In this document: positions 1 through 35,188 of the stretch, one piece after another
Layout: each line of letters starts with the position of its first letter
Numbering within the stretch: the stretch's first letter is position 1
IMG/VR virus record: IMGVR_UViG_3300032116_009995
Location: 1 to 35,188 of that record
Length of the DNA stretch: 35,188 nt
Source of the DNA: a virus
Strand: one strand, 5' to 3'
Program-made: the position numbers and the translations under genes
The notes under the pieces: model-generated
The model's database searches: none
The model's input: only the letters and a program-made list of their open reading frames with translations
Told to the model about the DNA's origin: nothing

Positions 1-17
1 GAGAAAAAAGGAAGCGA

Positions 18-806
18 GTGACGATGAGCGAAATTCAACGCTCTCTTACTGTAATGGTGTACGGAGAGAGCAAGGTTGGTAAATCAAGTCTTGCTGTCAC
101 CGCACCTTACCCACGACTCATGCTTGATGTAGAAGGCGGTCACAGGTTCTTGCCTATCGTCGTCAAGTATTGGGATCCATTGCGAGAGGAACCACCTCTA
201 GCAGACGGTACTTGGGACACAGTTGTAGTTACAGTTCGTGATTACGACACAGTGCTCAAGACTTATCAGTGGTTGCAACTTGGAAAGCACCACTTTAAGA
301 GTCTAATTATTGACTCAGTATCTGAACTTCAAGTTAAATGCTTGGAGAACATTGCTGGTGTTAATCAAATGACTCAGCAGCAGTGGGGTGAATTGCTTCG
401 TCATATGGGTGGTCTTTTGCGAGATCTCCGTGACTTAACTATGCACCCAACTAACGCACTAGAAGCAGTAGTGCTTACTGCAATGGCTAGAACTGATAAG
501 GATGGTCGTTATCGTCCATACCTTCAAGGACAGCTTGCAATTCAAGCACCATACTTCTACGACATTCTGGGAGCAATTACCGTTGAAGAACGGATGAACC
601 CAGATCCAACTCAACTGCCATACAAAGTTCGTCGTATGTATGTTGAGAGAACAAATCAATACGAAGCTGGCGAGCGTGTCCAAGGACGACTCGGCAAAAT
701 CGTAGAGCAACAAGACATGTCAATTGAGCGAATGCTCGACATTGTTTTTGGACCAAAACAAGCAGCGGCAGCTGAAACAACAACACAGAAAGAAGGCACT
801 AAGTGA
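18..806 (+). CDS. Sak4-like phage AAA/RecA-fold ATPase (recombination)
   Basis: The 262-residue protein has a Walker A motif GESKVGKSS at residues 16-24 and a Walker B-like SLIIDS strand near residue 95. This is the pattern of phage nucleotide-binding (Sak4/AAA_24) proteins, RecA-core ATPases that act with a ssDNA-binding partner in single-strand annealing recombination. The next gene, overlapping by GTGA, encodes a likely ssDNA-binding protein, which supports that role. I use the GTG at 18: AAGGAAG lies at 8-14, and the GTG overlaps a TGA at 19-21 that could end an upstream gene whose last codons are at 1-21. An ATG at 24 is the alternative. The C-terminus is Ala/Gln/Thr-rich and probably disordered. 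The family assignment is from motif and context only. Confidence 0.85.
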   Translation: MTMSEIQRSLTVMVYGESKVGKSSLAVTAPYPRLMLDVEGGHRFLPIVVKYWDPLREEPPLADGTWDTVVVTVRDYDTVLKTYQWLQLGKHHFKSLIIDSVSELQVKCLENIAGVNQMTQQQWGELLRHMGGLLRDLRDLTMHPTNALEAVVLTAMARTDKDGRYRPYLQGQLAIQAPYFYDILGAITVEERMNPDPTQLPYKVRRMYVERTNQYEAGERVQGRLGKIVEQQDMSIERMLDIVFGPKQAAAAETTTQKEGTK

Positions 807-1339
807 GTTCACGCAATTGGGCAGACCTCATTAAAGATGCTGGTGACTCAGGAAGTTATGAGCCACTACCAGACGGCGACTACGATCTCGTAGTCGTTGA
901 AGCAACTGCGACAACTTCGCAATCTGGCAAAACCATGTTCAAAGTAAAGGCGCAGGTTGAGGGCGGAGCCCACAATAAGCGTCTTGTATGGGACAACCTA
1001 GTTGTCTCACCTGATTCTCCAGCAGCGCTGGGAATCCTATTCAAGAAGTTCCATGCCATGGGAATTGGTCGTGGATACTTCGACAACAATCCAACAAATG
1101 CTCAGATCGAGCAAGCACTTATAGGTCGTAGATTCCGTGCACAGATTGGTAGCCGTCTATATAACGGCGCTAAGAAGAACGAAATCAAGAACTATTACCC
1201 AAGCGCACAGACAATTGCTGCAATGAACGGGGAGACACCCGCTCCAGCAACTGCTGCTGCACCTGCACCAGCTCCTGCTCCAGCGCCAGCCCCTGCGCCA
1301 GCGCCAGCACCTGCTGCTGCCCCAGCCGCTCCGTTCTAG
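803..1339 (+). CDS. DUF669-like ssDNA-binding protein with Ala-Pro tail
   Basis: The 178-residue protein opens with a compact beta-rich domain (residues 15-135) matching the DUF669 pattern: YEPLPDGDYDLVVVEA, then a KRLVWDNLVV strand, then a helical stretch and a FRAQIG strand. DUF669 proteins are phage single-strand-binding-like proteins often encoded beside Sak4 or other recombinases. From about residue 145 the chain is a low-complexity run of Ala-Pro repeats ending in APF. A flexible tail ending in Pro-Phe is reminiscent of bacterial SSB tails, but the acidic residues usual there are missing. GTG start at 803 overlaps the upstream stop as GTGA, so the two are translationally coupled. A strong hairpin follows the stop codon. 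Confidence 0.82.
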   Translation: MSSRNWADLIKDAGDSGSYEPLPDGDYDLVVVEATATTSQSGKTMFKVKAQVEGGAHNKRLVWDNLVVSPDSPAALGILFKKFHAMGIGRGYFDNNPTNAQIEQALIGRRFRAQIGSRLYNGAKKNEIKNYYPSAQTIAAMNGETPAPATAAAPAPAPAPAPAPAPAPAPAAAPAAPF

Positions 1340-1353
1340 CTGGTTTTGCTAGG

Positions 1354-1387
1354 TTGCTGCCCAACGAAAACCGTTGGGCGGCAATTT
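1354..1387 (+). terminator. Rho-independent terminator after the recombination pair
   Basis: TTGCTGCCCAACG at 1354-1366 pairs with CGTTGGGCGGCAA at 1372-1384 (13 bp with one G-T wobble) around a five-base AAAAC loop, followed by only three Ts. It lies 15 bases after the stop of the ssDNA-binding gene and before an A+T-richer gene block. The short T-tract makes full termination uncertain; partial read-through is possible. Confidence 0.7.
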
Positions 1388-1407
1388 AGTAAGCCAAGAA
1401 AGTAAAC

Positions 1408-2436
1408 ATGAAGATATTCATAACTGGATGTACAGCTTCTCAAGCTTCTAATAAGAACATAATTAGACACCCATCTTTTACTGGGCTTTTATCTAATGCT
1501 ATGTCAGAGCTTGGTCATGAAGTTGTAGTGAATTATCCAAGATTTGGTTACACCAAAGAATATCTAGACTCTTTTGATCTTATTTTTGTAGGTCTATCTT
1601 CTCCTAGCAACATATCTGCTCATTATTCTCACGGAGCTTTTGCTATAGCTGAAACAGCTAGGGAGCTTGGAAAATTAAAACTTGTTATTGATATGCCAGA
1701 GCCTCAAAGAATTAAAAACACTATTAGGGACTTTTACAACAAAACTGATGATTTTTATAAAAGCTTCTACCAAAGAAGAGTTCAATACCAAGACTCTTTA
1801 AAGAAAGAAAATAGAGAGAAGATAGATTCTTTTATAAACCACTTACACACAGAACAATGGGAAGAATCTTATGTCCCAAGCATGCCTTGGTTTACTAAAT
1901 CTGTAGTAACCAAAGCACTACCTAATCTATCTGAAGAGAATATAGTGACTCTTTGTTATGACAGGGTTCTTATAGACTCAGTAGAAGACAGATTAGAACC
2001 TATATACGGCAGCTATTGGTGTGCAGACAACGCTAAATCACAGTGGACAAAGAAGATATCCAAAACTATACAGTTTCCAATTCACACAACTAGATACAAT
2101 AACTACAGCACAAATGAAACTATTGTAGAAAAAATAAAAAATTCAACTGGAACACTTATCAGTACATATCAGGGAGGCGATCCTTGGTGGTCTGTTTCGA
2201 TCCCCCAGACACTTATGGCAGGAGTTCCTGTAGTAACTGACTGGCGTCATACCGCAGAGCTAGGAGCAGAATGGGCGTATTTACCTTCGACGATAGAGGA
2301 AATGAGCCCAGAAGAAAAACTAATAATGGCTCAGAGTCAAAAAGATTTTTACAGAGAGGCAGCTCCTTCATACGAAGACTCTCTGGAAAAGACGGCACGA
2401 GCTCTGGACAACCAGAGCAAGTTGTCGTTAGTCTAG
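1408..2436 (+). CDS. GT-B-fold glycosyltransferase-like protein
   Basis: 342 residues. The N-terminus is a Rossmann-like strand and loop (MKIFITGCTASQAS) followed by a second alpha/beta unit with FDLIFVGLSSPSN near residue 60. The C-terminal half holds GGDPWWSVSIPQTLMAGVPVV around residues 255-275, which looks like the nucleotide-sugar-binding half of GT-B enzymes, where a conserved small-residue/Pro segment precedes GVPVV. The acceptor cannot be told from sequence: phage enzymes of this type may glycosylate modified DNA bases or other targets. The coding strand is clearly more A+T-rich than the preceding genes, and it starts after the hairpin terminator. ATG at 1408 is preceded by a weak AAGAAAG. 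The last 165 bases are also open in another frame, which I do not consider coding. Confidence 0.6.
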   Translation: MKIFITGCTASQASNKNIIRHPSFTGLLSNAMSELGHEVVVNYPRFGYTKEYLDSFDLIFVGLSSPSNISAHYSHGAFAIAETARELGKLKLVIDMPEPQRIKNTIRDFYNKTDDFYKSFYQRRVQYQDSLKKENREKIDSFINHLHTEQWEESYVPSMPWFTKSVVTKALPNLSEENIVTLCYDRVLIDSVEDRLEPIYGSYWCADNAKSQWTKKISKTIQFPIHTTRYNNYSTNETIVEKIKNSTGTLISTYQGGDPWWSVSIPQTLMAGVPVVTDWRHTAELGAEWAYLPSTIEEMSPEEKLIMAQSQKDFYREAAPSYEDSLEKTARALDNQSKLSLV

Positions 2437-2462
2437 GCAAAACTGTACGAAAGGACAGCGAG

Positions 2463-2903
2463 ATGGCCAAAGTAGATATGCCGTGGGTCAAGGAACAATT
2501 GACCAACAATCGCACAAAGCGAGTCGTTGGGGATCATGTTCTTGCCCTACTAGAAAAATGGGAGGATCTAAAAAATACAGATCCAGACCCAAAGAAAAAT
2601 GAAGCTAACCTAAGTCAGATTGTTGAAATATTCAGCAAGCTAGCTTTAGGACACGCTATTGTAAAAGAAGATAAAAACGAAACTTGGGTTCCAGCTCAAG
2701 CTGGTCAGATTGTTGTAGCTGACGAAGTAAGAGTCAAGTGGAACGCTTTTGATGGAGATCAAGGAAAGATTCACAATGGTCGTCGTGGCAAGGTTGTATC
2801 TATTAGATACGGTGACATCATTGTAAAAACTACCGATGGAAAAGAACCTATGTTGGATGGGTTCCACTACACTCCTCAGCAGCTAGAGAAGAGAATCTCA
2901 TAA
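2463..2903 (+). CDS. Conserved phage protein with KOW/SH3-like C-terminus
   Basis: The protein is 146 residues from the ATG at 2463. The open frame extends upstream to 2271, but AAGGA at 2451-2455 sits seven bases before 2463 and the upstream stretch overlaps the glycosyltransferase gene, so the shorter start is preferred. Residues 1-75 are helical and charged (MAKVDMPWVKEQL and a long EKWEDLKNT helix). Residues 85-130 form a beta-rich segment with EVRVKWNAFDGDQGKIHNGR followed by RGKVVSIRYGDIIVK. A Gly-Lys turn between strands resembles a KOW/SH3-like small barrel, a fold used for nucleic-acid or protein binding. I recall similar small proteins in actinophages but know no function. Its stop overlaps the next start as TAATG. 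Confidence 0.75.
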   Translation: MAKVDMPWVKEQLTNNRTKRVVGDHVLALLEKWEDLKNTDPDPKKNEANLSQIVEIFSKLALGHAIVKEDKNETWVPAQAGQIVVADEVRVKWNAFDGDQGKIHNGRRGKVVSIRYGDIIVKTTDGKEPMLDGFHYTPQQLEKRIS

Positions 2904-3109
2904 TGAAAGTTGCTACTTTTATTTTTGAAGTCGAAGGAGATTTTTATGAAGATCTCATTGAGAAGTCAGAAAATAAGATAGCTGACTTTATCGATAAGCC
3001 ACTCGACCAGCTAGGTAAGCATGCCAGCTACGAGATAGATATATTTGAAAACTCTGAAAAGATAACAACATACAATGCTAAAGTGACGGCGAGGATAAAA
3101 AATGTCTGA
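2903..3109 (+). CDS. Small alpha/beta protein, paralogue of the 6.2-kb gene
   Basis: A 68-residue protein with no recognised domain. The predicted order is beta (ATFIFEVEG), helix (YEDLIEKSENKIADFID), beta (YEIDIF), beta (AKVTARIKNV). ATG at 2903 shares a base with the upstream TAA, and the stop overlaps the following gene by eight bases, so it belongs to a coupled series. Residues 12-31 align with the protein encoded at 6215-6439: G, Y, EK, IA, F and D are shared at matching spacing, and the strand-helix-strand order is the same. The two are probably paralogues. Function unknown. Confidence 0.72.
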   Translation: MKVATFIFEVEGDFYEDLIEKSENKIADFIDKPLDQLGKHASYEIDIFENSEKITTYNAKVTARIKNV

Positions 3110-3446
3110 AGAGACAATAAAGGCTGAAACTAACGAGTACGCAAAACAGATTACCGACACTCCCTATCGTGTAGAAGCTTTGCGTGAAGCTGCTCGTATA
3201 ACAACTCAGGACAGGAACGCTAACTATGGTGGACCTGAAGAGAACTTCACCAGAACAGCAAAGATCTGGTCTGTAATACTTGGTCAAGATATCTCTAACG
3301 AACAAGTAGCCATGATGATGGTTGGTCTTAAAATGGCTCGCTTTGCTCATGGATCTGGATTCCAACCAGATACTTGGATCGACATCGCTGGTTATGCTGG
3401 CTGCGGTTATGAGGTAGGAAAGATAGAGTCCGAAACATCTAAATAG
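3102..3446 (+). CDS. DUF6378 family phage protein
   Basis: 114 residues. The core (residues 22-108) carries the conserved DUF6378 signature: AREAA-like helix, DRNANYGGPEENF, IWSVILG, QVAMMMVGLKMARFAHG and DTWIDIAGYAG. This all-helical family is common in siphophages and its role is unknown to me; a link to nucleotide metabolism has been suggested by its gene neighbours in other phages, but nothing in the sequence shows that. ATG at 3102 has GAGGA at 3091-3095. It overlaps the previous gene by eight bases and is followed at once by a WhiB gene. Confidence 0.85.
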   Translation: MSEETIKAETNEYAKQITDTPYRVEALREAARITTQDRNANYGGPEENFTRTAKIWSVILGQDISNEQVAMMMVGLKMARFAHGSGFQPDTWIDIAGYAGCGYEVGKIESETSK

Positions 3447-3459
3447 TTAGGGAGTGCAA

Positions 3460-3735
3460 GTGTCTAAGTTGACACCACCTTGGGAGTTCAAAGAAGCCCT
3501 CTGTGCTCAGGTAGGTACAGAGGTCTTTTATTTAGAAGATAGAGATGAAGTAAGAGAAAGAGCCAGACAAGCTGACTACAGCATGGCAAAAAGAGTCTGT
3601 CAAAGCTGTGTACATCTTATAGAGTGCGGCGAGTGGGGTATAAATAAAGAAAGATTTGGCCTTTGGGGAGGCTTTACTCCTCAAGAAAGAAAGCTCATCA
3701 GGAGAAGTAGAAACATCCTGATAGAGGAAGAGTAG
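3460..3735 (+). CDS. WhiB-family Fe-S transcriptional regulator
   Basis: 91 residues from the GTG at 3460; an in-frame GTG at 3454 is possible but lies inside the GGGAG ribosome-binding site at 3450-3454. The four WhiB cysteines are C15, C47, C50 and C56 (a lone Cys, then CXXC and a fourth Cys five residues on), followed by the GLWGG turn at 67-71 and a basic tail QERKLIRRSRN. WhiB proteins bind a [4Fe-4S] cluster sensitive to oxygen and NO, and partner the host primary sigma factor; phage versions can act as repressors or co-opt host promoters. The family is confined to Actinobacteria and their phages, so this gene is the best host clue. The short C-terminal basic region is typical of phage WhiB proteins. 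Confidence 0.93.
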   Translation: MSKLTPPWEFKEALCAQVGTEVFYLEDRDEVRERARQADYSMAKRVCQSCVHLIECGEWGINKERFGLWGGFTPQERKLIRRSRNILIEEE

Positions 3736-3767
3736 ACTAGTAACCTAACCTATTAGAGAGTAGGACT

Positions 3768-4064
3768 ATGGCTGCCGAACCTGTCATAAGTCCATTTCCC
3801 GTCTGCGAAGCTTGCTGGATGGAGTCTCATGCGAAGTGGGAACCAGAAAGCATGGATAAAACTGGAAGAATTCTTATGAGGTTAAAAGGTGTAGAAGTAC
3901 CTCAAAAAATAAACAATGGGACTGTAGAAGTATGTGCCATGTGTGGCGCAGTTACCATAGCTGGGATTTATGAATTAAAGTTGACCAGTGAAGTTTATTT
4001 TACAAATAAACCAAGCCCAGATTTTGAAGTAAACATTAGTCCTCCAGAGGAAGATCAGGAGTAG
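3768..4064 (+). CDS. Small protein with two CXXC motifs (zinc-ribbon-like)
   Basis: 98 residues with CEAC at residues 13-16 and CAMC at 57-60, each in a short turn between predicted strands. The two pairs could form one zinc ribbon, with the charged stretch between them as a long insertion. No catalytic motif was seen. The C-terminus is acidic (PPEEDQE). ATG at 3768 follows a TAGGA element and a 32-base gap after the WhiB gene. The function is unknown; binding of nucleic acid or a protein partner would suit a zinc ribbon. Similar small proteins sit near WhiB genes in other actinophages as far as I recall. Confidence 0.72.
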   Translation: MAAEPVISPFPVCEACWMESHAKWEPESMDKTGRILMRLKGVEVPQKINNGTVEVCAMCGAVTIAGIYELKLTSEVYFTNKPSPDFEVNISPPEEDQE

Positions 4065-4067
4065 TCA

Positions 4068-4403
4068 ATGAAAGACCAGCGCCCAGGGGAATCTCTTTGG
4101 GAAGAATGGCAGGGTCTTGGCTACGACAGCAAAGTTGATTCATCTGTTATTTATTATACTTTTGAACATATAGATTTAGAAAATGATCTTGTTAGAAGAG
4201 CTCTAGCTTCAGCTCTACAAAGAGATGGAGTAGCTATTTCTCTTGGAGATGGTTTTGCCATGATCGATAAGAGCGTTCCTTACCACGGTTGGGCAGGATT
4301 TGTAGATGATGATCAAGAGTATTCTGTTTGTGATGAACATGGGGAGACAGAGTATGGAGACTTTGTAGACTCTATATTACCTACAACTTGGATAGAAATA
4401 TAA
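4068..4403 (+). CDS. Hypothetical acidic protein
   Basis: 111 residues with no recognised family. It begins with a hydrophilic, Trp-bearing segment (GESLWEEWQGLGYDS), then a helix (RRALASALQRDG) and strands with several aromatic residues, ending in an acidic stretch with Tyr and Trp. No signal peptide or transmembrane segment is evident. ATG at 4068 follows the previous stop by three bases with AGGAG just before it, so it is co-transcribed with the upstream small-protein genes. A 73-base A+T-rich gap with promoter-like sequence follows it. No function can be assigned. Confidence 0.72.
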   Translation: MKDQRPGESLWEEWQGLGYDSKVDSSVIYYTFEHIDLENDLVRRALASALQRDGVAISLGDGFAMIDKSVPYHGWAGFVDDDQEYSVCDEHGETEYGDFVDSILPTTWIEI

Positions 4404-4420
4404 TTAGATAATGACATATA

Positions 4421-4450
4421 TTGACATAATCGTGTCTAATCCGATATTTT
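4421..4450 (+). promoter_or_regulatory. Candidate sigma-70 promoter upstream of the WhiB fusion gene
   Basis: TTGACA at 4421-4426 is a perfect -35 box, and TATTTT at 4445-4450 (4 of 6 to TATAAT) sits 18 bases downstream. It lies in the only non-coding stretch between 2463 and 6439, so it would give the second half of this block its own start. The -10 is imperfect. Confidence 0.4.
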
Positions 4451-4464
4451 AATAGTCTATAGTC

Positions 4465-4470
4465 TAATAT
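4465..4470 (+). promoter_or_regulatory. Candidate -10 for a leaderless WhiB-fusion transcript
   Basis: TAATAT fits the actinobacterial -10 pattern TANNNT, and the GTG start follows after six bases (4471-4476). No Shine-Dalgarno sequence is visible before that GTG. This spacing is the signature of leaderless transcripts, common in Actinobacteria. No matching -35 box is seen at the usual distance. Confidence 0.4.
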
Positions 4471-4476
4471 AGTCAT

Positions 4477-4986
4477 GTGTGGAAACCCGCTGACAACCTA
4501 AATTGGCAAGAAAACGCTACTTGTGCAAAACCCAGCAATAGGCACGCTTTAAACTGGTTTTTTTCTAAAGACTTCAATGAAAAGTATGCAGCCAAAAATA
4601 TGTGTTTTACCTGCCCTGTTAGATCCAAATGCCTTCAATGGGCCTTGGAGCATCGTCAGATATGGGGTATATGGGGCGGTAAAGATGAAGTTGATATTCG
4701 TAGAGCTCTTTCGGTATCTTATAGCGGAGAAGAAACAAGACGCCGTAGATTTCCTAATTGTCCTTATTGCACAGCTAGGCCATCTAAACTTGAAACATCT
4801 GTAGAGCAACTTGAAGGTGGAGGAAGATGGACAACAGCTAAAGTTGTTACATGTACAGAGTGTGGATTTGCATGGAGAAGTCGTACTAGCGCTAATGCTG
4901 TAGAAGCGTATAAACTAGAACGAGAAGAAAGAACAAAACAAAGAACAAAGAAAAAGAGGAAAAAGAATGATAAGACCGCAATTTGA
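4477..4986 (+). CDS. WhiB-like regulator fused to a zinc ribbon
   Basis: 169 residues. The N-terminal WhiB domain has C16, C43, C46 and C52 with GIWGG at 64-68, so the [4Fe-4S] ligand set is complete. Unlike the 91-residue WhiB encoded at 3460, it continues into a second metal-binding module: CPYC at 95-98 and CTEC at 126-129, spaced as a zinc ribbon, then a strongly basic tail (KQRTKKKRKKN). The GTG start at 4477 has no ribosome-binding site but sits six bases after a -10-like TAATAT, suggesting leaderless translation. The 3' end overlaps the AhpD-like gene by 20 bases. By family it should contact the host sigma factor; the ribbon and tail would add DNA or protein binding, which is inference. 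I do not recall this architecture as standard for phage WhiB proteins. Confidence 0.85.
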   Translation: MWKPADNLNWQENATCAKPSNRHALNWFFSKDFNEKYAAKNMCFTCPVRSKCLQWALEHRQIWGIWGGKDEVDIRRALSVSYSGEETRRRRFPNCPYCTARPSKLETSVEQLEGGGRWTTAKVVTCTECGFAWRSRTSANAVEAYKLEREERTKQRTKKKRKKNDKTAI

Positions 4987-5500
4987 ATCCTTACAAAATG
5001 CAAAAGGTATTGTAGATGTTTTTATGGAAAAACCTCAGAAATATGCGGCAGCTCTAACCTTAGCTCAAGAAGTATTAAGAGAAGCTTCTTATTTATCTCC
5101 TTTAGATAGAGAAATAATTGCAGCATACACATCTAGACTTAATAGATGCGAATATTGCTACGGATCTCATAGGGAGTTTGTAAAATCTTTAGGAGGATCT
5201 GAACTTGATTTAAATGCCGTAGATAATGCTGGTATGTCTACAGGTCATAGGTTAGATTCTATTTTTAATTATATAACAGTTTTAACAAAAAATCCAGAAT
5301 ATGTTAGTCAAGATATGAAGCTTAGAGTTATGGAAGCTGGGTTTACAGAAGAAGAACTAAAAGATGCTATAGCTGTATGCGCTGCTTTTAATTTTTACAA
5401 TAGAATTGTAGAAGGTCATGGCATTGACTCTAATTCAGAAACTTGGAAACCATCAGCTGAAATGATAAACAATCACGGATACGATAAAAGATATAAATAA
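4967..5500 (+). CDS. AhpD-like / carboxymuconolactone decarboxylase family protein
   Basis: 177 residues with the AhpD-type redox motif C61-E-Y-C64 followed by H68, and E49 twelve residues before C61. This spacing is the same as in Mycobacterium AhpD (Glu118, Cys130, Cys133, His137), so the proton-relay residues appear intact. AhpD proteins are all-helical thiol peroxidases and adaptors that regenerate peroxiredoxins; the wider CMD family also includes decarboxylases. ATG at 4967 has AGAGGA at 4955-4960 and lies inside the end of the WhiB-fusion gene, so translation is coupled. A phage-borne copy suggests protection from peroxide during infection. The physiological electron donor cannot be inferred. 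Confidence 0.82.
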   Translation: MIRPQFESLQNAKGIVDVFMEKPQKYAAALTLAQEVLREASYLSPLDREIIAAYTSRLNRCEYCYGSHREFVKSLGGSELDLNAVDNAGMSTGHRLDSIFNYITVLTKNPEYVSQDMKLRVMEAGFTEEELKDAIAVCAAFNFYNRIVEGHGIDSNSETWKPSAEMINNHGYDKRYK

Positions 5501-6204
5501 TGTTTATTAATAAACCTAAAAAAATTATTTTTAGTTCCGATCCAGTTGTAATTGACATACCTAAACCTGCAAAAAATTTTATACCTAAGTGGTATTCAAA
5601 AAGTGAAAGGTATCATGGAGGAGAGCCTCAGTATCACTCAAATCTTAATACAAACAAAAGTGTAAAAACTTGTGTTCCATTTTTAGACACTCTTACTACT
5701 GGTTATATGTTTGAACTTTCTATTGATGTTGTTATAAAACAAGAGTTAGATGGCCCTAATTTTGCATCTCCTCTACAACCAACTCCTATAGATGTAAGAA
5801 ATCCAGCACAGAATCCTTTAATACCTATACCTTTAGGATGTTCTCCACATCATTTTATTTGGAAAATTCCCCACTGCTTTAAAACTCCAAAAGGTTATAG
5901 TCTTTTAGTAACTCATCCTTTAAATAGATTTGATCTTCCATTTGTAACAATGAGCGGTATAGTAGATGCCGATAATGCAATAGGAAAAGGAAATTTTCCA
6001 TTCTTTTTAAAAGATGGATTTGAAGGAATAATACATGCTGGAACCCCGATTGCTCAAATTATTCCTTTTAAACGGGACGACTGGGAGTCAGTAAGAGACG
6101 ATTCTCTAAATTTAGAAGGAGAAAAAAGAAATTTTATGGCTGCTAGAACTATAAAAGACGGGTACTATAAGCTTACATCTTGGCACAAAAAAGAGTATAA
6201 CTAA
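5500..6204 (+). CDS. Conserved phage protein of unknown function (cyanophage-type)
   Basis: 234 residues. I recognise the general pattern from cyanophages and other marine phages: an N-terminal IDIPKPAKNFIPKWY segment, KTCVPFLDTLTTGY, a CSPHHFIWKIPH stretch, a GYSLLVTHPLNRFDLPF stretch, a GIVDAD turn and a C-terminal GTPIAQIIPFKRDDW. I know no demonstrated function. The many beta strands and the clustered His and Asp residues suggest a cupin-like or related beta fold, but no classical HXD...H iron-binding triad stands out. ATG overlaps the previous TAA as TAATG. It lies close to the halogenase gene on the opposite strand, a neighbourhood I have a vague memory of from other phages. Confidence 0.8.
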   Translation: MFINKPKKIIFSSDPVVIDIPKPAKNFIPKWYSKSERYHGGEPQYHSNLNTNKSVKTCVPFLDTLTTGYMFELSIDVVIKQELDGPNFASPLQPTPIDVRNPAQNPLIPIPLGCSPHHFIWKIPHCFKTPKGYSLLVTHPLNRFDLPFVTMSGIVDADNAIGKGNFPFFLKDGFEGIIHAGTPIAQIIPFKRDDWESVRDDSLNLEGEKRNFMAARTIKDGYYKLTSWHKKEYN

Positions 6205-6214
6205 GGAGATAATG

Positions 6215-6439
6215 ATGTTAAAACCAATGATTAGAGTGTTTGTAACAGGACACACTTATGCAGAAGTTAGTGAGAAAGCAAAACTAGCTATTGCTGAATT
6301 CTTTGATGAAAAAGAAGAAAACATTGAAAAAATTTTTACAAAGTACGATGTGGAAATGAACATCGAGCAAAATAATACACATGAAGGTGATCCTTGGTTT
6401 GCTCAGTGCTTTGTAAGAATGCCTTTTACAGCTTCTTAA
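6215..6439 (+). CDS. Small alpha/beta protein, paralogue of the 2.9-kb gene
   Basis: 74 residues from the second ATG at 6215; ATG at 6212 is equally readable, but AAGGAG at 6203-6208 is better spaced from 6215. The order is beta (IRVFVTG), helix (YAEVSEKAKLAIAEFFD), beta (YDVEMNI), beta (WFAQCFVRM). The GXXYXXXXEK...IAXFXD pattern matches the protein encoded at 2903-3109, suggesting gene duplication. The stop codon shares its TTAA with the stop of the convergent halogenase gene. Function unknown. Confidence 0.7.
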   Translation: MLKPMIRVFVTGHTYAEVSEKAKLAIAEFFDEKEENIEKIFTKYDVEMNIEQNNTHEGDPWFAQCFVRMPFTAS

Positions 6440-7857
6440 AAAAGAAACTGAGAAGAAAACTCTTTATAAGCTTCTTCAGCTTTATCATACATATCTAAAG
6501 CAATAAGGGTTTCTCTGGCTTGATCTGGGTTAATTAAGTTTAACCCAGCCAAAGACCAGTTCCACAGAGGTGCAGAAGCTCCTATATATTCTTCATAATT
6601 AAGACTTGAAGGTATTGTATGCTGACACAAAGATAAAATATCTTTTACAAATTCTGTAGAAGATTCTTCTGATTTCATATATTTCCAAAAATCGGTATCT
6701 GATCTTCCACCTTTATAATGCATAACTAAAAAATCACAATAGTCATCGTAAAGTTTTCCCATTTTTTTATTGTAAAATTTTCTATTTATTTCTGTGTTAG
6801 TTTTTTCAACCGTTTGAGTCAAATAATCGTAACAAAAAACCAACAATTGAAGAGTTGTTCCATGTATAGATGTAGCTTCTAAAGGCTCGCTAAAAGCTCC
6901 AGCAAGTCCCAAAGATAGACAATTGTTTTTCCACAGCTCTTCTGCTCTTCCAGAATCAAATTTTATAAGCTTTATTGGTTTTATCTCTCTGCCTAAAACT
7001 TTTTCTACTTCTTCTTGGGCTTTTGTTTCATCTGTATGTTCGCTACTAAAAACATATCCAGCCCCTCTTCTACTTTGTAAAGGGACATTCCACATCCAAC
7101 CGTGATCTAGAGCATGCGCTGTAGTGACAGGTTCATAATTAACACCCTCTTCATAATCTAAAAGAAAAGGAAGAGCTCTATCTACTGGCAAATGTTTTTT
7201 ATAGTGCTTCCATTTATAGCCAAGTTCTTTCATTAAAACTCTTCCAAAACCAGTGCAATCTATAAAAAAGTCTCCTTCTACTTCTGACCCGTCTTCTATC
7301 TCTACACTAGTAATGTTTCCAGATGAATTTATGTTTACTTTTTTAACTATAGAATCTATACAAGATACAAAATCTCCTATAACTAAAGACTTTAAATATT
7401 TTCCGACTTTGTTACCATCAAAATGCAAAGCTCCACCATAAGGAGGCATTCTCTCTATTTCATAAGATTGACCTATGTATGAAGCTAAATGTATTTTTTC
7501 TGATCCAAATTTAGATAAAACATAATTGAATATAATATCTGGAGACATAGTTTGTGTAGGACTGCCGTCTACAGGAGCAAAATACGAAGTTCCATCACCT
7601 TTCCAATTGACATGTCTAATACCCATTTTTCTAGTGCAGTCTGTATTAGCTGCAAAATCTTCTAGAGTAGTTCCTGGATCAAAATATTTACCCATGAGTA
7701 TGTCATAAAAAAGTCCAGTAGAAACTTCTCCAGCTCCAATAACACCTATTTTCGAGGATTCGATTACAATTATCTTGTGTTTATTAGGTTGAGATTTTGC
7801 AATAATATATGCAGCTAACCAGCCAGCTGTACCACCACCAACGATTACTATGTTCAT
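6436..7857 (-). CDS. Flavin-dependent tryptophan-halogenase-like protein
   Basis: 473 residues from the ATG at 7857. The open frame runs on to a TTG at 7878, but GGAAAGAAG lies just before 7857 and the ATG overlaps the upstream stop as ATGA, so 7857 is used. The FAD-binding GGGTAGW motif is at residues 7-13. K77, in RKMGIRHVNW, fits the position of the catalytic lysine of PrnA-type halogenases. The WMWNVP motif (about residue 260) matches the WXWXIP that marks this family and keeps NADPH-type monooxygenation out. GAFSEPLEATSIHG near residue 330 matches the glutamate-bearing flavin loop. By family it would chlorinate or brominate an aromatic substrate (often tryptophan, free or in peptides) with reduced FAD. 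No flavin reductase is visible nearby, so reduced flavin would come from the host. It is last in a long minus-strand block. Confidence 0.9.
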   Translation of the reverse strand: MNIVIVGGGTAGWLAAYIIAKSQPNKHKIIVIESSKIGVIGAGEVSTGLFYDILMGKYFDPGTTLEDFAANTDCTRKMGIRHVNWKGDGTSYFAPVDGSPTQTMSPDIIFNYVLSKFGSEKIHLASYIGQSYEIERMPPYGGALHFDGNKVGKYLKSLVIGDFVSCIDSIVKKVNINSSGNITSVEIEDGSEVEGDFFIDCTGFGRVLMKELGYKWKHYKKHLPVDRALPFLLDYEEGVNYEPVTTAHALDHGWMWNVPLQSRRGAGYVFSSEHTDETKAQEEVEKVLGREIKPIKLIKFDSGRAEELWKNNCLSLGLAGAFSEPLEATSIHGTTLQLLVFCYDYLTQTVEKTNTEINRKFYNKKMGKLYDDYCDFLVMHYKGGRSDTDFWKYMKSEESSTEFVKDILSLCQHTIPSSLNYEEYIGASAPLWNWSLAGLNLINPDQARETLIALDMYDKAEEAYKEFSSQFLF

Positions 7858-8927
7858 TGAGTGTTTTCTTCTTTCCAAGACTGTGCACAGAACATTAAAT
7901 TATCTTTTAATCTTTGGTTGTCTGGTTCTATATTAAGAGCATCTTGTGCATGCTGCAAAGCATCTTTATATTTTCCAAGGTTCCACGCTGCAATAGCAGC
8001 AAAATCATGAGGAGCAGCTCCCCAAGATTCAGCTTCGCAAAGATACTCAAGAGGTTTTTCTGTTATAGCTAAAGCTTGCTTTGCACATTCGTAAGAATTT
8101 TTCCAATCCTTACGCTCATAGTACATTTTTGTTAAATCTACCCAAGGCTCTCTTCTTCCAGGCGCTTGATCGATTGCCTTACGGAACCAGAACTCTGCTT
8201 CAGCTGGAACGCTCTTTCCAATAAAACGCATTGAAGCAGCTCTTTCTGGTGCCCAATGTGCTGTAGGAAGCTCTAAATGTCTCTTAAGTTCTCTAGCAGC
8301 TTCTTCATATTGACCGTAGAAATACAACTCTCTTCCATAATAAAAAGCATTTCGATCATTCCATGGATCTTCTTTTACAGATAAAGCAAGCAAAGGAAGG
8401 TACTGAGAACGAGATTTACTTGGGTCTGGATGATGATGAGTTTCTATTGCATCTGTCCACTCTTGAACTTCTTCCATTCCATAAACATATAAACACTCAT
8501 GAACTGGATGACGCCAACGATACCCTTTACGAGTGTGAATGTGGTCGTAACTAAATTCAAGTCCAGGTGTTCCGTCTTCATTAAAAGACCATATGTGTTT
8601 GTATCTAGGTCTTGTCACCCCGCGTTTCCATAGGTCTTCTAAAGGCTCTCTCCAGTTTGGAGTTATAACTTCATCCATATCAAGAGATATACACATATCA
8701 ATAAAATCTGGAAGTAAAGCTAGTGCAGCATTTCTAGCGTCATCAAAACGCCACGGGGCTACTTTTATATTGTGAACAACAATTCCAAGTTCTCTAGCAC
8801 GCTCTACAGTTCCGTCTGTTGACCCAGTATCAGCAATCATTAAGTAATCGGCATCTTTAGCAGCTTCAAACCATTTATCAACAAATTGACGCTCATTTAG
8901 CGCGATTGTGTATATAGCTGTTTTCAC
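7854..8927 (-). CDS. GT2 glycosyltransferase with TPR repeats
   Basis: 357 residues. The N-terminal GT-A domain has TIALNE at 7-12, the nucleotide-binding DTGSTDGT at 33-40, and the metal-binding D83-M-D85-E86. HPVHECLY and ETHHHPD follow, as in GT2 proteins that act on proteins or lipid carriers. From about residue 190 the chain is helical with TPR-like pairs (YEEAARELKRHLEL, AEFWFRKAIDQAP, YKDALQHAQDAL), a protein-binding scaffold. The GT2-TPR combination is common in phages and bacteria that glycosylate proteins. GTG at 8927 lies against the methyltransferase stop. It is in the same operon as the halogenase downstream and the methyltransferase upstream. The sugar and acceptor are unknown. 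Confidence 0.88.
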   Translation of the reverse strand: MKTAIYTIALNERQFVDKWFEAAKDADYLMIADTGSTDGTVERARELGIVVHNIKVAPWRFDDARNAALALLPDFIDMCISLDMDEVITPNWREPLEDLWKRGVTRPRYKHIWSFNEDGTPGLEFSYDHIHTRKGYRWRHPVHECLYVYGMEEVQEWTDAIETHHHPDPSKSRSQYLPLLALSVKEDPWNDRNAFYYGRELYFYGQYEEAARELKRHLELPTAHWAPERAASMRFIGKSVPAEAEFWFRKAIDQAPGRREPWVDLTKMYYERKDWKNSYECAKQALAITEKPLEYLCEAESWGAAPHDFAAIAAWNLGKYKDALQHAQDALNIEPDNQRLKDNLMFCAQSWKEENTQ

Positions 8928-9514
8928 TATACTACCTTTCTATACCAAGCTTGATATTCTTGAAAAATAAGTCTAAGTCTATCTCTATAGATACTTGAAA
9001 AAGAATCTATCGCCATTTTAGGTTCATTTTGAGGCCCAAGCTGTGCTGACCATTCATAGTCATCAAAAGCTATGATTCCACCAACATTCAAACATTCATA
9101 AGAATTTACGGCATCTTTTATAACACCATAAGCAGTATGATCCCCATCTACATATATAAAATCAAATTTTTCAGTGTTGTATTTAAAAAAATGGTCACTA
9201 GTTGCCTTATATTTTATTATTTTTCCACTGTCTCTAGCTTCCTGTGTTTTTCTGTCATACTCTTTTTCTACATCATTCCAGTCCCATTGTTTATGTAAAG
9301 GCTCATCAGAACCTTCCCATGTATCTATATCAATTAATTTTGAGTCTTTATGGGTTAATAAATTTTGATAAAGCCACATAGAAGCATCTCCTGTATATGC
9401 TCCTACCTGTAAAAAATTTACTGGTTTATCTTTATAATCTTTTAAAAGATGAGCAACAAAATTTTCCATGCCGTCAGATAAAAACCAATTTGGGTAATAT
9501 TTTGTCTCTTCCAT
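8927..9514 (-). CDS. Class I SAM-dependent methyltransferase
   Basis: 195 residues. VNFLQVGAYTGDASMWL (residues 32-48) is the glycine-rich SAM-binding loop, KLIDIDTWEG the second strand, and FIYVDGDHTAYGVIKDA (about 117-133) the motif typical of the Methyltransf_24 subgroup. GGIIAFDDYEW closes the core. These enzymes modify many small molecules and sugars, so the target cannot be read from the sequence. The ATG at 9514 follows an AAGAGAAAAG element. It is the first of three enzyme genes at the 3' end of the fibre gene block and is separated from the CBM-like protein gene by 25 bases, so it is probably co-transcribed with the tail genes and with the glycosyltransferase and halogenase. Confidence 0.85.
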   Translation of the reverse strand: MEETKYYPNWFLSDGMENFVAHLLKDYKDKPVNFLQVGAYTGDASMWLYQNLLTHKDSKLIDIDTWEGSDEPLHKQWDWNDVEKEYDRKTQEARDSGKIIKYKATSDHFFKYNTEKFDFIYVDGDHTAYGVIKDAVNSYECLNVGGIIAFDDYEWSAQLGPQNEPKMAIDSFSSIYRDRLRLIFQEYQAWYRKVV

Positions 9515-9539
9515 CTTTTCTCTTTCTTATTATACTAGT

Positions 9540-10166
9540 TTAGTACGGTGTTCCTCCGCTAAAACTACCATGAGATGCTCCAGTCCAAAAGCCGCCACTC
9601 GAGCCATCAAAATAACTTCCTACAGAGTTGGCTTTTTCTACCATAATAGAGTCTACATAGTAAATATCTCCAGAAGTAGTTGAAGAAGTAGATACTCGTA
9701 TAATAAAATAATCTGCAACTGAGTTTCTAGTAAATGTACCAGAAATTCTTGTCCAGTTCCCATTATCACTCAAAGAAGTTGTTCCTACATTGCCGCTAGA
9801 TACTGTCCCACTAGCAGCAAGACTTTCATATTGAAGATGTCTTAAAAAGTAATTTGAAGTAGTAGCTCCAGTTCCTAATTTTATATACGCACTTACTACA
9901 TATGTACCTTGACCTCCTAAGAAAGGTATTCTAGAAGTTGTTTGAAATCCACTTGCAGAAGTATTAGTAACTTGAAGCGCCGCTGATCCAGTATTTGATT
10001 CTGAAGTTACTCTTGTGAGAGTTGCGCCTCCAACTGACCCCCACCCAGAAGCGTCTACCTCAAAAGAAGGATTAGAAATATAATTTATTCTATAACCAAG
10101 AGCTATAGCTTCTGCAGGATTTTTAAGTGATCCAGCTCCGCTAAGTATTCCTACTGTACTTGGCAT
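9540..10166 (-). CDS. Phage tail protein with CBM4/9-like jelly-roll domain
   Basis: 208 residues. NYISNPSFEVDASGW (about residues 28-42) opens a beta-sandwich of the carbohydrate-binding-module 4/9 type, with SNTGSAALQVTN, YVVSAYIKLG and a terminal VDSIMVEKANSVGSYFDGSSGG. The last motif is one I associate with minor tail proteins of actinophages. The fold would bind host glycans. The ATG overlaps the upstream TAA as TAATG, so it is translationally coupled to the collagen-like gene before it. It has no collagen repeat of its own, unlike most of its neighbours, and may be an accessory receptor-binding or fibre-tip protein. Confidence 0.8.
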   Translation of the reverse strand: MPSTVGILSGAGSLKNPAEAIALGYRINYISNPSFEVDASGWGSVGGATLTRVTSESNTGSAALQVTNTSASGFQTTSRIPFLGGQGTYVVSAYIKLGTGATTSNYFLRHLQYESLAASGTVSSGNVGTTSLSDNGNWTRISGTFTRNSVADYFIIRVSTSSTTSGDIYYVDSIMVEKANSVGSYFDGSSGGFWTGASHGSFSGGTPY

Positions 10167-11434
10167 TAGCTAAGCGCCAAGTCTCCAGTAAGCAACCACT
10201 CGTTTGTCCCCAATTTAATTATAGAAGCGGTTGAGTACTGGGCTCTAAGTTTTGCGGTAGGAGTAGCTCTTACTGTTACTCCAGTATCTCCAACTACAGT
10301 AACTTGTCCAGATCCATATTGAACAATATCTACTCTTTGACCAACACTGTATGCTGCAGAAGAGTTTAGAGGAACAACAATATTCATTGCACTTGATTTT
10401 GTGCATTGAATAAGAGCACCAGCATCAGTTAGCAAAAGGGTGTATGTATCACCTTGAGCATTAATAGTTTGAGCTGTATCCCATTGGCCTGTTGCACCCG
10501 TAGCACCAACAGCACCAGTTGGACCTGTTACGGATGGACCAGTCGGCCCAGTCGGACCCGTAGGGCCAGTTACTGTAGAAGCAGCTCCTGTTGGCCCAAT
10601 ATTTCCTTGTGCACCTGTCGCTCCTGTAGGACCAGTTGGGCCTGTATCACCAGTAGCACCAGTAGGTCCACCAGAAGGACCAGTAGATCCTGTTGGACCA
10701 GTTGGTCCAGTCACTCCTGGGCCAGTTGGTCCAGTTACTCCTATGGGTCCTGTGGCACCAGAAAACTTTCCAGCATTAGCCCACTCTGAATTTAAATCGC
10801 TCCATATATATAAATCTTCACCTACTACATACGAGTCTCCTATATTACCTGTTGGATTATCTGCTTGTAGAAGGCCAAGGCTTGCATAAGTACCTAACAC
10901 AGTAACGCCAGATCCTTGCGGACCTGTTGGTCCACTAACTCCTTGAGGTCCTGTTGGTCCTAGTGGTCCAGTTGGTCCAGTAGGTGCAACAGTTGCTATT
11001 GTGTTAAAACCAGAACCTGTATAAAAACTTACAGCATTAGTTAAGCTATTTACCCACATATCTCCAACAGCTGGAAACCCTGGTGCTGTTGATGCATATG
11101 TAACATTTGCTCTACCAGTACTTTCAAATACTGCAGAAGCAGAAAAAGCTACATCCGAAGTGCTAGCTGCAACATAAATTTTATCTCCTACAGTTAGAGC
11201 AAATCTAAATGTCTCAAACGACTGTCCAACACTAACTTGAAGAGAATTTACAATATAAACTCTTAAAGATGGATCTCCACCAGAATCTACTGGTTCAATG
11301 TAAACAGTAGCGCCAGCAGTTACGCCTCCTTTATTAGTTATAATAACTGAAGCAACGCAAGTTACATCTGATGTAGCCATTAGTGACAATGCATTAGCTG
11401 CTGGAGTAGATACACCTAATCTTTTTGCTGGCAT
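10166..11434 (-). CDS. Collagen-like tail fibre protein with capping C-terminus
   Basis: 422 residues in three parts. The N-terminal beta domain (1-125) starts [15 protein letters not shown] and holds [17 protein letters not shown]; the same domain begins the next gene upstream. A Gly-X-Y tract rich in GPT and GAT triplets follows, broken by a short globular insert ([19 protein letters not shown] and a [14 protein letters not shown] segment). The C-terminal domain (about 320-422), [15 protein letters not shown] to [12 protein letters not shown], is closely matched by the end of the 626-residue protein encoded at 22817-24697. The triplets should form a triple helix, with the end domain as trimerisation or receptor-binding cap. 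A strong AAGGAG precedes the ATG. Confidence 0.85.
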
Positions 11435-11446
11435 TTATCTATCTCC

Positions 11447-12589
11447 TTAAATGCTATTCAATGATTTATGGGTAATGGTACCAACCATACCAGCGTGAAC
11501 ACTACATATATATCTGTAACCGCCAGAAGCTGCTGCTATAGGAACATTCCAATAAAGAGTTCCAGCAACTTTACCTTGAGCGCTAGCATCAGTTGTAACA
11601 GTTCCAGCAGAATCAACATGTATTAGTCCTGTAGAAATATCAGCAAAACCAGATCCAGTATCTGCTTGTAACTTAAAAGGATGTCCAGCATTAGCTAGAT
11701 TAAAAGCTATTGTAGCTCCGCCAAGAGCAAAAATAGTTGGGTTATCACCAGTGTAATGACTATTAAAGTTATATGCTGTAGTTCCATTATTGCTTACAGC
11801 TAATCTTGCAATAGCAGAATAGGCAACTTCATCGATAGTTATTGATGCTGCAGTTGCATCTGATGTTCCGCTAAAAGTAGAAGCCCCTGTTGCACCCGTC
11901 GCACCAGTCGCTCCCGTAGGGCCAGTTGGTCCTGTAGCACCTTCTGTTCCACCAATACCTGCTGGTCCCGTTGGACCAGTAGCGCCAGCAGCTCCAGTGG
12001 CTCCTGTAGGCCCACCTGACGGGCCAGTTGGACCTTGAGGACCAGTTGGGCCAGTAGCTCCAGTACCAGCTCCAGTTCCTACTTCTTCCCATGCGGTAGA
12101 TGTTTTTACTTCTAAAGCATCGGTTTCTGTGTTAAATCTTACATATCCAGCTTCTGCAGATGCTGGTCTTTGAGCAGTAGTTCCAGATTCTAAATAAATA
12201 GTATTGTTATCACCACGAATTACTTTATTAGTAAAAGTTTGAGCTATATTTTCTGGAAGAGCAGAATCTTCTTGAGCTATACCATTTACACTAAAAGAAG
12301 TTGTGTCAACACTTGATCTAACATAAAGAATGTCTCCAGAGTTAACAGCAAATCTAAAAGTTTCAAAAGAGCTGTTTAGAGGTATAGCAAGATTAAATGC
12401 AATATACGCATATTGAGTAGATATAACAGCATTAGCAGGTACTACCCAAATACTAACTTTACATGCAGGAGTTGCTGAAATTGCTTTACTAGCAGCTACA
12501 ACAGAAACTAAGTAAGGACTACTAAATGTTAATAAAGCTGTATCAGTATTAGCATCAGGATTTGATAAACCAAGTCTTTGTATCGGCAT
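11447..12589 (-). CDS. Collagen-like tail fibre with C-terminal cupredoxin-like domain
   Basis: 380 residues. The N-terminal domain (1-130) starts [14 protein letters not shown] and shares [18 protein letters not shown] with the neighbouring fibre protein. A GPTGP-type tract spans about 175-240. The last 138 residues look like a cupredoxin: [16 protein letters not shown] supplies a likely His ligand, and [15 protein letters not shown] supplies Cys, His and Met in C-X2-H-X2-M spacing, the spacing of amicyanin. The two ends of the protein are thus an anchor and a putative copper-binding domain. I recall related sequences in virion proteins of marine phages, but the copper has not been shown here. 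AGGAGG lies directly before the ATG. Confidence 0.8.
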
Positions 12590-12598
12590 CTTGGCCTC

Positions 12599-15500
12599 CT
12601 ATGCCTGAGCTTCAGACCATGACATCTTAGCTGATGTTAGCGTTGTGTTACCAGTTAATCTAGATACTGCAATAGTTAAAATATCTGGACCATCTGGATA
12701 GATGCTGTCACCGCCAAGAATAGAGTTTGATAACTCGAACAAAGAGCTAACATCTACAGTTGTTGTATCTTCAGCTCCACTAGCACCACCAGCTGCTTTA
12801 AAGTTATAAACCTGAACACCTCCAGAAACAGTATCGGATGCCGTATGTTCAACAATCTGAGTTAGTGAAGGAGCATCTACAGAAGTAAAGTTTAGGTTAT
12901 TCAAACGAGGGTTTAAAAGAAGTTTAGCGTCAACTAACTGAGTTGTTGATATGCCAATTTCTTTCAAACGAAGCTGCATTCGGTTAATAACATCTCTATC
13001 TCCAAGTTTTCCTGTCAAACCGCTAGAAACAGAAGGAGAAAGACGAAGAGAGATAAGAGGCTGATAGTTAGGTCCAGAACTATTGTTAAGAGATCCGTCT
13101 GGATACAAGAAATACTGATATTGAGTATTTCCTTGAGAAGTAAAATTAAGAACTTCAGCTACTGCAAGACCATTTTCTGTTACAGTTGTTTGAGCTGTTC
13201 CAGCTTTAGTAACAGTAAATGTAGTTGCATTAGTTACAGTTACTGTATATGTACCATTTACATCAAGAAGATTAGCATTAGTTATGCCATAAATTCCAAC
13301 ATACATACCATTAGAAAGTCCGTGGTTTGTGTTAGTTACAACAGTAACTGTTGTACCAGCTCTGGCTACAGTTCCTCCTACAGATATAGGTGAAGCAAAT
13401 GGTGTCAAATGAATCAAGTTAGATGAATTAACAAAAGCTTTATATTTAGTGCTATTTGTTAAATAAGACAAAGTATTTGTGCCTACTACCTGAGTTGCTG
13501 GATTAAGTGTATTAGTTCCCGGGAATCCGTTAGGAGCAATTGATTGGAACTGTAAAACATCTCCTGTTCGAAAACCGTGTGTTTGTACAGTAATTAAATC
13601 GTTTGCAAGATTTATTCCAGTAGAAGAAAACAACTTTGTGGTAGTTCCTGAAATATTTAATGTCTGGCTACCTTGAGTAAAGAGGTAAGCATTGTCGTCA
13701 TCAAAACGGCCATCCATCATAACCGAAGTACCCCAGTGGAATAGGTATGGGATATAGGTTGGATTTAGATAAGTAACAACCTCATAGCGAGCTGGCAAGT
13801 TACCAGAGCGGAAGTATGATTCATACAAGTTATTGTTGTGAACAAACTCGTGAACATACTGAACCTGACCATCGGTTGTTTTAAAACCAAAGCGAATCTT
13901 ACCCGCACCGTACCAAGAGTAATCGATATAAGCCATCTGAATCTTGCTTAGATCTAGGTTGTAACCAGTAGGTCCAGATCCATCGCATGGATCCAAAGAA
14001 AAATTCTCTTGAGGAATTCTTGTATCAACTGTCTTAGTCATGATAATACCTGATTTAGCAGGAGTAAAGGAGTGAGTAGATGTTGTTCCAACTGAAGAAA
14101 TATCCACAACTCCTACAGAATCTGGGGAAGCTTTTAATCTAAAAGAGTTATTATTAATTAGATCTATGTAGTAAGTTCTTCCGTTGATAAGACCGCCAAT
14201 AGGTTCTCCGTCAATAGAGTTATAAACTACTGGCAAGAGATTAGAAAAACCATGTCCAACAAGCTGGAATGTGTCTGTAGATGTTCTAACAACTCCAGTA
14301 GTTCCATTGCCTGGATCAAACTCTTTTTCTGTTCCAGAAGCACCTTTATATTCAGGACGAACAGACATACGAGTATTGCTTGTAATCTGAACTACTCTAT
14401 ATGATTGACCACGCATAACAATATAGTCCCCGACTGTAAGCTGGGCTTGGAAACTTGTATTAGTTCCAAAAATCAGTTCTGATCCTTGAAGAGCTGAAGC
14501 TGTACCAGCTAATTGTTGAGTAGAAGATCTACGAACTGCATAAAGTTTTTGTCCATCATACTCAAAGAACATGCCGTTCTGGAAGTCAAACATACCTGTA
14601 CGAACGGCTCCATTTGCCCATGCAGTTACAAAGAACTGAGGGAAACCATATGATCTATTTTCTACAATTGGACTGTTTGATACCATTCTAAATGTAGTTA
14701 AATCCACTACTGTTACTTGGAAATTTCCATTGTATACAGTGGAAGTGTTTCCATTAGAATCTTTTGCCTCACTTACTGTAATAGTAAGACCTGAAATCAA
14801 ACCGTGAGGTCTGCGGGTCTTACATTCAATTGTTGTAGAGCTAAATTGAGTCATACTTTCAAGGTCAATTGAAGGCTTGAAGTTGATACCACAAGAGGTT
14901 TGTAGACCCTTACCTGACTGGTAACGGAAATATTTACGAGTCTGACGAACAATCTGACCCCAAGAAGTTCCAGCACCTACAGACATTTCAACACCACCAT
15001 CAAACGGACGATGTAGAGAGTAACCCTCTGGTCTTACATATACGAATGTTGGGTATGAGTAAGAGACAGCTGAGTATGCGTTTGCATATGGACGATCTAC
15101 AGTAATCTGAGTGTCAGATCCAATAGCTGTAATTCTACGAATAATAGGTCCGATTGGAGTAGTCTTTGTTAAAGTAAATCCAGATCCAGTACCTTGAGTT
15201 GTGAAATCCAAAGCTCCTGTGTTAGCTGTAGCATCAGCAGCAGAGTTGTGAAGTGTTATTTCACTTGAAGATACAGCACGAGTAAAGTAGTAGTATCCAT
15301 CAACTAAAGGACTTGGAGATACTCCACCGTTTGCTGCGTACACAATTGTGTCACCTGTAGCAAATCCATGAGCAGCTTTAGTGATACGGTTTGTAGTTGT
15401 ATTTACATCTGCTGCAGCAAAAGTTATAGCTGTAGTAGTATTTGATGGGAAAAGACGGAATCTGTCTCCTACTTTAAGAATCTTAGAAAATGAAGTACCA

Positions 15501-18406
15501 GCTCCATTTACAAGAACAGAACCAGAAGATACAGTTACAGTACCACCGCCAGTAACATTTCCGTTAATCTGACTTGTAACAAAAGTATGGTTTACACCAG
15601 TTCCAAAGTCAGAAACAGTTAATGTAATACCAGCTGCAGCATTATCTGCAGAAGTAGCTAAACGAAGATAATCTCTGTTAACAGAAACTACATAATAATC
15701 TGTGTCATCTGTTAGACCACTGATATCTGTACCAGCTTCTCCATTTGAGTATCTAACTTCTGTTCCAGTTATAAACCCGTGAGAAGGAATTTTAAATGTA
15801 CTTAGATTTAAATCTATAGAAGATCTAGGGTTAAATGTTTTAGTAATTACTGGAACATTGCCTTTAGCTTCTACAGTAAAAGTATTAGCACTTGGAGTTG
15901 AAACGATGGTGTAAATTCCATCTGGAGTTTTGCTTAAGGATTGAAGTGAATGCACACCAACACCAGCTGGTGACTCCAGCAGATCAACAGCTGTTCCAGC
16001 TGAAGCGTTTTCTGGTGTTGTAGCAAGCTTAATGTTATCTCCGTCAATGAATATGACATAATAAGGAGTCGCAGTTGTTAAACCATTTACAACTGTTTGA
16101 CCTCGAGAGTCATAGTTTACAAGCTCTCCTTGAAGGAATCCATGTCCTGGAACTGTAATTATGTTGTTAGTAAAGTCTAAAGATGTAATAAGAAGAGACT
16201 GAGTACCAGTACCTACACCAGTAATATTTGCAATATTTGTTAAAGCTTGGTTTGTGGCAAGCTTAACAATACTGTTATCAACCTTGATGATGTAATAAGT
16301 ACCGTTGTTTGTTAAACCAGGGATAGTTGTTCCGCCACCATTTGAATATCTAACGGCTTGACCAGAAACTAATCCATGATTAGGAATGTACAAAGTATCT
16401 TCAAGTGTATTAATTGTTACGAAGATAAAGCTGTGTGCAGTTCCTGTTCCAGCAGCTGTAAAATTAATAGAAGTTGGGGAATTTAAAGATGTTTTTAGTT
16501 TAATTCTGTTAGCGTCAATAACTTCAGAAATATAATAAGTAGCTTGATCCTGTAGAGGTGCAATTGCTACGCCTCCACCAGTATCATATTGTACTGGCTG
16601 ATCCACTTGAAAACCGTGGTTGTTAATACTTAAAGTATCAGTTGCAGTATTGACAACAACTTTTCTTATTTGATCAGATGTGGCTGTTTGTCTAGAAGAA
16701 GGGATTGTTAAGTTAATAGTAGTAAATGTAGGAGATGGAGTTGTACTCAATCTATATGTAAATGTGTTTACTGTATTAATATAATAAATAATTCCATTAG
16801 ATAAGCCAGTAGGAGCAGTGCCATTAAAATTAAGAGTTACAGCTTCTCCATTAACCAAACCATGAACTGATGAACTATGGATAACATCGTTTTCTAGATC
16901 CATACTAATAGGTACAAAAGCATGTGTAGACGATCCAGCAGGAGCTATTGCAATAGCATTTGTATTATTTTGAGCATCTACTGCTGTAGGATGAACGCTG
17001 TTACCAGTTGTAAATGAAGAAATCAATGACAATACAACTTGACCTTCTCCATCTCTATAAGATGAAAGATTTGTTATTGCAGCTCCATTAAATGTAGCAA
17101 CACCATCAAAAAGACCTGTTGATGTAGCAACATTTGTTGCACTAGAAATAATGAAAGAACCGCCGCCACCACCAGATGCATTAGCTATAGTTGTACGAGC
17201 TCCTGGCCCTCCAGAGTAGCCACCACCACCACCAGATTGTCCAGCGTTGTTACCGTCAGATTGTCCACCGCCACCAAATCCACCATAACCGCCAGCACGA
17301 GTGTTAGTACTCATGGTTAATCCATCAAGAAATGACCCGCCACCAAAATCTCCAACAGTAGAGTTTTCACCTCTACCATTAAAACCTCCACCACCACCAG
17401 AACGACCACCAGCAGCACGACCACCGAAGCTCAAAGCTGTTCCTTGAATACCACCTGTGGAAGAAGTTCCACCTATCTGACTTAATACACCGTTTCTTCC
17501 CGCAGTTGTATTTGCATCTGCAGAACCTCCACCAGCAACAAACAAAGGCTCGTTACCAGTTTTACGAACTACAAATGTTCCACCACCAGAACCACTCCAT
17601 GTACCTGCAGAAACTCCCTTTTGACCGCAAGCAATTGTGATAATTTCACCTTTAGTTAAGGAAACTCTTCCTCTTACACGAGCACCTAAACCTGGAGCTG
17701 CTCCTCCAGATCCATCAAAACCAGATGCTCCATAAACATCAAATTCATAAATACCAGAAACTGGAACTGTCCAGTCTTGATAACCTTGAAATGCTCCTTG
17801 TGAAATGTAGGTTTCATCCCAGTTTCCATTTGCAGATGTATCGTAAGCAGATCTCATTTGAGCTTGAGTAGGGCCAACTCGACCAGTCTGGCCGCAAGTA
17901 GTAAATGTATGAGTATTAGAAGCTAGCGTATATAAAGCTTGAGAACCAGCAAAAGAAGATACAGAAACATTTCGTAAAAAGTATGTATTGCCGCTAGTCA
18001 ATCCAGTTAATGCAGTACCGTTTGTATAGTATTTAACTGCTTGATTTGAAGGCGTAGAAGCATCAATATTAAGCTTATTATCATAAACTCTTGGTGTATT
18101 AAAAGTAATATCTCCAGCAACAGCAGCAGTAATATTAATATCTGATCCACCCTGAGTGGTGCTAAATTTTAATTGCTGGGTGTTTTCTCTTTTAACAAAA
18201 ACAAGGGTGTCATCTGTAATACCAGTAAGTGCTCCAGTACCAGTTGAATATATAAAACCAGTACCATTTGTAAGAGCTGTAGGTATATTTTCAGCTGTTA
18301 CACCTGCAGTACCTTTATAGTAAATAAAGTCACTGTCAACATGTACATTTGTTTTACGAAATGTATGAGCTCCAGTAGAACCTACTGCCGTAACATTAAT
18401 AGGCAT
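12599..18406 (-). CDS. Giant tail protein: glycine-rich domain and HGF-type repeats
   Basis: 1935 residues, the largest gene in the window. The N-terminus (1-190) carries two TNGTALTG-type beta units. Residues about 190-465 form a glycine-rich domain opened by DWTVPVSGIYEFDVYGASG and packed with GGGG runs. Residues about 500-1075 are a tandem array of 60-90-residue repeats (HGF/HGL, then VXYXXGGG, then LXXXXXYYV, then LAT). About 1120-1560 contain a conserved core with SYPTFVYVRPEGYSLHRP and DPCDGSGPTGYNLDLSKIQ that I associate with cyanophage virion proteins. More repeats follow, and the C-terminus (about 1760-1935) has VINRMQLRLKEIGI and ISLRLSPSV. No signal peptide, no enzyme motif. It is likely a tail or baseplate fibre. 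AGAGGAT precedes the ATG. Confidence 0.85.
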   Translation of the reverse strand: MPINVTAVGSTGAHTFRKTNVHVDSDFIYYKGTAGVTAENIPTALTNGTGFIYSTGTGALTGITDDTLVFVKRENTQQLKFSTTQGGSDINITAAVAGDITFNTPRVYDNKLNIDASTPSNQAVKYYTNGTALTGLTSGNTYFLRNVSVSSFAGSQALYTLASNTHTFTTCGQTGRVGPTQAQMRSAYDTSANGNWDETYISQGAFQGYQDWTVPVSGIYEFDVYGASGFDGSGGAAPGLGARVRGRVSLTKGEIITIACGQKGVSAGTWSGSGGGTFVVRKTGNEPLFVAGGGSADANTTAGRNGVLSQIGGTSSTGGIQGTALSFGGRAAGGRSGGGGGFNGRGENSTVGDFGGGSFLDGLTMSTNTRAGGYGGFGGGGQSDGNNAGQSGGGGGYSGGPGARTTIANASGGGGGSFIISSATNVATSTGLFDGVATFNGAAITNLSSYRDGEGQVVLSLISSFTTGNSVHPTAVDAQNNTNAIAIAPAGSSTHAFVPISMDLENDVIHSSSVHGLVNGEAVTLNFNGTAPTGLSNGIIYYINTVNTFTYRLSTTPSPTFTTINLTIPSSRQTATSDQIRKVVVNTATDTLSINNHGFQVDQPVQYDTGGGVAIAPLQDQATYYISEVIDANRIKLKTSLNSPTSINFTAAGTGTAHSFIFVTINTLEDTLYIPNHGLVSGQAVRYSNGGGTTIPGLTNNGTYYIIKVDNSIVKLATNQALTNIANITGVGTGTQSLLITSLDFTNNIITVPGHGFLQGELVNYDSRGQTVVNGLTTATPYYVIFIDGDNIKLATTPENASAGTAVDLLESPAGVGVHSLQSLSKTPDGIYTIVSTPSANTFTVEAKGNVPVITKTFNPRSSIDLNLSTFKIPSHGFITGTEVRYSNGEAGTDISGLTDDTDYYVVSVNRDYLRLATSADNAAAGITLTVSDFGTGVNHTFVTSQINGNVTGGGTVTVSSGSVLVNGAGTSFSKILKVGDRFRLFPSNTTTAITFAAADVNTTTNRITKAAHGFATGDTIVYAANGGVSPSPLVDGYYYFTRAVSSSEITLHNSAADATANTGALDFTTQGTGSGFTLTKTTPIGPIIRRITAIGSDTQITVDRPYANAYSAVSYSYPTFVYVRPEGYSLHRPFDGGVEMSVGAGTSWGQIVRQTRKYFRYQSGKGLQTSCGINFKPSIDLESMTQFSSTTIECKTRRPHGLISGLTITVSEAKDSNGNTSTVYNGNFQVTVVDLTTFRMVSNSPIVENRSYGFPQFFVTAWANGAVRTGMFDFQNGMFFEYDGQKLYAVRRSSTQQLAGTASALQGSELIFGTNTSFQAQLTVGDYIVMRGQSYRVVQITSNTRMSVRPEYKGASGTEKEFDPGNGTTGVVRTSTDTFQLVGHGFSNLLPVVYNSIDGEPIGGLINGRTYYIDLINNNSFRLKASPDSVGVVDISSVGTTSTHSFTPAKSGIIMTKTVDTRIPQENFSLDPCDGSGPTGYNLDLSKIQMAYIDYSWYGAGKIRFGFKTTDGQVQYVHEFVHNNNLYESYFRSGNLPARYEVVTYLNPTYIPYLFHWGTSVMMDGRFDDDNAYLFTQGSQTLNISGTTTKLFSSTGINLANDLITVQTHGFRTGDVLQFQSIAPNGFPGTNTLNPATQVVGTNTLSYLTNSTKYKAFVNSSNLIHLTPFASPISVGGTVARAGTTVTVVTNTNHGLSNGMYVGIYGITNANLLDVNGTYTVTVTNATTFTVTKAGTAQTTVTENGLAVAEVLNFTSQGNTQYQYFLYPDGSLNNSSGPNYQPLISLRLSPSVSSGLTGKLGDRDVINRMQLRLKEIGISTTQLVDAKLLLNPRLNNLNFTSVDAPSLTQIVEHTASDTVSGGVQVYNFKAAGGASGAEDTTTVDVSSLFELSNSILGGDSIYPDGPDILTIAVSRLTGNTTLTSAKMSWSEAQA
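15220..16905 (-). repeat. Tandem array of HG[FL]-type protein repeats
   Basis: Within the 1935-residue tail protein at least six consecutive copies of a module are visible: a DTLXXXNHGF-like strand, then GXXVXYXXGG, then a loop with LTXXTXYYVXXV, then IKLAT and a spacer. Copies differ in sequence at DNA and protein level, so this is ancient internal duplication. Two or three more copies lie nearer the C-terminus and about three in the neighbouring 842-residue protein. Confidence 0.75.
17012..17839 (-). other. Glycine-rich (ALK/LTK-type) domain coding region
   Basis: This part of the 1935-residue gene codes for VPVSGIYEFDVYGASG, GLGARVRGRVSLTKGEIITI, FVVRKTG, PLFVAGGG and then dense GGGGG runs with interspersed Ser and Asn. 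The order (beta-sandwich core feeding strings of Gly) matches glycine-rich domains of receptor kinases and some phage tail tips, where Gly chains form polyglycine helices. Confidence 0.65.
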
Positions 18407-18418
18407 TTACTTTATCCT

Positions 18419-20947
18419 CTATTCTCTGACATAGATAGCGTGTCCGTAGTATGGAGATGATCTATCAGCATCCCATACGCTTGGGTTTCTTCCTGAACCC
18501 CAGCCCCAAACATGGTGTGAAATTCTGCTATGTGTTCCAGCAGCGTCAATAACACCGAAACCGCCACCTACTTGACCATACTGCTCAGGAGCAGAGGTAG
18601 CACACCATCCAATTTGTGCTGACGCCCATCCGCCAAAACCACTGTTATAAGTATTAAATCCTGGAACATTTGGCCATCCACCAGCCATTCTTGGATATCC
18701 ATAATCATTTCCATGACGGTCTGATGCAATCTTAAAGCCCCAAAGATTTGCGTTTCTATCTACAATTGGAGAACCGTTTGTAGTATCTGGACGACGGTCT
18801 AGGCTGTAGTACCAGAAGCTGGCATTACCAAACAATTGAGTGTTTCCATAAACTGGAGCAGAGTTTTGTGCAACACATGCTCTCATGCTCGTTTGTAGAG
18901 AGTTGTGTCTCCAACCAATTCTTTGTGCTCCAGAGCTTGGAGAAGTTCTATTTGGTCTAATCATTACATCTCTAAACTGACATGCAATGTAAACAGGGCT
19001 AAATGCATCTGTTCCATCGTCTGCAGCATAATTAGTAACATTTCCACCAAATGCATTATCTATTTGAGACTTAGTGCTGTATGTCCAACCAGCCCAGTCG
19101 CCGACAAATACAGCACCAGGGCTAAATGGAGTTCTACTAGCAGATCCGAAATTGTTTGTATCCATTCTTAAAGCAAGCATCCATCCACCGCCGTTAGACT
19201 GCATAATGCAATGAACTCTAAATGCAGAATCTGTCCAACCAGTAGGTTTAATCCAATAAGCGCCATCTGGTGCTGCAGGATTAACTGCAAGAATTGCAGT
19301 AGCACTTGTAGCAGCTCTAGCTTCACTAGATCCATCTGCTGCAATGGTGTCAGTTACTGTAAAATTGTGAGTATCTAATACAGTTTCTACATAATAATAA
19401 TTTTGTGAAGCACTTGAAACAAATGAAGTTCCAGCTGCTGGTGGATCGTATCTTAGTAAATCTGCAACTGTAAATCCATGATTTTTTACATGGAAGATAT
19501 CTCTGTCTAAAGATACACCGATTGCCCTAAATTTTTGAGTACCTGTTCCTCCAGAAATTGAAGTAATAGCTGATCCTGTAGGAGTAGGTTTAATTGTAAA
19601 ACTGTAAGTATTAGTAGATCCTTGTTGAAAGAATGTATCAATAAAATAAGTTGTATTATTTGTTAAACCGCTAGCAGCAGAACCAGTTGTTGTATAAAGA
19701 AGCATTCTTCCTACATACCAATCTAAATCTGCAAGTCCAGAATCACTAGTTACTGTAATCAAGCTTCCACTATAAGAAGTTACTGTTGCAAGAACAGAAG
19801 TTAAAACATTTATAGAACCATCATTAGCTCCATCAAATGATTTAGCAGCATCATTTACCACTGTAAGAGTAGTTTGTGTAGATGGGTCAACATTGTTACC
19901 AGCAAAAAGACGAGCTTGATTAGCTAATTGAAAAGTTCCTGACATAGCAGATTCTATGTCTATAGCGTCTCCATCTGGAATAGCGCTTACTTGAAATGTT
20001 GAAGTTGATGTACCTAGTCCAGTATTTGTTTTTAAAAATACAACTCCTCGCGGGTTAGTAGCAAAATATCCAGTTCCTGCAGTTACAGAGTAGTAAAGAG
20101 GAGTACCTAAAGGTCTTCCATTAAAATTCTCTGCTCCATGGCTTACAGTTATAGTGTCAGCAGTAGTACTTACTGAGCTGATATTGCTTGTTATTCCACC
20201 AATAGTTGCTGAGTTAGACCAATCAATGTTGATAGAAGCAAGAGTATTTGAGCCATCAAATGTTTGAGCTGTAGCACTGTTTGAAGCGTCAAATGATTTA
20301 GCAGCTGTATTAGAAGCTTGAAACTCTTGAGAAATTGTTGAGTTTAGATTCAAAAAATAAAAAGGAGTATTTAAACCAAAACCGTGTGCACTAGGTGTGG
20401 TTACAGTTAAGGTAGAGATTGACTCTCCGTCTGTAGTTATACCGTCTGAGTCAGAAATTCTAAGCTGAGAACCTTGAAAGAACTCTCCAGTAATAATAGA
20501 AGAATAGAGATCTTCAATAGATGCAGTGGTAGCTTGTATATCTTTGCAAAGATATGTAAAAGTTGTTGTATTTGGAATAGAGTTGATAATGTATGAACCA
20601 TCGGCAGTAATAGATTTTGTTCCACTAACGCTGATAGGGATACCTACCGCAAGTCCATGATCTAAACCTGTTCTAACAGTAATTTCACGAGTTCCAGCAT
20701 TAGTAGTAATAGCAATAATGTCTGGAATAGTAGTGTCACCGCTCTTTGAGAAGAACGATGGGGTGTTGTTAATAAGCTCAACTGTTTCCCACTTTGTTGG
20801 CTGAAGACCATATTCAAAGTCAGTATCGATTAGGTTTTCTGGCTGCGATACACGCAGCTTAGTAACTGGATCGATAAACTCTTTTGGAAAAGAGATTTCT
20901 CCACCTGTACCTGAGCTTCCTGAGCTACCGCCTAAAAAACCGGGCAT
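18419..20947 (-). CDS. Tail protein with fibrinogen-like C-terminal domain
   Basis: 842 residues. The N-terminus is Gly/Ser-rich (MPGFLGGSSGSSGTGG) then has FIDPVTKLRVSQPENLIDTDFEYG. Residues about 80-555 are beta-rich with HGL/HGF-type repeat copies (DHGLAVGIPISV, NHGFTVADLLRY). The C-terminal 285 residues resemble a fibrinogen-related domain: DGAYWIKPTGW, FRVHCIMQSNGGGWMLALRMD, a GWASAQIGWC and a final YYGHAIYVRE. In animals this fold is a lectin that binds acetylated sugars; phage copies are probably receptor-binding. The domain has three Cys (near HCIM, RACV and GWCA) that could form disulphides. GAGAGAGG precedes the ATG, whose start overlaps a 26-codon ORF. Confidence 0.83.
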   Translation of the reverse strand: MPGFLGGSSGSSGTGGEISFPKEFIDPVTKLRVSQPENLIDTDFEYGLQPTKWETVELINNTPSFFSKSGDTTIPDIIAITTNAGTREITVRTGLDHGLAVGIPISVSGTKSITADGSYIINSIPNTTTFTYLCKDIQATTASIEDLYSSIITGEFFQGSQLRISDSDGITTDGESISTLTVTTPSAHGFGLNTPFYFLNLNSTISQEFQASNTAAKSFDASNSATAQTFDGSNTLASINIDWSNSATIGGITSNISSVSTTADTITVSHGAENFNGRPLGTPLYYSVTAGTGYFATNPRGVVFLKTNTGLGTSTSTFQVSAIPDGDAIDIESAMSGTFQLANQARLFAGNNVDPSTQTTLTVVNDAAKSFDGANDGSINVLTSVLATVTSYSGSLITVTSDSGLADLDWYVGRMLLYTTTGSAASGLTNNTTYFIDTFFQQGSTNTYSFTIKPTPTGSAITSISGGTGTQKFRAIGVSLDRDIFHVKNHGFTVADLLRYDPPAAGTSFVSSASQNYYYVETVLDTHNFTVTDTIAADGSSEARAATSATAILAVNPAAPDGAYWIKPTGWTDSAFRVHCIMQSNGGGWMLALRMDTNNFGSASRTPFSPGAVFVGDWAGWTYSTKSQIDNAFGGNVTNYAADDGTDAFSPVYIACQFRDVMIRPNRTSPSSGAQRIGWRHNSLQTSMRACVAQNSAPVYGNTQLFGNASFWYYSLDRRPDTTNGSPIVDRNANLWGFKIASDRHGNDYGYPRMAGGWPNVPGFNTYNSGFGGWASAQIGWCATSAPEQYGQVGGGFGVIDAAGTHSRISHHVWGWGSGRNPSVWDADRSSPYYGHAIYVRE

Positions 20948-21027
20948 TAGTTATTACCTCTCTCAGAATAAGATGGATTCGTAGATAGAATACCAGTTTT
21001 TACAGACATCAATTTTGAAAAAATCAT
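20947..21027 (-). CDS. Possible 26-residue leader ORF
   Basis: ATG at 21027 opens a 26-codon frame (MIFSKLMSVKTGILST...) whose TAA overlaps the ATG of the fibrinogen-like tail gene as TAATG. The upstream site is weak (AGGT). It may be a coupling peptide or merely chance; no homologue can be judged at this length. Confidence 0.25.
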   Translation of the reverse strand: MIFSKLMSVKTGILSTNPSYSERGNN

Positions 21028-21028
21028 C

Positions 21029-21679
21029 TTAAATACCTAACCACCATGATGTGGACATAGCTAATGATCCTTGTGGACCTGTCGCACCAGTAGTACCCTG
21101 AGTACCTCCAGCAGCTTCTAAAAATACTCCATTATAAAAAACATAAGTTTTTGCAGTATTAGTATTAAACCAAGCATCTCCATTTACAGAAGTTTCAATT
21201 GCTGGCTGAGTTGGTCCAGCAGTGAATTTACCTACAGGACCTGTAGGACCTGTAGGACCTGGAATTTCTGATTGAGCACCTGTTGGTCCTGTAGGACCTG
21301 TTTGTCCACGAGGACCAGTTGGGCCTTGCGGACCTGTTACTTGTGAATCTGCTCCAGTGGGGCCTGTAAAACCACGCAAACCTTGTTCACCAGTTGCTCC
21401 TTGCGGACCTGTTGGCCCCTGAGTGCCTGTTGGACCCGTTGGTCCTTGAGGACCAGCTACATCTGATATAGGTCCAGTAGGACCTTGAATACCTTGTGGT
21501 CCTGTAGCACCTACGGAACCAGTAGCACCTGTAGGACCTTGAATACCTTGTGGTCCTTGTGGACCTGTTGGAGCTACACGCTTAGCTTCCCAAGCAATTC
21601 CAGTCCAGACCCAGGTTTGATTATTAAATGTGACTTCTTCACCAACTACTGTTGGCGTAGGAAAATCTATTGCTGCCAC
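21029..21679 (-). CDS. Collagen-like fibre protein (MAAIDFP anchor)
   Basis: 216 residues. The first 35, starting [14 protein letters not shown] with [11 protein letters not shown], form a small WW-like beta hairpin module shared with the proteins encoded at 22817-24697 and 24711-25406. Residues about 36-150 are collagen-like Gly-X-Y with many GPQ, GPT and GAT triplets. A short insert, [18 protein letters not shown], follows, and the C-terminus is brief (TSWWLGI). With almost no globular head it may be a minor or decoration fibre. GTG at 21679 follows AAGGA. Confidence 0.8.
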
Positions 21680-21712
21680 TTGGTCTGTCCTTTCTGTGCT
21701 CTAGGTTCTATT

Positions 21713-21880
21713 TTACTCTGGTGTAGGTTCTTGAATTCCAGCGTTTTTCATTCCAACATAAGCATCTGCCCAATGAATTGCTGCAGGAAGAGATTCCCAA
21801 GGTCCGCTTTCATCAATGACATTATCTTCATGTAGAACCTGAACATAAGGTCCATCTTCTACTATGATGTAAGAAAACAT
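21713..21880 (-). CDS. Small conserved protein of the fibre gene region
   Basis: 55 residues. The sequence begins MFSYIIVEDGPYVQVLHEDN, continues with GPWESLPAAIHWADAYVGMKNAG and ends EPTPE. A strand-turn-strand start is followed by a helix with Trp, Ala and Tyr. A well-placed AAAAGAGAT lies just upstream of ATG at 21880, and the frame fills the gap between two fibre genes in the same direction. I recall short proteins of this kind beside collagen-like fibre genes in aquatic phages; a fibre chaperone or assembly factor would suit the position, but that is inference. Confidence 0.7.
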   Translation of the reverse strand: MFSYIIVEDGPYVQVLHEDNVIDESGPWESLPAAIHWADAYVGMKNAGIQEPTPE

Positions 21881-21897
21881 ATTATATCTCTTTTCTA

Positions 21898-22815
21898 TTA
21901 GACCGAATAGGTGATTTTTCCAGATGCACCTACCGCCAATCCGTTGTTATTATCTATGTAAACACCATTTATGTTAGAAGTTCCAAAGCCACTAGTTCTT
22001 TGAATCCAAGTTATTCCATCAAACGATGTTGCTAATTTTCCAGTGGCTCCACCAGCAATATATGTTCCGTCTGGAGAAACATCTAGCGCTCTAACGCTAG
22101 AAGCTCCAAAACTACTGGTCGGAAATGTTTGAGTCCAAGTTGTTCCATTTGTAGAGCTTGCAAATTTCCCTGCTTCGCCAGCTGCTAAAAAATTTCCTCC
22201 AGCAGTATTAGTAACTGCAAAAATACTACTTACTCCAAAGCTAGAAGATCTTTGAGTCCAAGTTGTACCATTTGTAGAAGTAGCAAGCTTTCCATCATAC
22301 CCGACAGCAACAATAGTGCTATTACTTGCAGCTAATCCATTTATAAATGTAGTGCTGAAAGATGAAGTTCTTTGTACCCAGCTTATGCCGTCTATAGATG
22401 TAGCTAATTTTCCTGATCCGCCAGCTGCTATCCACAAAGAAGCGCTTGGAGAATAAACAACAGCAAGAACTGGACTTGCTCCAAAACCAGAAGAGCGTGC
22501 TGTCCAATTTACACCATCTGATGAAGTAACTATTCTTCCAAAACTTCCACCAGCTACATAAATATTATCTCCATAAGATATACAATAAAGATTGCTATCT
22601 ACTGCATTACTTTCTCTTTGAGTCCAAGATAGTGTATTAGATGAAGTTGCAATTTTTCCAGAATTTCCTACAGCAATATATGTATCTGTGTCTTGATTAT
22701 AATAAACAGCATTTATATTACTTAAAGCAAATGATGAATCTTCAACAAGTTGCCATGTTACTGGAGTAAAAGGAAAAGTTAAAGTTGCATGAAAAGCATG
22801 AGAGGCTCTAAGCAC
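21898..22815 (-). CDS. Seven-bladed beta-propeller tail adhesin (BNR/HCF136-like)
   Basis: 305 residues made of about seven repeats of roughly 40 residues. Each carries a GKLATSXDGXXWXQRTSSFG core and then IXXVXXXXXXXXAVG, as in BNR/sialidase-type and HCF136-like propellers. The N-terminal WQLVEDSSF strand probably completes the last blade (velcro closure). No collagen tract is present. Glutamine, tryptophan and aromatic residues on blade edges could bind glycans. The GTG start at 22815 comes one base after the stop of the collagen-like gene upstream and has only a weak GGAAAT site, so translation is probably coupled. It is likely a receptor-binding or fibre-tip protein. Confidence 0.8.
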   Translation of the reverse strand: MLRASHAFHATLTFPFTPVTWQLVEDSSFALSNINAVYYNQDTDTYIAVGNSGKIATSSNTLSWTQRESNAVDSNLYCISYGDNIYVAGGSFGRIVTSSDGVNWTARSSGFGASPVLAVVYSPSASLWIAAGGSGKLATSIDGISWVQRTSSFSTTFINGLAASNSTIVAVGYDGKLATSTNGTTWTQRSSSFGVSSIFAVTNTAGGNFLAAGEAGKFASSTNGTTWTQTFPTSSFGASSVRALDVSPDGTYIAGGATGKLATSFDGITWIQRTSGFGTSNINGVYIDNNNGLAVGASGKITYSV

Positions 22816-22816
22816 A

Positions 22817-24697
22817 TTACACCGTTAGATTTCCGCTTAGCAACCACTCATTAGCTCCAAGTTTAATTAGAGAGCCAACAGCATATCTAGCTTTGGTTGT
22901 AAATCTTGATCCTTCGCTTCTTATTACAGCTGAGCCAGTAGCACGAACAGTTACCTGTCCAACGCCAAGTTGGGTGAATAAAATTTGTGTTCCAATTGGA
23001 AATGTATACCCATCTGTACCATCTTGTGCAACATCTAAAAATAACGCAGAAGAGCTGTTCATTTTTACAATTGTTGCTGCATCTTCGGCAATCAAAACAT
23101 GTGAAACAAGTTTAGTAGGGCCAGTGACTTCAAAATTAGCTGGTCCTGTTGGACCTGTAATTCCTGGGCCTGTTGGACCAGTAGCTCCTTGAGCTCCTGT
23201 AGCACCTGTAGGACCTGGCACGGTTGAAGTTGGTCCAGTAGCTCCAGTAGGACCTGTCACAGATGGACCTGTAGGACCAGTTGGGCCAACAATTGGACCA
23301 GCATTTACCCAGCTAGAACCGTTCCAAACATAAAGATTTCCATTTGCAGAAACAATGTAAGCATCGTTTACAGTATTACCGACTGATGGAAGATTTCCTA
23401 CAGTAGCAACTTGACCTTTAACTGTAATTGATGTTCCTTGTGGACCTGTCGCACCAGTAGGGCCAACTTCTCCAGAACCAAGAACCAAGTTCCAAGAAGC
23501 GTATGTGTTTCCATCTCCATTTATTTTGTCAACCAATATAGTGATAGATGTTCCAACAATTACAGTAATAATTCCTTCCATAAAATTAGAAGGAAATGAA
23601 CTAGCTGCTAGTCTTGCTCTAGTTCCAACAGTAAAAGCATCCACCTTATTTACAGTAAAGTTTTTTGTAACTCCACTTTCAATAGTTAAATTACTAGTAG
23701 AAGTGACTCCTATATAACTAGGACCCTGCGGACCTGTTGGTCCTGTAGGTCCAGATCCTGTAGCACCAGTTGCGCCAGTAGGACCTGTTACTGTAGAAGC
23801 TGCACCCTGCGGACCTGTCGCTCCCGTAGGGCCAGTTGGTCCTGGAATTGTAGAAGCTGATCCTGTAGCTCCTGTAGCACCAGTTGCACCACGAAGACCT
23901 ACTTCACCTTGTGCACCCGTAGCACCAGTTGCACCAGTTGCGCCCGTCGGTCCAGTAGGACCTCCAGAAGGCCCTGTCGGACCCACAGGTCCAGTTGCAC
24001 CTGTTACTGATGGACCAGTGGCTCCCGTAGCGCCATTTGGACCAGTTGCACCAGCAAAACCTCTAGGCCCTGTCGGACCTGTTGGACCAGCATTGCCTTG
24101 TGCACCTGTTGCACCCGCTGGACCAGTTTCTCCTATAGGGCCTGTAGGACCTGCAGTTCCTTGAGAACCTGTTGGACCACGCTGTCCTTCTGGTCCTGTT
24201 GCACCAACAGCACCAGTAGGACCTGCAGGGCCTGTTGGACCAGCTACATATAAACCTTGTGGACCAGTTGGACCAGTATTTCCTTGTGGACCAGTAGATC
24301 CTGTTGGACCTGTTGGACCTGTAATAGTAGATGCAGCACCTTCAGGACCAGTAGCACCAGTTGCGCCAGTAGGACCAGCTAAACCTATATTTGAAGAAGC
24401 AGATTCTACCCAGTAACTATCGTAATAAACATAAATTTGACCAGTTTCAGAGTTAAACCAAGCATCTCCAACATCTGGTGAACTTGGTGGAGTAACACTT
24501 GAAATAGAAAATGATCCTGTTGGACCTGTTGGACCAGTTACATTTGAAGCTGCACCTGCTGCACCAGTTGGACCTGTAGGTCCTACTACTGAAGAAATTA
24601 CAAGATCCCAAGCGGTTCCTGTCCATCTCCAAGTTTGAGATCCAGAAGTAAATAATTCATTTACGCTAGGTGAGTTTGGAAAATCAATAGCTGCCAT
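22817..24697 (-). CDS. Long collagen-like fibre protein with capping C-terminus
   Basis: 626 residues. The N-terminal anchor (1-35) starts [14 protein letters not shown] with [12 protein letters not shown]. Two collagen tracts (about 38-330 and about 415-520) are dominated by GPT, GAT and GPQ triplets. The first is interrupted by [22 protein letters not shown], and a beta-rich globular segment with [20 protein letters not shown] and TVAT-type strands separates the two. The C-terminal 105 residues end in [15 protein letters not shown] and match the cap of the 422-residue fibre encoded at 10166-11434, suggesting a trimerisation or adhesion cap. AGGAGGATATG precedes the ATG, and the preceding stop lies within the same element. 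Confidence 0.85.
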
Positions 24698-24710
24698 TTT
24701 TCATATCCTC

Positions 24711-25406
24711 CTAGCTCAAAAACGATTCATATTGAATGTGAATTAGAATTTTGTCATTAGCGCTAAATAAAAATGGTTGGCTTTCAGTTACAGCTACACC
24801 TTCATCATATGTTGCCGACTGAGAGTGCATAAAAAGTTCTATTCTATTTCCATTGTTGCTATTAAAAATTGCTGTTCCAAAATAGTTTGTACCTGGACCT
24901 TCGTCACGCATGACTACTTGACCTACTGGTTGAAAGTTTTCAAATACTCCAGCGGTAGGTAAACTTACGGAGTATGTTCCAGATCCACGACTGAATCCAG
25001 CAGTTCCAGCAACAATACGAATTTCTCCAATAATAGTTGCGCCAATGTTTACATACCTACCAGTGATGCTTCCATTTCCTATAACTGGATTTGTTGTGCT
25101 TCCATATAAAACTGGTGTATATGTAGTCCAAGGAGTGATTGCAAAAGCACCTGTCGGTCCAGTAGCCCCAGCTGGGCCGGGTACCGTTGATGCCGCACCA
25201 GTAGGACCTGTAGCACCAGCTGGACCTTCAGGACCAGTTGGGCCTATTGCAGTTGAGTTTTCACCTGCTGGCCCAGTTGGTCCAGTTGGTCCAGCTGCAC
25301 TAGTACGAACTAAACGCCAAGCAGTTCCGTTCCAACGATATGTTTGAATTCCATTTGTGTAAGTCTCATTGAGCGTAGGGTTACTTGGAAAATCAATTGC
25401 TGCCAT
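24711..25406 (-). CDS. Short collagen-like fibre with beta-rich head
   Basis: 231 residues. It opens with the MAAIDFPSNPTLNE anchor and TYRWNGTAWRL, has a short Gly-X-Y tract (about 40-80) and then a head domain beginning WTTYTPVLYGSTTNPVIGNG, with ITGRYVNIGATIIGEIRIV and GSGTYSVSLPTAG. The head is matched in outline by the end of the 1573-residue fibre: [25 protein letters not shown] and [10 protein letters not shown]. Strong AGGAGG precedes the ATG. It is likely a trimeric fibre whose head is exchangeable with that of its neighbour. Confidence 0.83.
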   Translation of the reverse strand: MAAIDFPSNPTLNETYTNGIQTYRWNGTAWRLVRTSAAGPTGPTGPAGENSTAIGPTGPEGPAGATGPTGAASTVPGPAGATGPTGAFAITPWTTYTPVLYGSTTNPVIGNGSITGRYVNIGATIIGEIRIVAGTAGFSRGSGTYSVSLPTAGVFENFQPVGQVVMRDEGPGTNYFGTAIFNSNNGNRIELFMHSQSATYDEGVAVTESQPFLFSANDKILIHIQYESFLS

Positions 25407-25419
25407 GTCTGTCTACCTC

Positions 25420-28400
25420 CTAGCTCACCGACATAAAGGAACCACTCACAGAGAAGATTCCAGATTGGGTTAATGATATAGGAGCGCTTCCCGTTAAAGG
25501 AGCAGCCTCTCCGTTACTTATATCTGTGTACCAAAGGGCTGCAATAGCAGAGCCTACTGGAGCTATAGCATAAATTATATATGAATCTGCTCCAAGAACA
25601 AGTCTTCCAGTCAAAACTGGCTGTGTTCCAGAAGCAGGTAAGAAAGGCAAGCTAACACTATATTGACCTGTTCCAAAATTGCTGACATTTGACATTTCAA
25701 TATAGATATCTACAGTTATATTTTGCCCATACTTTACATAATTTCCTGAACCAGGAGTTCCAGTAAAAGTCAATCCAGTTCCAGCAAATACAGGAGTATA
25801 AGAAGTTATAGTAGGAGTCCCAACAGGGCCTTGCGGACCAGTTGGACCTGTAGGACCAATTTTATCAACAATATCAATAACTCCACCAATATTTAAATCG
25901 GTGACATCCTGATAAACGATTTGGCTAGGAGCATTTAGCGGAACATCATAAACAATTACTGTATCTGTACTCGAGAGATTTCTACCTAAAGTTGTTGAGT
26001 TATTTGTCGTTCCTGGAACATTTGTTGTTGATCCAGATGCAATACGAAGTGCTAGTGAGTTAGTTACTTGAACTCCACTAACATCAAAGAACATCTTCTC
26101 ACCGCGAACTGCAACAAGGTTTGGATTATCTCCAGCTAAACCAGTTACAGAATAAGCAGATCCATTAGAAGAAATAAAGTAAGTTACTCCACCTTTTTCT
26201 CCTCTAGGACCAGTAGGACCAGTAGGTCCAGTTACATTTGATGCTGCTCCTGTTGGACCTGTAATTCCTGGGCCTGTTGGACCAGTAGGACCAGTAGGTC
26301 CAGTTACATTTGATGCGGCTCCTGTTGGTCCAGTTACAGATGGACCTGTTGCACCAGTTGGACCTGTTGGACCTGGGACTGTTGACACAGGACCAGTTGA
26401 ACCTGTTGGACCAATTAAAGCTCCAGCTTCAATCCAACCATTATTTGCGGTGTAGATATAAATTGTATTTTCTGCGTAAATAACATAAAAATCACCAACA
26501 GCACCAGCAGAAGCTCCAGCACCAGCAGCAAAGTCTGCATATGTGTTGTAAAAACCTTTAGCTTGAGATCCAACTCCTTGTGGACCTGTAGGACCTGTAA
26601 CAATTGGTCCAGTTGCACCAGTACTTCCAGTTGGCCCTGTAGGACCTTGTAAACCAGTTGATCCTGTAGGACCAGTTGGGCCTACTTGACCTGTAGCACC
26701 TGTAGGACCAGTTGCTCCACCAAACTCAGTTGTACCTACCTCAACCCAGAAACCATCGTAATAAACATATACAGCACCAGTTTCAGTTTCAAACCAAGTA
26801 TCGCCTGGAGTTGCTCCAGTAGGTGCGGTTGCATATGCAGGTACAAACTCTCCTTGCATACCAGTTGGACCTGTTGGGCCAGTCGCACCCGTAGCACCCG
26901 TCGGTCCAGTTGGACCAGTTGAACCAGTCGGACCAGTTACATTGCTTGCTGCTCCTGTTGCACCAGTAGGACCAGTAGGACCTTGAGAACCTACTGCACC
27001 TTGTTGACCTATATTTCCTTGCGGACCAGTAGCACCCGTAGCACCCGTTGCTCCCGCAGGACCTGTAATACCTCTAAATCCAGTAGGTCCAGTTGCACCT
27101 GTAACACCAGTAGCACCAGTTGGGCCTGTAGGTCCAGCATTTCCTTGTGGACCTGTTGGTCCTACAGGAGCTGCACCAGTTTCAATCCAGTAACCATCGT
27201 AGTAAACATAAACTTTTCCATTATTGCTGTTAAACCAAGCATCACCATTATCTGGAGATACTGGAGGTGTGGAATCAGCAATTGCAAAATTACCTAATTC
27301 ACCAGTTGCACCTGTAGCACCAGTCGGTCCTGTAGGTCCTGTAGCACCAGTAGCGCCTATAGAACCTGTTGGACCTTGAATATTTCCAACATTGTCCCAC
27401 TCGCTGCCTACAGCGTCCCAAACATAAAGATCACCAGCTACAAGATATCCATCTCCTGGATTTCCTGTCGGATGTGCAGCTTGTAATGAAGCAAGATCTG
27501 GATAAGAACCAAGAATAGAAACACCAGTGCCTGGAGTTCCTGTTGGACCTGTTATACCTTGAGAACCAGTTGCACCTGTTGCGCCTGTAGGGCCAGTAGG
27601 GCCAGTTGAACCTGTAAGACCAGTATTACCAGTTGGACCAGTTACACCCTGAATACCTTGTTCACCAGTAGCACCAGTTGCGCCAGTAGGACCAGTAGCT
27701 CCTGTAGCACCAGTTGCACCTATTACGCCTTGTTCACCTGTAGCACCAGTTGGACCAGTTATACCCTGAATACCTTGTGCACCAGTTGCACCCGTAGGTC
27801 CTGTAGCACCAGTAACAGAAGGTCCTGTAGCACCGACACTTCCTGTAGCTCCCGTCGGACCTGTTGGGCCTGTATCACCAGTAGCACCAGTTATTGAGTT
27901 ACCTTCAGGACCAATAGGACCTGTAGGGCCAGTTACACCTTGCGGACCTTGTGCACCTGTAGCACCAGTGATTGAATCACCTTGTGCACCCGTAGCACCA
28001 GTTGGACCAGTAGGTCCTATATCTCCTTGATCACCCTTAACACCAGTTGGACCAGTAGCACCTACTGAACCTGTAGGACCTGGCACGGTTGAAGCTGCAC
28101 CAGTTGGACCAGTTGGTCCTTGTGCACCCTGAGCACCTGTAGGACCAGTATCGCCTGGATTACCTTGAACACCTTGAGGACCGACATCACCTGTTCTAGC
28201 AAAAGTAACAATGATGTCTTCGTCATTTGAGAAGCTTGTAGCAAGACCACTTACATAAGAAACTGGAACTTTAAAGTATCCAGATTGTTCTGTTATAGCG
28301 CCTGTAATTGTGAAAAGAGCAAAGTCTGCAGAATCAGTCTTATTACTGATTCGCATATGTCCTTTGATTGGACTTGTTGAGTCATCAATAGTACGAAGGA

Positions 28401-30141
28401 ACTGCTGCACATCAATTGCGCCGTCAGCCTCGTCATCAATAAACATAAATGTTGCAAGCTGAAGATCTAAATTATTGAAACGAAGTTTTCCAGTTCCTGG
28501 ATCTGTTTCAGCTGCATTAGCTGTAAATGTGTAATCAAATGATGCACCGCCAAAATTACCTACAGGACCAGTTGCACCAGTAGGACCTGCGGCTCCAGTT
28601 GCACCAGTAGCTCCAGTTGGACCAGTTACTGTAGAAGCTGCTCCAGTAGGACCTGCTGGACCTGTATCACCAGTATTACCAATTGGACCTGTTGGACCAG
28701 TTGCGCCTTGCGGACCAGTTGCGCCAGCACCTGTTGCACCCGTAGCACCAACAGCACCAGTTGCACCTGTTGGACCTACTGGACCAGTATCACCAGTATT
28801 TCCTGTTGGACCGATTGCACCTGTTGGACCTGTTGCTCCTTGCGGACCTGTAGCTCCCGTCGCGCCTGTTGCACCTGTAGCGCCAGCTCCAGTTGCACCA
28901 GTTGCACCTGTTGGACCTACATCACCAGTATCACCTTTTACGCCAGTTGCACCAGTAGGACCTGCAACTCCTTGTGCACCAGTTGCACCTGTTGCGCCAG
29001 TAGCACCAACTGCACCAGTAGGACCTGCAGCACCAGTAGGACCAGGAACCGTACTTGGATCTCCAATAGGGCCAGTTGCACCAGTTGCACCCGTTGCACC
29101 AGTTGCACCAGTTGGGCCTTGAGCACCAACATCACCAGTGCGAGCAAAAGTAATTAATATGTCATCGTTTGCATCAAAGCTAGAAGCTAAACCAGAAACA
29201 TAAGCGCAGTTAACTTTGAAGTAACCACTCTCTTCAGTTACAGAAGAGATTGTAAATAAAGCAAAATAATTAGAATCACTCTTGCGAGTAATCTTGAAAT
29301 GTCCCTTTAAAGTGCTTGTACTATCATCAATTGTTCGTAAAAATGATTGAAGATCAATTGCTCCATCTGCTTCATCATCGATGAACATGTAAGTGGCAGC
29401 AGTTAAATCTCCATTGTTAAATTTAAGTTTTCCACTGCCCGGATCAGAATCTGTGTTATTTGTAGCAAATGTGTAATCAAATGCAGCTCCACCAAATGAG
29501 CCAGCGGGACCAGTTGCACCTGTTGGACCAGTTACATTTGAAGCAGCACCAGTTGCTCCAGTTGCACCTGTAGGGCCAGTTGCACCAGTTGGTCCTGTTA
29601 CTGTACTTGCAGCACCAGTTGCACCAGTAGGACCTGCGGGACCTGTAGATCCTGTTGCACCTGCGGGACCTGTTGCACCAGTGGCTCCAGTAGATCCAGT
29701 CGGTCCACCAGCTGGACCTGCGGGACCTGTTGGTCCTTGCGGACCTTGTGCTCCAACTAAACCACGAGGAATATCAGTGCCGAGAGGCGAGGTCGTTACT
29801 GGTTCTACCGTGTCTAGTTTTGTTATATCAACATTGGAAGCATCTCCAGTTGGGAGATAAAATCTAAAAGTATATGGACGAGCACCTTTTATACGAACTG
29901 TTGCGGTGTAATACCAACCACGAGGGCTTAAATCTAAATCATCTGTACAAGGAAGTTCTATATCAAACTCGCCAGAAGCGTCTAAAGTTACGGTGATAGG
30001 TGTAGATAGAATCGTTGCGTCATTAGCATCTTCAATTCTGCTTGAAGGTGTGAAAGTAACTGTTCCAGAAGCTGCCAGCCCAGTACTTTTTAGGTACTGC
30101 CCAAAGACCGTTCTCACACTGACATCATTGGGATATGACAT
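25420..30141 (-). CDS. Giant collagen-like tail fibre protein
   Basis: 1573 residues. The N-terminus (1-128) is a beta-sandwich starting [17 protein letters not shown] with [17 protein letters not shown], resembling minor-tail-protein leading domains in actinophages. Long Gly-X-Y tracts, dominated by GPT, GAT and GPQ, alternate with globular inserts: two copies of a 119-residue beta domain (about 215-334 and 529-648), a [21 protein letters not shown] module near 870, two YVYYDGYW/F modules near 950 and 1100, an aromatic insert near 1190-1240, and a head (about 1315-1573) with [12 protein letters not shown] and the YTPVFAGTG domain shared with the 231-residue fibre. It is the first gene of the fibre block. 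ACGGAGCG precedes the ATG. The coding DNA avoids perfect repeats by using varied Gly, Pro and Thr codons. Confidence 0.87.
28196..28555 (-). repeat. Second copy of duplicated fibre domain
   Basis: Codes for a beta domain with [35 protein letters not shown] and FARTGD, a near repeat of the region at about 29140-29496 in the same gene. DNA copies have diverged in third positions, so the duplication is not recent. Confidence 0.8.
29140..29496 (-). repeat. First copy of duplicated fibre domain
   Basis: Codes for [35 protein letters not shown] and [10 protein letters not shown], sharing most residues with the copy at about 28196-28555. Both are flanked by collagen triplets, so each is a bulb on a long rod. 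Confidence 0.8.
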
Positions 30142-30267
30142 ATTTGGCGCTCCGTGTCACGAAAAAACTTGAGTAAGAGCTGCACTGGTAACAGCCCTCT
30201 GGTCCAAGTTATATTTTACGATATTTTTTGTACAGTGACCTGAAAAAATCAACACTTACAAAGGCTC

Positions 30268-31482
30268 TTATCTAGGCAGCCTCAAAACGCAAAGATCTCT
30301 TCTTGGGTCGTAGTCTTTCCCTATAACCATAGTCAGCATTCCTGGCTGTGCTTCCTTGCCTGTTTTATCGCGGAACCAGTCGGAACCGCCATCTAAAGTA
30401 GGAGCTTGAGCCCAGAATCGGTTTCCATAGTCTATACATCTAAAGTTGTGATAGTGCCCCGAAACCCAGAGATCACAGCCTCCTAAAGCTGTCTGTCCGC
30501 CACTTTGTCCGTCTAGATACTTCTCTGTAGCGTTTGAATTGTTGCCAGCTTGGTGTCCGTGGAAAAGACCAAGCATTACTCCATTTATATCTACAGCTAA
30601 AGTTTGATGGCTTTTAGCTGGATATCTAAACTTAACATGAGATAAGTATTGATTTTCTGCACAAACATCCTCTACAGAGCTAGCTATCTCGGTATTCCAA
30701 CCATCCGCTGGGTCAGCCACAACTTGTCGAGTTGCCTCATCGTGGTTTCCATTTACAACTGGAACTATTAATTCTTCACATAAAGGAGCCAGTGCTTTTA
30801 TTTGAGCAATCAATAATCTTCTAGCAACTCTTACTTGTTCTGTTATACCCAAATCTGATGCCGCTTGGCCTTGTAACTTACCTTTTTGAGAGACAATACC
30901 TTCAACATGATCGCCCGGTAAAGCAAGAACTATTGTTCCAAATTTCCTACCAATTTTTCTAAGTTCTTTAGCTCTTTCAACTGCTTCACTTGTTCCTCTA
31001 TAAAATCTATCTACAATCTCTGCAGTTCCTGTATCCCCTACACGCTTACCTATCTGTTGATCGCTTGCTACTACCATGTATGAAAGTGGGCCTGATACAG
31101 AGCCAACGGGTTTGGTTGGCTTCCATTTTGATATCTGCTCACATAATTTTTCTACATCTAACTTTGTCTCTGAAGTTGTACCTGCTGGAACTAAATTTAA
31201 TCTGAAAGCTTCTAGATAATCTCCACCATAAACTTGCCACCTAGATTTTCTAACAGAGGTAACTTCCCAACTGTTGGGATCTAAACCAGCTTCTTTTAAA
31301 AGCTCTGCAGCATCTGGTATGGATCCAGCAGTTCTAGGGGTAGAGACTACATACCCGCCATTTTCATCTATCTCAGAGTGAGGCCGCCAACTTTCATTTA
31401 TAGGCTTTGCCCTAAGATCTGAGCCACTTTTACCTGGCTCCACTAGAGATGCTAGCTTTTTGAGAAGTTCTGAATCAGACAC
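30268..31482 (-). CDS. Metallophosphoesterase (SbcD/Mre11-like)
   Basis: 404 residues from the GTG at 31482. The frame extends to a TTG at 31506, but AAGGA at about eight bases upstream supports 31482, giving an eight-base overlap with the preceding gene. The metal-binding motifs are in order: SDQQ (141-144), PGDH (189-192), GNHD (245-248), FHGH (about 307-310) and SGHYH (about 342-346), the five blocks of calcineurin-like phosphoesterases. The N-terminal 130 residues are helical and charged. The enzyme probably hydrolyses DNA ends or phosphodiester bonds in recombination or packaging. Actinophages often carry such a gene directly after the small HTH-like protein encoded here. Confidence 0.87.
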   Translation of the reverse strand: MSDSELLKKLASLVEPGKSGSDLRAKPINESWRPHSEIDENGGYVVSTPRTAGSIPDAAELLKEAGLDPNSWEVTSVRKSRWQVYGGDYLEAFRLNLVPAGTTSETKLDVEKLCEQISKWKPTKPVGSVSGPLSYMVVASDQQIGKRVGDTGTAEIVDRFYRGTSEAVERAKELRKIGRKFGTIVLALPGDHVEGIVSQKGKLQGQAASDLGITEQVRVARRLLIAQIKALAPLCEELIVPVVNGNHDEATRQVVADPADGWNTEIASSVEDVCAENQYLSHVKFRYPAKSHQTLAVDINGVMLGLFHGHQAGNNSNATEKYLDGQSGGQTALGGCDLWVSGHYHNFRCIDYGNRFWAQAPTLDGGSDWFRDKTGKEAQPGMLTMVIGKDYDPRRDLCVLRLPR

Positions 31483-31774
31483 TGGCCTCATCCTTCTTTT
31501 TATCAAAGGCCACTTTCTTACCTATATAACACCTGCATCTCTTTGCTCGATGCATTCTTATTGAGGCAAAGGCAATGATGTGACCTTCTTCTGTAAGAAT
31601 TTTGTGTATTTGAACATTTGTAATACCGCCAGCGCTGCTTGGAGATTCAAAAACAAACTCCAAAGCTTTTCTATCATCTTCGCTGACCGATTCCAATATC
31701 TTGCTTACTCCGCAAGGCAAACCAGGGCCTTGAGGGCGTTTTTCACTTAGCAATCTATCTGCTAATTTAGACAT
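31475..31774 (-). CDS. Small HTH-like DNA-binding protein
   Basis: 99 residues with LADRLLSEKRP, then GPGLPCGVSKILESVSEDDRKALEF, then ITNVQIHKILTEEGHIIAFASI, and a terminal RMHRAKRCRC. This is the pattern I know from actinophage proteins annotated as HTH DNA-binding or small-terminase-like: a GPXCGV turn, an SEDDR helix and an R-H-R-X-C-X-C end. The CRC and C35-type residues could bind zinc. GGAG lies five bases before ATG at 31774. It overlaps the phosphoesterase gene by eight bases. The exact role, transcription or packaging, is not decided by the sequence. Confidence 0.75.
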   Translation of the reverse strand: MSKLADRLLSEKRPQGPGLPCGVSKILESVSEDDRKALEFVFESPSSAGGITNVQIHKILTEEGHIIAFASIRMHRAKRCRCYIGKKVAFDKKKDEASV

Positions 31775-31898
31775 CTTCGCTCCAAACCCTAAAGTATCAC
31801 TGTATTGTGATTCTTAGTAGTACGGAACTCTACCAGTAAGTAAACTTTATTTTTGTATTGAAATTGTTGGCGTGTCGCCCAAAAAAACTGCTTTAAAA

Positions 31899-32222
31899 CT
31901 ATTCTACTTTTTTAAGTCTTGCTCTTTTTGGCTTTGCTGCTGTCCCTAATAATATATCTTTAATTATACCCATTTCGGCTTTTAATTCTGTTTGACCTTT
32001 TTCAATTTTATTGACTTGATCTTTTAGTGAGTCTCCACCATTTTCCCAAAGCTGGTGCTCGACTCTTTCCATACGATCTGATAGTGTTCTACCCTTAGCG
32101 TCCGTGCCAATAGCTGAGTCTATTCTTTTTGCAATCTTATATATTGAGAACATGAAAGCACCGACAGCGGTGATTGTTCCGAGTACAAGCATCACTGTAG
32201 AAAGTGCAGACATATCTGACAT
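31899..32222 (-). CDS. Single-TM coiled-coil protein (holin-like, DUF2746-type)
   Basis: 107 residues. A predicted membrane helix covers about residues 6-28 (ALSTVMLVLGTITAVGAFMF). It is followed by RTLSDRMERVEHQLWENGGD and a heptad-like stretch with KIEKGQTELKAEMGIIKD, then a basic tail (PKRARLKKVE). This N-in, one-TM plus coiled-coil layout is that of small phage lysis-associated proteins in actinophages. No lysin gene is visible nearby. GGAG five bases before ATG at 32222 supports the start. A 124-base gap separates it from the next minus-strand gene. Confidence 0.72.
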   Translation of the reverse strand: MSDMSALSTVMLVLGTITAVGAFMFSIYKIAKRIDSAIGTDAKGRTLSDRMERVEHQLWENGGDSLKDQVNKIEKGQTELKAEMGIIKDILLGTAAKPKRARLKKVE

Positions 32223-32255
32223 GATTACTCCATATATGGGTTATTGACTATAGCA

Positions 32256-32261
32256 ATTATA
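32256..32261 (-). promoter_or_regulatory. Candidate -10 for the minus-strand TM protein gene
   Basis: The minus-strand sequence TATAAT is a perfect -10, ending about 33 bases before the ATG at 32222. No convincing -35 is seen at the right distance, so the promoter may rely on extended -10 or activator contacts. Confidence 0.4.
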
Positions 32262-32277
32262 AAGTATGCGTGGTGTC

Positions 32278-32326
32278 TTGACTAGAGTCTAGGGTTTGCC
32301 TGTATCCTTGGATAGACACGCCAAGG
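32278..32326 (+). promoter_or_regulatory. Inverted-repeat cluster and -35-like box before the primase
   Basis: TTGACT at 32278-32283 is -35-like, with only poor -10 candidates (TGTATC at 32301 or TATCCT at 32303). Overlapping it are GACT-AG-AGTC (32280-32289) and CTAG-AGT-CTAG (32282-32292). TATCC-TT-GGATA (32303-32314) and CCTTGG...CCAAGG (32306-32311 with 32321-32326) follow. This density in 50 bases suggests an operator or control region for the divergent genes. Confidence 0.4.
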
Positions 32327-32401
32327 TCATTACCTCAGATACTTTGCCATTTGCATATCTGTTGGTAGGGTATCCAAAGTTTAGTAGGAGGTAGGGATTT
32401 A

Positions 32402-35032
32402 GTGACGACGGGATCTGACAGATTTAAAAAAGCAGTCAGCTGGTACGCATCTCAGGGGTGGCAGATTCTTCCCTGTCACGGAATCGTAGATGGTCGCTGC
32501 ACTTGTAATCAAAAGCATGAAGAATCAAAAGACATAGGAAAGCATCCAGCAATAAATGCTTGGAACCGAGAATCAACTTCTGACATTGTAAAACTTAATA
32601 ACTGGTGGGAAACAAACCCTGAATTCAACATTGGCGTTAACTGCAAAACTTCTGGATTTTTTGTAATTGATATTGATCCTCGCTCTGGAGGAGAAGATTC
32701 TTTTGAAAAGTTTGAAGCATATGTTGAAGGAGCACTTCCTCCAACTGCTGAAGCAACAACTGGTCGCTACGACATAAATGGAAAAGTTATCAATGGTCGT
32801 CACCTTTTTTATAAGTGCGACATTAATGAAGATTTGATTGGTAATTTATCAAAACTAGGTTTTAAAGGAATTGATATCAAGCACAACGGATATGTGCTTA
32901 TCGCTCCAAGCCGTCACTTCTCTGGTGTTACTTATGAATGGGTTGAAGGTAAGGAACCTTGGAACACTCCAATTGCAGAAGCTCCTGAAGAATTATTAAA
33001 AGCACTCCGTAAGCGTCAAAGAGTTTCTGGTACAAGTAGTTACTCATCTGCTGACTGGGATTCAATACTTGATGAACCAATTAGTCAAGGTGTAGATATT
33101 GATCGAATACTTGAAGAAGGAATTGATGAGGGAGAGCGTGCTGTCATGCTCTTTAAACTTGCTTGTGCTCTTGGAAATAAATTTCCAATTCAAACAGTGG
33201 CGGGGCGTGAAGCTCTTATCTCTTTAATGATCCGTTTTAACGGTGAAAAAGTAAGACCTCCTATGCCGTTAGAAGGTCCTAACTCAGTAATAATGCATAC
33301 TGAGCGTGCTATTGATTTTGTATTAAAAAATCCTATTATCGATAAAATTTGGCCAGGCGCAGCTCAATATGCAAACAACATGATTGAAGATACAAAACGC
33401 ACTCAGAATGCTGGCAACCAACAACCTTTACTTGGTGTAGTTCAACCTCCTAAAGACTTTTTAGATGAATACAGTTTGCCTGGCACTTTTGGAGGCGCTG
33501 TAAAAGAGTCTATTGATAATGGTATGTCTTTAGAAGAAGCTTCTTCAAACGACAACATGGGCATAATAAAAGATCAAGATGCTATTAATGAAGAAGATAG
33601 AGGTCCAGATTGGAAAGGTAGATCTCTTTCAGATACTGGTAATGGCCGTAGATTAATTGATTCATTTGGTCAAGCTCTTCGTTATACTCCAGGACTTGGC
33701 TGGTTTGTGTGGAGTAATGGTTTTTGGAAGCCAGACCCAGAAGATTTAAATATACAAGAAGTTTCAAAAAAGCTTGGCTCTCTTATTGCTTCTGAAACTA
33801 ATCGGTATAAAGAAGATGCCGATCAGCAAACAAAAGTTATTCAATGGGCCAATCAAGCTAAATCAGAAGCGAGGTTGAAGTCTGCAATTAATAACGCAAA
33901 CTCAGATCCTCGAATTAGAGTTGATGTAGAGAAATGGGATCAGGACCCGTATCTTCTTGGCGTGACGAACGGTGTTGTTGACCTCCGAACAGGTGAGCTC
34001 CTACAAGGTCGCCCAGATCTCTACATCACCAAGCGTGCTCCAGTTGCATACACTCGTGGAATGACCAACATGCGTTGGCAACAGTTCCTTGACTTTGCAA
34101 CAGATGGAGATAAAGAGTTCCAAGATTGGATTCAGCGTGCAGCTGGTTATTCAATGACTGGACTCAGCAGATACGACATTTTGTTCTTGGTATATGGACC
34201 AGCTGGTTCTGGTAAGAATACACTTGTTGAAGCTATCGTAAAGTGTCTTGGAAGTAGTCAGTACGCATTCCCACTTGATTCAAGCATTCTTGCTATGGAT
34301 GGCGGGTCGTCACGAAGTACAGATCTTTATCACTGGGCTGAAATGCGTGGACGAAGAATGGTTTGGGTAGACGAGCTTCCAGACAATGAGCGCATCAAAG
34401 AAAACTCAGTTAAGAAACTAACTGGTTCTTCTGAAATTTCTGCTCGTTCGCCAGGAGAAAAACCATTTACATTCCAATCACAAGCAAAGCTTTGGATTAC
34501 AACTAATCACAGACCAATTATTACTGACGATGCAATGTGGCGTCGTATTCGACCAATTCCTATGTTGAAGACTCCTGAGAAGGCAGATCCTGGACTAAAG
34601 GAATATATCTTTGATCCAGATGGCGCTCTACCTGCAGTTTTATCTTGGGCAGTTGAAGGAGCTATCAAAGTTCTTGGTAGTGCTAATCGTGATGGCCTTG
34701 GATGGTGTCGTGCTGTTTCAGAAGCTGCAGATATGTATCGAAAGAACGAAGATCGAATTGCTCTATTTATTGAAGAAGAAACTATTAAATCAGAAGGCGC
34801 AAGTATTACTGTTAAGCAGCTATTTATGATTTATCGTGCATGGAGCGAAGATCGTGGTGAGCGTCCTATGACTCAAATTGCTTTTGACAGAAAGATGCGT
34901 GAGCGAGGACTTAAAGTTGAAGGTAGTGGTGCTAAAGCAACTATCTACAATTTACAAATGGCTCCACGACAAGTTCCTATGAGCAGTACTCCAGACTGGA
35001 GTCTGATAACTAGAACTGCTAAAAATATTTAG
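32402..35032 (+). CDS. Primase-polymerase / superfamily 3 helicase
   Basis: 876 residues. The N-terminal prim-pol domain (about 1-200) has CHGIVDGRCTC with a following GKHP, a zinc-binding and substrate loop pattern, then the catalytic FFVIDIDPRSGG (about residues 86-97) and a GRHLFYK strand. The C-terminal half is a P4-type SF3 helicase with Walker A GPAGSGKNT (about 599-607), VWVDELP and TTNHRP (sensor/arginine-type motifs). It would prime and unwind at the origin. GTG at 32402 follows AGGAGG at 32386-32391, ten bases away. The gene is alone on the plus strand, between minus-strand genes, and converges with a terminase-like gene at its 3' end. Confidence 0.9.
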   Translation: MTTGSDRFKKAVSWYASQGWQILPCHGIVDGRCTCNQKHEESKDIGKHPAINAWNRESTSDIVKLNNWWETNPEFNIGVNCKTSGFFVIDIDPRSGGEDSFEKFEAYVEGALPPTAEATTGRYDINGKVINGRHLFYKCDINEDLIGNLSKLGFKGIDIKHNGYVLIAPSRHFSGVTYEWVEGKEPWNTPIAEAPEELLKALRKRQRVSGTSSYSSADWDSILDEPISQGVDIDRILEEGIDEGERAVMLFKLACALGNKFPIQTVAGREALISLMIRFNGEKVRPPMPLEGPNSVIMHTERAIDFVLKNPIIDKIWPGAAQYANNMIEDTKRTQNAGNQQPLLGVVQPPKDFLDEYSLPGTFGGAVKESIDNGMSLEEASSNDNMGIIKDQDAINEEDRGPDWKGRSLSDTGNGRRLIDSFGQALRYTPGLGWFVWSNGFWKPDPEDLNIQEVSKKLGSLIASETNRYKEDADQQTKVIQWANQAKSEARLKSAINNANSDPRIRVDVEKWDQDPYLLGVTNGVVDLRTGELLQGRPDLYITKRAPVAYTRGMTNMRWQQFLDFATDGDKEFQDWIQRAAGYSMTGLSRYDILFLVYGPAGSGKNTLVEAIVKCLGSSQYAFPLDSSILAMDGGSSRSTDLYHWAEMRGRRMVWVDELPDNERIKENSVKKLTGSSEISARSPGEKPFTFQSQAKLWITTNHRPIITDDAMWRRIRPIPMLKTPEKADPGLKEYIFDPDGALPAVLSWAVEGAIKVLGSANRDGLGWCRAVSEAADMYRKNEDRIALFIEEETIKSEGASITVKQLFMIYRAWSEDRGERPMTQIAFDRKMRERGLKVEGSGAKATIYNLQMAPRQVPMSSTPDWSLITRTAKNI

Positions 35033-35188
35033 CGTTTAGGACTAAAGACTCTAGCTCCACCGCCACCATTCCTAAATGGCGGAAGTCTTCTTGCAGATGG
35101 CGATTTAGCTGTGATTCGACCACCAACAAAACCCTCTGGTGGCTTAATCATCAATGCGGTTAGTGCATGTACTAATGCGTCAACTCTG
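35029..35188 (-). CDS. Terminase large subunit, C-terminal end (partial)
   Basis: The minus strand from the right edge of the window encodes 52 residues and a TAA stop at 35029-35031. The start lies outside. RVDALVHALTALM near the top matches the DRVDALVWAL stretch of the nuclease domain end of phage large terminases. The remainder is a basic, Gly-rich tail (GGRITAKSPS, NGGGGARVFSPKR). The stop overlaps the primase stop in opposite direction by three bases. The function is the ATP-driven packaging motor with a headful or cos nuclease, but only its end can be seen here. Confidence 0.68.
   Translation of the reverse strand, partial: RVDALVHALTALMIKPPEGFVGGRITAKSPSARRLPPFRNGGGGARVFSPKR

What the first reader, a model, noticed from the sequence alone, without database searches (positions are those of the whole stretch)
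6436..9514. Halogenase, GT2-TPR and methyltransferase cassette at the end of the fibre block
Three enzymes that modify molecules sit in one tight run (ATGA and adjoining stop/start codons) at the 3' end of a 21-kb fibre gene block, in the same direction and with only 25 bases between the CBM-like gene and the methyltransferase. The halogenase keeps the FAD loop, K77 and the WXWX(I/V)P motif. One reading is that they build a halogenated, methylated sugar or residue placed on the Thr-rich GPT/GAT collagen (BclA of Bacillus spores carries sugars on Thr of GPT repeats). Another is that they change a host surface or host metabolite. The collagen decoration reading is inference only.
Basis: partly seen in the sequence, partly recalled or inferred. 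Interest (0 to 1): 0.8.

Follow-up and report, generated by a model that had tools for sequence, protein, structure and literature searches.

The report
Phage fibre-collagen glycosylation cassette with halogenase
A freshwater bacterial virus carries, right behind the genes for its collagen-like fibres, a sugar-attaching enzyme whose relatives in bacteria sit next to collagen genes, plus a methyl-adding and a halogen-adding enzyme, which suggests that the virus chemically decorates its own fibres.

Summary
In detail: methyltransferase (MT), GT2-TPR glycosyltransferase (GT) and flavin halogenase form one run behind a 20.6-kb collagen fibre block. The linkage is real. Among 80 IMG/VR loci found with the GT alone, the MT (50 copies) and halogenase (21 copies) always lie within three genes of the GT, on its strand. 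Outside phages, GT relatives in GTDB genomes (mostly Clostridia) have a collagen gene as immediate upstream neighbour in 51/78 loci, against 4/647 for other genes. Collagens beside the GT carry Thr at about half of Y positions; Clostridia collagens from genomes without it, about 0.16. The GT model matches peptide glycosyltransferases SunS/ThuS best. C. difficile SgtA, same size and layout, is a published collagen Thr O-GlcNAc transferase. So the GT most likely glycosylates Thr of the GPT/GAT fibres, and the MT probably methylates that sugar. The halogenase keeps its catalytic residues but cannot chiefly target the GXY repeats (2 Trp/Tyr in 1110 residues); it is optional, recruited at least twice, and elsewhere keeps company with DUF6065 and 2OG oxygenases, so its target stays open.

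The parts
6436..7857 (-). Flavin-dependent halogenase, 473 aa, ATG start overlapping the GT stop (ATGA)
   Evidence: PF04820 E 3.8e-85; phrog_2928 E 6e-101; K77, W254xW256xVP259, EPLEATSI kept; best solved relatives PyrH-type Trp halogenases
7854..8927 (-). GT2-TPR glycosyltransferase, 357 aa, GTG start
   Evidence: phrog_13126 E 1e-115; TPR and weak GT2 hits; model pLDDT 95.7; Foldseek best SunS/ThuS; D83xD85E86 invariant in alignment
8927..9514 (-). Class I SAM methyltransferase, 195 aa (Methyltransf_24)
   Evidence: PF13578 E 9.8e-15; found beside the GT in most loci, all 50 copies within 3 genes and same strand
9540..10166 (-). CBM_4_9-like fibre or tail protein, 208 aa
   Evidence: PF02018 E 4e-9; tail PHROGs; conserved between collagen and MT in many loci
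10166..11434 (-). Collagen-like fibre, 27 GXY triplets, Thr at Y 0.63
   Evidence: PF01391; tail fibre PHROGs; composition
11447..12589 (-). Collagen-like fibre, 19 triplets, Thr at Y 0.68
12599..18406 (-). 1935-aa fibre protein with Gly-rich ALK_LTK-like region
   Evidence: PF12810 and PF16190
18419..20947 (-). 842-aa fibre protein, fibrinogen/COLFI-like weak hits
21029..21679 (-). Collagen-like fibre, 35 triplets
   Evidence: PF01391 E 6e-14
22817..24697 (-). Collagen-like fibre, 67 triplets, Thr at Y 0.55
   Evidence: PF01391 E 4e-24
24711..25406 (-). Short collagen-like protein
25420..30141 (-). Long collagen fibre, 216 triplets, Thr at Y 0.63
   Evidence: PF01391 E 5e-74, 13 stretches
5500..6204 (+). 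DUF6065 protein, convergent with the cassette; recurs beside halogenases and near the GT in other phages
   Evidence: phrog_7084 E 2e-39; contexts; model and fold search

Best explanation
The run is a virion fibre-modification cassette. Step 1 (well supported, not shown in this phage): the GT2-TPR enzyme grips the unfolded fibre chain with its TPR arm and, using a nucleotide sugar and a DxD-bound metal, O-glycosylates Thr at the Y position of the GPT/GAT repeats. Step 2 (inferred): the methyltransferase O-methylates that sugar or a fibre residue. Step 3 (inferred, weaker): the halogenase, with reduced FAD from a host flavin reductase, halide and O2, chlorinates or brominates an aromatic group on a non-collagenous fibre part or on another component made at that site. 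The decorated fibres would change adsorption, stability or protease resistance. Step 1 I put at about 0.85, step 2 at 0.6, step 3 acting on the virion at 0.4.
For: The GT alone was used to find loci, so neighbours are unbiased. In GTDB loci (mostly Clostridia) collagen is the immediate upstream same-strand gene in 51/78 (43/66 and 12/27 after 90% and 70% dereplication) against 4/647. In 245 genomes of the class, 9/10 GT carriers have collagen against 69/235 others, p 2e-4. Thr at Y: 0.54 median beside the GT against 0.16 in collagens of GT-less Clostridia, 0.60 in phage GT loci, 0.14 in halogenase-phage loci without GT. Fold: SunS/ThuS E 1e-14, then OGT TPR domains. Published SgtA (358 aa, GT-A plus TPR, beside bclA3) adds beta-O-GlcNAc to Thr of collagen peptides (PMC7157674). 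Halogenase (21) and MT (50) always within three genes of the GT, same strand; halogenases of two lineages entered this slot.
Against: No chemistry is shown. In phages the collagen proximity loses significance at 70% dereplication (10/19 against 85/262, p 0.06). Several distant phage GT relatives (e.g. L057, L076-L079) lack an adjacent collagen, and about a third of bacterial ones too. The halogenase is absent from all bacterial GT loci, missing in most phage ones, and also pairs with DUF6065 away from fibres. GXY repeats lack aromatics. Adjacency can reflect a hot spot for gene insertion.
Confidence: 0.72

Rival explanations
1. Split function: GT and MT decorate the fibre, but the halogenase is an independent metabolic or host-directed gene that merely lands in the same insertion site at the end of the late operon.
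For: Halogenase is optional (9 presence/absence changes on the GT tree); related halogenases sit in arrays with 2OG oxygenases and DUF6065 in T4-like phages; the phage of L017 has a second halogenase in operon with DUF6065 and no collagen nearby; collagen repeats lack aromatics.
Against: In the 80 GT loci all 21 halogenases lie within 3 genes of the GT and on its strand, none farther off; two halogenase lineages were recruited to this place; several T4-like arrays also lie beside tail-fibre genes.
Confidence: 0.4
2. Auxiliary metabolism or surface exclusion: the three enzymes alter a host surface glycan or a host metabolite during infection.
For: Phage glycosyltransferases do change host O-antigen (established knowledge); published authors read the DSL-LC01 halogenase as an auxiliary metabolic gene (PMC10611076); VirX1, a cyanophage halogenase, iodinates diverse substrates in vitro (title of Gkotsi 2019 as cited in PMC10452541).
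Against: GT fold matches soluble peptide GTs with a helical-repeat arm rather than membrane-linked lipid GTs; GT relatives follow collagen genes in Clostridia; no sugar-nucleotide or pathway genes in the window.
Confidence: 0.12
3. Shared insertion hot spot only: enzymes with unrelated targets accumulate between fibre genes and WhiB because recombination is frequent there.
For: Gene content at this site varies a lot (about 60 arrangements in 84 loci).
Against: The GT-collagen link recurs in Clostridia chromosomes, which do not share the site; Thr enrichment tracks the GT; MT, GT and halogenase stay on the fibre strand.
Confidence: 0.1

Closest known systems
SgtA / BclA3 of Clostridioides difficile (PMC7157674)
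   Same: GT-A plus C-terminal TPR, 358 against 357 aa; gene next to a GPT-repeat collagen gene; published beta-O-GlcNAc on collagen Thr, metal dependent
   Different: Spore coat, not virion; no methyltransferase or halogenase described with it; gene lies upstream of the collagen; sequence orthology not tested here
SunS / ThuS glycocin S-glycosyltransferases
   Same: Best solved structures for the GT model: GT2 domain with helical-repeat arm acting on polypeptide
   Different: Cys S-glycosylation of bacteriocin peptides; about 14% identity
Mimivirus L230 collagen lysyl hydroxylase/glucosyltransferase
   Same: A virus glycosylating its own collagen (PMC9614988)
   Different: Hydroxylysine, not Thr; a different bifunctional enzyme; eukaryotic virus
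Mycobacteriophage Che8 virion glycosylation (Freeman 2023, cited in PMC11256854)
   Same: Phage-encoded GTs that decorate virion proteins of an actinobacterial phage
   Different: Capsid and tail tube, not collagen fibres; no halogenase
VirX1 halogenase of cyanophage Syn10 and other Kyanoviridae PrnA-like proteins
   Same: Same PF04820 family; catalytic Lys and EPLE/EPLQ motif
   Different: About 30% identity; other phages, no collagen-GT neighbour
Actinomycetia phage DSL-LC01 (OQ999401)
   Same: Same architecture: collagen fibres, halogenase, GT (59% identity), WhiB
   Different: Halogenase only 25% identical, WxWxIP and E327 altered (GWVSKIP, EPLD); no MT in the run; authors did not link it to collagen

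Membership tests
Flavin-dependent halogenase (PF04820) | FAD GxGxxG loop, catalytic Lys, WxWxIP, Glu after EPL | tested here: met
   GGGTAGW, K77, WMWNVP, EPLEATSI; E 3.8e-85
Free-tryptophan halogenase (PrnA/RebH/PyrH) | C-terminal segment holding the amino acid part of free Trp | tested here: inconclusive
   PyrH YYHGFETYSW aligns with EYIGASAPLW, so the clamp looks lost; roles of those residues are from memory
Polypeptide GT2-TPR glycosyltransferase | GT-A domain with DxD metal site plus TPR arm; fold of peptide GTs | tested here: met
   D83xD85E86 invariant; helical repeats in model; SunS/ThuS top
Collagen Thr O-GlcNAc transferase (SgtA type) | Genetic linkage to GPT/GAT collagen | tested here: met
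   51/78 bacterial loci against 4/647; phage 48/80 within six genes
Collagen Thr O-GlcNAc transferase (SgtA type) | Sequence orthology with SgtA | not tested
   SgtA sequence was not at hand; only published length and domain layout compared
Collagen Thr O-GlcNAc transferase (SgtA type) | Transfer of GlcNAc to Thr of collagen peptide | not testable with these tools
   needs enzyme assay
Class I SAM methyltransferase, PF13578 | Profile match over the SAM fold | tested here: met
   E 9.8e-15, full profile 1-105
Virion protein glycosylation system | Glycan found on virion proteins | not testable with these tools
   needs mass spectrometry

The most novel reading that the evidence does not exclude
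Tailed phages carry a fibre-maturation pathway that both glycosylates collagen threonines and halogenates virion fibre proteins: a flavin halogenase acting on a viral structural protein, with the halogenase/2OG-oxygenase/DUF6065 arrays next to tail fibres of T4-like phages being a second form of the same thing.
Probability: 0.25. Interest if true: 0.92.

Novelty: new variant of a known kind. Interest (0 to 1): 0.72.

Why it matters
It would give a large, widespread GT2-TPR family (phages and Clostridia) a concrete job, collagen Thr glycosylation; show that phages decorate their own collagen fibres, as giant viruses do; and put the long-unexplained phage tryptophan halogenases, usually listed as auxiliary metabolic genes, next to a testable virion target.

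Tried and rejected
Halogenation of the collagen repeats themselves: rejected, only 1 Trp and 1 Tyr in 1110 GXY residues. An aromatic residue of the CBM-like protein specific to halogenase carriers: the conserved Trp and Tyr columns are mostly present with and without halogenase; a few weaker columns differ but are confounded by relatedness. Flagellin as target in the bacterial GT loci without collagen: neighbours scanned were tRNA synthetase, KduI, response regulator, chemotaxis receptor and hydrogenase, so no support. A phage flavin reductase partner: none in nine related records, so the host probably supplies FADH2. DUF6065 as a 2OG hydroxylase: the model matches dUTPase/dCTP deaminase weakly instead. 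Promoter and terminator scan: not above shuffles.

Full report
What is there. The window is one IMG/VR virus record of 35,188 bases. Two WhiB genes and the nearest relatives mark a phage of freshwater actinobacteria: DSL-LC01 from Dishui Lake has the same layout, and WhiB is held to be typical of actinophages (PMC10202952). The minus strand carries a fibre block at 30141-9540 with six collagen-like genes, then MT, GT and halogenase without real gaps. The ATGA overlap, the TAGTG overlap and the 25-base gap are seen directly. The halogenase starts at the ATG at 7857.

Is the run more than chance. I searched IMG/VR with the GT alignment only, so that neighbours are not selected. In 80 loci the commonest order is collagen, CBM, MT, GT, then halogenase or nothing, ending against a convergent WhiB. 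All 21 halogenases and all 50 MT copies lie within three genes of the GT and on its strand; none lies among the 860 gene slots farther off in the same loci. The halogenases at this place come from two lineages (a HAL and a HALb clade, three changes on the halogenase tree), and presence changes nine times on the GT tree. So the halogenase is an optional, repeatedly recruited partner, not a fixed one.

What the GT does. In GTDB genomes, mostly Clostridia, the same GT family follows a collagen gene immediately in 51 of 78 loci, against 4 of 647 for other genes in the same stretches; after dereplication at 70% identity it is 12/27 against 4/246. The median gap is 60 bases. Over 245 genomes of the class drawn without regard to the GT, 9 of 10 GT carriers have collagen, against 69 of 235 of the rest (one of the ten is the seed genome, without it p 5e-4). 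Thr sits at the Y position in 0.54 (median) of triplets beside the GT and 0.16 in collagens of genomes without it (that control was picked by best profile score, which may favour GPQ and GPP repeats, and some GT-less genomes do have GPT collagens). The window's collagens have 0.46-0.68. The GT model (pLDDT 95.7) matches SunS and ThuS first, then TPR domains of O-GlcNAc transferase. C. difficile SgtA has the same length and layout, lies beside bclA3, and adds GlcNAc to collagen Thr in vitro (PMC7157674). I therefore assign Thr O-glycosylation of the fibre to the GT with about 0.85 confidence; the sugar is unknown.

What the other two do. The MT is a Methyltransf_24 protein. Methylated sugars on GPT threonines are known from BclA (own knowledge), so sugar O-methylation fits, but is inference. 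The halogenase keeps every catalytic element: K77 in 141/141 homologues, EPLEATSI in 16/16 cassette members of its own type; the I/V of WxWx(I/V)P is T in 12 of those 16. The DSL-LC01 copy has lost the second Trp and has Asp for Glu. The segment that holds free Trp in PyrH is not conserved. Its target cannot be mainly the GXY repeats, which have 2 Trp/Tyr in 1110 residues; Trp and Tyr occur in the globular parts of the fibres. No flavin reductase is encoded in nine related records, some of them fragments.

A second context. Relatives of the halogenase in T4-like phages stand in arrays of two to six copies with 2OG-Fe(II) oxygenases and DUF6065 proteins, in several cases beside tail fibre or baseplate-fibre connector genes. 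Pelagibacter phage HTVC008M has a dioxygenase directly before its halogenase inside the structural module. The phage of L017 has, besides its cassette, a DUF6065-halogenase pair far from collagen. So a second function, or a common one not tied to collagen, must be kept open.

Verdict. The collagen-decoration reading is supported for the GT, plausible for the MT, and open for the halogenase. Collagen Thr glycosylation, viral collagen glycosylation and phage virion glycosylation each have precedents; their combination in a phage fibre cassette with a halogenase appears not to be described in the papers I could search, which is a limited library.

Noticed in passing
L090-L152 (e.g. L109:6195-20921, L111:9374-21069): Arrays of two to six halogenase paralogues interleaved with 2OG-Fe(II) oxygenases, DUF6445 and DUF6065 proteins in T4-like phages, several beside tail-fibre genes; function unknown.
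   Followed up: partly
window 5500-6204; L286:6848-7552: DUF6065 protein: AlphaFold model (pLDDT 89.8) matches dUTPase/dCTP deaminase weakly; motif GTPIAQ resembles dUTPase; recurs beside halogenases, sometimes in one operon, and near the GT.
   Followed up: partly
window 4967-5500: Carboxymuconolactone decarboxylase (AhpD-like) gene joined to the DUF6065 gene; same pair in L001.
   Followed up: no
window 21898-22815: 305-aa beta-propeller-like protein (DUF6242) inside the fibre block; DSL-LC01 has a counterpart at the same place annotated as photosystem II assembly factor.
   Followed up: no
L156, L159, L166, L181, L212, L224: Some Clostridia and relatives carry two tandem copies of the GT2-TPR gene, sometimes without collagen next to them.
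   Followed up: partly
L004, L005, L006 (MT838491, MT837902, MT835646): Records labelled Bacteriophage sp. from faeces whose genes look like bacterial chromosome (aminotransferase-like and transporter genes; TonB receptors with halogenases).
   Followed up: no
L003:20222-21793 (DSL-LC01): Halogenase with the second Trp of WxWxIP replaced by Ser and Glu of EPLE by Asp; possibly altered or lost activity.
   Followed up: partly

Follow-up and report, generated by a model that had tools for sequence, protein, structure and literature searches.

A predicted cupredoxin domain with a conserved type 1 copper ligand set at the C-terminus of a collagen-like phage tail fiber

Introduction

The known roles of blue copper sites are to carry electrons and to act as oxidase centers. 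Plastocyanin, amicyanin and rusticyanin (TIGR02656, TIGR02657, and TIGR03095) share with the domain described in this work the cupredoxin fold and a ligand set consisting of a His and a C-X2-H-Xn-M loop. In plastocyanin, azurin and amicyanin the first His ligand is usually followed by Asn, stellacyanin uses Gln as its axial type 1 ligand, and multicopper oxidases carry the motif HPxHLHG. Relative to these blue copper proteins, the domain considered here differs in being a module of phage fibers, in having His-Pro in place of His-Asn and, in the group of domains to which it belongs, in an insertion of approximately 20 residues before the ligand loop. The T1 copper domains of multicopper oxidases and of copper nitrite reductases (NirK) are among its best structural matches, and its His-Pro step recalls the HPxHLHG motif of the former; the phage domain, however, is single and sits on a fiber, and neither additional copper ligands nor catalytic domains were seen.

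On phages, the same domain with the same four ligands forms the C-terminus of the cyanophage “gp9 baseplate wedge tail fiber connector” (phrog_677), which is named after a T4 baseplate protein and carries it on a baseplate protein rather than on a collagen fiber. In the gp9 records examined the domain is never annotated as a copper domain. A search of the open-access literature returned no description of a structural phage protein with a cupredoxin domain, and a ligand-complete module of this kind on phage fibers or baseplates appears to be undescribed there. The accessible portion of the main text of the S-SM1 virion work (Sullivan 2010) does not name gp9, that of the S-CREM1 paper holds nothing relevant, and S-CREM2, for which a virion proteome exists, has no copy of the domain in positions 40000-136000 of its record. 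A described system that works in a similar way, with a metal at a receptor-binding fiber tip, is the long tail fiber of T4, where the tip of gp37 reportedly holds iron, with HxH motifs found in marine phages (PMC11705849). The ligands and the metal differ from those considered here, and we claim no relation between the two.

Results

The fiber gene and its neighborhood

The window, i.e., the whole stretch of DNA that was analyzed, is a 35,188-base virus record. The gene under study (Table 1) encodes a protein of 380 residues that matches tail-fiber families in PHROGs (best phrog_5073, 3e-22), while its collagen-like repeat scores 24.6 bits against Pfam Collagen, slightly below the cut-off of 27.2. 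The repeat lies within a tail-fiber gene cassette whose adjoining genes encode fiber and structural proteins, and the protein would be located in the virion, with residues 1–176 as its likely attachment end. In PHROGs the C-terminal domain matches phrog_677, “baseplate wedge tail fiber protein connector” (6.9e-21). An earlier note on this DNA had placed a copper-site domain in the last 138 residues and quoted two motifs, of 13 and 15 letters, as the end of the protein; the placement agrees with the translation and both motifs are present, although the second stops 8 residues before the C-terminus.

Table 1. Positions of the fiber gene, its parts, the proposed ligand codons and other features of the window.
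Feature	Position	Strand	Basis
Collagen-like fiber protein with C-terminal cupredoxin domain	11447-12589	-	ORF translation; Pfam Collagen; PHROG tail-fiber families
N-terminal fiber domain, residues 1-176	12062-12589	-	Similar N-termini in 56/102 related loci (loci partly from the same contigs)
Collagen-like GXY repeat, residues 177-239, GPT/GAT-rich	11873-12061	-	Pfam Collagen match over residues 177-236; sequence
Predicted cupredoxin domain, residues 243-380	11450-11863	-	AF2; Foldseek against PDB; VIA-align; PDB profile searches; phrog_677
His303 codon, first proposed ligand (GHPF)	11681-11683	-	Sequence; conservation rank 9 of 98 columns
Cys362, His365 and Met368 codons, loop CSVHAGM	11486-11506	-	Sequence; column ranks 8, 7 and 3 of 98
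Cys362 codon	11504-11506	-
His365 codon	11495-11497	-
Met368 codon	11486-11488	-
Stop codon of the fiber gene	11447-11449	-
Next gene: second collagen-like fiber protein, different tip	10166-11434	-	Pfam Collagen 1.4e-8; PHROG tail-fiber families
Preceding gene: 1935-aa virion structural protein	12599-18406	-	phrog_5838 5.7e-131; in 39/102 related loci (partly the same contigs)
Ligandless cupredoxin-like paralogue	25867-26205	-	Lies between collagen runs of the 1573-aa fiber protein at 25420-30141
WhiB-like regulator	4477-4986	+	Points to an actinobacterial host

Fold and relation to the blue copper families

Structure prediction and comparison had been set beforehand as a possible refutation of a cupredoxin, and the outcome is a cupredoxin fold. 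AlphaFold2, run on an alignment of 69 homologues, gives a strand-rich domain with a pLDDT of 88.6 and a pTM of 0.82. In a Foldseek search against the PDB, 25 matches pass E ≤ 1e-3 and each is a cupredoxin, a multicopper oxidase or a NirK (among them rusticyanin, AcoP, amicyanin, an azurin with a CAAHAAM loop, NirK, and laccases); their TM-scores on the query are below 0.5 (0.37–0.49 for the matches listed) and their rmsd values large. VIA-align, which re-examines the rows returned by Foldseek, aligns the model to a NirK with a Z of 10.2 and an rmsd of 3.2 over 114 residues. The named viral models that match the domain are mainly cyanophage fiber, baseplate and protease proteins. As modeled, the window domain has the Greek-key beta-barrel fold of the cupredoxins.

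At the level of sequence, profiles were needed for the comparison because phmmer with the single sequence picked up no relevant PDB chain. With a profile of 17 rows the top-ranking PDB chains are NirK, plastocyanin and amicyanin, at E values from 5.2e-5, and a profile of 69 rows finds NirK at 1.3e-5 and plastocyanin at 7.8e-5. In the plastocyanin alignments listed, the profile columns for Cys, His and Met coincide with the C..H..M loop of plastocyanin, and in one of them (6yez, with the 17-row profile) the first-His column falls on the plastocyanin His as well. Taken singly at E ≤ 0.01, the 69 members match the NCBIfam models of plastocyanin (20), amicyanin (13), and rusticyanin (6), and 22 of them match Pfam Copper-bind. 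The window domain itself matches no NCBIfam model at that threshold, the amicyanin model TIGR02657 included, and reaches 15.3 bits against PF00127 (Copper-bind), a match that spans the final part of the domain and stays below the cut-off of 21.2. The predicted relation to blue copper proteins is therefore significant for the family profile and not for the window domain alone.

The earlier note had likened the site to that of amicyanin in particular. The ligand spacing does fit, as seen from the PDB titles (amicyanin M98A, P94F, and P96G, and the azurin with the CAAHAAM loop). Among the 179 domains read directly as HCHM (see below), 174 have a C-X2-H-X2-M loop and 5 a C-X2-H-X3-M loop. An identity with amicyanin was rejected, however, since TIGR02657 is unmatched and Pro comes directly behind the first His in every one of the 179 domains, so that the Asn usual in plastocyanin, azurin and amicyanin is absent throughout. 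What remains of the comparison is the spacing; the domain is classed here as a cupredoxin and not as an amicyanin, the superfamily itself being long known.

Distribution and architecture

Of 50,697 phage records, 254 contain the domain by tblastn at E ≤ 1e-3; they are assigned to Synechococcus (199), Cyanophage (38), Prochlorococcus (16), and Actinomycetia (1). It is thus widespread in cyanophages and also present in bacterial proteins, which contradicts the view, previously expressed for this locus, that such a domain on a fiber tip is unusual. In most of the 60 matches listed, the protein carrying the domain is annotated as gp9, tail fiber connector or baseplate wedge; other carriers include a peptidase S8 of S-BM3, a fiber-like protein of P-SSM2, and the podovirus P-GSP1. 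The A1 alignment was too diverse for contig scans and the narrower alignments A2–A4 were used. Scans of IMG/VR gave 289, at least 500, and at least 586 relatives, counts which may overlap between scans, and contigs of bacterial and archaeal genomes gave 47 loci. Several of the 13 proteins listed from the latter contigs look secreted or lipoprotein-like, several having lipoprotein-like or hydrophobic leaders, and some look viral. A lipoprotein-like bacterial protein from Muricauda (L306) has the cupredoxin at its C-terminus, preceded by repeats which we take to be of a secreted type. Phage-like fiber proteins with the domain were also seen on contigs in Euryarchaeota and Gammaproteobacteria MAGs (L275, L276), which are probably viral contigs within the MAG bins.

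Of the 44 ligand-complete cases in the window's group, 41 carry the domain at the C-terminus, and 21 have a strict, uninterrupted collagen run of at least five triplets upstream. The corresponding counts for the C-terminal position are 36 of 66 in the A3 group and 27 of 35 in the A4 group. Since 28 of the 66 A3-type phage domains are not C-terminal, the “tip” position is not universal, and the module is, as judged from these sequences, a mobile one that favors protein ends. In a tree of 97 rows and 108 columns, whose deep forks are unresolved, the actinophage-type domains group together (19 of 20 rows, support 100/100) on a long branch of 1.12 changes per column, and cellular and phage rows are otherwise intermixed.

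Ligand conservation and ligandless relatives

The four proposed ligands are His303, Cys362, His365, and Met368, with the last three in a loop of the form C-X2-H-X2-M. To follow them across the family, a profile blind to the four ligands, whose columns were masked, was searched against all ORFs of 327 loci and the window, and removal of domains shorter than 70 residues and of copies more than 90% identical reduced 361 domains to 194. All four ligands are kept in 182 of these 194 non-redundant phage and bacterial domains, 179 being read directly as HCHM and 3 (the second copy in L191, L193, and L278) as HCHM past the profile end. Two domains are HCHQ, three are degenerate (the first copies in L185, L191, and L192), five have none of the four ligands (L149, L008, L159, L181, and L171) and two are broken or truncated (L320, L146). 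Within the window's group 42 of 43 domains are ligand-complete, the exception being a paralogue in the gene that adjoins that of L008. An alignment of homologues had been proposed earlier as a check on the four residues, and this outcome agrees with their conservation, as do the column ranks given in Table 1; the pattern thus goes beyond a chance resemblance.

It is also worth considering how the ligands are lost. The change from Met to Gln is the only single change, and among the 194 domains there is none that has lost exactly one of His, Cys and His. This change is what one expects for an axial type 1 ligand, and the PDB contains, by its title, a copper form of amicyanin M98Q. As read from sequence, the type 1 (blue) copper ligand set of the fiber tip is intact, and it is conserved near-universally and in a nearly all-or-none manner. 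Ligandless relatives are probably under-counted in these numbers because the sample is dominated by searches seeded with ligand-bearing members: the A3 and A4 scan patterns included ligand residues and are so biased to conserved ligands, while the A2 patterns did not, apart from 21 loci of the A2 group that came from another search, some patterns of which included ligand residues. The invariance of the ligands in the alignment used for AlphaFold2 (A5) was discounted, since that alignment was mostly picked from four-ligand domains and the argument would be circular. A count of 229 rows made with a profile that was not blind to the ligands was likewise left aside. In open frames of 2105 residues in L185, L191, L192, and L193 the domain is repeated several times; the first copy is degenerate and a later one intact or nearly so.

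The window also holds a ligandless cupredoxin-like paralogue (Table 1), which was found by the family profile (iE 1.3e-5), and five further orthologue loci (L323–L327) keep its signature without the four ligands. Comparison of the copper family with the ligandless group by hhalign (A5 vs. A6) gives a probability of 95%. The AlphaFold2 model of the paralogue, built from its own six sequences only, has a middling pLDDT of 72.7, and Foldseek places AcoP and plastocyanin first, at E values of 1.3e-3 and weaker. In L008 the adjoining fiber gene carries at its end a further copy (4952-5248) with all four ligands changed (to S, S, N, and Q).

These relatives bear directly on a reading in which the domain is an adhesin by virtue of its fold only, the barrel being a stable binding scaffold and the ligands an inherited core feature with no role for a metal. 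The paralogue of the window, its five orthologue loci, the gene adjoining that of L008 and four other cases of ligand loss show that ligandless versions occur in the family, and as those in phage fibers keep the fold signature, the fold can serve fibers without metal. Idle ligands, however, should decay singly, whereas the set is complete in nearly all domains and the losses are mostly joint, and the ligands persist in the actinophage clade even though it sits on such a long branch. We consider the scaffold reading unlikely. The paralogue indicates that the fold does not need a metal, and the retention of all four ligands where they occur points to a metal function; the ligands are probably kept for a metal, and this is the strongest argument for function that we can offer. 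The ligandless paralogues also constitute a natural control for the role of the metal.

Discussion

The reading that we favor, at a probability of roughly 60%, is that the fiber ends in a genuine cupredoxin with intact type 1 ligands, which at the C-terminal tip of a collagen-like tail fiber would serve as a metallated docking head. The collagen stem would make the fiber a trimer, so that three copper sites would cluster at the tip. The bound metal would be copper, and it would hold the contact face in a set shape around the second histidine, which is exposed; contact of the tip with the host surface is suggested by its position alone. Electron transfer is possible in such a docking head and is unneeded for it.

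By analogy with the iron proposed for T4 fibers, the bound copper might instead be offered as a lure, so that a copper-uptake or redox protein on the host surface grips the tip. In favor of this, copper is in short supply in natural waters and is regulated there. The iron at the tip of the T4 long fiber, together with the HxH motifs of marine phages, provides a precedent (PMC11705849). For the present virus, the host is a probable one and the receptor putative. A buried type 1 site, moreover, binds copper tightly and hands it over poorly, and we regard the lure as improbable to about the same degree as the scaffold.

Less probable still is that the tip works as a redox element, swapping electrons with a host surface protein or sensing redox state and so triggering infection. 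The complete type 1 ligand set and the loop of amicyanin length in 174 of 179 domains are what such an element would have, and Ala, Gly and Ser make up 82% of the positions between the second His and Met, small residues that would keep the His edge accessible for a partner. No redox partner gene, however, was seen within the 35,188-base window, and the module also occurs at internal positions of proteins and on baseplate proteins, for which it is difficult to conceive of a single common redox task. A structural clip made by another metal (zinc, nickel or iron) seems equally doubtful: the sequence excludes none of them and recombinant cupredoxins are able to bind zinc through His2-Cys plus a weak axial ligand, but the axial Met, with Met to Gln as the sole single change, fits type 1 copper, as the M98Q amicyanin in the PDB illustrates.

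Selection appears to keep the same ligand set on virus fibers and on baseplate proteins. A bolder reading, and a rather unlikely one, is that the adsorption apparatus of many aquatic phages holds redox-active blue copper centers that recognize a copper or electron-transfer protein on the host surface, which would be an undescribed class of receptor; if true, part of the protein-bound copper in natural waters would reside in virus particles. The domain has carriers in cultured isolates, among them the lake-actinobacterium phage DSL-LC01 and model cyanophages with the overlooked “gp9” domain, and the questions of whether copper is required for phage attachment and whether a viral pool would store copper are now approachable.

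The virus itself probably infects Actinobacteria (Actinomycetota). The primase of the record shares 62% identity, across 67% of its length, with that of the Actinomycetia phage DSL-LC01, from lake water, and approximately 48–51% with those of large Microbacterium phages, and the DSL-LC01 cassette matches in its collagen proteins, cupredoxin domain, tryptophan halogenase, glycosyltransferase and WhiB. The WhiB-like regulator, the kinship of the primase and this shared cassette together make an actinobacterial host likely. In the window, genes for a tryptophan halogenase, a beta-1,4-glycosyltransferase, and a methyltransferase follow directly after the fiber genes (6436-9514, minus strand), and the same enzymes lie beside fibers in related loci too. 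These enzymes might modify the Thr-rich collagen repeats.
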